NCBI GenBank assembly: GCA_947629335.1
Contig: CANRDI010000001.1
Location: forward strand, 62,001-126,000
Direction: 5' to 3'
Origin: an uncultured Clostridia bacterium
Lineage (GTDB): Bacteria; Bacillota; Clostridia; Oscillospirales; Ruminococcaceae
DNA length: 64,000 bases
Positions 1-64,000 of this stretch are shown here, piece after piece. The notes beneath the pieces were generated by a model. That model saw only the letters and a list, made by a program, of their open reading frames with translations, ran no database searches and was not told the DNA's origin. Position numbers and translations under genes: made by a program. Each line of letters begins with the position of its first letter. Position 1 is the stretch's first letter.

Positions 1-2
1 CC

Positions 3-131
3 GATGAGATTGAAGGAATACTTAAACTCATCGACAAGGATGACCGCGTACTTTTTACCAAAGCAAAGGCAGAGCACTATCAAAAAAAATATGAGGAGAA
101 TGAAAAATGCAGGATATCTCAAGAAAATTAA
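3..131 (+). CDS. C-terminal end of an upstream gene (partial)
   Basis: An open frame enters from the left edge and stops at TAA 129-131, giving about 42 visible residues, charged and helical in composition (rich in Lys, Glu, Asp). It overlaps the start of the transketolase gene by 25 bases, and the ribosome binding site of that gene (gaggagaat, about 93-101) lies inside it, so the two are probably translationally coupled members of the same polysaccharide operon. The visible tail is too short to name a family; a glycosyltransferase or sugar-nucleotide enzyme would fit the context, but that is only inference. Confidence 0.5.
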   Translation, partial: DEIEGILKLIDKDDRVLFTKAKAEHYQKKYEENEKCRISQEN

Positions 132-901
132 GAAAAGAAGCTTTGTATCTTTCCCACAGATGCGGTGATGGCAATTTACAGAGCGTTTTTTCCTGTATTG
201 ATATCGTATGGGTGCTGTATGATAAGGTAATGAATTGGAGCCCTGAAAAGGCGCGGGATGACAATAGAGACTTTTTCATTATCAGTAAAGGACAAGCCAC
301 ATTGGCGCTATATCCTGTATTAATTGAAAAGGGAATGTTTGACGAGAAAGAAGTTGCACGTGAAATCGGAAACTTTAACAGCAGATACTGTATTCAGACC
401 GATTTGACTAAATTTCAGGGCGGAATTGAAAATAATGCAGGGTCGCTTGGGCATGGTCTGCCTTTTGCAGTTGGGGTCGCCTATGCAAATAAAATAAAAC
501 ATTCCCAGTCCTTGGTATATGTTTTGTGCGGTGATGGGGAATTTTGCGAAGGAACGATGTGGGAATCGTGCATTTTTTCAAGCGCGAGACATCTGGATAA
601 TTTATGTATTATTATTGATGATAATGATTCGGTTGGTGCAATGGTTGAAATGGGCGATATGCAACAAAAATTACAAGCATTTGGTTTTGATGTTTTAAAG
701 GTGAATGGACATAATTTGATAGAACTTGAAGAGACTTTTATGAAATTAAAGACACAAAAAAGCGGCAGACCAAGAGCGATTATTGCAAAAACTAAACGTG
801 GATATGGAAGCCAGACAATGGAACAAAATGATATTTGGTTCCATAAATCACCTAATGAAGTTGAACTTAGTATTCTGCAAAAGGAGATCGATGAGTTTTG
901 A
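107..901 (+). CDS. Transketolase, N-terminal (ThDP-binding) subunit
   Basis: 264 residues, the usual size of the N-terminal half of a split transketolase. Visible family features are GSLGHGL (the conserved His loop) and GDGEFCEGTMWE, the GDG...E/N type Mg-ThDP binding motif, followed by DDND. The usual SKGH signature reads SKGQ here, so a conserved active-site His is Gln. With the next gene it would make an alpha2-beta2 enzyme moving two-carbon ketol units. Its place in a surface-polysaccharide operon suggests it makes or remodels an unusual sugar rather than serving the pentose phosphate pathway; that role is inferred. ATG at 107 follows a good gaggag site. Confidence 0.88.
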   Translation: MQDISRKLRKEALYLSHRCGDGNLQSVFSCIDIVWVLYDKVMNWSPEKARDDNRDFFIISKGQATLALYPVLIEKGMFDEKEVAREIGNFNSRYCIQTDLTKFQGGIENNAGSLGHGLPFAVGVAYANKIKHSQSLVYVLCGDGEFCEGTMWESCIFSSARHLDNLCIIIDDNDSVGAMVEMGDMQQKLQAFGFDVLKVNGHNLIELEETFMKLKTQKSGRPRAIIAKTKRGYGSQTMEQNDIWFHKSPNEVELSILQKEIDEF

Positions 902-1785
902 GAAGAGCATTTTTGAATCGGATTGCGGAAATGATTCGTAATGAAGAAGATACGGTGTTTTTTACCGTTGATATAGGTATGTGGGCAATCAGAGACGAAC
1001 TAATGGAATATCCTGATCGCTGTGTGAATGTTGGAATTTATGAGGACGGTATGTTTTCAATTGCAGCGGGAATGGCGAGCCGAGGTCTGGTTCCCACACT
1101 TTTTGGAATTCAACCATATTTGATTGAAAGGACCTTAGAGCAAATCAAAATGGATTTAGCTTATCAAAAATTGGGGGTAAATATTGTCGGCACAGGTGCT
1201 GCGGTCGATTATTCAAAATATGGATATTCACATTACTGTGCAGAAGATGTTCAGATCATAAAGATGATACCGGGATGCGAATTTGTTGCACCCGGAACTG
1301 CAAAGCAATTTTTGCAGTTATTCAACGAATCTTACAGGGACGGACATCCGACATTTTTCCGTGTAAGCGATCATCCAAACACAAAGTATGATGTAGATGT
1401 GGAATTCGGGAAAGCAAATGTAATACAAACAGGCAATAAAGGTACTGTTATTGCAGTGTCAGTCATGCTGGATGCAGTGATGGAGGCGTGCAATGGTAAA
1501 GATGTAACAGTGATTTATTATACTACTTTGGAGCCTTTTGACCGCAAAACCTTAGCCGAAAACTGCAGTTCATCAAAATTATTGATTGTTGAACCGGAGT
1601 TTGAGGGAAGTCTTTTATATGATGTGCATAAAGCATTCCCCAGTGCCGAACTGCAGATAGACAGTATTGCATTCCCGCGAGAGATCTTTAGAAATTATGG
1701 TACATATGATGAAAAAATGGCATATTATGGCCTGACGAAAGATGTAATTTGCAAAAAAGCAGATGAGTTTTTTGAGATAGGTTAA
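898..1785 (+). CDS. Transketolase, C-terminal subunit
   Basis: 295 residues covering the pyrimidine-binding and C-terminal domains of transketolase. The region around residues 45-60 (GIYEDGMFSIAAGMA) matches the family's conserved Glu (GI-x-E) that activates ThDP, and the C-terminal domain carries the VEPEFEGS segment typical of the last domain. I place the start at TTG 898, which overlaps the stop of the N-terminal subunit by four bases and sits downstream of aaggag at 881-886; the ATG at 891 is in a different frame and is not the start. The four-base overlap implies coupled, equimolar translation of the two halves. Confidence 0.85.
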   Translation: MRRAFLNRIAEMIRNEEDTVFFTVDIGMWAIRDELMEYPDRCVNVGIYEDGMFSIAAGMASRGLVPTLFGIQPYLIERTLEQIKMDLAYQKLGVNIVGTGAAVDYSKYGYSHYCAEDVQIIKMIPGCEFVAPGTAKQFLQLFNESYRDGHPTFFRVSDHPNTKYDVDVEFGKANVIQTGNKGTVIAVSVMLDAVMEACNGKDVTVIYYTTLEPFDRKTLAENCSSSKLLIVEPEFEGSLLYDVHKAFPSAELQIDSIAFPREIFRNYGTYDEKMAYYGLTKDVICKKADEFFEIG

Positions 1786-1898
1786 GGTATAGTGACGGAA
1801 TGATAATTTATCAATAGATCAAGAGAAAAGCCTATCTATGACAGATTTGCGGGCGACACTTTATTTCAAATATAGGATAAACGCAAAGGAGAAATGTT

Positions 1899-2644
1899 AT
1901 GAATGACTTTACCGGAAAGACGGTGCTTGTTACAGGAGGAACATCAGGTATAGGTAGAGCCTGTGCTATGCGATTTGCAAAAGAGGGCGCAAATGTAATA
2001 ATAGCCGGAAGAAGCAAGGAAAAGGGGCAGGCTATTGTTGAAAAAATGAAATCCGTTAAAAATATGCGGGGGGGTATAGCTATATCTATTTAGATATGGC
2101 TAATCGCTCTTCTATATTTGAAGCAGCAAAAACTATAGAAAATGAATATGGCGCATTAGATGTTCTTGTAAATAATGCAGGAATATATCCCATATCTGAC
2201 CCACTTGAAACATTGACAGATTCTTCGCTGACTGAAATATTTGATGTCAATATTGTGGGAATGATTATTCTTACTCAAGCTGTACTTCCAATGATTAAAA
2301 GAAGTAACGGTGCGATTATAAACAACGCCTCGGTTGCGGGACTTGAATCTTTCACAAGCGGGCAGAGCTATGCTTATGCCGCTTCAAAAGCTTCTGTAAT
2401 AAAGTTCACAAAGATGATTGCAAGGCAGTACGGCGCAGAATTCAGAACAAATTGCATTTGCCCGGGTATTATCGAAACGCCTATATTCAAAACCTTTAAC
2501 GAAGAAAAATTTAAAGAAAAAATCCCGATGAAGCGGGTGGGAAAGCCCGAAGATGTTGCGGCAGTTGTCAGTTTTTTGGCTTCGGATGATGCGGCGTTTG
2601 TAAACGGTTGTGTAATGACGGTAGACGGAGGGCAATCCCTTTAG
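1899..2644 (+). pseudogene. Short-chain dehydrogenase/reductase, frameshifted at a G7 tract
   Basis: A classical SDR of about 248 residues is encoded in two frames. The first part (1899-2093) has the TGGTSGIG NAD(P)-binding motif; the second carries NNAG and the catalytic Ser...Tyr-x-x-x-Lys (Y-A-A-S-K) and ends normally at 2644. The frame changes at a run of seven G at 2068-2074: reading across with one base fewer gives an uninterrupted SDR through YIYLDMANR. The start has a clear aaggag site. As written the protein stops after about 64 residues, so the gene is off. A G tract inside a surface-polysaccharide gene could be a slipped-strand switch, a real mutation, or a sequencing error. Confidence 0.85.
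2068..2074 (+). repeat. G7 homopolymer, possible phase-variation tract
   Basis: Seven consecutive G in AT-rich coding DNA, exactly where the SDR reading frame breaks. Only one other G7 was noticed in this window (6225-6231), also in this polysaccharide locus. Confidence 0.6.
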
Positions 2645-2680
2645 AACAGGCGGTAGTTTTGTCGCCTGTATGGAGGAGTT

Positions 2681-3688
2681 ATGCACATACTGGACGGCAA
2701 AACAGCACTTGTTACTGGTGCGACCGGGCTTATAGGGAGCAATCTATGCTATGAAATTCTCAGTAAGTCTACCGCAAAAGTTATAGCTTTGAGCAGAAGC
2801 AAGGATAAGCTCGAAAAGGTATTCGGCGAGTATCTTTCAAAACCGAATTTTTCATACATTGCAAAAGATATTTGTGAGCCTTTAAATATATCTGAAAGAA
2901 TTGACTGTATTTTTCATGCCGCAAGTCCGATAAGCGGAGCAGTTATTTCCGAGCAGCCTGTTAATGTGATTTTACCCAATATTGAGGGCATAAAAAATTG
3001 TCTTGATTTTATGAAAAATCAAGAACAAACCACAGGGATTAAGGGCAGAATTATAGTATTTTCTTCAGCTACGGTTTATTCAAATAATATTGTTTCAGAT
3101 AGGACTGTTTCTGAAGATGATACCGAGTGTGAGACAAAAATAAATGCACCGAACGCCCCTTATGCCGATTCAAAGCGTATGAGTGAAATACTTGCGTCTG
3201 CTTATTGCAAACAGTACGGAGTAGATGCGGTCATTGCAAGAATAGGTTATGTATACGGCTATTGCAAGGAACTACCGAATACAGCATTTTACAGCTTTAT
3301 TAAAACCGCTCTTGACGGGCAGGATATAGCAATTAAAAATCCTTCAATGGCAAGGCGAGACAATATTTATATTGATGATGTAATATCCGGACTGTTCACA
3401 ATATATGAACGCGGTGTAAGCGGTGAAGCATATAATATTTCGTCTGCCGGCGAAAAAGGGAATTTCGCCGCGGCAGATGAAATGGCAGGCATTATAACGG
3501 ATATTGTAAACAAAGAAAAAATGACTGAAAAGACTGTCAGCATAAATTATTTATCCGATGAAAAGCCGAGGCAGCCTGGGATAATTCTTTGCAACACAAA
3601 GCTGAAAAGTTTCGGGTGGACATTAAAGAACAGTTTATATGATGGCATAGAAAAAACGATTGAGAAATATGTAGAGGAGGTTATATGA
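2681..3688 (+). CDS. NAD-dependent epimerase/dehydratase (extended SDR)
   Basis: 335 residues. The N-terminus has TGATGLIG, the Rossmann NAD(P) motif, and the centre has FSSATVY followed by YADSKRMSE, which supplies the Ser and the Tyr-x-x-x-Lys pair of nucleotide-sugar epimerases and dehydratases. The later YIDDVISGLFTIYERG segment is also typical of the family. It likely acts on an NDP-sugar feeding the polysaccharide; the substrate cannot be told from sequence alone. ATG 2681 follows tggaggag. Its stop overlaps the ATG of the next gene (atga), so it is coupled to the first glf copy. Confidence 0.87.
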   Translation: MHILDGKTALVTGATGLIGSNLCYEILSKSTAKVIALSRSKDKLEKVFGEYLSKPNFSYIAKDICEPLNISERIDCIFHAASPISGAVISEQPVNVILPNIEGIKNCLDFMKNQEQTTGIKGRIIVFSSATVYSNNIVSDRTVSEDDTECETKINAPNAPYADSKRMSEILASAYCKQYGVDAVIARIGYVYGYCKELPNTAFYSFIKTALDGQDIAIKNPSMARRDNIYIDDVISGLFTIYERGVSGEAYNISSAGEKGNFAAADEMAGIITDIVNKEKMTEKTVSINYLSDEKPRQPGIILCNTKLKSFGWTLKNSLYDGIEKTIEKYVEEVI

Positions 3689-4740
3689 AATACGACTACC
3701 TTATCGTCTCCGGTCTTTACGGAGCAGCTTTCGCCCAACAGGCTCATGCCGCAGGAAAGAGCGTTCTTGTTATTGACAAACGCCCCAACATCGGCGGCAA
3801 TGTCTATATGGAAAAAATTGAGAACATAAACGTTCATAAATACGGTGCGCATATTTTCCATACCAACAATAAAACCGTCTGTGAATATGTAAACCGTTTC
3901 ACAAACTCTCCGGTTGCGAATTTCAAAGGCGAATTGTATTCAATGCCGTTCAATATGTACACGTTCAACAAGATGTGGGGAGTTGTAACTCCTGAAGAAG
4001 CAGCCGCTAAAATTGAAGAACAACACAAAGAGATAATCGGAGAACCTAAAAATCTTGAAGAGCAGGCAATCTCGCTTGTTGGGCGCGACATTTACGAAAA
4101 GCTCGTAAAAGGTTACACCGAAAAGCAGTGGGGACGTGATTGCAAGGAATTATCTGCATTTATCATCAAGCGGCTGCCTGTCCGCTTGACGTTTGACAAC
4201 AATTATTTCAACGCGCTCTATCAGGGTATTCCCGTAGGCGGCTACACGAAAATGATTAAGAAAATGCTTGAGGGAATTGAAGTCAAGCTCAACATTGATT
4301 ACCTTGAAAATAAGTCGGAACTTGATAAATTGGCAGAGAAAGTAGTTTATACGGGAGCAATTGACGCATATTTTGGTTACAAGTTGGGAACTCTTGAATA
4401 TCGCTCCGTCAAATTTGAAACAGAAGTACTGGACAAGCCAAGTTTCCAAGGCAACGCGGCAGTAAATTACACCGACCGAAAAACGCCTTGGACAAGAATT
4501 ATCGAGCATAAATGGTTCGAGTTCGGAAAAGATGAGAACGGAAATGACCTTCCGAAAACGGTTATCAGCTGTGAGTACAGCAGCGAGTGGAAGTCGGGCG
4601 ACGAGCCGTATTATCCCGTAAATGATGAGAAGAACAGCGCGCTTTACGCCGAGTACAAAAAGCTCGCAGATGCCGAGAAAAACGTTATTTTCGGCGGTAG
4701 GCTCGGTGAGTATAAATATTACGATATGGATAAGGTGGTA
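3685..4740 (+). repeat. Direct repeat, copy 1 (glf duplication)
   Basis: This stretch is highly similar at DNA level to 12607-13680, with long identical blocks in the middle (for example around 4165-4260 and 13105-13200). The same orientation and a spacing of about 8.9 kb mean homologous recombination between the copies would delete the LicD/phosphonate cassette between them. Similarity ends near 4735, just before the C-terminus of copy 1. Confidence 0.85.
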
Positions 4741-4791
4741 GATAAAGCTTTACGTTATTTTTTCCATAATATGATAAAGTTAAATGTATAA
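3685..4791 (+). pseudogene. glf: UDP-galactopyranose mutase, degenerate first copy
   Basis: 368 residues, close to the intact copy at 12607-13722, and still an open frame. Three lesions stand out. The FAD-binding GSGLYG has lost its first Gly by a clean 3-base deletion (VSGLYG). Six residues are missing after HTNN by an in-frame deletion of about 18 bases, with the neighbouring conserved Trp changed to Cys. The last 15 or so residues are unrelated to the partner. Other signatures remain (PNIGGN, YTEKQWGRD, TRIIEHKWF, DEPYYPV). It probably no longer binds FAD well, although a start with aggagg and an intact frame mean it may still be translated. A divergent but functional enzyme is less likely. 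Confidence 0.75.
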
Positions 4792-5009
4792 GAGCATATA
4801 AGATATTTTGCAGAAAGTATTACCTTATTTCGAGTTTTGTCAGGGATAATAACTGTTTATATATAAAAAACAAGACCTCACTATGCCGAAGTGTAGCACA
4901 CAACTCATATATTGAAAGAATTTAGATATTATTAAAACTGATATTTAGACCATTGCTAATGTGATGATATATCAAGAATAAAAGCATATTAAAGATAGGA
5001 GGAATAACA

Positions 5010-5960
5010 ATGATTGTTAATAGAATAGTGCATAGTATTAAAAGGCGTGGAGTAAAGGGTACGGTTAAACATATACTAGGCGTAGATAAGTATCAAGAAG
5101 AAATTGATACCCTACATTATCTTTTGAATCAGGTAACTGATATTACAAAAATCAGTCCTGCAAAAAATGAGCCATTACGAATAATGCAGCTTTGTAACGC
5201 TGAACTTTTGCATATTTTTGATAAGCTTTGCGATAAACACAATTTGAGGTACTGGTTGGACAGCGGAACGCTTTTAGGCGCCATACGTCACAAAGGATTT
5301 ATCCCTTGGGATGATGATTTGGACGTTATGATGCCCCGGGAGGATTATGACAGGGTAATCCCGCTTATGAAAGATGAAATGGATAAATATGGGATAGTGG
5401 TCAGATGGGGAGGATATTTTGATGATATGGGGTATATGCAGCGCTTGGCATTTGGATATCGCACTGTTGAGACCGGTATATGGATGGATATCTTCCCTGC
5501 AGATTGCTGCGTTTCTAAGCTGCCTGCCGCTGAAATAGAACCGTTAGTACAAAAAAATATTAAAGTATATCAAAAATATTATTCTTCGCATGAAAAGAAA
5601 TGCTCCGTTCAGCAACTTGCAGAAAAAAAGAAGCAAATATTTGAAAATATTCCAACAGGAACGAACAAGATATGGTATAGGATACCGGAGATAGAGTTTT
5701 TTAAACACATTGTAATGGACAATGATATATTGTTTCCGTTAAACAAAGTCGGCTTTGAAGGTTATAGTCTAAATGTTCCGGCAAATTCAGACTGGTATCT
5801 ATCAAAAATCTACGGAAACAACTACATGGATTATCCGAGGTCTGGGTTATTACATCATACAGATCCCGATGGAGGTCTTGCTCAGGATCGTGCTAAGAAA
5901 CATAATGTCGATATGAATGAAGTTCTTGAATATCTGAAGTCAGTTTATTCTTCAATATAG
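5010..5960 (+). CDS. LicD-family phosphotransferase
   Basis: 316 residues. The region from about residue 60 to 120 has the LicD signature: a Cys/His-rich start, Y-W-L-D-S-G-T-L-L-G-A-I-R-H-x-G-F-I-P-W-D-D-D-L-D-V, with the Asp cluster that binds the metal and nucleotide. LicD proteins transfer phosphocholine or similar groups from a CDP-linked donor to glycans. With the phosphonate genes downstream, the likely donor is CMP-2-aminoethylphosphonate and the acceptor the locus polysaccharide; this pairing is inference from neighbourhood. ATG 5010 has a strong aggagg site. It is preceded by a 218-base gap with no recognised feature, so it may start a new transcript. Confidence 0.88.
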   Translation: MIVNRIVHSIKRRGVKGTVKHILGVDKYQEEIDTLHYLLNQVTDITKISPAKNEPLRIMQLCNAELLHIFDKLCDKHNLRYWLDSGTLLGAIRHKGFIPWDDDLDVMMPREDYDRVIPLMKDEMDKYGIVVRWGGYFDDMGYMQRLAFGYRTVETGIWMDIFPADCCVSKLPAAEIEPLVQKNIKVYQKYYSSHEKKCSVQQLAEKKKQIFENIPTGTNKIWYRIPEIEFFKHIVMDNDILFPLNKVGFEGYSLNVPANSDWYLSKIYGNNYMDYPRSGLLHHTDPDGGLAQDRAKKHNVDMNEVLEYLKSVYSSI

Positions 5961-6032
5961 ATTAACTTTTATTTTTCATTACATTTGGTACAAATGGGTG
6001 TAAATTTACAAGCTCATGGAGGTTGAGTTGTT

Positions 6033-6998
6033 ATGAAAATAATCAATTTCAAGGATATCAAATCACTGTCTATATCGCCATCGAAATGCTATGAATGGGT
6101 CGAAGAAACAATACATAACAAAAACAGCACAATTCTCCCGCCTAAAATTAGTATGAAGCCGTTTGACGGCGTTTTTTGCAACGTTATGCCCGGTATTATT
6201 ACTAACGGAAGCAAAAAAAATTCCGGGGGGGTAAAAGTGGTGACACGTTATCCTAATCGTGTTCCAAGCCTTGAGAGCTGTATTCTGTTGATGAATGCAA
6301 CAACCGGCGAGTTCCTTGCTCTTATGGATGGCACTTGGATTACCGCAATGAGAACCGGAGCTGTTGCGGCTCATTCTATTTTGCTTTTTTCTAAAGAACA
6401 TTTTTCAGTTATTGGAATGATGGGATTGGGAAATACCGCAAGAGCGACGCTTCTTATTCTTGCTGAAAAAATCAGAAATAGAGAGATTACAGTAAAGCTT
6501 CTTAAATATAAAGGTCAGGAAGAAAACTTTGCCGAAAGATTTTCCAAATATAAAAATTTAAAATTTGATTATGTAGATACCGCAGAGGAAATGGTACAAG
6601 GCTCAGACGTAGTCATCTCCGGCGCAACTTATTTACCGCAGGATGTTTGTCCAAGTGAATGTTTTGATGAAGGTGTGTTGGTTGTACCGATACATACACT
6701 GGGATTTACAAACTGTGATTTGTTTTTTGAAAAAGTATTCGCTGATGATTTGGGTCATGTTCATCATTTCAAGAACTTCGATAAATTTAAACGGTTTGCT
6801 GAAGTTTGCGATGTTGTAAACGGGATAGAGCCGGGACGTGAAAACGCCAGGGAGAGAATTCTCGTATACAATATCGGCGTCTCAATTCATGATATCCACT
6901 TTGCTTCGTCCATTTATGAGATGCTGCAGCAAAATGGCATACTTGATTCACTGCCTGATGCAGACTTAAAGAATCCGTTAGAAAAATTCTGGGTGTAG
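6033..6998 (+). CDS. Ornithine cyclodeaminase / mu-crystallin family protein
   Basis: 321 residues, the normal family length. It shows the substrate-domain pattern GGVKVVTRYP with the conserved Lys, then TAMRTGAVAAHS with the conserved Arg, the Rossmann motif GLGNTA near residue 130, and an Asp-containing VFADDLGH segment. Members are NAD(P)-dependent enzymes that deaminate, reduce or reductively aminate amino and keto acids. Between LicD and the phosphonate genes it may prepare an amino-acid-like substituent, but the reaction is unknown. The gene contains an A8 run followed closely by a G7 run at 6213-6231, intact in frame here. ATG 6033 follows ggaggt. Confidence 0.85.
   Translation: MKIINFKDIKSLSISPSKCYEWVEETIHNKNSTILPPKISMKPFDGVFCNVMPGIITNGSKKNSGGVKVVTRYPNRVPSLESCILLMNATTGEFLALMDGTWITAMRTGAVAAHSILLFSKEHFSVIGMMGLGNTARATLLILAEKIRNREITVKLLKYKGQEENFAERFSKYKNLKFDYVDTAEEMVQGSDVVISGATYLPQDVCPSECFDEGVLVVPIHTLGFTNCDLFFEKVFADDLGHVHHFKNFDKFKRFAEVCDVVNGIEPGRENARERILVYNIGVSIHDIHFASSIYEMLQQNGILDSLPDADLKNPLEKFWV
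6213..6231 (+). repeat. A8 and G7 homopolymers within the cyclodeaminase-like gene
   Basis: Eight A (6213-6220) and seven G (6225-6231) are separated by four bases. Both runs are in frame in this sequence. Slippage in either would truncate the protein near residue 65. Confidence 0.5.
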
Positions 6999-7071
6999 AA
7001 TCATATGCAACCTTTCCGATTTGATAAGTAGTTATCGTTACATAAAACACAAAATGTATGAGGTGAAAATC

Positions 7072-8028
7072 ATGAAAATTCTTGATTTTGAAACTATTCG
7101 TGGGATGAAAATTTCTGAGCAAACCATCTACGACTGGTGTAATGACGTTTGGCTTTTTAAAGACGGGTGTATTTTGCCTGCCAAAATCAAAATGTGGGAG
7201 AGTACGTCCGGCAGGTATATTACAATGCCTTGTGTTATACCACAACTTGATATTGCCGGAGTCAAATTTATTTCACGTAATGTAGATGATGCGAATGGAG
7301 TTCCGGCAAGAAATTCCCATATCTATCTTCAGAAAAGATCAGAACTCGGCCTTTTAGCTGTTGAAGATGGTATGTGGATAACAAATATGCGCACTGCGGC
7401 GATTGCAGCTCATTCGGTTATCGAATACAGCAAAAGCGATGCTAAAACCCTTGGGCTGATGGGTTTGGGACTGATAGCGTGGACTTTTATGAAGTTTCTC
7501 GGGAATATATGCCTCAAAAATTATACGATAAAGCTTTTAAGATATAAAGATTAAGCGGAAAGATTTATAGACAGATTTAAGGATGAGTTTCCAAGATTCA
7601 AATACGAGATTGTCGATACATATGATGATATATGCTCCTGTGACGTTGTAGTATCAGCTGTCAGTTATGCAAGAAGCGAGTTTGCAAAGGATGATGTTTT
7701 CAAACCTGGTTGTCTTGTGGTGCCGGTTCAGACTTCCGGCTTTCAGAATTGTGATTTATGTTTTGACAAGGTAATTGTAGACGATATTGAGCATGTAAAA
7801 TCTTATAAGTATTATGAGGACTTCAAATCAAAGATTTCTGAAGTCAGCCGCATTGAAAAGCATGAGATACTTGGAAGAGACAACGACCAACAACGAATTG
7901 TCGTATATTGCGGCGGAATAGCGTTGCATGATCTTTACTGCGCATATAAAATTTATCAAATTGCATTGCAAAATGGTTTTGGTACAGACGTAGAAATGAG
8001 ATATCCTAAAGAGCATCTTTGGATATAA
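7072..8028 (+). pseudogene. Second ornithine cyclodeaminase-like gene, interrupted by a nonsense codon
   Basis: A paralog of the preceding gene. From ATG 7072 (gaggtg site) it reads to TAA 7552-7554, then continues in the same frame to the normal stop at 8028. The total would be about 318 residues, equal to its neighbour. Around the stop the sequence reads Asp-stop-Ala-Glu-Arg-Phe, matching AERF in the paralog; CAA to TAA is the simplest explanation. The N-terminal half keeps TNMRTAAIAAHS and GLGLIA; the C-terminal half keeps the VDDIEH Asp region. A 160-residue product lacking half the Rossmann domain is unlikely to work. Sequencing error or rare readthrough remain possible. Confidence 0.85.
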
Positions 8029-8274
8029 AATTACAGTGATTAGGATCTGATATGCAAATAATTCAACAGATTGACATTAGATAAATAAGTTTACTTCACA
8101 TTGAGTTTTTTTGAATTAAGAGAAGAGAAAAATGAATTTCACAAAATTACATTTTGATATTCTTGTAATACTCCAAAGTCTCTTGTACATGTGAATGGTG
8201 TCAGGATTATTGACCGCTTGATTTACACTTGTCTTTGTATTGAAATGAACGAAATTTATATGGAGGATTAAAAT

Positions 8275-9408
8275 ATGATGCCAATAAAAAGAAATATTCT
8301 TTTAAATCCCGGTCCTTCAACGACAAAAGATTCAGTTAAATATGCCCAGTTAGTCCCGGACATATGTCCGCGTGAAAAAGAGTTTGCTTCGCTGATGAAA
8401 GGACTTCGGGAGGACTTGGTCAAAATCGTTCACGGCAATTTGGAAAAGTATACGTCTGTACTGTTCTGCGGAAGCGGTACTCTGAATATTGACGTATGTC
8501 TTAATTCGCTTTTGCCTGAGGACAAAAAAATACTTGTAATCAATAACGGCGCATACAGTACCCGCGCTGTAGAGATATGTCAATATTATGGTCTGCCGTA
8601 CATAGAGCTGAAATATCCGGTGGACAAGCTTCCCAACCTTTCCGAAGTCGAGAAAACGCTTCTTGAAAATGCGGATATAGCTGTTGTTTACACCACACAC
8701 AACGAAACCGGAACAGGGATTTTAAACCCAGTCCGCGAGATTGGCGAGCTCGCGCACAGATACGGTGCAATATTCATCACCGACACCACATCTACCTACG
8801 CCATGCGTCCGATTGACATTGAAAAGGATAATATTGACTTTTGTATGGCATCTGCTCAGAAGGGCTTAATGGCGTTCACCGGTCTTTCCTTTGTTGTTGG
8901 AAACAAGGCTGTTATTGAAAAGTCCAAATATTATCCTAAACGCTCCTATTACTGTAACCTTTGGCTCCAGTATGATTTCTTTGAGCGCACTGGTGAGATG
9001 CATTTTACCCCGCCTGTACAAACCATCTATGCAACGATTCAGGCAATTAAAGAGTATTGGGCTGAAGGAGAGCAAGCAAAATGGGCACGCCATACCAGAG
9101 TGTTCAATGCAATCAACAAGGGACTTGATGAGCTTGGATTCAAACAGGTTATAAAACCGGAGTGGAGAGCCGGTCTTGTATCCTCGGCAATTTATCCGGA
9201 TGATTCCAACTGGAGTTTTGAAGCGATTCATGATTACTGCTATGAGCGGGGCTTTACGATTTATCCCGGAAAGATTTCAACCACCAATACATTCCGTCTG
9301 TGCGCACTTGGGGCAATTGACGAGCAGGATATCGTGGATTTCTTTGTAGTTTTCAGAGAAGCACTTGAAAAAACAAATGTCGCAATTCCTGTTCAGTATA
9401 ATGCATAA
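8275..9408 (+). CDS. phnW: 2-aminoethylphosphonate:pyruvate transaminase (class V aminotransferase)
   Basis: 377 residues. The opening LLNPGPSTT and CPREKEF, the FCGSGT phosphate-binding segment, ITDTTSTYAM, and the PLP lysine in SAQKGLMAFTG (about residue 196) are the PhnW pattern. In a biosynthetic cassette it runs in the aminating direction, turning phosphonoacetaldehyde into 2-aminoethylphosphonate with an amino donor. It is the first gene of the cassette phnW - PEP mutase - cytidylyltransferase - decarboxylase, all on one strand with gaps of only 3-15 bases. ATG 8275 follows ggagg. The 246 bases upstream contain no feature I can name; a promoter is expected there. Confidence 0.87.
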   Translation: MMPIKRNILLNPGPSTTKDSVKYAQLVPDICPREKEFASLMKGLREDLVKIVHGNLEKYTSVLFCGSGTLNIDVCLNSLLPEDKKILVINNGAYSTRAVEICQYYGLPYIELKYPVDKLPNLSEVEKTLLENADIAVVYTTHNETGTGILNPVREIGELAHRYGAIFITDTTSTYAMRPIDIEKDNIDFCMASAQKGLMAFTGLSFVVGNKAVIEKSKYYPKRSYYCNLWLQYDFFERTGEMHFTPPVQTIYATIQAIKEYWAEGEQAKWARHTRVFNAINKGLDELGFKQVIKPEWRAGLVSSAIYPDDSNWSFEAIHDYCYERGFTIYPGKISTTNTFRLCALGAIDEQDIVDFFVVFREALEKTNVAIPVQYNA

Positions 9409-9423
9409 TAAAGGAGAAGAACG

Positions 9424-10719
9424 ATGAAAACTGTATACACTTGCTTTTGTACAGATGTTATTCATGATGGGCATTTAAACATTATCAAGCAAGCTCAAAA
9501 ATACGGAAAAGTCATAGTAGGCGCTTTGACTGATGAAACACTTATACGATATAACAGATTTCCGACTGTATCTTTAGAGGATAGAATAAAACTTTACAAA
9601 AGTTTGGACGGCGTTGATGAAGTCGTTGTTCAAAATGATATGCTTTATGATGACATTATAAAAACCATTCACCCTGACTATGTTATTCATGGCGATAACT
9701 GGAAAGAAGGTACAACATCAGCCATTCGTCAGAACGTCATCAACCTTCTTTCTGAATATGGCGGTGAACTAATAGAGGTTGGATATACGCATAACGAAAA
9801 AGTCAAAAAGATTGATTCCCAGCTTGTGGAAAAACTTTCTATGCCTGAATATCGCCGCAAGCGCCTGCGCCAACTTATAAAGCTTTGTCCGATTGTGAAA
9901 ACAATGGAAGCTCACAGCGGTCTAACCGGACTAATCGTGGAAAAGACGGTTGTGGAGCGCGAAGGAAAACTGGATCAATTTGATGCCATATGGATTTCCA
10001 GCCTTTGTGACAGTACAGAAAAAGGCAAGCCTGACATTGAGCTTGTAGATATGACCAGTCGTTTTCGCACAATTGAAGATATTACGGAAGTCACTACAAA
10101 GCCGATCATCTTTGACGGTGACACAGGCGGACTAACAGAGCATTTTGTTTATACAGTTCGTTCTCTTGAGAGAATGGGCGTAAGCGCAGTGATTATTGAG
10201 GACAAGAAGGGACTTAAGAAAAATTCCCTCTTTGGTACTGAAGTACAGCAAACGCAAGCAACGATCGAAGAAATGTGTTCTAAGATCGCTGCCGGTAAGG
10301 CTGCACAGCTTTCGGATGATTTCATGATTATTGCACGAATCGAGAGCCTGATTCTCGAACAGGGTATGGAAGATGCACTTGCAAGAGCGTTTGCTTTTGT
10401 AAAAGCAGGTGCTGATGGTATCATGATTCATAGCCGAAAAAAAGACCCGACTGAAATACTTGAATTTTGTGACAAATTCCGTGGAAAGGACAAGACTACT
10501 CCCATAGTGGTTGTTCCTTCATCATTTAATACAATCACAGAGGATGAACTTGCTGCGCATGGAGTGAATATTGTGATTTATGCAAATCAGCTTACAAGAA
10601 GTGCATTTCCTGCAATGCAGAAGACAGCAGAGGATATTCTCCGCTATCATCGTGCGAAGGAAGTAGACGACAGATTAATGTCTATTAAGGATATTATCAC
10701 GCTCATTGACGAGCTTTAA
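9424..10719 (+). CDS. Bifunctional cytidylyltransferase-like / phosphoenolpyruvate mutase
   Basis: 431 residues with two domains. Residues 1-130 are a TagD/RfaE-type nucleotidyltransferase: HDGHLN is the HxGH motif and the later region fits the second half of the fold. Residues 150-431 are PEP mutase of the isocitrate lyase superfamily, with FDGDTGG and the diagnostic EDKKGLKKNS (about 259-268), the EDK-x5-NS signature that separates PEP mutase from hydrolases. The mutase makes phosphonopyruvate, the entry step of nearly all phosphonates. What the fused domain activates is not certain; a CMP-phosphonate product is plausible. ATG 9424 follows aaggag, directly after phnW. Confidence 0.9.
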   Translation: MKTVYTCFCTDVIHDGHLNIIKQAQKYGKVIVGALTDETLIRYNRFPTVSLEDRIKLYKSLDGVDEVVVQNDMLYDDIIKTIHPDYVIHGDNWKEGTTSAIRQNVINLLSEYGGELIEVGYTHNEKVKKIDSQLVEKLSMPEYRRKRLRQLIKLCPIVKTMEAHSGLTGLIVEKTVVEREGKLDQFDAIWISSLCDSTEKGKPDIELVDMTSRFRTIEDITEVTTKPIIFDGDTGGLTEHFVYTVRSLERMGVSAVIIEDKKGLKKNSLFGTEVQQTQATIEEMCSKIAAGKAAQLSDDFMIIARIESLILEQGMEDALARAFAFVKAGADGIMIHSRKKDPTEILEFCDKFRGKDKTTPIVVVPSSFNTITEDELAAHGVNIVIYANQLTRSAFPAMQKTAEDILRYHRAKEVDDRLMSIKDIITLIDEL

Positions 10720-10728
10720 GGGGATAAC

Positions 10729-11445
10729 ATGTCAAAGGAAATTGCAGTACTAATGGCAGCTGGTCTTGGTTCGAGAATGAGACCGCTTACCGATAAAGTC
10801 CCAAAGCCACTTGTCAAGGTGCATAATCGCTCGATGATAGATACCGTTATCAGCGCACTGGAGGAGAGAGGCGTTGAACGTATCTATATTGTGGTGGGTT
10901 ACCTTGGAGATCAGTTCGGTTTTCTTGTTGAGAAGTACCCGAATATCACGATTATCAAGAATACAGAGTATAACGAAAAAAACAACATCTCGTCTGTTTA
11001 TGCGGCAGCAGATGTTATTAAAACAGCCGACTGCTTTATCTGTGAAGCAGACCTGTTCGTATCTGATCCGTCGATATTTAAGGCGCAGCTCTATCATTCC
11101 TGCTATTACGGCAAAATGGTTAAGGGATATTCAGATGACTGGGTGTTTGACCTTGATGAAAATGGTTTCATTAAAAGAGTTGGAAAAGGTGGAACGGATA
11201 CCTATAATATGGTTGGCATTTCATTCTTCAAGCAGAAGGATGCAAAAATTATAGCCAACGCAGTCATTGAGGCTTATCAGCATGAGGGGCATGAGCAGCT
11301 GTATTGGGACGAGATCGTTGACCGACAGCTTGACAAGTTGGATCTTGTAATCCATCCCGTAACAGCAGAACAGATTGTTGAGATCGACACTGTAGATGAA
11401 TTGGCGGCATTAGATCCTGATTATAAAATATACAATGGGGAGTAA
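10729..11445 (+). CDS. pntC: CTP-dependent nucleotidyltransferase (LicC/PntC-like)
   Basis: 238 residues with the GT-A-type nucleotidyltransferase N-terminus MAAGLGSRMRPLT...PKPL, then CEADLFV as the metal-binding Asp region, and LYWDEIV near the C-terminus as in LicC-like choline-phosphate cytidylyltransferases. In phosphonate loci this family (PntC) makes CMP-2-aminoethylphosphonate from CTP, the donor for LicD-type transfer; LicC, with phosphocholine, is the alternative, but the adjacent PEP mutase and decarboxylase favour the phosphonate. It lies 9 bases after the mutase and 3 before the decarboxylase. Confidence 0.82.
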   Translation: MSKEIAVLMAAGLGSRMRPLTDKVPKPLVKVHNRSMIDTVISALEERGVERIYIVVGYLGDQFGFLVEKYPNITIIKNTEYNEKNNISSVYAAADVIKTADCFICEADLFVSDPSIFKAQLYHSCYYGKMVKGYSDDWVFDLDENGFIKRVGKGGTDTYNMVGISFFKQKDAKIIANAVIEAYQHEGHEQLYWDEIVDRQLDKLDLVIHPVTAEQIVEIDTVDELAALDPDYKIYNGE

Positions 11446-11448
11446 GCG

Positions 11449-12570
11449 ATGAAGGTTAAAAGTTTAGTAGATATTATTGGTGCAGATTTTTATACCGGAG
11501 TACCTGACAGTCAGTTGAAGGCACTGTGCAATTATCTGATGTCTCAGTACGGCATTGACCCCAAGCATCATATTATTGCTGCAAACGAGGGTAATTGCAC
11601 TGCTCTTGCCGCAGGCTACCATCTTGCAACCGGCAAGATCCCGGTAGTATATATGCAGAACTCCGGCGAGGGTAACATCATCAATCCGGTCGCATCGTTA
11701 CTTAATGACAAAGTTTATGCAATTCCGATGATTTTCATTGTTGGTTGGCGTGGTGAGCCGGGTGTTCACGACGAACCGCAGCACATCTATCAAGGTAAAG
11801 TGACAGTAAAATTACTTGAAGATATGGACATCAAGCCCTTTATCATTGGAAAGGATACCACTGAAGAAGAACTGAAGGCTGTTATGGAGGACTTCCGCAA
11901 GTTACTCTCAACCGGCAAGCAGGTGGCATTCGTTGTTCGCAAGGGTGCACTGACCGATGCACCTGATGTCGAGTATAAGAACGATAATAAGATGATCCGA
12001 GAAGAAATCATTCAGCACATTGTCAAGGCCACTGGTGAGGATCCGATCGTTTCAACGACAGGCAAGACCAGCCGTGAATTATTTGAAACTCGTTTCGCAA
12101 ACAGTCAGAGTCACAAGTATGATTTCCTAACTGTCGGCTCAATGGGACACACATCGTCCATTGCGCTTGGTATCGCTATCAATAAGCCTGATCGGAGAAT
12201 ATGGTGTATAGATGGTGACGGTTCTGTTCTCATGCATATGGGTTCTATGGCTGTGCTTGGTGCAAATAAACAAAAAAATATTGTTCATATTGTCATCAAC
12301 AACGGCGCACATGAAACGGTTGGCGGTATGCCGACTGTAGCTTCACGGATTGATTTGGTTGCAATCGCAAGGGCTTGCGGTTATCCAAATGCAGTTTGTG
12401 TAGAGAATTTTGATGATTTGGACAGAGAACTTGAGATCTCAAAGAGCAGAGATGAGTTGTCTTTAATTGAGGTCAAATGCTCGATAGGTGCAAGAGATGA
12501 TCTTGGCAGACCGACAACGACTGCATTGGAAAATAAGCAGAACTTTATGAGATATTTAAGTCAATTATAA
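11449..12570 (+). CDS. Phosphonopyruvate decarboxylase
   Basis: 373 residues, a single-chain ThDP enzyme of the Ppd/AepY type. The N-terminus has YTGVPDS and AANEGN (the ThDP-activating Glu at about 47), followed by MQNSGEGNIINP. The C-terminal half has IDGDGSVLMHMG...INNGAHETVGG, the GDG...N diphosphate motif. It drives the unfavourable mutase reaction forward by decarboxylating phosphonopyruvate to phosphonoacetaldehyde, the substrate of the PhnW homologue at the cassette start. All genes for 2-aminoethylphosphonate from PEP are thus contiguous. Start ATG 11449 follows ggggag, overlapping the end of the cytidylyltransferase. Confidence 0.92.
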   Translation: MKVKSLVDIIGADFYTGVPDSQLKALCNYLMSQYGIDPKHHIIAANEGNCTALAAGYHLATGKIPVVYMQNSGEGNIINPVASLLNDKVYAIPMIFIVGWRGEPGVHDEPQHIYQGKVTVKLLEDMDIKPFIIGKDTTEEELKAVMEDFRKLLSTGKQVAFVVRKGALTDAPDVEYKNDNKMIREEIIQHIVKATGEDPIVSTTGKTSRELFETRFANSQSHKYDFLTVGSMGHTSSIALGIAINKPDRRIWCIDGDGSVLMHMGSMAVLGANKQKNIVHIVINNGAHETVGGMPTVASRIDLVAIARACGYPNAVCVENFDDLDRELEISKSRDELSLIEVKCSIGARDDLGRPTTTALENKQNFMRYLSQL

Positions 12571-12606
12571 TAGATCTTAGTTGACCTACTGAAAGGAATG
12601 GTCCCT

Positions 12607-13722
12607 ATGAAATACAACTACCTTATCGTCGGCTCCGGTCTCTACGGAGCAGTTTTCGCCCAACAGGCTCATGCCGCAGGAAAGAGCATTCTTGTTATTG
12701 ACAAACGCCCCAACATCGGCGGCAATGTATATACGGAAAAAATCGAGGGAATAAACGTCCACAAATACGGCGCGCACATTTTCCACACCAACAATACCGA
12801 GGTGTGGAACTACATCACGCAGTTTGCAACATTTAACCGCTTTACTAACTCTCCTGTTGCGAATTATCACGGTGAACTTTATTCAATGCCCTTTAATATG
12901 TACACGTTCAATAAAATGTGGGGCGTTGTAACGCCGGAAGAAGCAAAGGCAAAAATAGATGAACAACGAAAAGAAATTACGGGCGAGCCGAAAAATCTTG
13001 AAGAGCAGGCGATCTCGCTTGTTGGGCGCGACATTTACGAGAAATTAGTTAAAGGTTATACCGAAAAGCAGTGGGGACGTGATTGCAAGGAGTTGCCTGC
13101 ATTTATCATTAAGCGGCTGCCCGTCCGCTTGACGTTTGACAACAATTATTTCAACGCGCTCTATCAGGGTATTCCCGTAGGCGGCTACACGAAAATGATT
13201 GAGAAAATGCTTGAGGGAATTGAAGTCAAGCTCAACATTGATTACCTTGAAAATAAGTCGGAACTTGATAAACTGGCAGAGAAAGTAGTTTATACAGGAG
13301 CAATTGACGCATATTTTGGTTACAAATTGGGAACGTTGGAGTATCGTTCGGTACGCTTTGAAAATGAAATTCTGGACAAGCCAAATTTCCAAGGCAACGC
13401 GGCAGTAAATTACACCGACCGAGAAACTCCTTGGACAAGAATTATCGAACATAAATGGTTTGAGTTCGGCAAAGACGAAAGCGGCAACGACTTGCCGAAA
13501 ACTGTCATCAGCCGTGAGTACAGCAGCGAGTGGAAGCCCGGCGACGAGCCGTATTATCCCGTAAATGATGAGAAGAACAGCGCGCTTTACGCTGAGTACA
13601 AGAAGCTCGCCAATGCCGAAAAAAACGTTATTTTCGGCGGCAGGCTCGGAGAGTATAAATATTATGATATGGATCAGGTTATTGCGGCGGCTCTTGAAAT
13701 GGCTGAAAAAGTGATGAAGTGA
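12607..13722 (+). CDS. glf: UDP-galactopyranose mutase, intact copy
   Basis: 371 residues from the ATG at 12607, preferred to the ATG at 12598 because gaaagg at 12591-12596 is correctly spaced from it. It has the complete FAD motif GSGLYG, RPNIGGN, the HIFHTNN and FNRFTNSP substrate region with Trp in VWNY, YTEKQWGRD, TRIIEHKWF and DEPYYPVND, covering the FAD site and the Arg/Tyr residues that bind the UDP-sugar phosphates. It converts UDP-galactopyranose to UDP-galactofuranose, so the glycan should contain galactofuranose. It is the last gene of the locus and is followed directly by a strong terminator. Confidence 0.94.
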   Translation: MKYNYLIVGSGLYGAVFAQQAHAAGKSILVIDKRPNIGGNVYTEKIEGINVHKYGAHIFHTNNTEVWNYITQFATFNRFTNSPVANYHGELYSMPFNMYTFNKMWGVVTPEEAKAKIDEQRKEITGEPKNLEEQAISLVGRDIYEKLVKGYTEKQWGRDCKELPAFIIKRLPVRLTFDNNYFNALYQGIPVGGYTKMIEKMLEGIEVKLNIDYLENKSELDKLAEKVVYTGAIDAYFGYKLGTLEYRSVRFENEILDKPNFQGNAAVNYTDRETPWTRIIEHKWFEFGKDESGNDLPKTVISREYSSEWKPGDEPYYPVNDEKNSALYAEYKKLANAEKNVIFGGRLGEYKYYDMDQVIAAALEMAEKVMK

Positions 13723-13734
13723 GTTGTTAAAAAA

Positions 13735-13761
13735 ACGGAGGATCAAACTCTGATCCTCCGT
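13735..13761. terminator. Bidirectional intrinsic terminator after glf
   Basis: An 11-bp perfect stem (13735-13745 with 13751-13761) and a 5-base loop. An A-run lies on the left and a T-rich stretch on the right, so it can stop both the glf transcript and the opposing lipoprotein gene. Confidence 0.85.
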
Positions 13762-13776
13762 AATTTTCCCAAAAAT

Positions 13777-14520
13777 TCACCTCATAGAAATTACCTCTGA
13801 AAACAGTCCGAAATAAGCCGACTGTTCATCTTCGGTAAAGCAGGACATTGCATTTTTTATACTGCCGCAAGGTTTGAGATTAGGCGACGCAGTGAAGATC
13901 TTTCCTTCTGTTTCATAGATTTCAGCAGTATAGGTAGTCGGATAAGTAATAGACGCCGGAACAGATCTTGAATAAAAAACAAGCCTGTCTGTGCAGAATT
14001 CAGAACTGTAGATAATACCGCTTTCGTTCGTGCTGCTGATCCCGAATATAATGTCAATAAATCCGTTTTTCAGCGCCTCAACAGCGTCGCTGTTATTTTT
14101 GAACACTACTTCTTGAATTGTCATTTTAATATCAGCGCCGATAATATCCGAAATTTTTGGAAATATCCCCATAAGTTTGCCGCTGTCTGTATTACAAAGC
14201 TCTCCGTTTTCAATAAATCCGATGTTAATGATAGTATCGCTGAATTTGAGGTCTGTTTCAGGAAAATCAACTATGTCCGAAAGAAAACCGCCATTGTTAA
14301 AATCGGCATTGATATCCTTGTCAAGTCCTTTTGCCGAGCGCTTGTTAAAACTGCTGCAAATTTCCGAAAGAACAGCCTTATCTGTCGCTGCAAAATAATA
14401 TTCAGTGATCTTACTGTCGGACATTTCCAAAAAATCGTTCCGCCGTTCTTTTGCCGCACACCCGTTCATAGTTAGTATCAATCCCAATGCCGCTATAAAT
14501 GCTGATAATCTTTTCATCAT
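13777..14520 (-). CDS. Putative lipoprotein, solute-binding-protein-like
   Basis: 247 residues. The N-terminus is a lipoprotein-type signal: MMKR, a hydrophobic stretch, then MNGC with Cys at about 22, a slightly atypical lipobox. The rest resembles a family 3 periplasmic binding domain (INIGFIENGELC near the start of the domain, then a segment on the MGIFPKISDIIG pattern), but it is weakly conserved and I cannot name a ligand. No permease or ATPase gene is adjacent, so it may be a sensor or an orphan binding protein. The start has aaggagg. Upstream lies an unusual set of repeated sites described separately. Confidence 0.65.
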   Translation of the reverse strand: MMKRLSAFIAALGLILTMNGCAAKERRNDFLEMSDSKITEYYFAATDKAVLSEICSSFNKRSAKGLDKDINADFNNGGFLSDIVDFPETDLKFSDTIINIGFIENGELCNTDSGKLMGIFPKISDIIGADIKMTIQEVVFKNNSDAVEALKNGFIDIIFGISSTNESGIIYSSEFCTDRLVFYSRSVPASITYPTTYTAEIYETEGKIFTASPNLKPCGSIKNAMSCFTEDEQSAYFGLFSEVISMR

Positions 14521-14549
14521 TCTTCCTCCTTGTTTCGATCATCAGCTAT

Positions 14550-14603
14550 ATTATAACATTTTAAAATTACTATTGCATTACAGTTGCGTTACAATTATGT
14601 AAT
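14550..14603 (-). promoter_or_regulatory. -10 box and TTGCRTTACA direct repeats upstream of the lipoprotein gene
   Basis: On the minus strand a TATAAT lies at 14555-14550. Just upstream of it are two direct repeats, TTGCATTACA (14573-14582) and TTGCGTTACA (14584-14593) as read on the + strand, and the second runs into a dyad TTACA...TGTAA (14589-14602). They cover the -35 region, which is a poor match to TTGACA, so an activator or repressor site is plausible. Confidence 0.45.
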
Positions 14604-14637
14604 AAAAATGCTGCGGAAATGAGAGTTAAACGGCGGT

Positions 14638-15312
14638 TTATTTAATTAGCCTTTTTAGGTCATTTTTATCCTGAGTTTTCAGTATCTTTAAAAGATGTTC
14701 ATATATTCTTTCGCGCGATTTTTCGGGTTCTTCGAAATAAGCATTTGAAATATAATTTTCTCCGAACATTTTTTCAGGCGTTGTATATTCTGCTACTCCC
14801 CAGCCGTATTCGTTCCCGTTTTTGTCTTTCATATATACGAAATCCGACGTATTTATATATGTCTGCATTTGCAGTCGGGTAATTACCGTTTCAAAACCGA
14901 CATTTTCGCCCTTGTGATAATTCAGTGCGGATTTTATTTTTTTTGAAATAACGCTGCCGTTTTTGTATACAATATCATAGACGTCCTTGTCCTTTTTGGA
15001 AACTAAACCGTCCTCATAGCGCGCGTCAAAATCATAGCCGTCCCGACGGTAGTTTGCGAGAATGGGAAACCATTCTTTGCTGACAAAACCTGCCTTGTTT
15101 GCGAAGAATTTTCCGTAGACACAGCGCCCGTCCCGCGCGATAGGTCCTTTCCATTCCCAAGGACCGTCCTTGTCGGGTGTAAACCATAATTCACCAGGAC
15201 AGTTTTCTTCTATCGAAAAACCCTCTATACTGTTGGCAAAGAAGGGGAGAAAACCTATTTCCTCCGTGATTTTTATTATATCTTCCGCACTTTTTATCTT
15301 CCTGAATTTCAT
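14638..15312 (-). CDS. Conserved hypothetical protein, possibly AlkZ-related
   Basis: 224 residues from the ATG at 15312, chosen because ggagg lies 8 bases upstream; a start further out at 15351 lacks such a site. It has no signal peptide or membrane segment. Aromatic residues cluster in the middle (WEWKGPIARDG...FFANKAGFVSKEWFP), a pattern seen in proteins labelled AlkZ-related in Clostridia, but I see no catalytic motif and do not assign a function. It stands alone, with 117 bases to the lipoprotein gene downstream and the CoA operon promoter divergent to it. Confidence 0.6.
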   Translation of the reverse strand: MKFRKIKSAEDIIKITEEIGFLPFFANSIEGFSIEENCPGELWFTPDKDGPWEWKGPIARDGRCVYGKFFANKAGFVSKEWFPILANYRRDGYDFDARYEDGLVSKKDKDVYDIVYKNGSVISKKIKSALNYHKGENVGFETVITRLQMQTYINTSDFVYMKDKNGNEYGWGVAEYTTPEKMFGENYISNAYFEEPEKSRERIYEHLLKILKTQDKNDLKRLIK

Positions 15313-15453
15313 AAATTTTTCCTCCGATATTTTCTTAATACAATTATACATTTATTTATCAAAAATTTCAAGTATAAAAAAATGAGATTTCTGTTATATG
15401 CGGTATTTATTCCCCGCCGACGCCGTTATTTTGCAAAATATGGAGGATACCTC

Positions 15454-15482
15454 TTGACAAAGAGATAAAAGTATGTTATACT
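15454..15482 (+). promoter_or_regulatory. Promoter of the pantothenate/CoA operon
   Basis: TTGACA at 15454-15459, a 17-base spacer, and TATACT at 15477-15482. Transcription should start near 15490, leaving a leader of about 120 bases before the first gene. The leader has a stem around TTCCG/CGGAA (about 15519-15533), but I do not recognise a known riboswitch. Confidence 0.8.
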
Positions 15483-15608
15483 CTAATTGTTGAGATGTGA
15501 TCAATGCGGATGGTATTCCGTTTATCGGAAACTGTACCGACATATTATCGCCTCCTCTCGGCTCTGCGGGAAATAAAAGCGCCGCCGTTTAAGAAAGGCG
15601 GAGATGCG

Positions 15609-16463
15609 ATGAAAGTAGGATTTATCGGAGCAGGAAAAGCAGGCTTCTCTTTGGGAAAATACTTTGCCGACGGCGGCATTACCGTGACGGGCTATTACAG
15701 CCTGCACGAAAGTTCGGCTCGCGCGGCGGCGGAATTTACGGGTTCGAGGTTTTTTGATAATACCGAAGAATTACTGAAAGAGAGCGGCGCGGTTTTTTTG
15801 ACTGTTCCCGACGGAGCTATAAGCTCGGTTTACAGCGAGCTGTGCAAATATGATATAAAGGGCAGGCATATATGTCATTGCAGTGGAGTGATGACGGCTG
15901 CTGAGGCGTTTCCCGATATTCGCCGACGCAGAGCTTTCGGATATTCAATACATCCGCTATTCCCATTTACCGACAAGAAAGAAAGTTGTGGGAAACCGGC
16001 GGGTGCATTTTTTTGCATTGAAGGAGATAACGAACATCTCGGCGAATGGCAGAATATCCTCAAAAACCTCGGCTTTTGCGTTCAGATTATCGACGGAGAA
16101 GTAAAGCCTATGTATCATGCCGCCTGTGCAATTGCAAGCAATCTTGTCTGTGCGCTCATAGATGAAAGCATTGAGCTTATGACAAATTGCGGATTTACCC
16201 ATGAAACGGCATTAAAAGCGCTTTCACCGCTGATAAGGCAGAATACGGAGAATATTCTGAGATACGGTCCTGTAAAGGCGCTTACGGGCGCGGTCGAAAG
16301 AAATGACGTTCAGACGGTAGAAAAACATCTGAACTGTTTTACGACCGATAACGAGCGCGAGCTTTACCGCGTGGTTTGTGAAAGGCTGATAAAAACAGCG
16401 CGCGCGAAAAATCCGCATAAAGATTATTCAGAACTTGAAAAATTATTAACGGGAGGTATCTGA
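15609..16463 (+). CDS. panG: DUF2520 Rossmann protein, probable ketopantoate reductase (PanG type)
   Basis: 284 residues from ATG 15609 (aaggcgga site); the frame is open upstream to 15504 but without a ribosome site. The N-terminus has GFIGAGKAGFSLG, a GxGxxG nucleotide-binding motif, then TVPDGAIS, and the C-terminal helical domain has the AACAIASNLVCALID segment of DUF2520 proteins. PanG-type proteins of this kind have been shown to reduce ketopantoate to pantoate in some bacteria. It starts an operon with panB, panC and panD, and no panE is in the cluster, so it fills the missing step. Assignment rests on family plus context. Confidence 0.72.
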   Translation: MKVGFIGAGKAGFSLGKYFADGGITVTGYYSLHESSARAAAEFTGSRFFDNTEELLKESGAVFLTVPDGAISSVYSELCKYDIKGRHICHCSGVMTAAEAFPDIRRRRAFGYSIHPLFPFTDKKESCGKPAGAFFCIEGDNEHLGEWQNILKNLGFCVQIIDGEVKPMYHAACAIASNLVCALIDESIELMTNCGFTHETALKALSPLIRQNTENILRYGPVKALTGAVERNDVQTVEKHLNCFTTDNERELYRVVCERLIKTARAKNPHKDYSELEKLLTGGI

Positions 16464-16465
16464 AA

Positions 16466-17314
16466 ATGAAAAAAAACAATATCTTAACTCTTATGGATAT
16501 GAAAAAGCGCGGCGAAAAAATATCGCAGATGACCTGCTATGATTATTCGACAGCTCGTATATTTGACGAAGCGGGAGTAAATTCGATACTTGTCGGAGAC
16601 AGCCTCGGAATGACTATGCAGGGTTATGAGGACACACTTCCCGTGACAATGGACGAGATGATAGTCTACGGAAGAAGCGTCGGGCGCGCTTGTAAAAATG
16701 CATTTGTTATCGTGGATATGCCGTTTATGAGCTATCAGGCCTCGATAGAACAGGCGGTAATGAATGCGGGGCGCATTATGAAAGAATGCAGCGCAAATGC
16801 GGTAAAACTTGAGGGCGGAAAATCGGTCTGCGGGCAGATAGCGGCAATGACTTCCTGCGGGATACCCGTATGCGCTCACATAGGAATGACGCCGCAGTCG
16901 GTAAACAGCTTCGGCGGATTTAAGGTACAGGGAAAAGGCGAAGCTGACGCGCGCAGAGTTTTAGAGGACGCGCTTGCCGTTGAAAAAGCGGGAGCGTTTA
17001 TGGTAGTTTTAGAGTGCGTTCCGCCGAAACTTGCGGCGCTTATCACAAAGAAAACGCAGATGATAACAATAGGCATAGGCGCGAGCGCGGCGTGTGACGG
17101 GCAGGTGCTGGTATATCAGGATATGATGGGAATGTCGGGCGATTTCACGCCTAAATTCGTAAAACGTTTTGCAGACATCGGCGAGCAGATGAAAAATGCC
17201 GTAAAAGAATACGACAGGGAAGTAAAAGAGGGAAATTTCCCGTCAGAAGAAAACACTTATCCGAAAAGCGACTGCTCGGACGAATTTCTTGATAAATTGG
17301 ACAGTATGTATTAA
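16466..17314 (+). CDS. panB: 3-methyl-2-oxobutanoate hydroxymethyltransferase
   Basis: 282 residues, normal length. Clear motifs: MTCYDYSTAR, the metal-binding VGDSLGMTMQGY, DMPFMSYQ, AVKLEGG, and CAHIGMTPQSVN, with EC after the barrel strand AFMVVLECVP. It adds a hydroxymethyl group from methylene-tetrahydrofolate to ketoisovalerate, the first committed step of pantothenate synthesis in the cytoplasm. It begins 3 bases after the DUF2520 gene with a gggagg site inside that gene, so the two are coupled, supporting the idea that its neighbour takes the next step. Confidence 0.97.
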   Translation: MKKNNILTLMDMKKRGEKISQMTCYDYSTARIFDEAGVNSILVGDSLGMTMQGYEDTLPVTMDEMIVYGRSVGRACKNAFVIVDMPFMSYQASIEQAVMNAGRIMKECSANAVKLEGGKSVCGQIAAMTSCGIPVCAHIGMTPQSVNSFGGFKVQGKGEADARRVLEDALAVEKAGAFMVVLECVPPKLAALITKKTQMITIGIGASAACDGQVLVYQDMMGMSGDFTPKFVKRFADIGEQMKNAVKEYDREVKEGNFPSEENTYPKSDCSDEFLDKLDSMY

Positions 17315-17326
17315 AGAGGTGCAGTC

Positions 17327-18181
17327 ATGATTATTGCAAGAACTATCAAAGAGGTCAGAGAAAATGTCGCAAACTGGCGCAAAGAGGGCTTTACAGTAGG
17401 TTTAGTTCCGACAATGGGCTATCTTCACGAGGGTCACGCGAGCCTTGTGGATAAGGCAAAAAGCGAGTGTAAAAAGGTAGTAGTTTCGGATTTTGTAAAT
17501 CCTACCCAGTTTTCCCCTAACGAAGATTTACAGAGCTATCCGCGCGATTTCGAGCGCGACTGTAAGCTGCTTGAAGAGCACGGCTGCGACTTGGTTTTCT
17601 ATCCGTCGGTTGAGGAAATGTATGTTCCTAATGCCGCGACTTATGTTGAAATCTTAGACGAAATGCCAAAGCAGCTCTGCGGAAAAACGCGCCCTATCCA
17701 TTTTCGCGGAGTCTGCACGGTGGTGTCAAAGCTGTTTAATATTGTTCAGCCCGACAAGGCATTTTTCGGTCAGAAAGACGCACAGCAGCTTGCGATAATC
17801 CGCAGAATGGTGCGCGAAATGTCCTACGGTATCGAAATTGTCGGCTGTCCTATCGTGCGCGAAAGCGACGGACTTGCAAAGTCCTCGCGCAACACCTATT
17901 TAAGCGCCGAAGAAAGACAGGCGGCGTTGGTGCTGTCAAAAGCGATATTCCGCGGCGAGGAGCTTGTAAAGTCGGGAATTATTGACAGCGAAAAGGTGCT
18001 TTCCGAAATGCGGGCGATAATCTCGGCAGAGCCGCTTGCGAAAATCGATTATGTTTCGGCAGTTGACGGCGTTACTATGCAGCCTGTAAAGGAAATAACC
18101 GACGGCGTTTTAGTGGCAATGGCGGTATATATCGGCAAAACAAGACTTATCGACAACTTTATCGCGGGGGGCTTAAAATGA
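17327..18181 (+). CDS. panC: Pantoate-beta-alanine ligase (pantothenate synthetase)
   Basis: 284 residues. The HIGH-type motif is in [13 protein letters not shown], followed by [27 protein letters not shown] and the KMSKS-like SSRNTYLS. It joins pantoate to beta-alanine with ATP. The stop overlaps the ATG of panD by four bases, so the beta-alanine-forming enzyme is made at the same time as the ligase that consumes it. Confidence 0.97.
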
Positions 18182-18567
18182 CTGTCGAAATGCTTAAAGG
18201 CAAGATCCACCGCGCGACCGTAAAACAGGCGGAGCTTAATTACGTCGGCTCGATAACCATTGACAAAGAGCTTATGAAAGCGGCGGGAATTTTCGAGTAT
18301 GAAAAAGTTCAGGTCGTAAATGTCAACAACGGCGAGCGGTTTGAAACCTATGTTATCGCGGGCGAGGACGGAATGATCTGCCTAAACGGCGCGGCGGCGC
18401 GCTGTGCAAGCGTGGGGGACAAGGTGATTATAATGGCTTACGCGCAGATGACGCCCGAAGAAGCGGCAAATCACAAGCCGACGGTCGTTTTTGTCGATGA
18501 AAACAACAAGCCCACGCGCGTTACACAATATGAAAAACACGGTCTGCTTGAAGATATGGAGCGGTGA
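18178..18567 (+). CDS. panD: Aspartate 1-decarboxylase precursor
   Basis: 129 residues. The self-cleavage site is visible as Y-V-G-S near residue 25, where Ser becomes the pyruvoyl cofactor; HRA near residue 11, [10 protein letters not shown] and NGAAAR are the other family marks. It makes beta-alanine from aspartate. It overlaps panC by 4 bases and runs directly into coaBC. Confidence 0.96.
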
Positions 18568-18569
18568 AA

Positions 18570-19772
18570 ATGGAACAAGAACTTAAAGGAAAGCGCGTCT
18601 TGGTGGGAATAAGCGGGGGAATTGCCGCTTATAAAATCGCCGACGCGGTAAGTATGCTTGTAAAGGCAGGCGCGGAGGTTGACGTCATTATGACGAAAAA
18701 CGCGGCTGAATTTATCACTCCGCTGACGTTTGAAACGCTTACGAAAAAAAGGTGCGTTATAGACACTTTCGCGCGGGATTTTCAGTATGACGTGGCGCAT
18801 ATTTCCCTTGCAAAAGCGGCGGACGTAATACTTATAGCTCCCGCGACAGCAGATGTTATTGCGAAAATGGCTCACGGAATTGCCGACGATATGCTGACGA
18901 CAACGGTTTTAGCGGCGAAATGCAGAAAACTTGCCGCGCCGTCAATGAATACGGCAATGCTTGAAAATCCGATAACACAGGACAATATAGAAACGCTTAA
19001 AAAATACGGCTTTGAAATTATAGAGCCCGACAGCGGTCGGCTTGCGTGCGGAGATTTGGGAAAGGGAAAGCTGCCTTCTCCCGATACTCTCGTACAGCAC
19101 GTTATGCGCAATATTGCGCGGGAAAAAACGCTTTCGGGCGTAAAAGTAACGGTCACGGCGGGAGCTACACAAGAAGCACTCGACCCCGTGCGGTTTCTGA
19201 CAAATCACAGCAGCGGGAAAATGGGCTATGCAATTGCGCGCGAGGCAATGCTGCGCGGCGCGGACGTAACGCTTATAAGCGGCGCGGCGCAAATTGAGCC
19301 GCCGTTGTTTGTAAAAGTGAAAAATGTCGTTTCGGCGGCGGATATGCTGAAGGCAGTTGAAGAAGAACTGCCGAATACCGATATTCTGATAAAGGCAGCG
19401 GCAGTCGCGGACTATCGTCCGAAAACCGTTTCTCAAAGCAAGCTGAAAAAGCATGACGACGATCTTATCTTGCCGCTTGAACGCACCGAGGACATTTTAA
19501 AGCGCGTCAGCGAAAACCGACACAAGGGACTTTTTGTCTGCGGGTTTTCAATGGAAACGGAAAATCTTGTGGAAAATTCGCGCGAAAAGCTCTTGAAAAA
19601 AGGGCTTGATATGATAGCCGCAAACAGCCTGAAAACCGAGGGTGCGGGATTTGGAGTTGATACGAATGTCATAACGATAATAACTAAAGAAAGCGCGAGA
19701 GAATTGCCTCTTATGAGCAAGGCAAGAGCCGCGGCTGAACTGCTTGATGAAATAGAAAAAAGGCGGAGATGA
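18570..19772 (+). CDS. coaBC: Bifunctional phosphopantothenoylcysteine decarboxylase/phosphopantothenate-cysteine ligase
   Basis: About 400 residues from ATG 18570; I prefer it to the GTG at 18564 because ggag at 18558-18561 is better placed. The N-terminal flavoprotein domain has VGISGGIAAYK, the catalytic His region VAHISLA, and PSMNTAML. The C-terminal CoaB domain has TAGATQEALDPVRFLTN with the NHSSGKMGYA dinucleotide region and AAVADYRP. Together they turn phosphopantothenate into phosphopantetheine. The gene sits between panD and coaX, so this operon covers pantothenate synthesis and the next three CoA steps. Confidence 0.96.
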   Translation: MEQELKGKRVLVGISGGIAAYKIADAVSMLVKAGAEVDVIMTKNAAEFITPLTFETLTKKRCVIDTFARDFQYDVAHISLAKAADVILIAPATADVIAKMAHGIADDMLTTTVLAAKCRKLAAPSMNTAMLENPITQDNIETLKKYGFEIIEPDSGRLACGDLGKGKLPSPDTLVQHVMRNIAREKTLSGVKVTVTAGATQEALDPVRFLTNHSSGKMGYAIAREAMLRGADVTLISGAAQIEPPLFVKVKNVVSAADMLKAVEEELPNTDILIKAAAVADYRPKTVSQSKLKKHDDDLILPLERTEDILKRVSENRHKGLFVCGFSMETENLVENSREKLLKKGLDMIAANSLKTEGAGFGVDTNVITIITKESARELPLMSKARAAAELLDEIEKRRR

Positions 19773-19778
19773 GCATGC

Positions 19779-20519
19779 ATGATACTGACTGTAGACATCG
19801 GAAACACAACTATTGCTTTGGCGGGTTTAGACAGCGGATATAATGTGCTGTTTAATAAAAAAATACCGTCTGACAAATGTTTTCGAGAGCCGCTGAAACA
19901 AGCGCTTAGCGGCTTAAAGCCTGAAAATGCAGTCGTATCGTCGGTAGTGCCGACGCTTACAGAGCCTGTATGTAAAGCCGTAAGCGAATTTTGCGGCGTT
20001 GTCACAACGGTAATCAGCGCGAAAATGTACAGTGATGTACTGAGCTTTGCAATACCCGAACCCGAAAAGCTCGGTCTTGACAGAATTGCCGACAGCGCGT
20101 GGGCTGCCGTAAAATATAAGCTGCCTGCTGTGACGGTAGATCTTGGAACAGCTTCAACGTTCAATGTTATCGGAGAGGGAAAGATTTTTCTCGGCGGAAT
20201 TATCGCGGCGGGAATACAGACCTCGCTGAGTGCGCTTTCCGAGCGCGCCGCGCGGCTTCCCGAAATATCGCTTTCCGTTCCGAAAAACATTATCGGAAAA
20301 AACACCTATGAATGTATGCTTTCGGGCGCAGTTTTCGGCGCTGCGGCAATGACGGAGGGAATAATTTCACGCATAGAAAGAGAACTCGGAAAGCCCGTAA
20401 CGCCGATATTGACGGGCGGCGGCGCGGAATATGTAAAACCGTTTCTGTCGGAAATGTACATTTACGAGCCGTTCCTTCTTGCAAAAGGACTGGCAATGGC
20501 GGCAGAATTATCAAAATAG
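19779..20519 (+). CDS. coaX: Type III pantothenate kinase
   Basis: 246 residues. VDIGNTTIALAG is the ASKHA ATP-binding start, SSVVPTL the central motif, GLDRIADSA and DLGTASTFNVI the pantothenate and ATP regions, and GGIIAAGIQTSLSALSERAARLP the typical C-half. It phosphorylates pantothenate in the cytoplasm and is insensitive to CoA feedback in characterised relatives. It starts 6 bases after coaBC and is the last gene of the operon, followed by a terminator. Confidence 0.96.
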   Translation: MILTVDIGNTTIALAGLDSGYNVLFNKKIPSDKCFREPLKQALSGLKPENAVVSSVVPTLTEPVCKAVSEFCGVVTTVISAKMYSDVLSFAIPEPEKLGLDRIADSAWAAVKYKLPAVTVDLGTASTFNVIGEGKIFLGGIIAAGIQTSLSALSERAARLPEISLSVPKNIIGKNTYECMLSGAVFGAAAMTEGIISRIERELGKPVTPILTGGGAEYVKPFLSEMYIYEPFLLAKGLAMAAELSK

Positions 20520-20579
20520 TTAAAGCCGTTCAAAGCTGTCGCATATCCGACTATTTGTTCGGCAATTTATATAAAAACT

Positions 20580-20606
20580 CACCGCAGCATATCGCCGCGG
20601 TGTTTT
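20580..20606 (+). terminator. Intrinsic terminator after coaX
   Basis: CACCGC (20580-20585) pairs with GCGGTG (20597-20602), followed by TTTTT. Confidence 0.7.
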
Positions 20607-20635
20607 TATTATTACATCATAATATTACAATTTGG

Positions 20636-20649
20636 TTACAAATTTGTAA
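20636..20649. promoter_or_regulatory. 14-bp palindrome TTACAAATTTGTAA, likely operator
   Basis: A perfect palindrome ending 6 bases before the -35 box of the LTA-synthase-like gene. A partial half-site, ATTACAATTTG, precedes it. The position suits a regulator binding just upstream of RNA polymerase. Confidence 0.5.
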
Positions 20650-20655
20650 TTTTTA

Positions 20656-20683
20656 TTGACAATATTTTAAAAAGTGCTATAAT
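20656..20683 (+). promoter_or_regulatory. Promoter of the LTA-synthase-family gene
   Basis: TTGACA at 20656-20661, a 16-base spacer, and TATAAT at 20678-20683. The 5' leader to ATG 20894 is about 200 bases; I see no known riboswitch in it. Confidence 0.82.
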
Positions 20684-20893
20684 AATTTACGGTAATTATT
20701 TTTATGGCGAATTTTGTATTTTTCTGCCGTAAATTAAATGCAGTTTTTACATCGGCTTTTATTAGCAACGATCGGGGGTATACTTACATAAGATTTCTGA
20801 CTTAAAACAGCACAACGTTCCCGCAAATATCAAGATCAAAAATTTATGCATCTCAAATCACACTAAAATTAAAAAAACATCTAAGGAGCTATT

Positions 20894-23008
20894 ATGAATA
20901 AGCAGATCATATCCGAATTGCTGAACAAACGTACTTTAAAGGCGCAAATACTGTCATATTTATTTTTTCCCGCGGCTTTGCTTTATCACGAACTTCTTCT
21001 GAGGATATTTGATTATAAATTTACGCCGTTTTTTTCGGAAAGTATTATAAATGTTATCTTTTTTTCTTTGGCAGGCGGTCTGCTTGTATCTCTGATATTG
21101 AACCTTATTCCAAATAAAAAAGTTTCTTGTATAATAGGTATAGCGCTTTTGGCAGCGCAAACGGTCATTTTCTGTATAGAGCGCGGCTGTCGTTCACTCT
21201 TCGGACTGTATTTCGGTATAACCGCCGTAAGCTCTATGACAGGAGAAGCTCTTAACGGTTTTGGCGGGTTTGTCTTTGCGAGATTTCTCGGTATAATCCC
21301 GTTTTTCCTGTTGTCATTGATACCGCTTGCGGCATTGATAGTTTTTCGTAAGTTCATTTTGAGCGATAAAAAACAAGATAAAACAGTACAAATTTCTTCG
21401 GGCATTGCGGTCGTTGTTTTGCATATTGCAGCGGTACTTCTTTCGGTGTTCGGAGGTGCAAAAAACTATTTTACATTTGATTTTACCGCAAACAACGCCG
21501 TGCCTAATTTCGGATTGATAACGTCGCTGCGTATGGAGCTTGAATATGCGGTCATAGGAATACCTGAGCCGAACCGTGATTATACCGAAGGACCTCAGTT
21601 TTCAAGTTCGTTTGTATCCGATCCGCAAGAGACATCAGACGAAAACAGCAGCTCGGAAAATCCCGAATTGCCGAAAGTATATGGCTATAACGTTATGGAC
21701 ATTGACTTTGAATCACTTGCGGCAGGTACGAACGACAAGACCCTAAAGTCGATGCACGAGTATTTCGCAAGCCTTACTCCGTCACAGCAGAACAAGTATA
21801 CAGGTATGTTCAAGGACAAAAATCTGATATTTATAACTGCCGAGGCATTTTGCCCGTACTTTATCAGCGAGGAGCTTACTCCGACGTTATATCGACTTAT
21901 GAACGAAGGATTTGTGTTTAACAATTATTATCAGCCCGACTGGACAATGTCTACCGTCGGCGGAGAGGTTGCAAACATAACGGGCATAGTTCCTATGTGG
22001 ATAAACGGAAAATGGGCTTCGGAAGCAGCAATAAATAATTATATGCCGTTTACTCTCGGAAATCAGTTTTCTGCGCTCGGATATAACACTCCCGCATGGC
22101 ACGATCATCTTTATTCATATTATAGCAGAGATAAGTATATGGCTGCTTTCGGGTATGATTACAAAGGCGCATACGGCGGCGGTCTGACGATACCGAGCGA
22201 GGGGAGCTGGCCGGAGAGCGACTTGGATATGATGCAGGCTACGGCGGATATTTATATAGATGACTATGTAAACAACAACACGCCTTTTTCCGTTTATTAT
22301 ATGACCGTCAGCGGTCACACGGAATATAATTTCGGCGGAAACGATATGGCGAAGAAGAATAAACAGGCTGCACAGGCGGCATATCCTAACGCCTCTACTC
22401 AAGTGCAGGCATATGTAGCTTGTAATCTGGAGCTTGAATATGCAATGAGCTATCTTGTAAACAGGCTTGAAGAAAAGGGAATAGCTGACGATACACTTAT
22501 TGTGCTTACCGCCGACCATTATCCTTACGGACTTGCGTCGGGCAGTACGGATTATTATAATGAACTCAGGGGCTTTGAGGACACCGAGCTTATGACGTCA
22601 AGATATAAAAATGCGCTTATCATGTGGTCATCGTCAATTGAAGAGCCTATAATAGTTGATACTCCCTGTTCGTCAATTGACATACTTCCTACGCTGTCGA
22701 ACCTTTTCGGTCTTGAATATGATTCGCGTCTTTTGATAGGACGAGATATATTTGCTGAGAATTATGATCCGAGCCAATATTCGAGCTGTATGCCGCTGGT
22801 CATTTTTGCAAATAACCATGGTCAGGGCAATAGCTGGATAACAGCCGCAGGCACATACGAAGCGTCTACAAAAACATTTACTCCCAACAGCGGAATAACC
22901 GTTGATGATGAATATGTAAAACGCGTACAGCGTCTTGTCGAAGGAAAACTGAATTACTCAAAGCTGCTGCTGTCGAAAAATTATTATAAAGCAGTATTTC
23001 AACAATAA
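20894..23008 (+). CDS. LTA synthase family (membrane sulfatase-fold) protein
   Basis: 704 residues. Five hydrophobic segments occupy roughly residues 15-200, then an extracellular sulfatase-fold domain runs from about 305 to 630. Residues aligning with the LtaS active site are visible: E317 (ITAEAF), T354 (STVGGE, the phosphoglycerol-carrying Thr), H475 (SGHTEY) and D541-H542 (TADHYP). It should transfer phosphoglycerol, or a related group, from phosphatidylglycerol to a membrane glycolipid or other glycan outside the cell. A GK-less sequence around the Thr suggests a divergent substrate, so I leave the symbol open. It stands alone between its own promoter and terminator; ATG follows aaggag. 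Confidence 0.9.
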   Translation: MNKQIISELLNKRTLKAQILSYLFFPAALLYHELLLRIFDYKFTPFFSESIINVIFFSLAGGLLVSLILNLIPNKKVSCIIGIALLAAQTVIFCIERGCRSLFGLYFGITAVSSMTGEALNGFGGFVFARFLGIIPFFLLSLIPLAALIVFRKFILSDKKQDKTVQISSGIAVVVLHIAAVLLSVFGGAKNYFTFDFTANNAVPNFGLITSLRMELEYAVIGIPEPNRDYTEGPQFSSSFVSDPQETSDENSSSENPELPKVYGYNVMDIDFESLAAGTNDKTLKSMHEYFASLTPSQQNKYTGMFKDKNLIFITAEAFCPYFISEELTPTLYRLMNEGFVFNNYYQPDWTMSTVGGEVANITGIVPMWINGKWASEAAINNYMPFTLGNQFSALGYNTPAWHDHLYSYYSRDKYMAAFGYDYKGAYGGGLTIPSEGSWPESDLDMMQATADIYIDDYVNNNTPFSVYYMTVSGHTEYNFGGNDMAKKNKQAAQAAYPNASTQVQAYVACNLELEYAMSYLVNRLEEKGIADDTLIVLTADHYPYGLASGSTDYYNELRGFEDTELMTSRYKNALIMWSSSIEEPIIVDTPCSSIDILPTLSNLFGLEYDSRLLIGRDIFAENYDPSQYSSCMPLVIFANNHGQGNSWITAAGTYEASTKTFTPNSGITVDDEYVKRVQRLVEGKLNYSKLLLSKNYYKAVFQQ

Positions 23009-23015
23009 AAAAATT

Positions 23016-23050
23016 AAAAGGCTGATTGTTTTTTACAATCAGCCTTTTTT
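23016..23050. terminator. Strong terminator between the LTA-synthase-like and DUF308 genes
   Basis: A 14-bp stem (23016-23029 with 23035-23048) around a T5 loop, with As on the left and Ts on the right. It serves both converging genes. Confidence 0.88.
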
Positions 23051-23080
23051 AATGCAGATTTTGCGGTCACGAGCGGCTTA

Positions 23081-23647
23081 TTAAATATCTATTTCATTTT
23101 CTTTGCTGTTTTTGTCAAGATTTTTGAACATTCTGTAAACCAATATAGCTGTGATAAAGTCGGTAACGCCGCTTATTATCATGGCAATTCCGATTATGGT
23201 CATTATCATATCCGCGGCAATGTCGGGAGCTACCATAAAGAAAATGCCCGCCATAATATTTACGACCGATATCACCATTATAATCCATGGCTTTGACACA
23301 CTTGATTTAAACAGATCTATGGCGTTCTGCATTTGCCTTAAACCGTTTAATGTGATAAAAAAACCGAGCGCAATGGGAATGTATAGGATAATTACATTTC
23401 TTAAAACAATTGTCAGGATACCGAGCGTTATAAGCATAGTGCCTATGACAAAGCCGCTGCTTGAAAAATTTGCTTCGGCTTTTCGGGCAATATAACTTAT
23501 TGCAAAAGCCGCTCCCAGAACGATCAATATTGCTCCCGCAGCAATACAAAGCGGTATAAGCGCCCTGTTTCCCGTGACAATAGCGAATACGCCCAGAGCA
23601 ATGTACAAAATCGGTGTTATAAACGGAAAAATATTATTTTTTTTCAT
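23081..23647 (-). CDS. DUF308 (HdeD-like) membrane protein
   Basis: 188 residues with six strongly hydrophobic segments in three hairpin-like pairs, as in HdeD/DUF308 proteins, and a charged C-terminal tail of about 20 residues (KNLDKNSKENEID). The role of the family in Gram-positive bacteria is not settled; E. coli HdeD is linked to acid resistance. The start has a good gaggt site. It is a single gene. Confidence 0.8.
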   Translation of the reverse strand: MKKNNIFPFITPILYIALGVFAIVTGNRALIPLCIAAGAILIVLGAAFAISYIARKAEANFSSSGFVIGTMLITLGILTIVLRNVIILYIPIALGFFITLNGLRQMQNAIDLFKSSVSKPWIIMVISVVNIMAGIFFMVAPDIAADMIMTIIGIAMIISGVTDFITAILVYRMFKNLDKNSKENEIDI

Positions 23648-23750
23648 AATTTTACCTCCTTGTTGTTATTGTGTTATAACAGCTTATCAAGAAAACAAAA
23701 ATGTTGATTTACTGTGAGAGGATAACTATTTTTGCGTTTTTATAAATGAA

Positions 23751-26700
23751 TTATTTTGTCGGCTGTTTCTTGCGGGTATTTGCTTTAACGATAATGAATA
23801 TGACCGCTGCAGCAACTATAACTCCGCCAACTATCAAGAGAACAACGAGCATTGTGTTATCCGAATTTCCCGATATGCAGAATATCTCGCTCCCATTTTC
23901 AAAGTGGAGGTCGTTTACAATGAGATAGCTTCCGTTTTCGGTGAATTGAACAGGTTCCCAAGCGCCGTTTACATATTGCAGAAGCTGCGAAGAGTTTCCG
24001 GATTTTAAAAATCTCAGCGCATTTGGAGTACAACCCTCTGCCATAACAATCCTGAGTTCGCCGCCTTCGGGCGGGAATATCGAACTGCTTTCGGTTGTAA
24101 CTGTGATTTTAGCTTTGTCGTCAAAACTTCCGTCCGCCAGCAGCAGAGGAAGTCCTTCTTTGTTCTGCTTGTCGCTTGCTATAGAACTTAAAAGTTGTAT
24201 ATATTCCGCTTCAAAAACGCGCGGGAACGTAATGTTGTCAAAATCAAATTCTTCCCAGCGCGCAAAATACCCGTCTATCTGCGGTATTTCGGGAATTTCC
24301 GACGGATTGACAGATCCTCCGTATGGAACGGTTATCTTTCCAAGAGATGTTCCGTTTGCTGTAAATTCAAGAACAATATCCGCAAACGCACCCGCTCTCT
24401 TTGCAAATTCGGCATAGTCTAAAGGCTCGGCAATGCCCGCATAACTTACTCGGTCTATACCCGCGACGCCTCTGTCCACGAAGAAATTATCCGAGATCTC
24501 GGTATTCTTTTTGCTGAAATCAACATATCCCGCAAGCGCTCCTATTTTTTCTGTGAAATCGGTTATGTCCGATATCGCCAGACAGTTTGTGATTATGCCG
24601 CCCTCGCCCGCGATACCGCCGATATATGCCGAGCCGGAGAGAGTTACTTTTGACAGACATTCGCGGAGTTTTGCCGAAGAATATCCCGCGATACCGCCGA
24701 CATAACTTCCGCTTGTACTGCTGATAGAGCCGCTTGCGCGGGAATTTTTCACAAGTCCCATATCCATTCTTCCGACAATACCGCCGCAGTAATTTTTCTT
24801 TGCAATTATCTCTCCCAGATTTTCGCAGTCGTCAATTACGTCCATAACATTATAGCTGAAATTTATCGAACGGTCGCCGCTTTGCGCTATATCGTCCTCA
24901 GGGTCAAGGTCGTATTCGACAGCCATTGCACCCGTTATACCTCCGACATTAACGTCGCCCTCGACTTTTCCTCCGTTCATACAGCCCGCCGCTTTGCCGT
25001 GACTGTCATTTCCCGACGCTTCGTCCTGTTCTGAAATATCCTCGGAAATGCCGTTTTCATCATCATTTGACAGCAGATCTTTATATGTGTCTTTGAAAAT
25101 ATCGAATATACGTTCGAGACAGTCGCTTATGTTCTGAATGTCGTCAAGGAGAATATTGCTTTCGGAGTTTGCAATGCTGCCAATTCTCGACAATGTTGAG
25201 ATCATTTTCTGCATATTGTCCGAAAGTGAGTCCGCAGCGCTCGTAAACGTTTCATCAAGAGCAGGGAAGCGCACTTCGCTTTTCTCCGAAAGCGTTTTTA
25301 CGACATCTTCAAACTGCTGTACGGATTCGGAGAGCTTGTCGCTTACCTGTGACATTATATTTGCCGCTTCGCCTGCTTTTGAAGCCGCAGACGTAAGCGA
25401 ATCAAGAACGTTTCCGAGAGCTTCCGATGCTTTGTCTATATTTCCGCTCGCGCCGTTTAAAGCATTAACGGTGTTTGCTATTTTGTCAGCCGCGTCCGAA
25501 AGCGAGCCAAAAGCCTCTGATAATCCCACTGCGTCGATGTTATCCAAGATAACGTTCACTTCTGCGTTTATATCCGACAAATTATCCGACATATCCGAAA
25601 TTGCGGAAAATATTATATCGAGTTCTTTTGTCGCTGTGTCAAGCGTGTCTTCGGGAACGGTTGAACCCGTTATTGCTCTAAGCGCTTCAGACATATCTCC
25701 TGCTGCGGCTGAGGCATTGTCGAGGGCAGTTTGAAGTTCCCGCGAGGCAGCTTCAAGTTCGTCGAGCGCTTTCTGCATACTTTCGGGGTCGGTAGCCGAA
25801 CTTAGATGTTCCGACGCTTTTTGAAGCGCGTCGGCTGCATTTTTCAGCTCATCTGTCGCCGCAGACAATTCGTCGGGATCTAAAACAGGACCGCCGCCAA
25901 TTGACGTCGAAAGTTTCTCTGCCGCGCGTCCGAGCGCAGCAGAAGCCTCGTTCAGTTTAGTAAACGCCTGCTCCATTTCACTCGAATCAATTGACGCTGA
26001 AATATCTCCAACCGCTCCGCTGATATCGCTTAGCGCGTCAAGAACATCCGACAGACTTTCCGAAAATGCGTTAACGCTGTTTTTCAGCAGCTTCCAGTCG
26101 TCGTTTCCAAGCCATTCTGACAGAACTTTTATCGCATTGTTTAAGCGGCTCGCCGCGTCAGACATATCACGCATATTATTTGTTATTTTGTCAAGAGAAC
26201 TTGTAATATTTTTCAGAGAAACTTTTATTGCCTCGCTGTCTCCGAGTGAACTCTGAATTTCAAGCAGCGCGCTTTTTATATCGCGCAGTCCTGCTTCAAG
26301 CTCCGAAAGCGCGCTTTTAATATCTTTCAGCGCATTCTCGGCATTGTCTATTGCGTCGCCGCTGTATTCTCCCGCTTGTTTGAGATCAGTCAGGGCTTCT
26401 TCGCATTTATCCGAAAAATTCCCTATGAGCTGTATTGCTTCGTCGAGTGAATTAAGAGCGTTCGGCACACCGTCAAGCGCAATATCCGCGCGTGCTAAAA
26501 GCTCGTTTATTCCATCCGAATAACCGTTAAAGATTTCTTCGGTTCGGTCGGTGATAGTTTCCGCGTCCTTTTGCGCGGAATTCATTTGCGAAGTCAGTTT
26601 CTGGATCTCGTCATTTATCTTGCTTCCGCTGTTGCGCGCGTCGTTTATCAGCTTGTCAACGTATTTTGACAGCATATCCATTTCATCTTCAAGACGCTGA

Positions 26701-27641
26701 ACATTGTCTTCGGAAAATTCTATGCTTCTGTACGGTTCCATTTGCCCCGCAATACCGCCTATGTCTTTTCTTCCGTAAACATCGCCCGTGTTTGTGCAGG
26801 AATAAAGCGTTCCGCACTGACGTCCGACAATACCGCCTACATTATATCCGGTGTGCTGATAACCTATAGTTCCCGAATTAGCACAGCGCTGTATTATTCC
26901 CGAAGAATATCCCGCTATACCGCCAATGTCCGATTTAACTATTACATTCTCGGTCGTCAAATCTCCGATCTCAAGATCGTCCGCGCTTATCTGTGAATCG
27001 GCGTAAACCGTGTTTATATTTCCGCTGTTCGAGCAGTCCATTATTACGCCGAGGTTCATTCCCGCAATGCCGCCGACGCTGCTTTCAGCGGAGATCATTG
27101 CAGATGATACACAGCCGTTTATAACGCCGCTTTCGTCATTCTTTCCGACAATTCCTCCTACGCTGTCATTTCCCGAAACTGTTCCTTGAAACTCGCACGA
27201 AGAAACTATACCTTTGTTTACTCCGACTATTCCTCCGACCATATTTCCCGAACCGCTCGGAGAAACGTTTCCCTTAACCTTTAGATCTTTTATTATTGAG
27301 CCTTTTTCCGCACAGCGGAAAAGTCCTGTTTGAGAAGCGCTGTCGTGTATCGAAAGCCCCGAAACAGTATGCCCGTTTCCGTCGAATGTTCCGCAGAAGA
27401 TAGGAACTCCGAAAAAGTTGTTTCCGCTCAGATCTATATCGGCGTTAAGTTCAACTTTTAGGTCTTTGCTTGCCGAATCGAGCCGACATTCTTCCGCAAA
27501 TTTCAGAAATTCATCAGTATCCGATATATAGACAGTTCTGTCAGAGTTTATTGTTTCGGCAAAACTCTTTACGGGAATAATAAGACTTACCGCAATCGCG
27601 GCAGCCGATATAACGGAAACTATTTTATGCATTTTTTTCAT
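23751..27641 (-). CDS. Giant surface protein: GLUG repeats split by a long coiled coil
   Basis: 1,296 residues. A signal peptide spans about 1-29. Residues of about 70-310 hold several GLUG-type beta repeats (VGGIVGxN, VGGIAGMN, IGGIAG). From about 320 to 900 the chain is almost purely helical, full of Ser/Ala/Leu heptads and with few aromatics, like the extracellular part of YhgE/Pip proteins. GLUG repeats resume at about 930-1090 (VGGITGAM, CGGIVGRMD, VGGIAGYS). Near the end is a membrane helix (about 1262-1285) and a Lys/Arg tail. It starts 1 base after the stop of the MMPL transporter, so the two are coupled and probably form one envelope complex. Function unknown. Confidence 0.8.
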   Translation of the reverse strand: MKKMHKIVSVISAAAIAVSLIIPVKSFAETINSDRTVYISDTDEFLKFAEECRLDSASKDLKVELNADIDLSGNNFFGVPIFCGTFDGNGHTVSGLSIHDSASQTGLFRCAEKGSIIKDLKVKGNVSPSGSGNMVGGIVGVNKGIVSSCEFQGTVSGNDSVGGIVGKNDESGVINGCVSSAMISAESSVGGIAGMNLGVIMDCSNSGNINTVYADSQISADDLEIGDLTTENVIVKSDIGGIAGYSSGIIQRCANSGTIGYQHTGYNVGGIVGRQCGTLYSCTNTGDVYGRKDIGGIAGQMEPYRSIEFSEDNVQRLEDEMDMLSKYVDKLINDARNSGSKINDEIQKLTSQMNSAQKDAETITDRTEEIFNGYSDGINELLARADIALDGVPNALNSLDEAIQLIGNFSDKCEEALTDLKQAGEYSGDAIDNAENALKDIKSALSELEAGLRDIKSALLEIQSSLGDSEAIKVSLKNITSSLDKITNNMRDMSDAASRLNNAIKVLSEWLGNDDWKLLKNSVNAFSESLSDVLDALSDISGAVGDISASIDSSEMEQAFTKLNEASAALGRAAEKLSTSIGGGPVLDPDELSAATDELKNAADALQKASEHLSSATDPESMQKALDELEAASRELQTALDNASAAAGDMSEALRAITGSTVPEDTLDTATKELDIIFSAISDMSDNLSDINAEVNVILDNIDAVGLSEAFGSLSDAADKIANTVNALNGASGNIDKASEALGNVLDSLTSAASKAGEAANIMSQVSDKLSESVQQFEDVVKTLSEKSEVRFPALDETFTSAADSLSDNMQKMISTLSRIGSIANSESNILLDDIQNISDCLERIFDIFKDTYKDLLSNDDENGISEDISEQDEASGNDSHGKAAGCMNGGKVEGDVNVGGITGAMAVEYDLDPEDDIAQSGDRSINFSYNVMDVIDDCENLGEIIAKKNYCGGIVGRMDMGLVKNSRASGSISSTSGSYVGGIAGYSSAKLRECLSKVTLSGSAYIGGIAGEGGIITNCLAISDITDFTEKIGALAGYVDFSKKNTEISDNFFVDRGVAGIDRVSYAGIAEPLDYAEFAKRAGAFADIVLEFTANGTSLGKITVPYGGSVNPSEIPEIPQIDGYFARWEEFDFDNITFPRVFEAEYIQLLSSIASDKQNKEGLPLLLADGSFDDKAKITVTTESSSIFPPEGGELRIVMAEGCTPNALRFLKSGNSSQLLQYVNGAWEPVQFTENGSYLIVNDLHFENGSEIFCISGNSDNTMLVVLLIVGGVIVAAAVIFIIVKANTRKKQPTK

Positions 27642-27642
27642 A

Positions 27643-30132
27643 TCAGTCGTCCTCCGTCAATATACTTTCGTCGTCCTCGGAGAATTCGGAAATGTTTTTA
27701 TCTATTCTTTCGCGCAGAGCCGCCGCGTCTTCGCTGTCAAGCTGTGCGCTTACTTCTCCGTGAATTATTCCGCTTATTTTCGCGTCAACAATTCCGCTGA
27801 TATAACCGCGAACACGTCCGTTTACATGAATTAGTCCGGAAGTATGATGTATGCGGTCAATCTTTTTGAGAGTAAACGAGGTCTTTTCGATTATCGCGTC
27901 GCCAAGCAGCAATATCTGAGGCAGAACGCACATTACAAGTACTATTGAAATAAGTGTTCCGCGTCCGAGACACTCTCCGACTGCCGATATAGCGACGTCA
28001 GAGGACATAAATCCAATCAGAAGACCCGCAACGGAAAGTATCATTCCAGAAGTGATAATGGTCGGAAATGCCTGATTAAGCGTTTCTACTATAGCTTCTT
28101 TCGGTGACATTTCGCGTTTTAGTTCGGAATATCTGCTGGAGATAACTATAGCGTAGTCGATATTCGCGCCCATTTGAATTGAACTTACTATAAGATAACT
28201 CAAAAAGAATATGTTTGTGTTTTCGACAGCGGGAACAGAAAAGTTTATCCATATAGCTCCCTCGATTATTGCCATAAGAAGTACCGGAAGTCCCGCAGAT
28301 TTAAATGTGAATACAAGTATGACCAAAACGAAAAGCGCCGATAAAATGCTTATCATAAGGTTGTCGTCTACAAACGACGTTGACAGATCGAGGTCGCTTG
28401 TTGAGTCGCCGACAATAAACGAATTGTCTTCGGGATAATATTTGTACATTATCTCGTGAAATTCTTTGAGCTTAGCAAAAGTTTCGTCGCCTTCCATAGG
28501 GAGGTTTGTTTTAATGAGCAAACGCGAATATTCGTCAGTTTTAAGCTGAAGTTTAGCGTCAGTCAGCTTTCCGTTAAGCTCGTCAAGCATTTCGGTCATA
28601 TCATTGTCAAGCGTTATAACTCCCGCTTCTTTCTGTTCGTAAACATAGTCGAACATATCTATCAGCGGCACGCCATAGTCCGAGATGTTTCCCATGAGCT
28701 TTCCGTAGTCCTCCTGCGACACGGCATAAGCCGAATACAAAACGGAAATGACCTCAACATCCATATCAATAAGCTCTGCGAACTGTCTTGGAGTGAGCGC
28801 GTCCGTCAGATAATACCCGTCAATTGCTTCGGTATTTGCAAGACCTTGCGTTGAATTTACGGCGGGATCTTCGGCGATCTCCATTAAAAGCCGCTGTTCG
28901 GATACATAATCGCCAGACGGCACTATCATTACCATAAGATTATCTACTTTGAAGTTGTCGCGGATTTTTTCCTCGGCAATCTGTGAATCATTTTTCTTAT
29001 AAGTAGTACCCGACGCATAATCGTAAACATAATTGCATTGATTTGAGAAAATAAATGCCGCTACCAAAACCACGACAAAGATCGGCGGAATAACAAAACG
29101 TGTTTTAACGTCCATTTTGCCGACAGCCGTAATATTCGGGACAAAGTTTCTGTGGTGTGTTCTGTCGATAAGTCCCGAAAAAGACATAAGCAGTCCCGGC
29201 ATAAGAGTAAATACCGAGAGTATGCTGAAGAAAATTGCTTTGATAAGAACAATGCCGAGGTCAAGTCCGAGCATAAACTGCATAAACATCATTGCTACAA
29301 GTCCCGAAACTGTTGTAAGACAGCTTGAAGATATTTCGGGAATAGCCTTGCTGAGCGCAGTTATAACCGCCATTCGCGCGTCGTGCGTAACGCGTTCTTC
29401 GGTATAGCGGTTGCACAGTATAATTGCGTAGTCAATGGCGAGCGCTAACTGTAAAACTACCGCGATCGAATTTGACACAAACGAAATTTCTCCGAGCAGG
29501 AAATTTGTACCCATATTGAGCAGTGCCGCCATACCGAATGTCATCAGCATAACGGGAACTTCCATATACGTTTTAGAAGTGAACAGCAAAACCGCGACAA
29601 CTATTACAATTACAATCACGACAACTATCTGCATTTCCGCGGCAATACTGTCTGCCTGATTTGCACCGACCTCGCTTGAAATATAAGTGTCATACGGTTC
29701 GACAAGCTCTTTAAGTTTGTTCATGGCGTTTTTAGCAATTTCGTCCTCAGCTTCGCCTTTAAATGTGACGGATATCATTGCCGCGCCGTTGTGGTAGTGT
29801 GCGTCGGTCCTGTCGATAACAGCCTCGGAAACGCCGTCTATTTCGAGTATCTGTTCTGCAATATTTTCGGCAGTTTCATATGTTACGTTATCTATCATAA
29901 CATTAGCCGTACCATATGTAATAAACTGCTCATTCATAAGCGTCAGTCCGCGTTTAGTTTCGGTGGTATCGGGCAGGTATGAAGTTATGTCGTTATTTAC
30001 CTTTGTCCATTGCATACCGAAAACGCAAAATATTGCCGCTAAAATAAAGAACAGAAAAAATCCCTTTCGCTTGTCTACAATAAGCGTCGCAACTTTTGTG
30101 ACAAAGCCTTTTTTCTCTTTTTCTTCGCTCAA
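27643..30132 (-). CDS. RND/MMPL family transporter
   Basis: 829 residues with a TTG start at 30132 behind aagaggtg. The layout is that of MMPL proteins: one membrane helix, a periplasm-like loop of about 130 residues, five helices with DYAIILCNRY (proton-relay region), a second helix and loop, then five helices ending in IDYAIVISSRY. The last 80 or so residues are cytoplasmic and include a short-period segment (HVNGRVRGYISGIVDAKISG) resembling a small beta-helix. MMPL proteins export lipids or hydrophobic molecules using the proton gradient. It is co-transcribed with the large coiled-coil protein, which may act as its outer partner; that is inference. Confidence 0.88.
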   Translation of the reverse strand: MSEEKEKKGFVTKVATLIVDKRKGFFLFFILAAIFCVFGMQWTKVNNDITSYLPDTTETKRGLTLMNEQFITYGTANVMIDNVTYETAENIAEQILEIDGVSEAVIDRTDAHYHNGAAMISVTFKGEAEDEIAKNAMNKLKELVEPYDTYISSEVGANQADSIAAEMQIVVVIVIVIVVAVLLFTSKTYMEVPVMLMTFGMAALLNMGTNFLLGEISFVSNSIAVVLQLALAIDYAIILCNRYTEERVTHDARMAVITALSKAIPEISSSCLTTVSGLVAMMFMQFMLGLDLGIVLIKAIFFSILSVFTLMPGLLMSFSGLIDRTHHRNFVPNITAVGKMDVKTRFVIPPIFVVVLVAAFIFSNQCNYVYDYASGTTYKKNDSQIAEEKIRDNFKVDNLMVMIVPSGDYVSEQRLLMEIAEDPAVNSTQGLANTEAIDGYYLTDALTPRQFAELIDMDVEVISVLYSAYAVSQEDYGKLMGNISDYGVPLIDMFDYVYEQKEAGVITLDNDMTEMLDELNGKLTDAKLQLKTDEYSRLLIKTNLPMEGDETFAKLKEFHEIMYKYYPEDNSFIVGDSTSDLDLSTSFVDDNLMISILSALFVLVILVFTFKSAGLPVLLMAIIEGAIWINFSVPAVENTNIFFLSYLIVSSIQMGANIDYAIVISSRYSELKREMSPKEAIVETLNQAFPTIITSGMILSVAGLLIGFMSSDVAISAVGECLGRGTLISIVLVMCVLPQILLLGDAIIEKTSFTLKKIDRIHHTSGLIHVNGRVRGYISGIVDAKISGIIHGEVSAQLDSEDAAALRERIDKNISEFSEDDESILTEDD

Positions 30133-30249
30133 GCAGTATCACCTCTTGTTTTATTCTGCATTAAAGCAGTGCTGTGTAAATATGGATAAATTTTCACGGC
30201 ATTTTATTTCCATATTCAACAATTATTTCACAGCATTTTTGTATAATAA

Positions 30250-30278
30250 ATTATATCACTCAAACACATGAATGTCAA
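30250..30278 (-). promoter_or_regulatory. Promoter of the MMPL/coiled-coil operon
   Basis: On the minus strand TTGACA (30278-30273), a 17-base spacer and TATAAT (30255-30250). The leader to TTG 30132 is about 110 bases. Confidence 0.82.
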
Positions 30279-30390
30279 GCAAGATTTTAACAATTAAGCG
30301 AAAAAATTGTATTATTATGCGATTTATAGCACTCAATTTGTGTTCTAATAAACAGTTTGTAGCAAAATGTTTTGCGCTCATTTAGAGGTT

Positions 30391-30455
30391 AAGAAGTAAG
30401 AGGAAAGAAAAAAGCGGACAGCATTTCCATTCATCGACCGCCGCGCAAGCGGCGG
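30391..30455 (+). ncRNA. Structured intergenic repeat, copy A
   Basis: This segment matches 38321-38397 along its length (aagaagtaagagg, then aagcNgacagc, tttcc-attc) and ends in a 7-bp hairpin, CCGCCGC-GCAA-GCGGCGG (30438-30455; GCAA is a GNRA tetraloop). Copy B has a different stem sequence but the same pairing and loop. The GNRA loop is on the + strand. It could be a small RNA, a processing element or a dispersed repeat. Confidence 0.5.
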
Positions 30456-30460
30456 AACAT

Positions 30461-30521
30461 AAAGTTTTAGAAAGGGGTGTGGGGGAAACCTTTTTCAAAA
30501 GGTTTCCCCCACAGTAACTTT
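30461..30521. repeat. Long hairpin element downstream of the nucleotidase gene
   Basis: A 16-bp perfect stem (30479-30494 with 30497-30512) lies inside an outer AAAGTT/AACTTT pair (30461-30466 with 30516-30521). It lacks a strong U-run on either side, so it is more like a dispersed intergenic hairpin element than a plain terminator, though it may still end the minus-strand transcript. Confidence 0.6.
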
Positions 30522-30541
30522 AAGTTTTCCGAAAAAAACGC

Positions 30542-33500
30542 TTAACGTCTCAGCTTTTTCTTTGCAAGAACCGCCGCAAGACAACCCGACAGCACGATAA
30601 ATACAACTACAATTGTCATATCAACGCCCGTATCGGGAACGTCAACTGCGCCTGCTTCGGTCAATATCGCGCGTATTTTCGCCTCGTAATCGGCTGCTGT
30701 TTTTTCAAGCTCGTCATAAGCTGCGCTTACAGCATTAAGATTGCTTGTAAAGCCGAATTCGCCGTCTGCTGTGAGAACTGCCAAAGCCTCTCGACTTAGA
30801 TTGTCTACAGATGACAAATATTCGCTCAGATCTACGCCGTTTTTCTTCTCCAGAGCTTTTATCGCGGCTTTTACATCGTCCGCCACAGCATTGATCCTGC
30901 GCTGCGCATTCGCTTCAAACAAGCCCTTTGAAGTATTGTCAAACAAGTTTTGAAGCTCCTCGCAGATATCGTCAATTGAGTTGTAATCATCGATTTTATC
31001 ACGAACTTTCTTTGCTGCATCTTCGCTCGCAGATTTGAGAAGCTCTCTTGTGCTGTCAAATTCTTCTTGTGTAATTTGATCGAGCTTATCTTGGTATTCA
31101 TTTACCAGCTCGTCATATTCTTCAAGCGCATACTTTTCTGTCCACAAAAGCGTATCTTTGAGCCACAACTCGTTTAAAGCGTCTTCAACCTCGTAGATAA
31201 GTTCATCTACCGCTCTCCATTCGGCGGCGTTTTTGTCGCTTATTATCTTCTCGGCGGCTTTGATATTCTCGTCTAACAGCTTGAGAAAAGCCGCTTTGTC
31301 GCTGTCCGAAACATAATCAAGAAGTTCTGCAAATTCGGTTGCATTTCTCTCAAGGTCGGGCAAATATGCTTTCGCATAAGCGAGATTTACAACGCCCTTG
31401 TAGGTCTCGGAATTTTCGGCAATTTCCTCCTTGGATTTCCCCGCAATCTCATCTCTGACAGCCTTTATCGCTTCTTTGACATCTTTTACGCCCTCGGCTT
31501 TTTCCTCATCTGTCAAGTAAGAAAAATTTTCAATGTCATCGGTGTAAATTTCTTCGCACGCAACAAGCCACGCTTCAAGATATTCCGCTTCGATTTCACC
31601 CTGATATTTGTCTACTATGTCAACGAAAGCGTTAAAAATATCGTTTGCGGCAACATCTCCCTCGAAATCTTCTGCCTTTATCGCGTCAATTGCCTTTTCT
31701 GCTTCAGCCTTTATGGCTTCAGCTGCGGCTTTCACGGCGCTGCGGTCCTTGCCGTCCGTTTCCTGTGCCAGTGAAGCATATCTGTTTGCGTCGTCCGCCG
31801 TGCCCGCGACCATACCTTTGCCGCAAGCAGCGTTAAGTGCTGCCCACAATTCATAAACTTTCAGCACGTCCGCTTCATAGATCTCGTTTTGCTTTTCAAT
31901 GTCCGTCGCCGCTTCAACATCTTTAAGCAGCGCGTCAAGCTCATCACAAATGCTCTTCAGCGCTTCTTCGGTCTTGTCATAATTTGAAAACCAAATCGCG
32001 TTATTGCCGATTTTAGTGCTGTAATATTCCTTCTGCTTTTCAACATAGGATTTTACAACGATTTTGTTGGCGTCGACCATAATCGCGTCAATCGCGTCAA
32101 CTCCCGCTTTAACAGTGTCTCTTGCAGCTTTCACATTTCCCGCTTCAATTTTTTGCAAGTTTTCTACCGCTTCATTATACGCGTTATCGAGCTTTTCGCA
32201 AATGTCCGCAATGTCATTTTCCGAAAGCGCCCCGTCAGCGTTTTCTTTGACGCCTGCTTTATAAAACTCGTATTCTTCATTGAAATACAAGATTTCGTAC
32301 ACAAGTTCCGCTCTGTCTTTAAACTCATTGTACAGCTCATCTGCTTCGTCGTAAGTCACGACATTTTCAATCTCCGCAAGCGCGATATCTTTAAGTCCTT
32401 TCGTTACGTCAATACACTTTTGTATCATTTCCTTGTCGCTGTAGTTGAAATATTCGTTTATATCGTCAATATTGCGCTGTGCGTATTTCTCGATTTTCTC
32501 CTTGATTTCAGCTTTATAGTCGTCTATGTTTATCCCCGCAAAGCCGAGATGATAATAGCCGTCCGTTGTTGTGACGGTGCCGGAACCGGAGTAGTTGTTT
32601 ACATAAACCGGAATATCTTGGTTCATGGCTTCTTTAAGGCTGATTGTGTGCGCGCCTTTTTCAAGCGTTAAGACAATTTTCCCGTCCGCATTTGTTGTTA
32701 CCTTGGTATTTTTCCCACCGTCAATGCTTATCGTAAATTCTGATTTGGCAGCAGGAGTGCCGTCCGAGAAAGTCACGGGAATTTCAACCTTATAAGTATC
32801 GGGCGACTTGTCGTTTGCAATTTTAATGCGCGGCTCGCCGCTGTCATAGGAGAGAGAACCGTCTTTCGTGCAGGACAGTATGTACTCCATAACTATCTGA
32901 TCTTCGCCGCCGAGCTCGCCGTCCTTTTCACCCTCGGAAATTCCCGCGAATGTTCCGACATAGTTGTTTGTGGCAAGAAGAAGCATTGTTAAATTGTCCG
33001 AAAGGTCAAGTTTCGTGCCGTCAGCAAGCGTTATGTCAACTACCTTTGCGCCCTTTGTTCCCGCGGGGTCGTAAGTATAGCTGAAACCGCTTACCTGCAA
33101 AAAGCTGCCGCTTACTTTTTCTCTTAAAAGCAATCCCGTTTCGTCCTGCCCTGTCATAAACTTAAGACCGTCTTCAAGCGCCGTGCGGAGCATTTGCGGC
33201 GTGACTTGGTAGACCTCGACCATATTTCCGTGGTTGAAAGCATTCAGTACATCGCCGCGCGTTACAGTTCCTGCGGGCAATGTCTGACCAATACCGCCGC
33301 CGTTTTCAACTGCGATAACGGGAATATCATAGCCGTTTTGCTCGGCAAATTCTTTCGCATAAGCTGCAAAAGCGTCCGTCACAAAATCGCCGTAGGGCGT
33401 TTCAACTATGCGCGACTCCACATAATCATAGTAAATGTATCCGCCCCAAAGCGGAGTATCGTTTTCGCAAAGCTCCTGTCCGAGAACGTCTTTTTGCTTT

Positions 33501-34441
33501 GACTGAATGTCCGAAAGCGCCTTTTCAACATCGGCTTTCTTTGTCGTTCCGTCAGCGGTGAGTTTATATTCCGCAGCAGCCGCCTTGTTAAGAACCTTGC
33601 ACGTCGCCGAAACATCATCTCCGTTGAAGGTGATTTCAACCATTCCGATATTTACAAACTGCGTTCCCGTCTGGACAATCGGAATGTTTATCGAATCTCT
33701 GGTGTATGTATCTTGCTCGACGGTATGACTATGACCGTCGATAACTGCCGCCACTTCTTTAAGCTCATCGTCCGACAGAATGTCAAGGAGCTGTTCGCTT
33801 GTGGCTGGAACTGCTGTTTCGTTGTTGCCAAGGTGGCACACAAGAATGATAGCGTCCGTGTTGTCCTTTAAAGCTGCTATCTGGTCTTTCACCGCTGTTA
33901 TCTCATCTCCGAATGAAACGCCGCTGAGCTTTGCGGGATTGGTTGAAGTCGCGGTTTTCGTGGTGGTGATACCGACAAAGCCTATCTTTTTGCCGCCTAC
34001 TTCAATTATCGTATTGCTTTCAAGCAGGGAACTTCCGTCTTTCTTAACGTTTGCGCTGAGAATAGGAAAATCCGCTGCTTCTTTGAGCTTTAAAAGCTGC
34101 TCCGTTCCGTAATCGAACTCGTGATTTCCCGCCGCCATAACGTCATAGCCCGCGGCGTTCATCATTTCGATAACGTCAAGACCCTGTGAAATTGTCGCAA
34201 AGGACGCTCCCTGTACTGCATCGCCGGCATCTACCAGGAGCGAGTTTGCTGTTGACGCTTTCATTGCGGCAGCCTGCGCCAGACCTATGGCTGTTTCGCT
34301 TGCGCCGACAATGCCGTGAATGTCGTTTGTCGTGAAGATGGTTACTACTGTTGAAGTATCCGCAAATACTCCCGCCGGCAGCAGCGAAAAGACCATTGCC
34401 GCCGACACGAGAACCGACAATATTTTCTGTTTAATTCTCAT
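30542..34441 (-). CDS. Cell-wall-anchored 5'-nucleotidase-family protein with long helical stalk
   Basis: 1,299 residues from ATG 34441 (aggag site); an upstream in-frame start at 34528 lacks one and would bury the signal peptide. After the signal (about 1-28) comes a calcineurin-like phosphoesterase domain with TNDIHG, DAGDAVQG, GNHEFDYG and HSHT, then a 5'-nucleotidase C-terminal domain (VENGGGIG, RGDVLNAF). Residues of about 560-1,250 are acidic helices rich in Lys/Glu/Ala, probably a stalk. The C-terminus is VPDTGVD, a hydrophobic helix and KKKLRR, a sortase signal with Val instead of Leu. It likely releases phosphate or nucleosides from nucleotides at the cell surface. Confidence 0.88.
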   Translation of the reverse strand: MRIKQKILSVLVSAAMVFSLLPAGVFADTSTVVTIFTTNDIHGIVGASETAIGLAQAAAMKASTANSLLVDAGDAVQGASFATISQGLDVIEMMNAAGYDVMAAGNHEFDYGTEQLLKLKEAADFPILSANVKKDGSSLLESNTIIEVGGKKIGFVGITTTKTATSTNPAKLSGVSFGDEITAVKDQIAALKDNTDAIILVCHLGNNETAVPATSEQLLDILSDDELKEVAAVIDGHSHTVEQDTYTRDSINIPIVQTGTQFVNIGMVEITFNGDDVSATCKVLNKAAAAEYKLTADGTTKKADVEKALSDIQSKQKDVLGQELCENDTPLWGGYIYYDYVESRIVETPYGDFVTDAFAAYAKEFAEQNGYDIPVIAVENGGGIGQTLPAGTVTRGDVLNAFNHGNMVEVYQVTPQMLRTALEDGLKFMTGQDETGLLLREKVSGSFLQVSGFSYTYDPAGTKGAKVVDITLADGTKLDLSDNLTMLLLATNNYVGTFAGISEGEKDGELGGEDQIVMEYILSCTKDGSLSYDSGEPRIKIANDKSPDTYKVEIPVTFSDGTPAAKSEFTISIDGGKNTKVTTNADGKIVLTLEKGAHTISLKEAMNQDIPVYVNNYSGSGTVTTTDGYYHLGFAGINIDDYKAEIKEKIEKYAQRNIDDINEYFNYSDKEMIQKCIDVTKGLKDIALAEIENVVTYDEADELYNEFKDRAELVYEILYFNEEYEFYKAGVKENADGALSENDIADICEKLDNAYNEAVENLQKIEAGNVKAARDTVKAGVDAIDAIMVDANKIVVKSYVEKQKEYYSTKIGNNAIWFSNYDKTEEALKSICDELDALLKDVEAATDIEKQNEIYEADVLKVYELWAALNAACGKGMVAGTADDANRYASLAQETDGKDRSAVKAAAEAIKAEAEKAIDAIKAEDFEGDVAANDIFNAFVDIVDKYQGEIEAEYLEAWLVACEEIYTDDIENFSYLTDEEKAEGVKDVKEAIKAVRDEIAGKSKEEIAENSETYKGVVNLAYAKAYLPDLERNATEFAELLDYVSDSDKAAFLKLLDENIKAAEKIISDKNAAEWRAVDELIYEVEDALNELWLKDTLLWTEKYALEEYDELVNEYQDKLDQITQEEFDSTRELLKSASEDAAKKVRDKIDDYNSIDDICEELQNLFDNTSKGLFEANAQRRINAVADDVKAAIKALEKKNGVDLSEYLSSVDNLSREALAVLTADGEFGFTSNLNAVSAAYDELEKTAADYEAKIRAILTEAGAVDVPDTGVDMTIVVVFIVLSGCLAAVLAKKKLRR

Positions 34442-34764
34442 ATTTACTCCTTTTTCTGTTTTTAAACACTCGCCAAATTTTTGAATAAAGCCTGCGTTTA
34501 TTTTATCTGCAAGAGCCGACAGCCCCATTTCAGCTCTTGACTTTTACATATTTCGCCTCTTTCCCGAAATTACATAGTATTTTATAATTGTATTATATCT
34601 GTATTATATCACAATTCATTTTATTTTTCAATAAGGCAATTGTAAAAACATATGTTTTTTATTCAAACCAATTTTTTCCATTTTTGGCATTTTCCCGCTT
34701 GTAAATTAAAAAATAGTAAAATATAAAGTTGCATTTTTTGTTGCATTATTGCAGATTTATGCTT

Positions 34765-34793
34765 TTGACTGCTTTGGGATTTGCTGCTATAAT
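34765..34793 (+). promoter_or_regulatory. Promoter of the ClpP/VirD4-like operon
   Basis: TTGACT at 34765-34770, a 17-base spacer, and TATAAT at 34788-34793, 41 bases before the ATG. The rest of the 34442-34833 interval, which separates divergent genes, is AT-rich with several TATAAT-like boxes facing the nucleotidase gene but no clear -35. Confidence 0.82.
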
Positions 34794-34833
34794 AAAAGCG
34801 TAAACGAAATCAATACGAAAGGATCTGAAAATT

Positions 34834-35427
34834 ATGAGCATAAGCTACATTGACGAAACATCAAGAGGAACCCAATCTTTTCCCGTTGACGCACTGCTTT
34901 TGACAGAAAGAAAGGTGTTTATTGAGGGCATGATAGACGAAAATGCCGCGAGCGAATTTACGAGGAAGATGATGTTTCTTTCGCGCAGCGACGGACCTAT
35001 TGATATTTACATAAGCAGTCAGGGCGGGAAAATTGAATCGGGACTTGCTATGTACGATATTATACAGGGCTGTAGGTGTAAAATAAATATGTACTGCATC
35101 GGAAATGCTTCAAGCATGGCAGCCGTACTGTTTGCGTCGGGGCAGAAGGGAAGACGCTTTATTCTCCCTCACAGCAGCGTTATGATACACGAGGCTATCC
35201 TTCAGGGAGATATAAGCGGCTCGGCAACTTCCATACGCCGCTTGTCCGACTCCATTATAGAAACGCGTGACCTTGTAAACAGTATACTCGCAAAGCACAC
35301 GGGAAAAACGCTCGAAGAGATAAACCGCTCCACACTGTTCAATAATTTTATGAATGCAAAAGAAGCCGTAGCATTCGGGATATGCGACAAGATAGTAAAA
35401 TCGGTTTTTGAAAAGGAGAATGTATAA
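34834..35427 (+). CDS. clpP: ClpP-like serine peptidase with Asn in the catalytic triad
   Basis: 197 residues, ClpP length, with the handle and head regions conserved: YISSQGGKIESGLAMYD, GNASSMAAVL with catalytic Ser (about 94), PHSSVMIHE with His (about 119). The position of the catalytic Asp is Asn (about 170, in STLFNNF). Listeria ClpP1 also has Asn here and is active mainly with a partner, so this is not necessarily dead. It is co-transcribed with a VirD4-like ATPase, not with clpX or tig, and overlaps it by one base. It may be a secondary ClpP or a peptidase dedicated to its neighbour's substrates; both are inference. Confidence 0.85.
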   Translation: MSISYIDETSRGTQSFPVDALLLTERKVFIEGMIDENAASEFTRKMMFLSRSDGPIDIYISSQGGKIESGLAMYDIIQGCRCKINMYCIGNASSMAAVLFASGQKGRRFILPHSSVMIHEAILQGDISGSATSIRRLSDSIIETRDLVNSILAKHTGKTLEEINRSTLFNNFMNAKEAVAFGICDKIVKSVFEKENV

Positions 35428-36716
35428 TGAATAATTTTAAATTTTCGGAAGACGTCATATGCGCGGATAATAAAGCCGCAAGCAGGGAATTTGCGAATAG
35501 CAGCGTTATAATAGCGGAAAACTGTCGGTACAGTCTGAATGATGTAAAAACACGAATTAACAACAATATCCTTGTGACAGGCGGCAGCGGCACGGGAAAA
35601 ACCTCGACCATAGTTGTACCCAATATATTGCAGGCAGTCGGAAGCTACATTGTGTCTGACCCGAAGGGAAATCTATGCCGAAAATACGGGAATTATCTCC
35701 GCGAAAAGGGGTATAATGTCGTAAATATCGACCTTACTGCTCCCGAAAGATCGACCCGCTATAACCCTTTAAAATTTGTAACTACTCCTCAGGACATAAT
35801 GAAAATAACAAACATCATCGTAGACAGAAAAGCCTCGGAACGTTCCTCGGCAGATCCGTTCTGGGATTCTATGACGACAATTCTGCTTTCATCAATAATA
35901 GGCTATATGATTGAAACGCAGTATACGCCTTTTAATTTCAGCGGCATACTTAAACTTGTGCGCGAGGGAGAAAGAAGCGGGTCGTATGATGACAATGAAT
36001 ACCGTTCATCAAAACTTTTCAAGCGTTTTAAAACGCTTGGCAGCAAATCACCCGACAGCTGGGCTTGCGGTCAGTATGATAATGTAAATACCGCGCCGAA
36101 CAAGACGTATGATACAATACGTTCTACTCTTGTAGCAAAGTTTTCAAACTTCGACACGCCCGAACTTCAGGAAATGATGTCGGCAAACGATTTTGCATTC
36201 AGAGATATCGGAAGCGAAAAGACCGCCGTTTTCGTCACCATAAGCGATACGGACCGTTCTATGGACGCTCTTGCCAATATCTTTTTCACTCAGGCAATGC
36301 AGGAGCTTTGCAGATTTGCAGATGAACAGCCCGACAGCAGACTTCCCGTACCCGTTCGTTTTTTCCTTGACGACTTTGCGACGAACTGTAAGATAGAAGA
36401 ATTTCCGCGAATGATCTCTACCATACGTTCAAGAAGCATTTCCGTAATGCTGATGATACAGGCGGAGTCGCAGCTTATAAATGGTTACGGATCCGACTAT
36501 GCTACGATAATCGCAAACTGCGACACATATGTTTACCTCGGCGGAAACGATTACAACACGGCGGAGTCAATAGCAATGCGCTGCAATAAGCCTGTTCAGC
36601 AGATATTGTATATGCCTGTGGGGAACTGCTGGGTATTCAGACGAGGTTCACAGCCTGTTTATACACGCACAGTGCTTCCGCCTGCAAGAACAAAAGATAC
36701 AAGAAGCAATGACTGA
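35427..36716 (+). CDS. VirD4/TraG-like ATPase without membrane anchor
   Basis: 429 residues. The P-loop is TGGSGTGKTST (about 51-61), then SDPKGNLCRKYG as in TraG/VirD4 coupling proteins; Walker B reads FFLDDFA where the family normally has DEF; IRSRSISVMLMIQAESQL is the next family motif. The N-terminal membrane helices of coupling proteins are missing, so it should be a soluble hexameric motor. Its ATG overlaps the clpP stop and its aaggag site lies inside clpP. No relaxase or other type IV secretion gene occurs anywhere in the window. It may be a conjugation remnant or a motor working with the peptidase. Confidence 0.85.
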   Translation: MNNFKFSEDVICADNKAASREFANSSVIIAENCRYSLNDVKTRINNNILVTGGSGTGKTSTIVVPNILQAVGSYIVSDPKGNLCRKYGNYLREKGYNVVNIDLTAPERSTRYNPLKFVTTPQDIMKITNIIVDRKASERSSADPFWDSMTTILLSSIIGYMIETQYTPFNFSGILKLVREGERSGSYDDNEYRSSKLFKRFKTLGSKSPDSWACGQYDNVNTAPNKTYDTIRSTLVAKFSNFDTPELQEMMSANDFAFRDIGSEKTAVFVTISDTDRSMDALANIFFTQAMQELCRFADEQPDSRLPVPVRFFLDDFATNCKIEEFPRMISTIRSRSISVMLMIQAESQLINGYGSDYATIIANCDTYVYLGGNDYNTAESIAMRCNKPVQQILYMPVGNCWVFRRGSQPVYTRTVLPPARTKDTRSND

Positions 36717-36727
36717 GCTGAAAAAAA

Positions 36728-36759
36728 TAAGCCGCTTTATCAAAGCATAAAGCGGCTTA
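36728..36759. terminator. Terminator between the VirD4-like and NSS transporter genes
   Basis: A 13-bp stem (36728-36740 with 36747-36759). A7 on the left gives a U-run for the minus-strand NSS gene; the right side is less T-rich. Confidence 0.8.
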
Positions 36760-36778
36760 AAATATTAAACTTCAATTT

Positions 36779-38176
36779 TTAAAAAACACCGATTGATTTT
36801 ACGAAAAGCACAGCAAGCATTATCGGCGTCACAAACTTTATCATAACGATATATAAAGTTTTCCTGCTCATTTTACAGCCCGTTTTCTCAACTTCTTCAA
36901 TTACCGTGTTCGGTTTTACTACCCAGCCTATAAGTATACAGGTCAGTATCGCCACGATCGGCATAAGCAGATTGTTGCTGATATAATCCATTATGTCGAG
37001 TATCTGCGCGGTTGTTCCGTTCGGGAGCTTTGCCTCGAAGTAGAGGAAATTATATCCGAAGCATACCAGAAGCGCCGCTATAAGTGTTATCATTGTTTCG
37101 ACAGTCGTAGCTTTGTTTCTCGACATACGAAGTCCGTCCATAAGGCAGGAAACTACCGCTTCCATTATGGAAACCGCGCTTGTAAGAGCTGCAAAAAGGA
37201 CCATAGCGAAGAAAAGTATCCCGACAAATCTTCCTATATCGCCCATTGCGGCAAATACCTTAGGCATTGTCACAAACAAAAGCCCCGGTCCTGAGGATGA
37301 CATTCCGTCATTTCCGTCAAACGCATAGACCGCAGGGATTATCATAACGCCCGCTAAAAACGCTACTAATGTGTCAAATATCTCTATGCGGTTTATTGAC
37401 GTTTTAAGGTTTGCGTCGTCGTTTACATAAGAACCGTATGTTATCATAATTCCCATAGCGACGCTCAGACTAAAGAAAAGCTGTCCCATTGCGTCAAGAA
37501 GCGTAGTGAAAAAACTTTCCGGAGTTATATTTGAGAAATCGGGAATAACAAATTTTCCCAGACCCTCAAGTCCCGTTCTTGTTATTCCGCTTTCATCTGT
37601 GTGCGTAAGCGTAAGGGAGAAAACCGCAATAACTATCACCAGCAAAAGCAGTACGGGCATAAGGACTTTTGACATAGCCTCAATTCCCTTATTTACACCT
37701 CTGAATACGATAAATGCGGTAATTGCAAGAAAAATGACCATCATTATAACAGGCTCGGTTTCGTTTGAGATAAAAGAGGTGAAATAGCCATTCTCCGCCG
37801 CGGTAATGCCGTCGCCTTTAATAAAAACAAACAGATACTTTATCACCCAGCCGCCTATTGCGCAGTAATACGGAAGTATTATTGCAGGAACTATGCTCGC
37901 AATAACTCCGAGCGGCTTCCACTTCGGTTTAAGTCTGCCGTATGCGGTGAGGGGGCTTTGTTTGGTCATTCTTCCGATAGAAATTTCGGTTATAAGAAGC
38001 GTAAATCCGAATGTTACCGCGAGTATTATGTATATAACGAGAAACAGACCTCCGCCGTCTTTTGCCGCAAGATAAGGAAACCTCCAAATGTTTCCGAGAC
38101 CTACAGCGCTTCCTGCCGCAGCAAGTACAAATCCAAGCGACCCTGTGAAAGAATGTCGCTTTGCAGTTTTATCCAT
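36779..38176 (-). CDS. Neurotransmitter:sodium symporter (NSS/SNF) family transporter
   Basis: 465 residues with about 11-12 membrane helices. The N-terminal helix 1 motif AAAGSAVGLGNIWRFPYL is diagnostic of the LeuT-type NSS family and supplies the sodium and substrate sites in the unwound part of the helix; the helix 6 region (SLSVAMGIMITYGSY) is also typical. Bacterial members import amino acids with sodium. It is a single gene with a ggagg site, ended by the bidirectional terminator above. The substrate cannot be told. Confidence 0.93.
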   Translation of the reverse strand: MDKTAKRHSFTGSLGFVLAAAGSAVGLGNIWRFPYLAAKDGGGLFLVIYIILAVTFGFTLLITEISIGRMTKQSPLTAYGRLKPKWKPLGVIASIVPAIILPYYCAIGGWVIKYLFVFIKGDGITAAENGYFTSFISNETEPVIMMVIFLAITAFIVFRGVNKGIEAMSKVLMPVLLLLVIVIAVFSLTLTHTDESGITRTGLEGLGKFVIPDFSNITPESFFTTLLDAMGQLFFSLSVAMGIMITYGSYVNDDANLKTSINRIEIFDTLVAFLAGVMIIPAVYAFDGNDGMSSSGPGLLFVTMPKVFAAMGDIGRFVGILFFAMVLFAALTSAVSIMEAVVSCLMDGLRMSRNKATTVETMITLIAALLVCFGYNFLYFEAKLPNGTTAQILDIMDYISNNLLMPIVAILTCILIGWVVKPNTVIEEVEKTGCKMSRKTLYIVMIKFVTPIMLAVLFVKSIGVF

Positions 38177-38320
38177 AAATTACCTCCAATTCAAAGTATA
38201 ACCTTATTTTTTATTATAACATAATAAAATAAAAAAAGCAACAGCATTTTTCACATAAAAGACTAATATGTGAAAAAATGCTGCTGAAATCGGCTGTAGG
38301 GTACAAAGAGAGGTTCCTTT

Positions 38321-38397
38321 TAGAAGTAAGAGAGGTAAGAAGCAATAATTGAAAGCCGAACAGCGCTTTCTCATTCCTACCGTGCCGCAAGGCACGG
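38321..38397 (+). ncRNA. Structured intergenic repeat, copy B
   Basis: The partner of 30391-30455. The hairpin is CCGTGCC-GCAA-GGCACGG (38380-38397): same 7-bp length and same GCAA loop, different paired bases. It lies in the 351-base gap between the NSS gene and the macro-domain gene. The remainder of that gap (38398-38527) holds no gene I can recognise. Confidence 0.5.
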
Positions 38398-38527
38398 CAA
38401 GAACGTTGTTCGCTTGCTCCAAACTGTGAAAAAACCAAACTGTGGTAGAACCTGCCGTTCCCTCGCTCACAAGATTTTTGCTTTCGCAAGTTTCGTGCCA
38501 AATCCGCTTGATTTGTTGAAAACATCA

Positions 38528-39535
38528 TTATTTCCGGTATATGAAATTGTCCTTTGATGTTGATTTTTTTGCGGAGGGAGTTTTAATGGTCTTGTCAAGG
38601 GAAAAGTCGGGATTTTCGTCAAAGAGCCTTTCGTTTATCGCGTCAAATTTTGTAATTCCCGAATGAATGAGAGTTTCAACAAGCCTGTCGAGCTCGTCTT
38701 CGGGATATTGATAACCTGCGCAGCGTATAAATTCAAAACGTTCCTCATGTGATAATCCCATGCCTATAGCGAGCGCAATTACGCGGTGTTTCTGAGGCTT
38801 TCTTATTTTTCCGCTCCTGAATTTGCATATGCTGCCTTTGTCGTATCCTATCTCGTTCGCCAGCGCTTCAACGTTGTCTATATATTTGTTCAGATATTCG
38901 TTCAGCCGCTTCCTGCAAAACTCGCTTTTTTCAAGTCCTGAGCTTCTTACGGCATTTTCCAAGTTTTTGTCAAATCTGTAGTATTCGCTGAAATCAAGTG
39001 ATTTTTCTATGGATTTTGTTTCGCTTTCATTTGCAGAAATTTCATATTCACTTGCTTGCGGCGGTTTTACAAGATATACCATAGTGCAAGATTCCGAGCT
39101 TCTGAAATGAACGCCTATTGTTTCCGACATACATTTTTCAAACTTATCTCTGTATCTCGTACCTCCGGGAATGGGAAATGAAATGCTCTTTATACTGTTT
39201 TTGTCCGTATATGAAAGAACCCTAAGACAACATCTGCTTACAATAGAGCGAATTGTCTTTTCACTTTTTATGTCGTCGGGGAATGAATTCGGAAAATGCG
39301 CTAAAATTATATTTTTACAGCCTAAAGGCTTTCCGTCTATAACTTTTATCCCTCCGAGCGGAAGATCTTTTATCTCTCTTATTTGGGTATGCAGACTGCC
39401 AACTGTCGCCATTCTCCTCGGAGTTCCGATCATAGCGTCAAATCTGAATGACTTTGCTGTTATAGGAATGACCATTACTTCCGAAATATAGTCTAAAATA
39501 TCGCCCGATATAATTTTCAGCTGCAAAACTTTCAC
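38528..39535 (-). CDS. Macro-domain protein with C-terminal helix-turn-helix-like domain
   Basis: About 335 residues. Residues 1-160 resemble a macro (ADP-ribose-binding) domain: IISGDILDY at the start, LPLGGIKVIDG, and the FPIPGGTRY loop. Residues of about 205-305 form a helical domain, ALANEIGYDKGSICKFRSG then HRVIALAIGMGLSHEE, as in the XRE-like tail of a widespread Firmicutes macro protein. It may be an ADP-ribose-responsive regulator; this is inference. The start is uncertain: GTG 39535 is very close to its cggg site, whereas TTG 39526 is better spaced from ggggtg. Confidence 0.78.
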   Translation of the reverse strand: MKVLQLKIISGDILDYISEVMVIPITAKSFRFDAMIGTPRRMATVGSLHTQIREIKDLPLGGIKVIDGKPLGCKNIILAHFPNSFPDDIKSEKTIRSIVSRCCLRVLSYTDKNSIKSISFPIPGGTRYRDKFEKCMSETIGVHFRSSESCTMVYLVKPPQASEYEISANESETKSIEKSLDFSEYYRFDKNLENAVRSSGLEKSEFCRKRLNEYLNKYIDNVEALANEIGYDKGSICKFRSGKIRKPQKHRVIALAIGMGLSHEERFEFIRCAGYQYPEDELDRLVETLIHSGITKFDAINERLFDENPDFSLDKTIKTPSAKKSTSKDNFIYRK

Positions 39536-39596
39536 CCCGTTTCGTTTTGAAATTGTTCACGAGCAATTTTTATATGCCTCGTTAATCTGCATATTC

Positions 39597-39625
39597 ATTA
39601 TACAATTTTATATTCAAGTTTTCAA
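39597..39625 (-). promoter_or_regulatory. Promoter of the macro-domain gene
   Basis: On the minus strand TTGAAA (39625-39620), a 17-base spacer and TATAAT (39602-39597). Confidence 0.75.
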
Positions 39626-39854
39626 GTCCTTTTTAAATAAGCTGTAAATCATTTTGATTTTCACAACATTTTTATAACATTTATAACAATGTGTTTATAA
39701 TTGTTATGCGTTTTTATTAAAATAGAGCAAAAATTTTTGTGTAATAATACAAAATTAAAAAAATGTTATAGCGTTTGATTTAAAATAGTTTTATAATATA
39801 TTACGGTGATTATATTATTGATTATTTTGTAAATACAAAGAGGTAACAGGCAGA

Positions 39855-41549
39855 ATGAAATTGCAGGACAAAGACGAACTTTACGGTTTTATTGAAAACA
39901 CGCTGATGAACGATTTTGTACAGCTCTTTCGTGTAAACATACAAAGCGGGGATTTTGAGTTTTTAAAAGTTTCTCCTAACATACATATTGATCCGAATGA
40001 ATATTCAAATATATTTGACTACGCAAAACAGGTCGTGAAAAGCGGATACATTTCGGCGGACTATGCAGACGGGTATCTGAGATTTATAGACCCCGACACA
40101 ATTCGCCGCAGAGTTTTCGGCGGAGAGCGGAGAATTGTCTACAGATACAAGCGGACAGACGGGAAATGGGATGTATTCAGCATAACGTCGCCGAAAGATT
40201 GTTCTCCCGAAAACCCTTGGACGGTGTTCAGCATTATGAATTCCGACGCAGGCTCTACCGCGCTTACCGAAGCAATGACAACGCTTTCCGTTATTTATTA
40301 CAAAATATTGAAAATAAATCTTACGACTGATTCTTTTGAAATAATAAAAGCCGACAGCAGCGAGCATATTGAAAACAACGTCCAAAAAATCACGGATTGG
40401 TTCAGGCTTTTTGCAGAGCTTGGAAACGTACACGAAGAAGACCTCGACATGTACAGAAGTTTTACGGACGCGGAAAAAATAAAAGAGCATTTTCGGACGA
40501 ATAAAACGCGGCTGAGCTGCCGTTATAGGAGAAAGCATAAAACGGGTGGGTATCGCTGGGCGCAGATGGATATTGTCGAGGGAGAGGGTTATTCTGATGA
40601 TGATGTGAGGCTTTTGCTTTTTGTAAAGGACGTCCACGAAGAACATATGTCAGAGCTTCGCCACCGCGAGGAGCTTGTCGATAATTTCAACCGCGACGCG
40701 CTTACGCTTCTTTATAACAGAAACACGTTCAATGACGACGTTGATAAAATAAGGAAAGAAACAGACGGGTCTGTAACTTGCCTATATGTTGACGCAAACG
40801 GACTTCACGAGATAAATAACGCTTTGGGTCATCAAAAAGGCGACGATATGCTTTGCTCCGTCGCGGACGCGCTTAAAAGCTGTTTTCCCGACGACAGGGT
40901 CTATCGCATTGGCGGCGACGAGTTCGTTATGCTCAGCAGGCGGCTGAACTCCGCAGAAGTTGCAAAAAGGGCAAAAGCCGCGGGGAAAAAGCTTGCGCGG
41001 CTGAATTATGCAATATCTGCGGGAGTTGACAGCGGCGCGGGCGCTGATATTTCCAAAATTGTAGACAATGCCGAACAGGCAATGCGCAAAAATAAAGAGG
41101 AATACTACAAAGGTTTTGACAAAGACCGCAAAAAACGCGTAATGAACGAGGAGCTTGAAAAAATGCTCACCGAAAAGCGCGATGAAGAATATTTCCTCGG
41201 CATTATCGGGGAAATGTACGCGGGAGTTTATTTCATTGACATAAAGCGCGATTCTCTGCGGTATATATTCATACCAGAATATTTTAAGGGGCTTCTTGAA
41301 GAAGCGTCGTTTTCGGTTTCGCGCGCGCTTACAATGTATGCAAACAAGTTTGTGGAAAGCAAGTATATAGACGGCTTCTGCGACCTTTTAAACTTTGACG
41401 AGCTGTCAAAAACGCTCGACAAAAAGGGAAATGTTGATTATCTGTACAAGAAGAAAAACGGAGCGGAAATGGAGCTTAAAATACTTAAGACAAACGCCGA
41501 TTCCGACGGCAAAGAGGAAACAATTTGGATCTTTAAGCGCCCCGAATAA
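39855..41549 (+). CDS. GGDEF (diguanylate cyclase) protein with PAS-like domains
   Basis: 564 residues, no signal peptide or membrane helix. Two PAS-like sensory units occupy about 1-135 and 140-275, the GGDEF domain about 280-425, and a third PAS-like unit about 435-564. The catalytic region is intact: LYVDANGLHEINNALGHQKGDDML and the RIGGDEF motif. The usual inhibitory RxxD five residues before GGDEF is absent (FPDD), so product inhibition may be lost. It should make c-di-GMP in the cytoplasm in response to an unknown ligand. It is a single gene, divergent from the macro gene across a 319-base AT-rich gap, and followed by a terminator. Confidence 0.87.
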   Translation: MKLQDKDELYGFIENTLMNDFVQLFRVNIQSGDFEFLKVSPNIHIDPNEYSNIFDYAKQVVKSGYISADYADGYLRFIDPDTIRRRVFGGERRIVYRYKRTDGKWDVFSITSPKDCSPENPWTVFSIMNSDAGSTALTEAMTTLSVIYYKILKINLTTDSFEIIKADSSEHIENNVQKITDWFRLFAELGNVHEEDLDMYRSFTDAEKIKEHFRTNKTRLSCRYRRKHKTGGYRWAQMDIVEGEGYSDDDVRLLLFVKDVHEEHMSELRHREELVDNFNRDALTLLYNRNTFNDDVDKIRKETDGSVTCLYVDANGLHEINNALGHQKGDDMLCSVADALKSCFPDDRVYRIGGDEFVMLSRRLNSAEVAKRAKAAGKKLARLNYAISAGVDSGAGADISKIVDNAEQAMRKNKEEYYKGFDKDRKKRVMNEELEKMLTEKRDEEYFLGIIGEMYAGVYFIDIKRDSLRYIFIPEYFKGLLEEASFSVSRALTMYANKFVESKYIDGFCDLLNFDELSKTLDKKGNVDYLYKKKNGAEMELKILKTNADSDGKEETIWIFKRPE

Positions 41550-41595
41550 TTGCCCGTTATGCGGATAAAATCATTTTGTGCATTAAATTAATGAA

Positions 41596-41630
41596 AAAAC
41601 CGACTTTGCTGTATTGGCAAAGTCGGTTTT
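41596..41630. terminator. Bidirectional terminator after the GGDEF gene
   Basis: A 14-bp stem (41596-41609 with 41617-41630), A-rich on the left and T-rich on the right, between converging genes. Confidence 0.88.
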
Positions 41631-41657
41631 TGCTGGTTAAATATACATTATCACTTT

Positions 41658-42593
41658 TTAATTTGCCGAGCTTATTTCAAGACCAAGATCCTGCTTGAAA
41701 ATATTTTGTACGGCAACTATCACTTCTCGCTGATATTGTTCTTCTTCCGTTTCATTGTTCTGCTGTCTGAGGTTTGACATCTCTTCTTTATACTGTGCCT
41801 CTTGCTGAATTTCATCAGGTGTCGGGATAAAACGAAAATGTACAAAACCGGTGCTGTTTGCAATCATCTCGAAACATTCGGGTTCATTGCGGCGAATATC
41901 AAACACGCAGTCGTAAAACTTGATTTTCGGGTTTTCGTTTATCCACCTGTCGCAGACATTCGGGAAATCCCAAGACATCACCATTTCCTGCATTTCGTCA
42001 AGAATTTGATTTAATGCGTCTGCGGTGTATGGCATTACGTTTGCGCCGATTAAACCTCGTATTCCTTCAATCAGTTCAACATAGAACAAATCTGCGTATT
42101 GACCGCCGTCGCGGTAATGAAAAAAGCTGCTTTTTGCAGGCTGACTGCAAATTGCGATAACATCGCGGTATACCGCTTTCACGGCGTCGTTTGCGTATTC
42201 TCTTGTGTGAGTTACGGTATTTATCAGTGCGCGCATATCCAAATCCGTTTCCTCGTCGGTGTCATGTACAAAAGCATTTTCATTGCCCTTTAACGCTTTA
42301 CCCAGACTTTTAATAAAGCCTTCGGTAGTTCCGCATTCTTTGAAACCGTCAAACATATTTCGCTGTATTTTCTCGCCTTCCGTTCTGATGAGATTGTAAA
42401 ATGTAATTAGCTTTGCCTTTTGAACGCACGCTTTTTCGAGCAGATCCGGCTGATTTAATTCGCATTCCGAAAGAGCCTTGAAGATTTCAAGGCTGTCCGC
42501 CTCATACAGATGATCCCGCTCCCCCAAAAAGCGTATCTTCTGACGCTTTATTAACTCCGGGTCATTCACAAATTTCTTACACATACCGTTCAT
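41658..42593 (-). CDS. Hypothetical protein, helical, with glutamine/glutamate-rich C-terminus
   Basis: 311 residues, not recognised. It has no signal peptide or membrane segment. The first 100 residues are helical and charged; the centre has an aromatic stretch (SSFFHYRDGGQYADLFYVELIEG) and Cys residues at several places; the last 50 are a predicted coiled coil rich in Gln and Glu. ATG 42593 follows aaagga. It lies 128 bases downstream of the LRR gene on the same strand; a stem with GACTTG/CAAGTC between them may separate the transcripts. Confidence 0.6.
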   Translation of the reverse strand: MNGMCKKFVNDPELIKRQKIRFLGERDHLYEADSLEIFKALSECELNQPDLLEKACVQKAKLITFYNLIRTEGEKIQRNMFDGFKECGTTEGFIKSLGKALKGNENAFVHDTDEETDLDMRALINTVTHTREYANDAVKAVYRDVIAICSQPAKSSFFHYRDGGQYADLFYVELIEGIRGLIGANVMPYTADALNQILDEMQEMVMSWDFPNVCDRWINENPKIKFYDCVFDIRRNEPECFEMIANSTGFVHFRFIPTPDEIQQEAQYKEEMSNLRQQNNETEEEQYQREVIVAVQNIFKQDLGLEISSAN

Positions 42594-42721
42594 TTTCTTT
42601 ATCCTTTCTCCAAAAAGCAGGTAAGTTTTTCATCCTACAGAAAACTCCTGCCAAATATCAAAAACACATCAGCAAGTCAACCGAACCAAATCGACTTGCC
42701 GATTATTGAATTGTCAATGAA

Positions 42722-43393
42722 CTAATTGATTTGTCTTTTAGGCGTGTGAATTTTAAGGTTTGTTAGGTCTTTAAGGGGAGTTGTATCGCTGATTTGATTT
42801 TCTCCCAGCGTCAGAAACTTCAAATTTTTAAGGTTTCTGAGCGGAGTTAAATCGCAAGACTGCGGCAGACACAGACATAATCCTTCCAGATTTTTGAGAT
42901 TTGAAAGCGGCGAGAGGTTGCTTATCTGATTGTCGTTAAGAATTAACGTCGACAAGTGAGTAAGGCTTGAAACCTGCGTCAGATCGCCGGTCTTGCTTGA
43001 GTCTGTTTGGTTTGGTTCGGGCAGACCTGCAATCGGCATTAAATCGCTTAAATTGTTTCCGGACAAGTCCAGACATTCAAGACCCGTGAGTTTTCCGAGC
43101 GGAGATATGTCGCTGATTTTATTATCGATTAAAAACAGGTTGGTCAAATTTGTAAGGCTTATAAGCGGGGTTAAATCGCTTAAATTGTTTCCGGACAAGT
43201 CCAGCCATTTAAGACCCGTGAGTTTTCCGAGCGGCGAAATGTCGCTGATTGAATTTTCCGACAGATGTAATTCTTTAAGATTTACAAGTTTACCAATTTC
43301 AACCAAATCCGAATATGTAAGCTCACATTCATCCAATTCCAGCTTGACTGTAGTCTTGACATCATACTCTATGCCGTTTATAACAGATTTCAT
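42722..43393 (-). CDS. Leucine-rich repeat protein (internalin-type repeats, cytosolic)
   Basis: 223 residues made almost wholly of 22-residue internalin-type repeats (LxxLxxLxLSxNxISDISPL). About seven or eight repeats follow a short N-terminal cap. There is no signal peptide, anchor or attached effector domain, so it should stay in the cytoplasm as a binding scaffold. The sequence contains an internal DNA duplication of about 80 bases, offset by 132 bases (43038 and 43170), equal to two repeats. Irregular insert PEPNQTDSSKTG breaks the array in the middle. The start is weakly supported by a ribosome site. Binding partner unknown. Confidence 0.72.
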   Translation of the reverse strand: MKSVINGIEYDVKTTVKLELDECELTYSDLVEIGKLVNLKELHLSENSISDISPLGKLTGLKWLDLSGNNLSDLTPLISLTNLTNLFLIDNKISDISPLGKLTGLECLDLSGNNLSDLMPIAGLPEPNQTDSSKTGDLTQVSSLTHLSTLILNDNQISNLSPLSNLKNLEGLCLCLPQSCDLTPLRNLKNLKFLTLGENQISDTTPLKDLTNLKIHTPKRQIN

Positions 43394-44294
43394 AGACGAA
43401 CATCTTTTCTTGTTTAATTACCGCGCGCAGCAAAATATTGAAAAATTTGCAAATGCGTGGACAAAAGCTATAATAGTAAGCCTAAAATCATTATACTACA
43501 GGGCAACTTAAATGTACAGTACAAATTCCAGCACCTTGTTATTTTTAACAAAATTTCAAGGCAAATTTTGACAGATGTGTCAAATCAAGCGCTTTAAGCT
43601 CGGAAAACGGCTTTGATGATACTGCTGTAAGTGAATTGACAAGCGGATATAATAAACACTTGAATTAACAGAATAGTTCGTAAGTATGCGAAATATACGA
43701 GTTTAAATGCGAGTAAAATAGAACGCTCCCGAAATCGAAAATTTTCGGGAGTAATTTTTTATTATTAAACTCATTTCGTCTCATAATCAAATCACGAAAA
43801 ATAAATGAAAATTTTTCGCAGAACATTCCCTTGTTCTAAAAAAATGCTTGCATTTAACAGCATCTGTTAAATTATTTCACATTATTGCAGAAAGTGTTTA
43901 AATTTCGGTTAATATTACGGTAAAATTCAAACTACAAAATTTGAAAGTTACAGTGGTATAATAAAGTTAAGGGAGCAAAATGAATAATATTCGGTAAAAT
44001 TCAAATTACAGAATTTAAAATTGACTATGTTATAATAAATTTAAGGCACAGTTTTGTAATTTTATTAAACATTTCAACATTCGTTTTGACGGCGCGTTCT
44101 CTTTCAGTGTTCTGCTGGCAAGCCGCGAATATTACGGCGGCAGGCAGCGGCACAGGGGATGTTCAAAAAATTTTTCATTATTGTGAATAATAAATTGGTG
44201 CTGTTTGGAAGGAGGGATTTCCCATTAACAGTGCGAACGGAGCGCATTGTTGAGAAAGATATTTTTGCTCCGAAATAATAGAAAGGATAATTTT
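43394..44294. other. 900-base intergenic region upstream of the cohesin-like surface protein
   Basis: AT-rich, with no confident gene. Around 43552-43668 one frame reads a protein-like tail (ENGFDDTAVSELTSGYNKHLN) ending at TAA without a start, possibly a gene remnant. A hairpin CCCGAAAA/TTTTCGGG lies near 43728-43751. The tandem promoter-like repeats at 43911-44050 are listed separately. The last 200 bases form a GC-richer leader (around 44090-44160) with possible stems that I cannot match to a known riboswitch. Confidence 0.5.
43911..44050 (+). promoter_or_regulatory. Tandem imperfect 65-bp repeats carrying TATAATAAA boxes
   Basis: Two copies (43911-43973 and 43987-44050) share CGGTAAAATTCAAAYTACA, an AAATTC...(A/G)AATTT dyad, and a TATAATAAA (43957 and 44031). 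Neither has a good TTGACA at 17 bases, so a regulator or alternative sigma factor may be involved. They point toward the cohesin-like gene about 250 bases away. Confidence 0.5.
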
Positions 44295-46694
44295 ATGAAA
44301 AGAAAAATTGAAGCTCTATTTCTTTCATTTGCAATTGCTATAGGTATCACATTACCTGTCGCAGCTGCAAGTGAAACGGCAAACGGAATCAGTGTTTCGG
44401 ATTCTGAAGTTTGCGTCGGTGAGGAATTTACGGTCACGCTTAATGTTCCCGCTGCTGAAAATGCCGATACGGCAATTATCAGAGTAAACTTTGACAGCAC
44501 GGCTTTCACGGTGACCGAATGGGAACCGTCCCTTTCGGGACAGGTAAAAAATGCCGGTGTTGACTCTAAAGGCGTTGGTTTCTTTTTAGTTAATGCAGCT
44601 AATGCGCAGAGAGCTATTGATTTAAGCAAAGGGCTAGCATTGACAGCAAAGATAAAGGTAAAAGATGACGCTGAAATCAAGGATTATACATTTGACCTTG
44701 TCAGCGCAAGTCTTTCCTATTGGAATGAAGAAACTTTCAAAGATGTTGAGCTGTGGACTCCGACTACAACGAAAGTAACCGTTTCTGTAAAGCCTGCTCC
44801 TGTTCCGGCTACAGGTATAACATTGAATCAAAAGACTTTGACGCTTGTCGAGGGAAAAACGGAAACACTTGAAGCAACAGTATCACCTGAAAATTCGACC
44901 GACAAAGTAGTATGGAAGTCAAGCGAAAGCGGAGTTGCTACTGTTGACCAGACAGGTAAGGTTACGGCAGTAAAAGCAGGAACAACCGTAATTACAGCAA
45001 CAGCAGGAACAAAGTCTGCAAGCTGTGAGGTAACGGTAACTTGCGCTCATAAGAATACAGTTGACGTAGCGGCAAAAGCGTCTACCTGTAAAGAACAGGG
45101 CAATGAAGCCTATACGAAGTGTAAGGATTGCGGCGAAATCATAAAGGGTTCGGATAAGGCGCTTCCTCTTGTTTCGCATAAGGGCGGAGAAGCAACCTGC
45201 GTAAAGAAAGCTGTTTGCGAAGTTTGCGGCGATGAATACGGCGATTATGCACCGCATACATACGGCGAATTGATTGCAGAAGTTGAAAAGACCTGCACAA
45301 CAGACGGAACAAAGGCGCACTTTGAATGTTCTGTATGCAAAAAGGTTTTTGACGAAAGCAAGAAAGAAACTACTGAAGAAGCCCTTAAAATAGCGGCTTC
45401 ACACGGCGATACCGAAATAAAGAACGCTAAGGAAGCAACTACGGAAGAAGAAGGCTATACGGGCGATACCTACTGCAAGGACTGCGGAGAAAAGATTAAA
45501 GACGGCGAAGTTATACCTAAGATACAAATTCCCGCCACAGGCATTGTATTAAACAAAAAGACGCTGACTCTTGCTGAAGGAATATCGGAAATCCTTAAAG
45601 CAATAGTTTCTCCTGAAAATTCAACCGACAAGGTAGTTTGGAAGTCAAGCGATGTCGGAGTAGCTGCTGTTGACCAGACAGGCAAGGTTACGGCGGTAAA
45701 AGCAGGAACAACCGTAATTACGGCAACAGCAGGAACAAAGTCCGCAAGCTGCGAGGTAACGGTAACTTGTGCTCATAAGAATACAGTTGACGTAGCGGCA
45801 AAAGCGTCTACCTGTAAAGAACAGGGCAATGAAGCCTATACAAAGTGCAAGGATTGCGGCGAAATCATAAAGGGTTCGGATAAGGCTCTTCCCCTTGTTT
45901 CGCATAAGGGCGGAGAAGCAACCTGCGTAAAGAAAGCTGTTTGCGAAGTTTGCGGCGATGAGTACGGCGATTATGCACCGCATACATACGGCGAATTGAT
46001 TGCAGAAGTTGGAAAGACCTGCACGACAGACGGAATAAAGGCACACTTTGAATGTTCTGTATGCAAAAAGGTTTTTGATGAAAGCAAGAAAGAAACTACT
46101 AAAGAAGCTCTTAAAATAGCGGCTTCACACGGCGATACCGAAATAAAGAACGCTAAAGAAGCTACTACGGAAGAGGACGGCTACACGGGCGATACCTACT
46201 GCAAGGTTTGCGGAGAAAAGATTAAAGACGGCGAAGTTATACCTAAGCTGCACCCGGTTTTAACTGATACTGATACAGGCATAACAGTAGAAGCGGAGGC
46301 TGATGTTCTTCCTACCGGAACTTTGCTTGTGGTTGAACCTGTTTCGGCAGAAGCAGAAAATGAATCTGTATTTGATATAACGCTTACCGACTTGAACGGC
46401 GAAAAAATTCAGCCGAACGGAAAGGTGTCGGTTAAGGTGCCTGTTCCCGAAAAGTTCAAGGATACGGAAAACCTTTATGTTTACCGTGTTGAAGGGGAAA
46501 AGTATATTTATATCGAAAGCAGTATCGTCGATAATCAGGTAGTATTTGAAGTAGATCACTTCAGCACTTATGTTATCACCGCAGAAAAGCACGAAGAAGT
46601 TCCGGACACAGGAGTTGATTTTGGAATAAGTATGGGAGCATTGTTGCTTGCGGGCGCAACAGCGATAATAGCTTCTAAAAAAGCGAAGAAATAA
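44295..46694 (+). CDS. Cell-wall-anchored protein: cohesin-like domain, two Big2/Cys-rich repeat units, VPDTG anchor
   Basis: 799 residues from ATG 44295 (gaaagga); an in-frame start at 44247 is poorer. Signal peptide about 1-26. Residues 30-165 look like a cohesin or related carbohydrate-binding fold (EFTVTLNVP, DTAIIRVNFD, GLALTAKIKV). Then come two copies of a 242-residue unit: a Big2 immunoglobulin-like domain (ATGITLNQKTLTLVEGKTE... SCEVTV) plus a Cys-rich segment with several CxxC pairs. A beta-sandwich of about 100 residues and the sorting signal VPDTGVD-helix-KKAKK end the chain. It likely displays the cohesin on the cell surface. The next gene encodes a dockerin. Confidence 0.75.
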   Translation: MKRKIEALFLSFAIAIGITLPVAAASETANGISVSDSEVCVGEEFTVTLNVPAAENADTAIIRVNFDSTAFTVTEWEPSLSGQVKNAGVDSKGVGFFLVNAANAQRAIDLSKGLALTAKIKVKDDAEIKDYTFDLVSASLSYWNEETFKDVELWTPTTTKVTVSVKPAPVPATGITLNQKTLTLVEGKTETLEATVSPENSTDKVVWKSSESGVATVDQTGKVTAVKAGTTVITATAGTKSASCEVTVTCAHKNTVDVAAKASTCKEQGNEAYTKCKDCGEIIKGSDKALPLVSHKGGEATCVKKAVCEVCGDEYGDYAPHTYGELIAEVEKTCTTDGTKAHFECSVCKKVFDESKKETTEEALKIAASHGDTEIKNAKEATTEEEGYTGDTYCKDCGEKIKDGEVIPKIQIPATGIVLNKKTLTLAEGISEILKAIVSPENSTDKVVWKSSDVGVAAVDQTGKVTAVKAGTTVITATAGTKSASCEVTVTCAHKNTVDVAAKASTCKEQGNEAYTKCKDCGEIIKGSDKALPLVSHKGGEATCVKKAVCEVCGDEYGDYAPHTYGELIAEVGKTCTTDGIKAHFECSVCKKVFDESKKETTKEALKIAASHGDTEIKNAKEATTEEDGYTGDTYCKVCGEKIKDGEVIPKLHPVLTDTDTGITVEAEADVLPTGTLLVVEPVSAEAENESVFDITLTDLNGEKIQPNGKVSVKVPVPEKFKDTENLYVYRVEGEKYIYIESSIVDNQVVFEVDHFSTYVITAEKHEEVPDTGVDFGISMGALLLAGATAIIASKKAKK
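44808..46259 (+). repeat. Tandem 726-bp coding repeat, two copies
   Basis: Units 44808-45533 and 45534-46259 are near-identical in DNA through much of their length (for example 45043-45340 with 45769-46066). This suggests recent duplication; copy number may vary between strains and is at risk of collapse in assemblies. Confidence 0.85.
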
Positions 46695-46740
46695 GTTTTT
46701 GCTTTAAACTGTTTGTGCTGTAAAAGCTGTTTTATATCTG

Positions 46741-46771
46741 TTTCCCTTTCCCGAATTTTGGGAAAGGGAAA
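46741..46771 (+). terminator. Hairpin after the cohesin-like gene
   Basis: TTTCCCTTTCCC (46741-46752) pairs with GGGAAAGGGAAA (46760-46771) around a 7-base loop. The following bases are not T-rich, so termination may be partial and allow read-through into the protease gene. Confidence 0.6.
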
Positions 46772-46865
46772 TAAGATATTCGGATATTAAGAGTATGCTG
46801 TTAAATTGACAGTTTAAATATATCCTAAATTTAATTTTTACCTGAAAAAGAACAGGAGGTTATTT

Positions 46866-49800
46866 ATGAAACTGAAAAAGTTGACTGTAATTGCTGTTTC
46901 TTTGAGTATGTTCATAGGAGCATTGTCAATAACAGAAAATTTTCCGTCGGGAATATCTTACAATGCAAATGCGGCAGTTGTTCCCGAAGACGCTCCCAAA
47001 AGCTTGGCAGATATTGACGACACATCGTCGTGGTATTATCAGAGCTGCCCCACGACCGGTGACGTAAAAGCGCTTTGCTTTTTGGTTGACTTTCCCGATG
47101 TAAAGAATGAAAATTCCTTGCTCAATGCCGAAACAACAAAAGAAGCACTTAATAGCAGAGTTTCTGAATTTTACAATACGTCATCATACGGAAAGTTTAA
47201 CATTGATTATGATGTATACGGGTGGTATACGTTTGAGAACGACCGTGATTATTGCGGTTCTGAATTAGGTTACCAAGGTATGTTACGCGAAGTAATGACA
47301 GCGTATGATGATGAAATTGACTATTCGGAATATGACGCCAACAAAGATGGTATGCTTGATCTTGTTTATCTGTTTTATGCAGGTCCCAACGATGGAAGCG
47401 GCAACCATTTTTGGTGGAGCCTTGTAACTAACGGATTGGGTATTACAACATTTGATGAAAAAACAATTCCGAAATTTGCTTTCATTAATTTAGAAGGCAG
47501 TCAATACAATTATTTCTATCTTGATTCGGATACGGTGATACATGAAACCGGGCATATTCTGGGTTTAGCAGACTATTATGATGTTAATTCACACGGCGGT
47601 CTTGACAGTGTTCAGCATGGTAATACAGGCGGATTTGATATAATGGATTTTATGCTGGAAGGCGATCATAATATCTTCTCAAAGATGATGCTCGGTTGGG
47701 TCGAGCCTGTTTTTGTTACGCAGGATATGACTTTTGATGTAAGCTGTGTATCTGATGAAACAGCAAAGGCTTATATTATTGCGCCTGATTTTAAAAACGG
47801 AGTTTTTTCGGAGTATTTTGTTGTTGAATTTTACAAAAATGTAGAAAATAATGAATATTCAATAAAATGCCCCGAAGGAGCAATAAGAATATATCATGTT
47901 GACGCAACTTATGATTCGGATTTGAAAACTTTTATATATGATAATTCCGAAACAGAACACCCGCTTATAAACCTTGTAGAATCGGACGGAGAGTATGCTA
48001 ATCTAAGATATGTTGATTTATCTTATACCAAAGATTACTATACCGAGGGAATGACATTCGGAATAAATACAGCCCCTTCTACTGAGTTTTACGAAGGCGA
48101 GTTCACAGGCATTAACATTACTGTAAATTCTATTGACGGCGACAGCGCAAATGTCAGCGTAACCTTCAATAACGTTGATAAAGAAGCGCCCGTGATGACC
48201 AAATATGTAATGCCTAATGCATTTGGCAGGGTTACCAATTTAAGCGGAACACAGATATATTTTTCATCTCATATTTTCGAGGGTGAAAATTTCAAGAACG
48301 TTTCTTATTCACCGGTTGCTTCACCCGATGAAAAGGTTTATCCTGACTCTTATATTGTAAAACATCCTCAGAGCAAAGATTATAGCTTTAATTCTATATT
48401 CATAACAGAATTATCTGCTATGAAGGATAATACCGATTATGTTCTTACTATTCCCGCAGGAGCAGTTGTTGACAGCAGCGGAAATCCCAACGAGGAAACG
48501 ACAATAAAGTTTACCACTTGTGGAGGAACAAGCTCTTATACTGAAGTAGAGTATCCTGATTTTGAAAAGATTGCTTCCGGTGCGCCTGAAGATAGTATGA
48601 TGGATACAAACTATCTTGAGCGTCTGCCCCTGAAAAATGGCAATACTTTGTTTCTTCATAGGGTATTAGTACCTTTTGGTGAATATACAGACATAAGCGG
48701 TTATGATTTTAAGATTTATTCGCCTCAAAATGAGCTTGTTGCGCATACCTATATTAAAGATGACAAAGGCGCAACTTTGAATTTATTTGAATTGAATAAC
48801 GATACATTGTTGTTTGCCACTAATAGAAATTACTATTATATTGTATCTCTTGATGGAGTAATTTTGGAAGATGGCACTTATTATGACAGCGATCACACTG
48901 AACTTTCAGAGTTTTGTGTATTTGAAAACAGCATAGACTTTGTAGATGGTTTTCGAGATAAACAGGAATTTTATATTTGCCGTTTTAATTTCGATGGAAC
49001 AATAGAACGTTTTGGACCAATTCTCCCTTTGTCTCCCAGTGTATCGAGTGAACCAAGTACTTCGGTAATGGCTGAATATTTATATCGGTATAATTCAGAT
49101 TACACTGAGTTTGATTCAGATGAGCAAAATGGAATAGGCGCTATTGTAGATACCAGAAGTTTTTATTATGAAAAGTATGATGATTTTTTTGCATATAGTT
49201 ATGGGATTAGTAGGTTCCATGACTTCAATTTTAAAGAAGGAAATGATGCAAATTATGCCGAAACCTATATTTCCGACAATTATATCGGATATATGTCAAC
49301 GGTGCATGATTCGGAGGTCTTATGTAATAAAACAGCTAAAAACGGAGTCCCGCTTGTTGATGTGAACGGTGGATATGTAGCAAATCTTATCGGTGCTAGT
49401 GAATTTTTACTTAATGATGACGGACAACTTTTGGTGTATGACGTTGAATTTTTCCTTGGCACCGGACAATTTCATGACGAAGATGGATACTTTATTGTTC
49501 GTTTAAACAAGGACTTGGAAGTAATGTGGGACTGCGCAGTGCCTTTCTATCCTAATTCAGCATTCTGCTCAGGCGATAAGGTTTATGTATTCAGCAATGA
49601 TGGAATTTACGCTTTTGACGACAGCGCAACCGAACCGATTTTCGCAAAGGACGAAGTGACTTTTACAGATACATTCGAGGTCGATACCGAAAATCAGGAA
49701 ATTAAAGGCGGCGTAACAACAGCAGAGCAGATAAAGACCAATTTGGTTAAGGGCGATGCAGATGTAGTCGTTTATGATTTAAACGGAAAAATAATTCCTG

Positions 49801-50357
49801 ACAGCGAAAAAGTTGAAGAAGCAATCGTAGAAATAAGACTTCCTGACTCGGCGTATACTTACTATTATCATTACATAAGCGCTGAAAGCTATAATATCAG
49901 CGGAACTATAACGACAGGCACTGATGACATAGCTGATGTTACTGTAGAGCTGCTTGACAGCGAGGGAGAACTTGTTCAGACTGCACAGCTTACGGATACA
50001 GGCTATGAATTTACCGACGTAGAGCAGGGCAAATATACGATTGTAGTTTCTACGCCTAAATATTGTACAAGAGAGTACAGTGTTGAAGTAGGAGAAGAAA
50101 ATGTTGAACTTGACGTTGAAATTCATCTTTACGGTGATGTAAATTTTGACGGCGTTATAGATTCAAAAGATGCAACACAAATTTTGTATTACAATTCCCA
50201 ACTCAATTCTGTATTCTCCTTGGATGATGAACTTACTACGGAATATAGATTTAAAGTTGCTGATGTAGATCAGAACGAAATTATCGATTCTAAAGACGCA
50301 ACGCAAATACTCAGATATGCAAGTGATTTGTCGTCTGCATTCGATAATATTGAATAA
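46866..50357 (+). CDS. M6-type secreted metalloprotease with C-terminal dockerin
   Basis: 1,163 residues. Signal peptide about 1-37 (ending ANA-A). The catalytic domain has HETGHILGLADYYD (His226, Glu227, His230), the HExxHxxGxxD zinc motif of metzincin-like proteases, with the M6 (immune inhibitor A) setting around it (FPDVKN, YNTSSYGKF, DGMLDLVYLF). A long middle of beta-rich domains follows, including a CnaB-like segment (about 1,015-1,085). Residues of about 1,095-1,160 are a type I dockerin: DVNFDGVIDSKDATQIL and DVDQNEIIDSKDATQIL, two calcium-binding loops. It likely docks to a cohesin, possibly the product of the preceding gene. ATG follows aggagg. Confidence 0.9.
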   Translation: MKLKKLTVIAVSLSMFIGALSITENFPSGISYNANAAVVPEDAPKSLADIDDTSSWYYQSCPTTGDVKALCFLVDFPDVKNENSLLNAETTKEALNSRVSEFYNTSSYGKFNIDYDVYGWYTFENDRDYCGSELGYQGMLREVMTAYDDEIDYSEYDANKDGMLDLVYLFYAGPNDGSGNHFWWSLVTNGLGITTFDEKTIPKFAFINLEGSQYNYFYLDSDTVIHETGHILGLADYYDVNSHGGLDSVQHGNTGGFDIMDFMLEGDHNIFSKMMLGWVEPVFVTQDMTFDVSCVSDETAKAYIIAPDFKNGVFSEYFVVEFYKNVENNEYSIKCPEGAIRIYHVDATYDSDLKTFIYDNSETEHPLINLVESDGEYANLRYVDLSYTKDYYTEGMTFGINTAPSTEFYEGEFTGINITVNSIDGDSANVSVTFNNVDKEAPVMTKYVMPNAFGRVTNLSGTQIYFSSHIFEGENFKNVSYSPVASPDEKVYPDSYIVKHPQSKDYSFNSIFITELSAMKDNTDYVLTIPAGAVVDSSGNPNEETTIKFTTCGGTSSYTEVEYPDFEKIASGAPEDSMMDTNYLERLPLKNGNTLFLHRVLVPFGEYTDISGYDFKIYSPQNELVAHTYIKDDKGATLNLFELNNDTLLFATNRNYYYIVSLDGVILEDGTYYDSDHTELSEFCVFENSIDFVDGFRDKQEFYICRFNFDGTIERFGPILPLSPSVSSEPSTSVMAEYLYRYNSDYTEFDSDEQNGIGAIVDTRSFYYEKYDDFFAYSYGISRFHDFNFKEGNDANYAETYISDNYIGYMSTVHDSEVLCNKTAKNGVPLVDVNGGYVANLIGASEFLLNDDGQLLVYDVEFFLGTGQFHDEDGYFIVRLNKDLEVMWDCAVPFYPNSAFCSGDKVYVFSNDGIYAFDDSATEPIFAKDEVTFTDTFEVDTENQEIKGGVTTAEQIKTNLVKGDADVVVYDLNGKIIPDSEKVEEAIVEIRLPDSAYTYYYHYISAESYNISGTITTGTDDIADVTVELLDSEGELVQTAQLTDTGYEFTDVEQGKYTIVVSTPKYCTREYSVEVGEENVELDVEIHLYGDVNFDGVIDSKDATQILYYNSQLNSVFSLDDELTTEYRFKVADVDQNEIIDSKDATQILRYASDLSSAFDNIE

Positions 50358-50395
50358 ATATTGATATGTTTTAAACTTGGCGTTATTTAATAATT

Positions 50396-50434
50396 TTCCC
50401 GCCCAACTAAAAAGGTCAGGCGGGAATTTTTTTA
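50396..50434 (+). terminator. Terminator after the metalloprotease gene
   Basis: TTCCCGCC (50396-50403) pairs with GGCGGGAA (50419-50426), followed by T8. Confidence 0.85.
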
Positions 50435-50451
50435 TAATACCGTTATATTCA

Positions 50452-51207
50452 TAAAGAAGACCGTTCGGAAATTACAGCACTTTATTCCGAATTTAAAGAA
50501 AACGAGTTTTGTAAAATTTACATCAACACCGAGTTTATTTATCGTGAATACTCCGTTATGCAGCCGATGCATAAAAGTTATTCGGTGGCGGAGGAAAGTA
50601 TTCAGGTTATGCTGTCAAAAGATGTGCTTTACTCGCTTTATGACGAGGCAAAAGCATCAGAGTTTGAAAATGCCGGAGAACTTTCTGAAAAAGATAGGAA
50701 AAAACTTGAACTGTTTTTGAAAAAAAGATCGTAGTTGATAACATTCTGATTAAACTGCGCGATAATATCTCGGATGAAAAATACCTTTCTCTCGTAGCCT
50801 TTTTGCCTGTTCTGAATAAGATCCTTGAGGGCATTGATATTGATAAAAAGCTGAAAGAAAAAATAGCAGATGGTCTTTTGGTCATGGATAAATCCGCCGA
50901 AATTCAGCACGACAAGAAAGGAAATATCATTTACTACAAGGAAACAAAAGACATCGAGATATTGAGGTTTGATGAAAATATTGAGGAATATATGGCTCGT
51001 GAAGTCCTGCCTCACGTTCCCGACGCAAAGTGGTATTTTGAGGAAGATTTAAGCAAGAACAACCCTGTTGTAAAGACAGGCGCGGAGATCCCGTTCACGC
51101 GGTATTTCTACAAGTATCAACAGCCCAAACCGAGCGAGCAACTAAAACAGTCTTTCCTTGAATTGGAAAAGTCGGTGAATAAGAGAATTAAAAGGTTGTT
51201 TGGATAA
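50452..51207 (+). pseudogene. hsdM: Type I restriction-modification methylase subunit remnant (C-terminal part)
   Basis: Only the last 250 or so residues of HsdM remain. The methylase core with its AdoMet and NPPF/Y motifs is absent. The remaining part reads INTEFIYREYSVMQP, then shifts frame at an A7 run (50720-50726), and continues to REVLPHVPDAKWYFEED...IPFTRYFYKYQQP, the standard HsdM C-terminus, ending at 51207. The front is cut off by the protease gene's terminator. It cannot methylate DNA. It heads a decayed hsdM-hsdS-hsdR operon. Confidence 0.88.
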
Positions 51208-51220
51208 GGAGAAGATAAAA

Positions 51221-51720
51221 ATGGCACTATTTGAAAAAATGATAGTTAAAAACGAAATAGATTATGAAAAGTTATCTAATTAATTAGCTAAAGCAATTGA
51301 TAAAAATAAAAGTGATATTGATGAAGATATTCTTGTTAATTCAATAGAAAAAGCGCTAATCAATGTAAAAAACAAGGAAAAGGATGATAATAATAAATTG
51401 ATAATGACATCAAGTTTTTTTCAATTTTTCCTATTTATATTTTAGGCCTTTTATCGATATTATCATATATTTTTGCAATTATAGCTATATGTCTTGCTTG
51501 TTATAATTTTGTCGGTTTTACTAACGAGTTTTGGGTATATACTTCAATTGCTTTGATTGGTTTATTTTTAACATTTTTATCTGGTGGAGTTGCTCATGAA
51601 ATTTATCATATAAGAGATTTCAATAGAATTCTTGCAATTACTTCTACTTTTACTTCAATTATAGCTGCAATAATTGCAATAGCAACGCTTATTATTACTT
51701 ATAAAGGAATGAACTTATGA
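51221..51720 (+). pseudogene. Broken small membrane protein gene inside the hsd operon
   Basis: It starts at ATG 51221 with aaggag, and stops in frame at TAA 51281-51283. The same frame then continues for about 45 residues, and a second shift near the T7 at 51415-51421 leads to a hydrophobic stretch with about three membrane helices ending at 51720. Restored, it would be about 165 residues: a soluble charged N-terminus and a membrane C-terminus (FVGFTNEFWVYTS, GGVAHEIYHIRDF). The stop overlaps the hsdS start (atga). I do not recognise the family; it was probably an accessory gene carried with the restriction system. Confidence 0.65.
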
Positions 51721-52941
51721 AAGATAGTGGAATTGAGTGGATTGGGAAGATACCCAATTATTGGAGTGTATCAAAAATTGGCAATATGTATACTTTAAGG
51801 GTTATGAAAGTGAGTGATAGAGATTATCCGCCGCTTTCTGTAACAAATAAAGGTGTTCTCCCTCAGCTAGATAGAGCAGCAAAAACAAATGCACACGACG
51901 ACAGAAAACTTGTTTGCAAGGGCGATTATGCAATAAATAGCTGTTTTGACCGTAGAGGTTATTGCGGAATATCTTCATATATCGGTTCAGTTTCATTGAT
52001 AAACACTATCCTTTGTCCAATAACAGACATGAATCCTCAATACGGCTTTTTCATACAATTCAATTTGGTGATGAGTTTTATAAATGGGGGCATGGTATAG
52101 TTGATGATCTTTGGACAACAGGTTGGAAGGGCATGAAAAAATTACAATTTCGATGCCCTACTCCCCGAACAGCAAAAAATCGTCGACTTTCTTGACAGAA
52201 AATGTTCCGAAATTGATACCCTTGTTTCCGATATTAAACGGCAGATTGAAATTCTCGAAGAATATAAGTGTTCTGTTATAACAGAGGCTGTAACAAAGGG
52301 GCTTGACAAAAACGCACTGCTTAAAGACAGCGGGATCGAGTGGATTGGCGATATTCCGGAGCATTTGTTGACGGAAAAAATTGAAATTTCATTTGGCAAG
52401 ATATGAACCGAGAAATCCGGGTAATAAACAAGTTTTGTCTGTTTATAGTGAATATGGAGTAATTCTCAAATATAGCCGAGATGATAATAATGTTACATCT
52501 GAGGATACTTCAAATTACAAGTATGTTGTTCCGGGAAATTTTGTGATAAATAAAATGAAAGCCTGGCAAGGTTCAATGGGGATAACTGATTATGAGGGTA
52601 TAGTCAGTCCTGCCTATTTCATATACAAGTTTTCTGATAGTGTGATAATACCTAAATATTTACATCATCTTATTAGAAGTTGCTATAAAGATGAGTTCAG
52701 AAGAATTTCCGAAGGAATAAGAGAGGGGCAATGGGATTTATCTCCATATGAATTTTCAAATATACTTTTGTTAATGCCCAAACTTGATGAACAACGTGAA
52801 ATAGTTGAATACCTTGACGGTAAATGCGCTTAAATTGACAGCATAATTCCTGAAAAGAAACAGCAGCTCGAAACCCTTGAAGAATACAAAAAGTCACTTA
52901 TCTTTGAATATGTGACGGGAAAGAAAGAGGTAACACTATGA
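51717..52941 (+). pseudogene. hsdS: Type I restriction-modification specificity subunit, broken
   Basis: Two target-recognition halves are visible. The first begins KDSGIEWIGKIPNYW, the usual HsdS opening. The frame then shifts near 52060 and again near 52150, after which LLPEQQKIVDFLDRKCSEID gives the first conserved coiled-coil repeat, followed by a second GIEWIGDIPEH opening. Another shift lies near 52370; the second recognition domain is open to a TAA at 52831-52833, after which the last helix continues in frame to 52941. At least three shifts and one nonsense codon make it non-functional. Its end overlaps the hsdR start by 4 bases. Confidence 0.9.
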
Positions 52942-55676
52942 ATAACATTTTATTCGAAAAACAGTAACAGGCGGAAATACTTAGTATACTCCGCGACAAA
53001 AACGGCTTCACAATAAGAAAATCAACGGATTTTGACAGTCGGTTTGCGCTTGACTGTGAAATGCTGTTCGGCTTTTTGAATGATACCCAGTCCTAAACAA
53101 TGAAAATACTGAGGGATAAATACGGTGAACTTCTTCAAGAAACTCTCGTGTCGTTTATAAATAACGAGTGTACAAAGGAAAGAGGAAGTTTGCTCTATGT
53201 CATGAAACACGGCGTTGAAATTTTGGGGCATAAGTTGGAACTCATGTACAATAAGCCTGAAACTACTTTCAATAAAGATCTTATAGAAAAGTACGGGAAA
53301 AACCGTTTCAGTGTTATGGAAGAAGTATGGGCAAACGATAAAGAGCGCATTGATGTCGTTATATTCCTGAACGGTTTTGCAATAATCTCTATGGAACTTA
53401 AATGCAACTTTGCGGGGCAGTCAGTAAAGAACGCCATGGAACAGTATACCCATGAACGCGACCCAAAATCCAGGCTGCTTTTGTTCAATGCAGGAACTAT
53501 CGTTAATTTCGCTATGGACTTAAAAGAAGTTTATATGACCACAAAACTTGACAAAGACAATACATATTTTCTGCCGTTTAATCAGGGCAAGGGGAAAGGC
53601 GCAGACGCAGGCGCGGGAAATTCGCTCTGCGAAGATGATTATCCCGTTCATTATATGTGGAACGATATTCTTACAGAGGATACGATACTTGACCTTATCT
53701 CTAAATATATCTTTATACAGACAATTGAAAGAACAAAAAACAGGATAGGCAGGAACGAAGTTAAACAAACTCTAATTTTTCCCCGTTATCATCAGTTTGA
53801 CACGGTTCGTAAACTGATCGCTGACGTAAGCAAAAACCTAACTTCATATCTTATCCAGCATAGCGCAGGCTCTGGCAAGACAAATACGATCGCATGGCTT
53901 GCTTATCGTCTTGCAACGCTTCACGACGAGAACAACAAAATAATTTTCGATAATGTTGTAATTATGACTGTCAGAGTTGTTGTTGACAGGCAACTGCAAA
54001 AGTCTGTAATGGGTATGGAGCATAAATCGGGACTTATTCGCGTTATGGACGAAAAGTGTACCTCTGCCGACCTTGCAAACGCGCTTAAAGGCAACACCAA
54101 GATAATTGCAACTACTATTCAGAAATTCCCTCATATTACAGACTGCGTGAAAGGTTTAAAGAATAAGCGTTTTGCGGTAATTATCGACGAGGCACATTCT
54201 TCAACGGCTTGTAAAAATATGGCGGCTGTTACTCAATCTCTCGGCATGGGAGAAGAAGTCTATCAGGATATGGAGGACAAAGTTTGTGATGAATTTTTCC
54301 GAAACGGAAAGCAAAGCAACGTATCAATGTTTGCTTTCACGGCTACGCCAAAAGCTACTACCTTATCGCATTTCTGCACTCCAAATGAAAAAGGAAATAA
54401 TGAGCCATTTCATGTATATTCAATGAATCAGGCAATTGAGGAGGGCTTTATTCTTGATGTTCTGGAGAATTATATCACATATAAAACGTTTTATCAGATA
54501 AATAAAGAGATAGAAGAAGATCCCAAAATACAGACGTCAAGCGCCAAATGTCAGATCGCGCGGTTTGTTGCACTGCACGAAACGAATATTTCCCAGCACA
54601 TTGAAATAACCGTTGAACATTTCTGTACTACTGTAATGCATGAATTTGACGGACAAGCCAAATCAATGGTTGTAACCAATTCAAGACAGTCGGCTGCAAA
54701 ATACAGACAGGCATTGACCAGCCTAAGCTGTGCGCGATGTACATTCTGAAAAAATTAAACGGCGTTAATGCCGTTCAGACGCTTTTCCGCCTAAACAGAA
54801 CGTTCAAGTCTTATAAGAAAAAGATCTTTATACTTGATTTTATCAACAGTTATGATGTATTGTAAATGCATTTGCACTGTTTTATACGACTACGATCCTT
54901 TCTAATTAGGTAACACCATCGGAAATTTACGACCTTGAAGCGCAAATAGACGCTTATAATATACTTGACCCTTATGATATAGAAAAAGTAAATACAATTA
55001 TTTACAAAGAAAGGCTCTCGGCAGCCGATAATAAGGAAATAAACTTCTGCATAAATAAAACCAAACAACTTATTTTCAAGTTCGGCATTGAAAAACAACA
55101 GGAGATAATAGTAGACCTTAGGCATTTTGTTCGTTTTTATTAATTTATGATACAGGTGTCATGCTTTGAAGATACGGAACTGCACAAGAAGTACAATTTT
55201 ATTACACTTCTTTTTCCGTGCATTGATATCAGTTTTCGTATCAACGGCTATAATCTTGAGGGCAGGATAAAAGCAACTCAATTTGTCCAGAAGAAACAAG
55301 ACGAACACACAAAGTCAGATATTACTGCAAAGCCTGTTGTAAAAATGCCGTCGGCTGAAACATTCGGTTTAACTCCCGAAAAGGAAAACTCCTTTCTGAG
55401 ATAATCGAAGAGATCAACGCGCGGTAAGAGAAGACGTATGACAGTGATGTTGCAGTAAAGGAAGTGCTCCAGATTAAGGATATTCTGATGAAGTCCGATA
55501 AGCTGAAAGTAAGCGCAAAAATAATACAGTCAAAGACTTTGAGTATTCATATTTTGATGATATCGGCAATGCATTGATCGAGGGCTTAAAGCAAAATCAG
55601 GATTTTTTCTCGCTGCTGCTTAATGACGAAACAGTTAAGCACGAAGTCCTTGGTATATTTTTTATAATTTATTGAA
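52938..55676 (+). pseudogene. hsdR: Type I restriction endonuclease subunit, broken
   Basis: From ATG 52938 the frame has two in-frame TAA codons (52965-52967 and 53094-53096), then is open from 53100 to 54749. This part holds the nuclease region (DVVIFLNGFAIISMELKCN, the D...ExK pattern) and the SF2 helicase motifs HSAGSGKT, DEAH and FTATP. The helicase C-terminal region then drops through several frames and stops (54862, 55142, 55402 and beyond), ending with HsdR-like LKQNQDFFSLLLNDE near 55610. Large parts of the motor are lost. The DEAH and P-loop segments are still intact, so decay may be fairly recent. Confidence 0.9.
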
Positions 55677-55755
55677 AGCAGCAGATTAACAGCATAGAAA
55701 GCATTACGCGGTTTATGTTTGGACTGAGATGAAAATAGAAGTTGCATAAAAAATA

Positions 55756-55782
55756 AAAGGCTGACCCCTCTGATCAGCCTTT
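55756..55782 (+). terminator. Terminator of the decayed hsd operon
   Basis: AAAGGCTGA (55756-55764) pairs with TCAGCCTTT (55774-55782), followed by a T-rich stretch. Confidence 0.75.
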
Positions 55783-56166
55783 ATTTATGTTCCCCGCAGG
55801 TCGCGGGCGACTCTGTCTAACCTTTACAAAAAAGATGTTTTCATCAACCCATCTTGTTTAACGATATTATAACAAAACACCTACCGTTGTCTGAACCTTA
55901 ATGGTATCGAGGCAGATAACTTACTGATAAAACCGGACAAAACATATATAAAACCTGCTGCTTTTGTGAATATGAAAAACAATGTGATGTACTTTGATCA
56001 AGTGATTAATGGCTATTATCGAATATGCTGTATACTATGAAAATATAACAAATTAGTTCAGTCACACCCCTACTTCCTAAGAAATTATATATTGCCAGAT
56101 AAAAGAACAAAATACCGAACATCAACAGATCTGCCTGCAATTAAACAAAGCTGTTTTATATTAAAA
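55783..56166. other. Intergenic region without recognised gene
   Basis: 384 bases between the hsd terminator and the lipase-like gene. The only structure I see is a segment at 55866-55902 resembling 57833-57869, on the far side of the lipase-like gene (both contain an AAAACACCT...GAACCTT core). No tRNA or promoter is evident. Confidence 0.4.
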
Positions 56167-57564
56167 TTACTGCCCTTTCAGCTTTTCTGCAATATTTTTA
56201 AAGAAAGGCTTAATTCCTGCATATATAGGCAGGTATATTTTATTAAGCTTTTCGTTTAAAGCATCTGACGCGGCAAGCAAGGCGGATATGTCTGTTCTCT
56301 TCTTATGTGACAGGAATGGGGAAATAAACACGACGGCGGTTTGTGAAAAAATCGCAGCAGCGGCGGCTTGAAAATCTCCTTGCTCTTTTTTTATTTTATC
56401 AATAAACCGTGTAATGTTGTCCATATATATTTCCCCAATGTCTGCCGCCGCTTCTTTTCCGTCCTTTGTAAACAGCAGATTGAGCAATGTGGGCGCCGAC
56501 GCCATAATTATTCCTTTTACCGTATCTGTCGCTGAAACAAAATCGCCGTTGACAGGAACAACTGCATTACCCAAGATCCTTTGCAGTATGCTCATTATGC
56601 TTAGTGTTATGTACTGCCTTTGCGCCGGCTCAATTGCCATTATAGTGTCTGACAGATTTTGCATATATTGTGATATATCCCCCTGCGCGTCTTGTTCATT
56701 TAATCTGCCGTCAGTGTCCGTAAGTGTTTCAACATAGTGGTAAGCAAAGGGACTGTCGATAATATTTGAGGATTTTAAGAAATAAATCTGTTCCATAGGT
56801 GCAAGCGGCTCGCCCAAAACATTGACAAAATCGTTATCAGCGGAAAAGCTGTATATTTTTCTTCTGCGCTCTTCAAAAGATTTGCCGAATTTATTCTTGA
56901 ACATTGTCACTGCCTCAGGCGAAAATCCCTGACCGTCAAAGCTTATACACATATCAGCAAAGCGGGAATTTATCGTGACAAACTGTGCTTTATTGCCGCC
57001 CTTTGAGTGTCCTGAAAGGATTATGCGCGTATTTTCGTTCCAGCCGTTTTCTCCGCATATCCTGCTGAACCAGTTTAAAGCCTCAGCTTGTTGGTCGGTG
57101 GCATAGTCCTTTTCAACGGCGGCAGTATATAGAAGCCGACCGAATTTGTCGTATTTTTCATACAGATTGTATTCGGGTATGCCGGACAGACCCTCACCGT
57201 TATCTATCCACTCACCCGCACCTGTACCTGCGAAAATTACATAAACCGTTCCCGTACCGTGAACAAAGGTGCAGGCTTTCATTCCGCCGTTTTTGTTGTT
57301 GTAGTCTACGGCAATGTTTCCTATTACCGAATTTGCAAGCGCAGTGTCTGCCATACAGGCTTTTTGTATGATTTCTACGCGCTTTTCAAACTGAAACTTT
57401 TCCATTTCTTTTAAAGTGCTTGTATCCGTTTTTTTCAGTTTAGCCGTAATATCCGAAAGCTTATCTCCGTTCCTCGCATTTTCAGAGGTCAGAAGGTATA
57501 AAAAAATATTGTAGACAATTGCCGTGTTTGCGGTATTCAAAAATGATTTATCAATATTATTCAA
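56167..57564 (-). CDS. Alpha/beta-hydrolase, lipase-like (DUF2974/Mbeg1-like)
   Basis: 465 residues from TTG 57564, which follows gaggggg; the frame is open to an ATG at 57621, but a TATAAT box (57589-57584 on this strand) lies between the two and would place the transcript start inside that extension. The nucleophile elbow GHSKGGNKA is clear, preceded by the oxyanion-like VIFAGTG segment, with an Asp in the DNDFVNVLG region and a His in AYHYVETL as probable triad members. No signal peptide, so it is probably cytoplasmic or released by another route. Substrate unknown. It is alone, flanked by decayed genes and short related repeats. Confidence 0.75.
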   Translation of the reverse strand: MNNIDKSFLNTANTAIVYNIFLYLLTSENARNGDKLSDITAKLKKTDTSTLKEMEKFQFEKRVEIIQKACMADTALANSVIGNIAVDYNNKNGGMKACTFVHGTGTVYVIFAGTGAGEWIDNGEGLSGIPEYNLYEKYDKFGRLLYTAAVEKDYATDQQAEALNWFSRICGENGWNENTRIILSGHSKGGNKAQFVTINSRFADMCISFDGQGFSPEAVTMFKNKFGKSFEERRRKIYSFSADNDFVNVLGEPLAPMEQIYFLKSSNIIDSPFAYHYVETLTDTDGRLNEQDAQGDISQYMQNLSDTIMAIEPAQRQYITLSIMSILQRILGNAVVPVNGDFVSATDTVKGIIMASAPTLLNLLFTKDGKEAAADIGEIYMDNITRFIDKIKKEQGDFQAAAAAIFSQTAVVFISPFLSHKKRTDISALLAASDALNEKLNKIYLPIYAGIKPFFKNIAEKLKGQ

Positions 57565-57621
57565 AAAAACACCCCCTCTGCATATTATACGCGAAGGGGT
57601 TATAATAAAATGCCTTGACAT

Positions 57622-57949
57622 TAATCAAACAAAATGTAAATCTCGTTTTAAGCAATGTCGGGTGCAATCAAACTGAGATAGTGCATTTTATATAAAGCAT
57701 TATAATTTTGTTATTTTAAATCGAATATATGGGTTTGGACCCCGTTTTTTTATTTCCGATTTTGGGTATTGGGGATTTGGTATTCATTTTGAAAAACATA
57801 TTTGACTGCTGTGAAAGCAAATTATGAAGTAATTATAATAAAACACCTGACGTTTATCCGAACCTTGACAGCTATGTTTCACAAAACCATATGAAAACAT
57901 TTTCACGGTAAATATTTCTTTCCCGATTTAGCTTATATTCGACTTATTA
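57622..57949. other. Intergenic region with degenerate repeat
   Basis: About 330 AT-rich bases between the recombinase remnant and the lipase-like gene. Contains the repeat 57833-57869 noted above; otherwise nothing recognised. Confidence 0.4.
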
Positions 57950-58333
57950 TCAAGTATTTATTGTAAATTTTATATGCATCTCCTTATCATAGTTGTTCAA
58001 GTTTTCTTTCCCAAAGCAGACTTTAACGCCTAAGTTGAAAAGCTCATACAGCATCTTTAATGTGTACAACGTATTTCTTCCAAAACGACTAATTGACTTT
58101 GTAAGGATCAGATCGATCTTTCCTTGTTTACAAAACTTAAGCATTTTCATAAATTCAGGACGTTTCTTCAGCTGAGTTCCCGAGACACGCTCGGCATAGA
58201 TTTTCACCAATTGCCAATCTTCGTGTTCTGTTATCAGCTTTTCATAGTATGAAATCTGTGTTTCAAGACTTGACTCTTGTTCCTCATGATTTGTGCTTAC
58301 TCGGCAATATGCTGCCACTCGAAGATTATTCAT
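57950..58333 (-). pseudogene. Serine recombinase, truncated N-terminal catalytic domain
   Basis: 127 residues. The resolvase domain is present: AAYCRVST with the nucleophilic Ser13, SLETQISYYEKLI, and SISRFGRNTLYTLKMLYEL with the conserved Arg. Large serine recombinases of mobile elements run 450-550 residues; here the frame ends right after the catalytic domain (KENLNNYD then an unrelated tail), with no zinc-ribbon or coiled-coil DNA-binding part. It is most likely the remnant of an integrated element next to tRNA-Pro. A functional small resolvase would still need a helix-turn-helix, which is absent. ATG follows ggagg. Confidence 0.75.
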
Positions 58334-58353
58334 CTCTTACCTCCAAAAATAAA

Positions 58354-58381
58354 ACCGCAGGAATGTTTCAGCCTGCGGTTA
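58354..58381 (-). terminator. Hairpin with U-run just before the recombinase ribosome site
   Basis: On the minus strand AACCGCAGG...CCTGCGGTT (58381-58354), then TTTATTTTT and the ggagg of the recombinase. It may stop read-through from the tRNA transcript or act as an attenuator. Confidence 0.65.
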
Positions 58382-58397
58382 GTAAATATGTAAAACA

Positions 58398-58438
58398 AAA
58401 AGCTACATTTTTGTGCTTTCTGCACTAAAAATGTAGCT
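58398..58438 (-). terminator. Terminator of tRNA-Pro
   Basis: A long stem AAAGCTACATTTTTGTGC with its near-perfect complement, directly after the tRNA 3' end, followed on the minus strand by a T-rich stretch. Confidence 0.75.
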
Positions 58439-58445
58439 TTCAACT

Positions 58446-58522
58446 TGGTCGAGGCGACGGGATTCGAACCCACGACCTCTGCGTCCCGAACGCAGCGCTC
58501 TACCAAACTGAGCCACGCCTCG
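58446..58522 (-). tRNA. tRNA-Pro (anticodon CGG)
   Basis: 77 bases on the minus strand with CCA encoded. The acceptor stem CGAGGCG/CGCCTCG is perfect; the D-arm contains GGCTCAGTTTGGTAGAGC; the anticodon loop TTCGGGA gives CGG, reading CCG proline codons; the T-arm holds GGTTCGAATCC. A broken recombinase lies just downstream, consistent with a tRNA acting as an integration hot spot. Confidence 0.95.
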
Positions 58523-59387
58523 ATTAATAAATTTTTCACACCGAAATCGGTGTAAGTTTCCAAAAATGTGTTCAAAAGAAATATTGACAGAAAATTTTAT
58601 CCTAAAAAATGTAAAATCCTATATTGTTAAATGTGATATGCGGCAAACGGCTTTACAAAAACACTCAACGGTTCAACAACCCTTGTTGTCAAATCCGACC
58701 CATTCCAACAACTTAATCATTATAACATATTTAATATAAAAAATCAAGTATTTTTTTGCAAATTTTTTTATTTATTTAAAATTATACAGCATTTTATGAA
58801 TGGTTTTATTTATAGCAATAATAAATATTTCATGATCTTGCAGATACAATATAAGTAGTTTTCAAAAACTTCTCCGTAATTTTTATCATCATAATCTTGC
58901 ATTTGTAAAAATGCCGATTTGCATAAAATGTTTGACTGCATCAACACTTAGCTTTTTACCGCCTTATTATGCTCTTGGTGAAAAAAATTATCAGTTAAAA
59001 GGTTGATATATGAAGTTTTCAGCTTATAAAAAACTTAAATAGCAGACTGTTGAGATAGCTACGATATGCACGTATTATCCTTCTATGTCAAATAATGTTG
59101 AAGCTGATTAGCCTTTGCGGTTTTTTGCATTGCCGTTTACGGCGAATATGTGCCTTTATCGACAGTCCGATTTTATGAACAGCTTATATCTTGCGGCAAG
59201 ATCAGTTGATTTATGAATTTTTATTATAAAATTATTACAAAATTATTACAAAATTTATAAAAATTCCAAAAAATACTTGACAAAAAACTCTATATATGGT
59301 ATATATACTTATATCGACATATTATATATTTCACTTTCGGGGATATATTTTTGTGTATAAAATGGTTCGGTATATTGGGGGATCTAA
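58523..59387. other. 865-base intergenic region between tRNA-Pro and the MBOAT operon
   Basis: Very AT-rich. A short palindrome ACACCGA-AA-TCGGTGT (58538-58553) lies upstream of the tRNA. The promoter at 59277-59305 faces the MBOAT gene, with two ATTACAAAAT direct repeats (59233-59252) just before it. No open frame here looks like a gene. Confidence 0.5.
59277..59305 (+). promoter_or_regulatory. Promoter of the MBOAT/DHHW/FkbH operon
   Basis: TTGACA at 59277-59282, a 17-base spacer, TATATA at 59300-59305; leader of about 75 bases to ATG 59388. Confidence 0.75.
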
Positions 59388-60791
59388 ATGATTTTTTCGA
59401 GCTTGATTTTTCTGTATCTTTTCCTGCCTATTTGTCTTGTCGCTTATTTTATATTTAAGCCTATAAAAATCAAAAATGCTGTACTTATTGTTTTTTCACT
59501 TGCGTTTTATGCATGGGACGAGCCTGTCAGAATTGTCTTTCTGATACTGTCTGCCGTTGTAAACTATTTTGTCGGTATCGGAATAGGCGCGTTTAAAAAA
59601 GAAAAATATAAGAAATTGTGTCTTATTGGCGGGCTTATATATAATATAGGTATGATCGGCTTTTTTAAATACAGAGGTTTTATTATAACCAACATAAATT
59701 CGATTTTCTCGGCTGATATTCCTGTGCCTGAGATCGTTCAAATGGCGGGGATTAGTTTTTATACATTTCAGGTCATCTCATATATTGTCGATTGTTATTG
59801 GGGAAAGGTAGAACCTCAGAAGAATTTCTTCAAGCTGCTTTTGTATGTGTGTCTGTTCCCACAGCTTATTGCAGGTCCGATCGTCCGCTATCAGACCATT
59901 GCGGCGGAAATTGACAGCAGAAAGACCTCTCTTGAGGATCTCAGCCGGGGTCTTACAAGATTTGTTGTCGGACTTTCTAAAAAGGTCATTTTAGCAGATC
60001 AGCTTTACAGAATTGTAGAGGATTTTCTCGGAGGGAGCATAAATTCGCTTACCGTTTCAGGTGCATGGTACGGCGTTATTCTTTATTCGCTTTATATTTA
60101 TTTCGATTTTTCGGGATATTCGGATATTGCTATCGGACTCGGCAGGATATTCGGATTTCATTTCAATGAAAACTTCGATCATCCTTATCTTTGCAAGGAT
60201 ATAACCGAGTTCTGGCAGCGCTGGCATATCTCGCTCGGCTCTTTTTTCAGAGATTATCTGCTTCCCATAACCTTCTTCGGAAAGAGGAACAAATATCTCA
60301 GCCTGTTCCTTGTATGGCTTTGCACGGGAATATGGCACGGTGCGAATTGGAACTATATAATCTGGGGACTTTACTACGGAATGTTTATTCTTCTTGAAAC
60401 CTTGATAGGCAAAAAGAAGATAAATAAGATCCCTCTTGTGATAAGGCATATTTACAGTAAACTCGTAATCATAATAGGTTTCGGAATTTTCTATTTTGAG
60501 GACATAGGAAAGCTCGGAACGTTTCTTAAAGCCCTAACTCCCTTTAATGCGAACGGCTGGGGAGGAGAATTTGAGCTTTCGTCGCTTTGCGGAAATATTT
60601 TTCTTATTGCCGCGGCAATTATCTGCACATTCCCGATTATGAAAGCATTCGGGAAACTTTCCGAAAAGAACGGCACGGCAAAGGCGGTCATTTCCATGAG
60701 CGGAACGGTTTTATGTATGGGGATGCTCTTACTCAGCAGTATACTGCTTGTTGACGCAACAACAAACGCATTTTTGTACTGGAGATTTTAA
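59388..60791 (+). CDS. MBOAT family membrane O-acyltransferase (AlgI/DltB-like)
   Basis: 467 residues with about 10-12 membrane segments. The family core is visible: FPQLIAGPIVRY, FDFSGYSDIAIGLG, FHFNENFDHPYL, EFWQRWHISLGSFFRDYL, and GIWHGANWNYIIWG with the invariant catalytic His. Such enzymes move an acyl group across or onto extracellular polymers, as in alginate O-acetylation and teichoic acid D-alanylation. A start gggggat site supports ATG 59388. It leads an operon with a DHHW protein and an FkbH-like protein, suggesting acyl or glyceryl modification of a surface glycan. Confidence 0.93.
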   Translation: MIFSSLIFLYLFLPICLVAYFIFKPIKIKNAVLIVFSLAFYAWDEPVRIVFLILSAVVNYFVGIGIGAFKKEKYKKLCLIGGLIYNIGMIGFFKYRGFIITNINSIFSADIPVPEIVQMAGISFYTFQVISYIVDCYWGKVEPQKNFFKLLLYVCLFPQLIAGPIVRYQTIAAEIDSRKTSLEDLSRGLTRFVVGLSKKVILADQLYRIVEDFLGGSINSLTVSGAWYGVILYSLYIYFDFSGYSDIAIGLGRIFGFHFNENFDHPYLCKDITEFWQRWHISLGSFFRDYLLPITFFGKRNKYLSLFLVWLCTGIWHGANWNYIIWGLYYGMFILLETLIGKKKINKIPLVIRHIYSKLVIIIGFGIFYFEDIGKLGTFLKALTPFNANGWGGEFELSSLCGNIFLIAAAIICTFPIMKAFGKLSEKNGTAKAVISMSGTVLCMGMLLLSSILLVDATTNAFLYWRF

Positions 60792-60858
60792 CCGCGTGTA
60801 TGCATGTAACAGTGAAATAGTTTAAATATGTAAGTTATAAAATATGACGGAGGGGAAA

Positions 60859-61209
60859 ATGAAAAATAAGAATACAGAGAAAACCGAAAAGAAAACGCCG
60901 CGCGGATTTCTTATATTTAATATCGCGGCAATACTTGCGGTTTTTGCGGGAATAGCCGTGTTTATAAATACTGCTCCGCGTCCGACTGTTTCGGAGGAAG
61001 AGCAGAGAGAGCTTGCGAAGTGTCCGAGATTTACTGTGGAGAGTTATTTCAGCGGCGAGTTTACCGAAAAATTCTCGGAATACTATAACGACGCCGTTCC
61101 TATGAGAAGCGTCTGGAAGCTGATAATATCCGAATTCCGTGACAATCTCGGAATAAAGTCCGACGACGGAGTAGATTTTATAGGTCCGCTGCCGGAGATA
61201 GAAAAATGA
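60859..61209 (+). CDS. Membrane-anchored DHHW-family N-terminal fragment
   Basis: 116 residues from ATG 60859 (ggagggg site; the ATG at 60844 lies before it). A charged N-terminus and one membrane helix (about 20-40) are followed by a short extracellular part: SEEEQRELAKCPRF, then YFSGEFTEKFSEYYNDAVPMR, typical of the beginning of DHHW and AlgX/AlgJ-like proteins that normally continue into the catalytic domain. Here the chain ends cleanly at 61209, and the matching core is on the next gene as a lipoprotein. This looks like a gene split rather than a frameshift. Confidence 0.72.
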   Translation: MKNKNTEKTEKKTPRGFLIFNIAAILAVFAGIAVFINTAPRPTVSEEEQRELAKCPRFTVESYFSGEFTEKFSEYYNDAVPMRSVWKLIISEFRDNLGIKSDDGVDFIGPLPEIEK

Positions 61210-61260
61210 AAACAGTTAAAAACAGCAAAAGCACAAAAATAATAAAAAGGGGTAAATATT

Positions 61261-62430
61261 ATGAAAAGAAATCGGTTAATTGCAGCGGTTTTGGCAGTTA
61301 CAGCAGTTGTTGGCGCAAGCGGATGCAACCTTGTTGTTGAAGATGATTCGTCTTCGGGCAATACGCCAAACAATGCGGAAAGTTCTGATAGTTCTAAAGA
61401 AAGTTCGTCGAACGCTTTCAGCGAAAGTTCGTCAAATCCTTTCACTGAATTTTCTTCAGTTTCGTCACATGACGACATAGATAGCAGTTCAACTCAGACG
61501 CAATGGGAAAATGACAACGGCGGTGAAATGTCGGGAACAGTTCTGGTATTAAACAACACAGGACGAGGAATAGTTTTGTTCGGCGGCGGCAAAGAGGGCG
61601 GCAAGGATTATGCTCAAACTGTCAGCAAAATTAAAGCGCAGGTGGGCGACGGAGTGAATTTTTATTCTTTGGTCGCACCTACGGCCGGCTCGTTTTACCT
61701 GCCCGACAACCTAAAGAATAAAATGGCGAGCGAACCCGATAATATCGACAATATAAATCAAAACCTTGTCGGAGTTAAGCCCGTAGACGCTTATACCGCG
61801 CTTTCAAAGCATGTAAATGAGGACATCTATTTCCGTACCGACCACCATTGGACGCAGCTCGGAGCTTATTATGCTGCGGAGGAGTTCGCAAAGGTTGCGG
61901 AAGTTACGTTTGCTCCGCTTTCAGAGTATGAAAAGTTTGAGCGTGAGGGATATCTCGGCTCTCTTTACGGATATAGCGAAGAAAACGCTAAAATGAGGAA
62001 AAATCCCGATACATTTAGATTTTATCTGCCCAAAAACAATTTCTCTGTGTCTATCTATACTCCTCAGTATAAGTATGAAGGCGAGATGACCTTTAATTTT
62101 AATGATAAATTGACTTATATGATCTACGGCTCGGATATTCGTATAAACTATGTAAAGACAGATGCAAATAACGGCAGAAAGCTTGTAATTGTCGGCGACA
62201 GCTATGACAATGCGCTTTTCCTTAACCTTACAAACTCATTTGAAGAGATCTGGGTCTGCGATATGAGAGAAACGATAGGCAATACAGTCTACTGTGATGT
62301 AAATATTGTTGACTTCATAAACAAAATGCAAGCAACCGATGTTCTTTTCTGCATGGATACATTCAGCGCCGTAGGCACAAACAGAAACGGGCTTAAAAGG
62401 CTTCTTGAAAACAAAAATACTGTCGAATAA
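61261..62430 (+). CDS. DHHW-family lipoprotein (AlgJ/AlgX-like SGNH-type)
   Basis: 389 residues. The lipobox is ASGC (Cys21) after a short signal, then a Ser-rich linker of about 60 residues. From about 90 on, the DHHW domain appears: FYSLVAPTAGSFYLP, RTDHHWTQLGAYYAAEEFAK with the signature Asp-His-His-Trp, and GDSYDNALFLNL near 320 as the Ser motif. Family members take part in acetylation of exported polysaccharides together with an MBOAT protein, which is two genes upstream. Its ribosome site is aaaaggggt. It should be tethered to the outer membrane face by lipid. Confidence 0.85.
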   Translation: MKRNRLIAAVLAVTAVVGASGCNLVVEDDSSSGNTPNNAESSDSSKESSSNAFSESSSNPFTEFSSVSSHDDIDSSSTQTQWENDNGGEMSGTVLVLNNTGRGIVLFGGGKEGGKDYAQTVSKIKAQVGDGVNFYSLVAPTAGSFYLPDNLKNKMASEPDNIDNINQNLVGVKPVDAYTALSKHVNEDIYFRTDHHWTQLGAYYAAEEFAKVAEVTFAPLSEYEKFEREGYLGSLYGYSEENAKMRKNPDTFRFYLPKNNFSVSIYTPQYKYEGEMTFNFNDKLTYMIYGSDIRINYVKTDANNGRKLVIVGDSYDNALFLNLTNSFEEIWVCDMRETIGNTVYCDVNIVDFINKMQATDVLFCMDTFSAVGTNRNGLKRLLENKNTVE

Positions 62431-62450
62431 CTTAGCGTTCGGGGGAAATT

Positions 62451-64000
62451 ATGCTTAAAGAACTTACGCCGCCGTTTGACGGCACTATGATACTTCGGGA
62501 CAAGAAAAAGCTGCTGAGAATTTTGAAAGAGCATGAGAGCGAAGCTGTAAAGCTGAGAATTGCTGTACTCGGCGGCTCGACGACTTCGGATATAGTAAAG
62601 GTACTTGAATTGTTTTTAAGACAGCGCGGGATTGTTCCCGAATTTTACGAGAGCGAATATGCACAGTATTATAACGACGCTGTTTTCGGAAATGACGAGC
62701 TGAACGAGTTCAAGCCGGAGCTTATCTTCATTCACACAACTATCCGCAACATCGAAAATTTCCCCGAAATATACGATAGCAGGGAAGACGCTGATATAAA
62801 ACTTAACAAAGAATATTCGCGCTTTGAGCAGATTTGGACAAGTCTTTCGGAAAAGTATTCATGCCCGATAATTCAGAACAACTTTGAGCTTCCGTTTTAT
62901 CGCCTTTTGGGAAACCGCGAGGCGGGAGTTCCTTATGGAAAAATCGACTTTATCACTCGCCTTAACTGTAAGTTTTATGATTATTCGGCTGCACATAAGA
63001 ATTTTTATATAAATGACATAAATTACGTTTCGGCGGCTTACGGACTTGAAAAGTGGTCTCAGCCGCGCTGTTGGCATTTATACAAATATGCTATGGATAT
63101 TGACGCGATACCTGACTTTGCTTTCAATTTGTCGAAGATAATCTGCTCGCTGATGGGCAGAAACAAAAAGGTGCTTGCGCTCGATCTTGACAACACCCTT
63201 TGGGGCGGAGTTATCGGCGACGACGGTCAGTCGGGGATCGAGATAGGAAGTGAAACGAGCGAGGGTCAGACATTTTCCGCCGTTCAAAAGTATCTTAAAG
63301 AACATAAAAAGCTCGGAATATTGCTTACTGTTTGTTCAAAAAATGACCATGAAAACGCTCTGCTCGGCTTAAATCATCCGGACAGCATTTTAAAGCCGGA
63401 GGATTTTGCTTGTATAAAGGCAAATTGGAATGAAAAGTGGATAAATCTTGAAGAAACGGCAAAAGAACTTAATTTGCTGTCGGAGAGCATTGTTTTTGTA
63501 GACGACAATCCCGCCGAGCGTGAGATAGTTCGCGCTCAGCTCCCCGAAGCTGAAGTTGTGGATTTTGACAGCCCCGAAGAGTGCATAAAAGCGCTCGACA
63601 GGCTTGGTTTTTTCGAGGTGACTGCTCTTTCAAAAGATGACGCCGAGCGCAGCGAAATGTACCGCGCAAATGCCGAGAGAGCGTCGCTTGAAAAGAAGTT
63701 TTCAGACTATAACGAGTTCTTGCAAAGTCTTGAAATGAAAGCGCAGATACAAGATTTCGACGAGGTTCATATCCAGCGCATAACTCAGCTCACAAACAAA
63801 AGCAATCAGTTTAATCTCACAACAAAGCGCTATACTCAGACTGAAATGGAAGAGTGTGCAAAAGACCCCGACCGCATAAGGCTTTGCGGTCGGCTTTGTG
63901 ATAAGTTCGGCGACAACGGAATTGTTTCGGTAGTTATCGGGCGAAAGGAAAGGGAAAAACTGCATATCGAGCTGTGGCTTATGAGCTGCCGTGTGCTGAA
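62451..64000 (+). CDS. FkbH-like HAD-IIIC family protein (partial, runs off the window)
   Basis: ATG 62451 follows gggggaaa, and the frame is open for about 516 residues to the window end. The N-terminal 180 or so residues have an SGNH-like pattern (VLGGSTTSDIV). The HAD core shows LALDLDNTLWGGVIGDDG, VCSKND and FVDDNPAEREI. A GNAT-like C-terminal region begins with QLTNKSNQFNLTTKRY. FkbH proteins load a glyceryl unit from 1,3-bisphosphoglycerate onto an acyl carrier protein. With the MBOAT and DHHW proteins, it may supply a glyceryl- or acyl-group for transfer to a surface polymer; an acyl carrier protein would be expected beyond the right edge. Confidence 0.87.
   Translation, partial: MLKELTPPFDGTMILRDKKKLLRILKEHESEAVKLRIAVLGGSTTSDIVKVLELFLRQRGIVPEFYESEYAQYYNDAVFGNDELNEFKPELIFIHTTIRNIENFPEIYDSREDADIKLNKEYSRFEQIWTSLSEKYSCPIIQNNFELPFYRLLGNREAGVPYGKIDFITRLNCKFYDYSAAHKNFYINDINYVSAAYGLEKWSQPRCWHLYKYAMDIDAIPDFAFNLSKIICSLMGRNKKVLALDLDNTLWGGVIGDDGQSGIEIGSETSEGQTFSAVQKYLKEHKKLGILLTVCSKNDHENALLGLNHPDSILKPEDFACIKANWNEKWINLEETAKELNLLSESIVFVDDNPAEREIVRAQLPEAEVVDFDSPEECIKALDRLGFFEVTALSKDDAERSEMYRANAERASLEKKFSDYNEFLQSLEMKAQIQDFDEVHIQRITQLTNKSNQFNLTTKRYTQTEMEECAKDPDRIRLCGRLCDKFGDNGIVSVVIGRKEREKLHIELWLMSCRVL

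Follow-up and report, generated by a model that had tools for sequence, protein, structure and literature searches.

A ClpP paralogue and a soluble VirD4-like ATPase recur as a gene pair in Oscillospiraceae and Lachnospiraceae

What does a ClpP peptidase do when the gene beside it encodes a relative of the VirD4 coupling proteins of conjugation? The question is raised by two genes in a stretch of 64,000 nucleotides (the window) from an uncultured Clostridia bacterium (assembly GCA_947629335.1, contig CANRDI010000001.1, positions 62,001 to 126,000). A sequence-only reading of this DNA had described a ClpP-like peptidase fused in an operon with a soluble VirD4/TraG-like ATPase, and had proposed a protease machine in which such a motor stands in for ClpX or ClpC. 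Both open reading frames were recovered (Table 1), with P0001 matching ClpP (Pfam CLP_protease, 3e-48) and P0002 matching T4SS-DNA_transf (Pfam, 3e-48). The one-base overlap that had been claimed is there, the TAA stop of clpP and the ATG start of the ATPase gene meeting at base 35427, so that the genes lie in an operon as described but are not a gene fusion; judged from this overlap, their translation may well be coupled. A shared promoter had also been proposed, and the strongest of the 16 promoter-like matches in 34400-36900 (shuffles average 6.6) is indeed upstream of clpP, at 34765-34793, and is conserved at the orthologous locus in genome G201, from a different species. The hairpin downstream of the pair is, by count, not above chance (one found, shuffle average 2.3), and no structured RNA scored above threshold in 30000-42000. 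The claim that no Clp unfoldase is nearby also stands: the housekeeping tig-clpP-clpX cluster of this genome, with clpP between the trigger factor and ClpX genes, is approximately 228 kb from the pair.

Table 1. Features of the ClpP-ATPase locus in the window, with the longer clusters of other loci given in the coordinates of those loci.
Feature	Position	Strand	Remark
Candidate operator, GTTGCAT-N5-GTTGCAT direct repeat, 5' of the -35 box	34728..34746	+	exact match
Promoter-like TTGACT-17-TATAAT, TG before -10 (extended -10)	34765..34793	+	11/12 matches
ClpP-like peptidase, 197 aa, P0001	34834..35427	+	Ser94, His119, Asn170 replacing Asp
Ribosome-binding-site-like AAGGAG for the ATPase, within clpP	35413..35418	+	read from sequence
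Soluble VirD4/CD1115-like ATPase, 429 aa, P0002	35427..36716	+	without TM-like stretch
Walker A GGSGTGKT, ATPase residues 52-59	35580..35603	+	
Walker B acidic pair DD, ATPase D315-D316	36369..36374	+	long relatives: DE
Hairpin between the convergent ATPase and symporter genes	36728..36759	.	terminator-like on the - strand only
Macro-domain and HTH protein, candidate pair regulator	38528..39535	-	past the SNF symporter from the pair
Longer Lachnospiraceae-type clusters	L117 1384-7974; L130 2067-7930; L155 2097-7978		

Elsewhere in the window, two very similar genes resembling UDP-galactopyranose mutase (3685-4791 and 12598-13722) were seen by eye about 8 kb apart, the first of which seems different in its N-terminal glycine-rich motif. 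Type I restriction pieces at 51717-54749 comprise a specificity-domain fragment and a 549-residue HsdR-like N-terminal part, apparently incomplete, while a short serine-recombinase N-terminal domain (57950-58333) adjoins a tRNA-Pro gene (58446-58522) and is a possible element remnant. An AlkZ-related gene (PF24741) at 14638-15351 is more than 20 kb from the SNF symporter gene; AlkZ-related genes are near this symporter in genomes G094, G201 and G203, which implies that the neighbourhood has been rearranged.

The two genes are almost always found together. Among the matches listed at 1e-60 in a plain homology search of 197 family genomes, 19 are short ATPases; a partner-type ClpP is nearby for 18 of them, the exception being in G167. 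When GTDB genome contigs were scanned with a profile of the ATPase, and 80 of the 246 confirmed loci were kept by motif, 73 of these 80 had a ClpP within 2 kb on the same strand: at most 100 bp upstream in 61, 100-2000 bp upstream in six, and downstream, in swapped order with gaps of -29 to 376 bp, in the other six. No ClpP was found at seven loci, in three of which the contig begins inside the ATPase gene. The remaining four (L119, L129, L138 and L143) have usable flanks yet no ClpP on the same strand within 2 kb, L129 having only a 20.8-bit six-frame match; L143 is from a cultured strain, Butyrivibrio FCS014. A short ATPase without ClpP is also found in G167 and at the viral-contig locus L168, and in the second pair of G113 a 120-residue open reading frame lies between the two genes. 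Since some of the 80 loci are on the same contigs as pairs from the family genomes, merging leaves 86 distinct pairs.

In the controls, ClpP was present at none of 26 loci of long VirD4 proteins and the ATPase at none of 30 canonical clpP loci, with flanks mostly of about 1.5 kb, which rules out chance adjacency. The distance matrices of the ClpP and ATPase sequences are correlated (r 0.805, against a maximum of 0.275 in 2000 permutations), though common ancestry would be enough to produce such a correlation. What was seen of the distribution is narrow: the carriers are gut and rumen bacteria, most records being named as Oscillospiraceae, Ruminococcus, Lachnospiraceae, Butyrivibrio, Eubacterium or Clostridia; a single Muribaculum assembly with the pair may be mis-binned. 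Surveys of the class and the phylum gave the pair in 4 of 391 and 2 of 398 genomes respectively, which are undercounts owing to a strict threshold and four candidates scored per genome. Cultured carriers include Ruminococcus flavefaciens Y1 (L144), Lachnospiraceae XBB2008 (L155) and Butyrivibrio sp. CB08 (L114, with swapped order). The pair recurs outside conjugative elements, so that the condition named in advance as refuting the idea, confinement to integrative conjugative elements, did not hold, and this recurrence, together with the near-constant adjacency, gives good support to a functional partnership of the two proteins, of which we are highly confident.

By score the ATPase belongs with the VirD4-like CD1115 family, exceeding the NCBIfam cut-off (324.5 against 250 bits). 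All the families that it matches at 0.001 are of the T4SS type, CD1115 being the best and the HerA family proper not being among them; there was no match to AAA+ families, and a profile of the short ATPases (A1) found one solved protein at 0.001, the coupling protein Cag5. The short forms are mostly of approximately 410-510 residues, against about 600 for the long forms, and are about 35% identical to long members. As had been noted for the ATPase of this locus, they lack membrane helices: a hydropathy window gave no transmembrane-like stretch in the 17 A1 ATPases, which include P0002, or in the ATPases of the 80 loci. Of the 26 long relatives 21 have one, and some of those that do not are possibly cut. 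The replacement of DE by DD in Walker B (D315-D316) likewise proved constant among the short ATPases. In the set of 80 this is circular, as the loci were chosen by a motif containing DDF; DD is however also found in the 17 A1 sequences and in L030, L168, L169 and L180, none of which was chosen by that motif, whereas all 26 long ATPases, taken with no motif filter, have DE.

The two forms are separate lineages. In a quick, unfiltered tree a single branch (SH-aLRT 100) divides 90 short ATPases from 26 long ones, and a second tree, of 86 short and 21 long sequences, gave the same split (SH-aLRT 99). For the second tree and for the comparison of fixed residues the long sequences were limited to those containing DEF, with L172, L174, L175 and L177 left out, and DE in them is therefore circular; on this basis the residues that are nearly fixed in the short clade relative to the long forms include R277, D280, D316, T319, P397 and R405. 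Among the 79 sequences of the A3 alignment Lys58, Asp315, Asp316, Arg334 and Gln345 are present in every one, while the full Walker A pattern GxxxxGK[ST] is present in 65 and departs in 14. This argues for nucleotide binding throughout the short clade, with hydrolysis that may be weaker or altered in some lineages. A DD pair in Walker B may lower ATP hydrolysis, and in combination with the Walker A departures makes a strong processive motor doubtful in some lineages.

FtsK, HerA and VirD4 are one kind of ring P-loop ATPase, and the neighbourhoods of the pair bear on whether it is used in immunity. Apart from the pair itself, the genes most often seen nearby are those for HTH proteins, along with Macro. 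In Lachnospiraceae and related loci there are small XRE proteins, Ser/Thr kinases (nine loci) and FHA-like proteins (five loci, by eye). The longer Lachnospiraceae-type clusters of Table 1 run from an HTH gene through an FHA-like gene (by eye) and two Ser/Thr-kinase-like genes to ClpP and the ATPase. The kinase neighbours match the PADLOC models PD-T4-6 and mad6, which we read as generic kinase matches. Genes of the Hsp70 family were seen by two pairs, at L122 1716-3371 (Pfam HSP70) and L130 10283-11938 (by similarity). A PARG-like gene is 0.1-3.6 kb downstream of the ATPase in five of the 99 loci compared (L117, L123, L124, L152 and L154), that of L124 matching Pfam PARG; the background, measured in 100 genomes of the Oscillospiraceae family, is 23 copies, rarer than near the pairs. 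In L160 an ADP-ribosylglycohydrolase gene lies two genes upstream of clpP (4736-5623), and a similar gene was seen by eye in G201. The co-occurrence of Macro, PARG and ADP-ribosylglycohydrolase genes suggests an ADP-ribose theme, which we regard as a lead. Beside the second pair of G113, about 3 kb away, is a BpuSI-like restriction-modification gene (L051 13323-16964); this is the same pair that has a relaxase gene approximately 18 kb away.

These surroundings could belong to a HerA-like immune pair, in which a ring of the ATPase would detect or move incoming foreign DNA and a ring of ClpP would be the effector, its proteolysis killing or arresting the cell, with no threading of protein by the ATPase. 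The patchy presence of the pair, with empty sites in close relatives, is in keeping with such a system, as are the occurrence of two pairs in each of G094, G156, G063, G113 and G201, the variable HTH, kinase, macro and PARG neighbours, and the restriction-modification gene near one G113 pair. A ring ATPase stacked on its effector is moreover known for DUF4297-HerA, as described in an excerpt of PMC11291478. Against this, the ClpP gave no fit to any PADLOC model at 0.01, and the only match of the ATPase, to mad8, is weak (8.8e-7), so that a known defence system was rejected; some loci also lie among core genes, for example the pair of Butyrivibrio CB08, seen by eye among pgk and tpi. Overall we consider an immune pair of this kind rather unlikely, although it deserves to be weighed seriously. 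The likeness to DUF4297-HerA and other HerA-effector pairs is in the arrangement, two adjacent genes for a P-loop ATPase and an enzyme, with the ring of our ATPase presumed from its family; the differences are that the partner here is a ClpP peptidase and not a nuclease, and that the ATPase matches T4SS coupling proteins.

The window ClpP scores 153.1 bits against the equivalog TIGR00493, below the cut-off of 308.6; the housekeeping ClpP of the same genome, with 298.2 bits, is also just under the cut-off, at approximately twice the score of its paralogue (152.5 bits in that comparison). Across 41 genomes the full-length canonical ClpPs score 294-345 bits and two fragments 280 and 236, followed by two unclassified matches at 226 and 207, three pair-linked proteins at 149-154, and the remainder at less than 60. 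When 86 partner sequences and 31 canonical ones were placed on a tree, in which a few long branches were flagged, one branch again divided the two groups (support 99). The catalytic serine and histidine are present in all 86 partners. The third residue of the triad is Asp in 76, Asn in nine and Glu in one; the window ClpP, with Asn170 alongside intact Ser94 and His119, has the replacement that had been noted, and Asn is a minority state and not a hallmark of the system.

The divergence of the partners is uneven. Scored at positions at least 90% conserved in the canonical sequences, and numbered by the genome's own housekeeping ClpP, they keep the canonical residue at 24% of positions in residues 1-28, 26% in 29-59, 57% in 60-126, 62% in 127-170 and 60% in 171-196. 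Residues 1-59, the most diverged part, carry the axial loop as well as a large share of the apical face, which in ClpP is turned towards ClpX or another ATPase. The axial loop is largely replaced, as are the H-pocket aromatic residue 83, which is mostly Ser, Gly or Ala in the partners, and Arg174, which is mainly aromatic or His. Further in, Asn117 is replaced by His in 99% and Gln124 by Glu in 94%, and the partners share the signature PHS.VMIHE. Tyr63, given as a critical pocket residue in an excerpt of PMC8182300, is retained in 64%. A peptidase whose chamber chemistry is kept while its docking side has changed most is what would be expected if ClpX were no longer the partner.

One might instead suppose that the paralogue enters a mixed ring with the housekeeping ClpP, served by AAA+ unfoldases, with the ATPase as an adaptor or passenger. 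The triad Asn of the window ClpP is shared with Listeria ClpP1, which, according to an excerpt of PMC5361862, lacks the usual chaperone-binding motif and alone forms mostly inactive heptamers, and a canonical clpP-clpX cluster is present in the genome. However, the Asn that is common to Listeria ClpP1 (PMC5361862) and the window protein is found in only nine of 86 partners, Asp being kept in 76; the surface presumed to face ClpX is where the partners have diverged most, and their near-constant neighbour is the VirD4-like ATPase. A mixed ring therefore seems improbable. A phage head-maturation ClpP was also rejected, the PHROG head-maturation matches of the window protein (best 1.4e-31) being weaker than those to ClpP proper, and no portal or capsid gene being recognised by eye in the window and the loci read. 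We know of no link between Listeria ClpP1 and a VirD4-like ATPase.

How expression of a ClpP-ATPase protease might be set is suggested, in the window's clade, by a gene for a macro-domain/HTH protein. Of the 29 rows of this clade, 20 have such a gene close to the pair; in 17 it immediately precedes clpP. Its profile finds a match in 22 of the 80 loci, which in 18 cases lies 700-940 bp upstream of the ATPase start, L153, L154 and L158 matching only partly. Pfam Macro is recognised in three relatives (E-values 2e-20, 4e-13 and 9e-17), with the window gene just under the cut-off. The five best matches family-wide are pair-linked, partly by construction, as four of the five are rows of the model itself; many genomes that lack the pair have weaker macro-domain relatives, often including an HTH part. 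Macro-domain/HTH-like proteins form a broad family in genomes where no pair was detected, for example at G180:C7:30030-31049. G201 has the pair on one side of the same SNF symporter gene and the macro-HTH gene on the other, and both are absent from the matching symporter site in G203 and G094.

The window, L088, L093, L095 and L096 have the direct repeat GTTGCAT-N3/5-GTTGCAT ahead of clpP, and all six exact N3 or N5 matches in 1.33 Mb (92 loci, both strands) are upstream of clpP in these five loci. An inverted form, GTTGC...TGCAAC, is found upstream of clpP in L048 (the same place as L094), L090, L091 and L153, and also inside genes at two sites (L091 and L098). Among 15 macro-HTH proteins, the five of the window's HTH subtype go with the direct form and the three of the L048 subtype with the inverted one; in the remaining seven neither form is seen, and L153 is outside the comparison. 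The numbers are small and the subtypes were drawn after the sites had been seen, but a match of operator form to HTH subtype ties the regulator to the promoter better than adjacency alone. No GTTGCAT operator was found upstream of the window's own macro-HTH gene. From sequence, the macro-HTH protein is a candidate regulator of the pair in this clade.

Pairs of an XRE repressor and an ImmA protease are a comparable switch, and the frequency of HTH genes, with Macro, among the further neighbours could be taken to mean that the ATPase has a DNA-related role, as regulator or translocase, and that ClpP does no more than trim or remove the adjacent HTH regulator. This we regard as very improbable, since the HTH type changes between clades and none is seen in some loci, while ClpP and the ATPase stay together.

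With respect to conjugation, the absence of relaxase and conjugation genes beside the pair that had been claimed was borne out. In its own genome the single relaxase match is on another contig (C16) and there is no CD1110-type VirB4 at 1e-30; in the 16 genomes with pairs, some of them incomplete assemblies, relaxase is absent at 1e-10 from nine and CD1110-type VirB4 at 1e-30 from 11. The closest relaxase is the one at the G113 pair (G113:C2:3352725). No relaxase or mating-channel family was among the 25 commonest of 122 Pfam families in the neighbours of the pair, a scan of 125 of 288 candidate genes from 42 of the 80 loci (L088-L135). Of the 1523 plasmid records matched, none reached 60% identity, the ten listed being at 31.8-35.5%; the phage matches, too, are all under 60%, with the ten listed at 31.3-34.4%, and plasmid or phage cargo was rejected on these identities. 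Sixteen loci came from a scan of viral contigs, among which L169 and L180 have the short ATPase with ClpP and L168 the short ATPase alone, and these three may be in a phage or island setting. That the pair is the remnant of an integrative conjugative element, to which the CD1115 score of the ATPase and the single G113 pair near a relaxase might point, is hardly credible and was rejected as a general account, given the controls, the counts of genomes without relaxase and VirB4, the plasmid identities, and an ATPase that has no membrane anchor, has DD in Walker B and forms a lineage of its own.

The reading that we prefer, and hold with moderate confidence, is of a dedicated and regulated two-component ClpP-ATPase protease system of Oscillospiraceae and Lachnospiraceae. 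The ClpP paralogue would form the peptidase chamber, and a soluble hexamer, kin to the coupling proteins but without their membrane anchor, would bind this chamber and use ATP to control it, whether as a gate that opens or as a feeder of protein substrates. For the window's clade we picture a macro-domain/HTH protein that would bind the GTTGCA sites in the clpP promoter and set expression, perhaps on sensing an ADP-ribose-type ligand, and probably under stress or phage attack. A physical ring-on-ring complex of the two proteins seems probable to us; ATP-driven threading of protein into ClpP is a tentative suggestion. The boldest form of the proposal, a compartmental ATP-dependent protease outside the AAA+ class with a soluble VirD4-type hexamer, recruited from conjugation, as its motor, a rebuilt docking face on ClpP and a macro domain acting as an ADP-ribose switch, is put forward only guardedly. 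The missing anchor, the retention of Ser and His and the divergence of residues 1-59 fit a VirD4-like hexamer replacing ClpX or ClpC. On the other side, no I/LGF-type tripeptide shared by the whole clade was recognised by eye in an evident loop of the A1 and A3 consensus, and there are also the DD pair, the Walker A departures, the loci without ClpP and the Asn of the window protein. Of the protease machine first imagined for this locus, the partnership stands, outside conjugative elements.

The pair falls outside both of its parent systems. Its ATPase is of the VirD4 CD1115 family (NF045973) by score, but has no transmembrane anchor, has DD for DE, is mostly shorter, and has ClpP beside it where no relaxase or mating channel was found. 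Its peptidase is ClpP by sequence, with invariant Ser and His and with Asp usually kept, but scores approximately half as high as the ClpP of ClpXP and ClpCP, and its operon has a T4SS-type ATPase gene in place of an AAA+ one. No description of the pair was found in the titles and beginnings of abstracts of the papers listed from the open-licence literature, subscription papers and preprints being outside this scope. What is new is the conserved pairing; we do not claim the mechanism as demonstrated.

All bacterial ATP-dependent proteases characterised so far have, to our knowledge, a motor of the AAA+ class. The smallness of the operon and the existence of cultured carriers make the question directly testable. 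Should the pair prove instead to be a defence system, the immune systems built on ring ATPases would gain a ClpP effector. If our preferred reading is true, evolution would have arrived at ATP-dependent proteolysis by a second route, through a conjugation-type motor bound to ClpP, and coupling proteins would be re-usable as protein machines.
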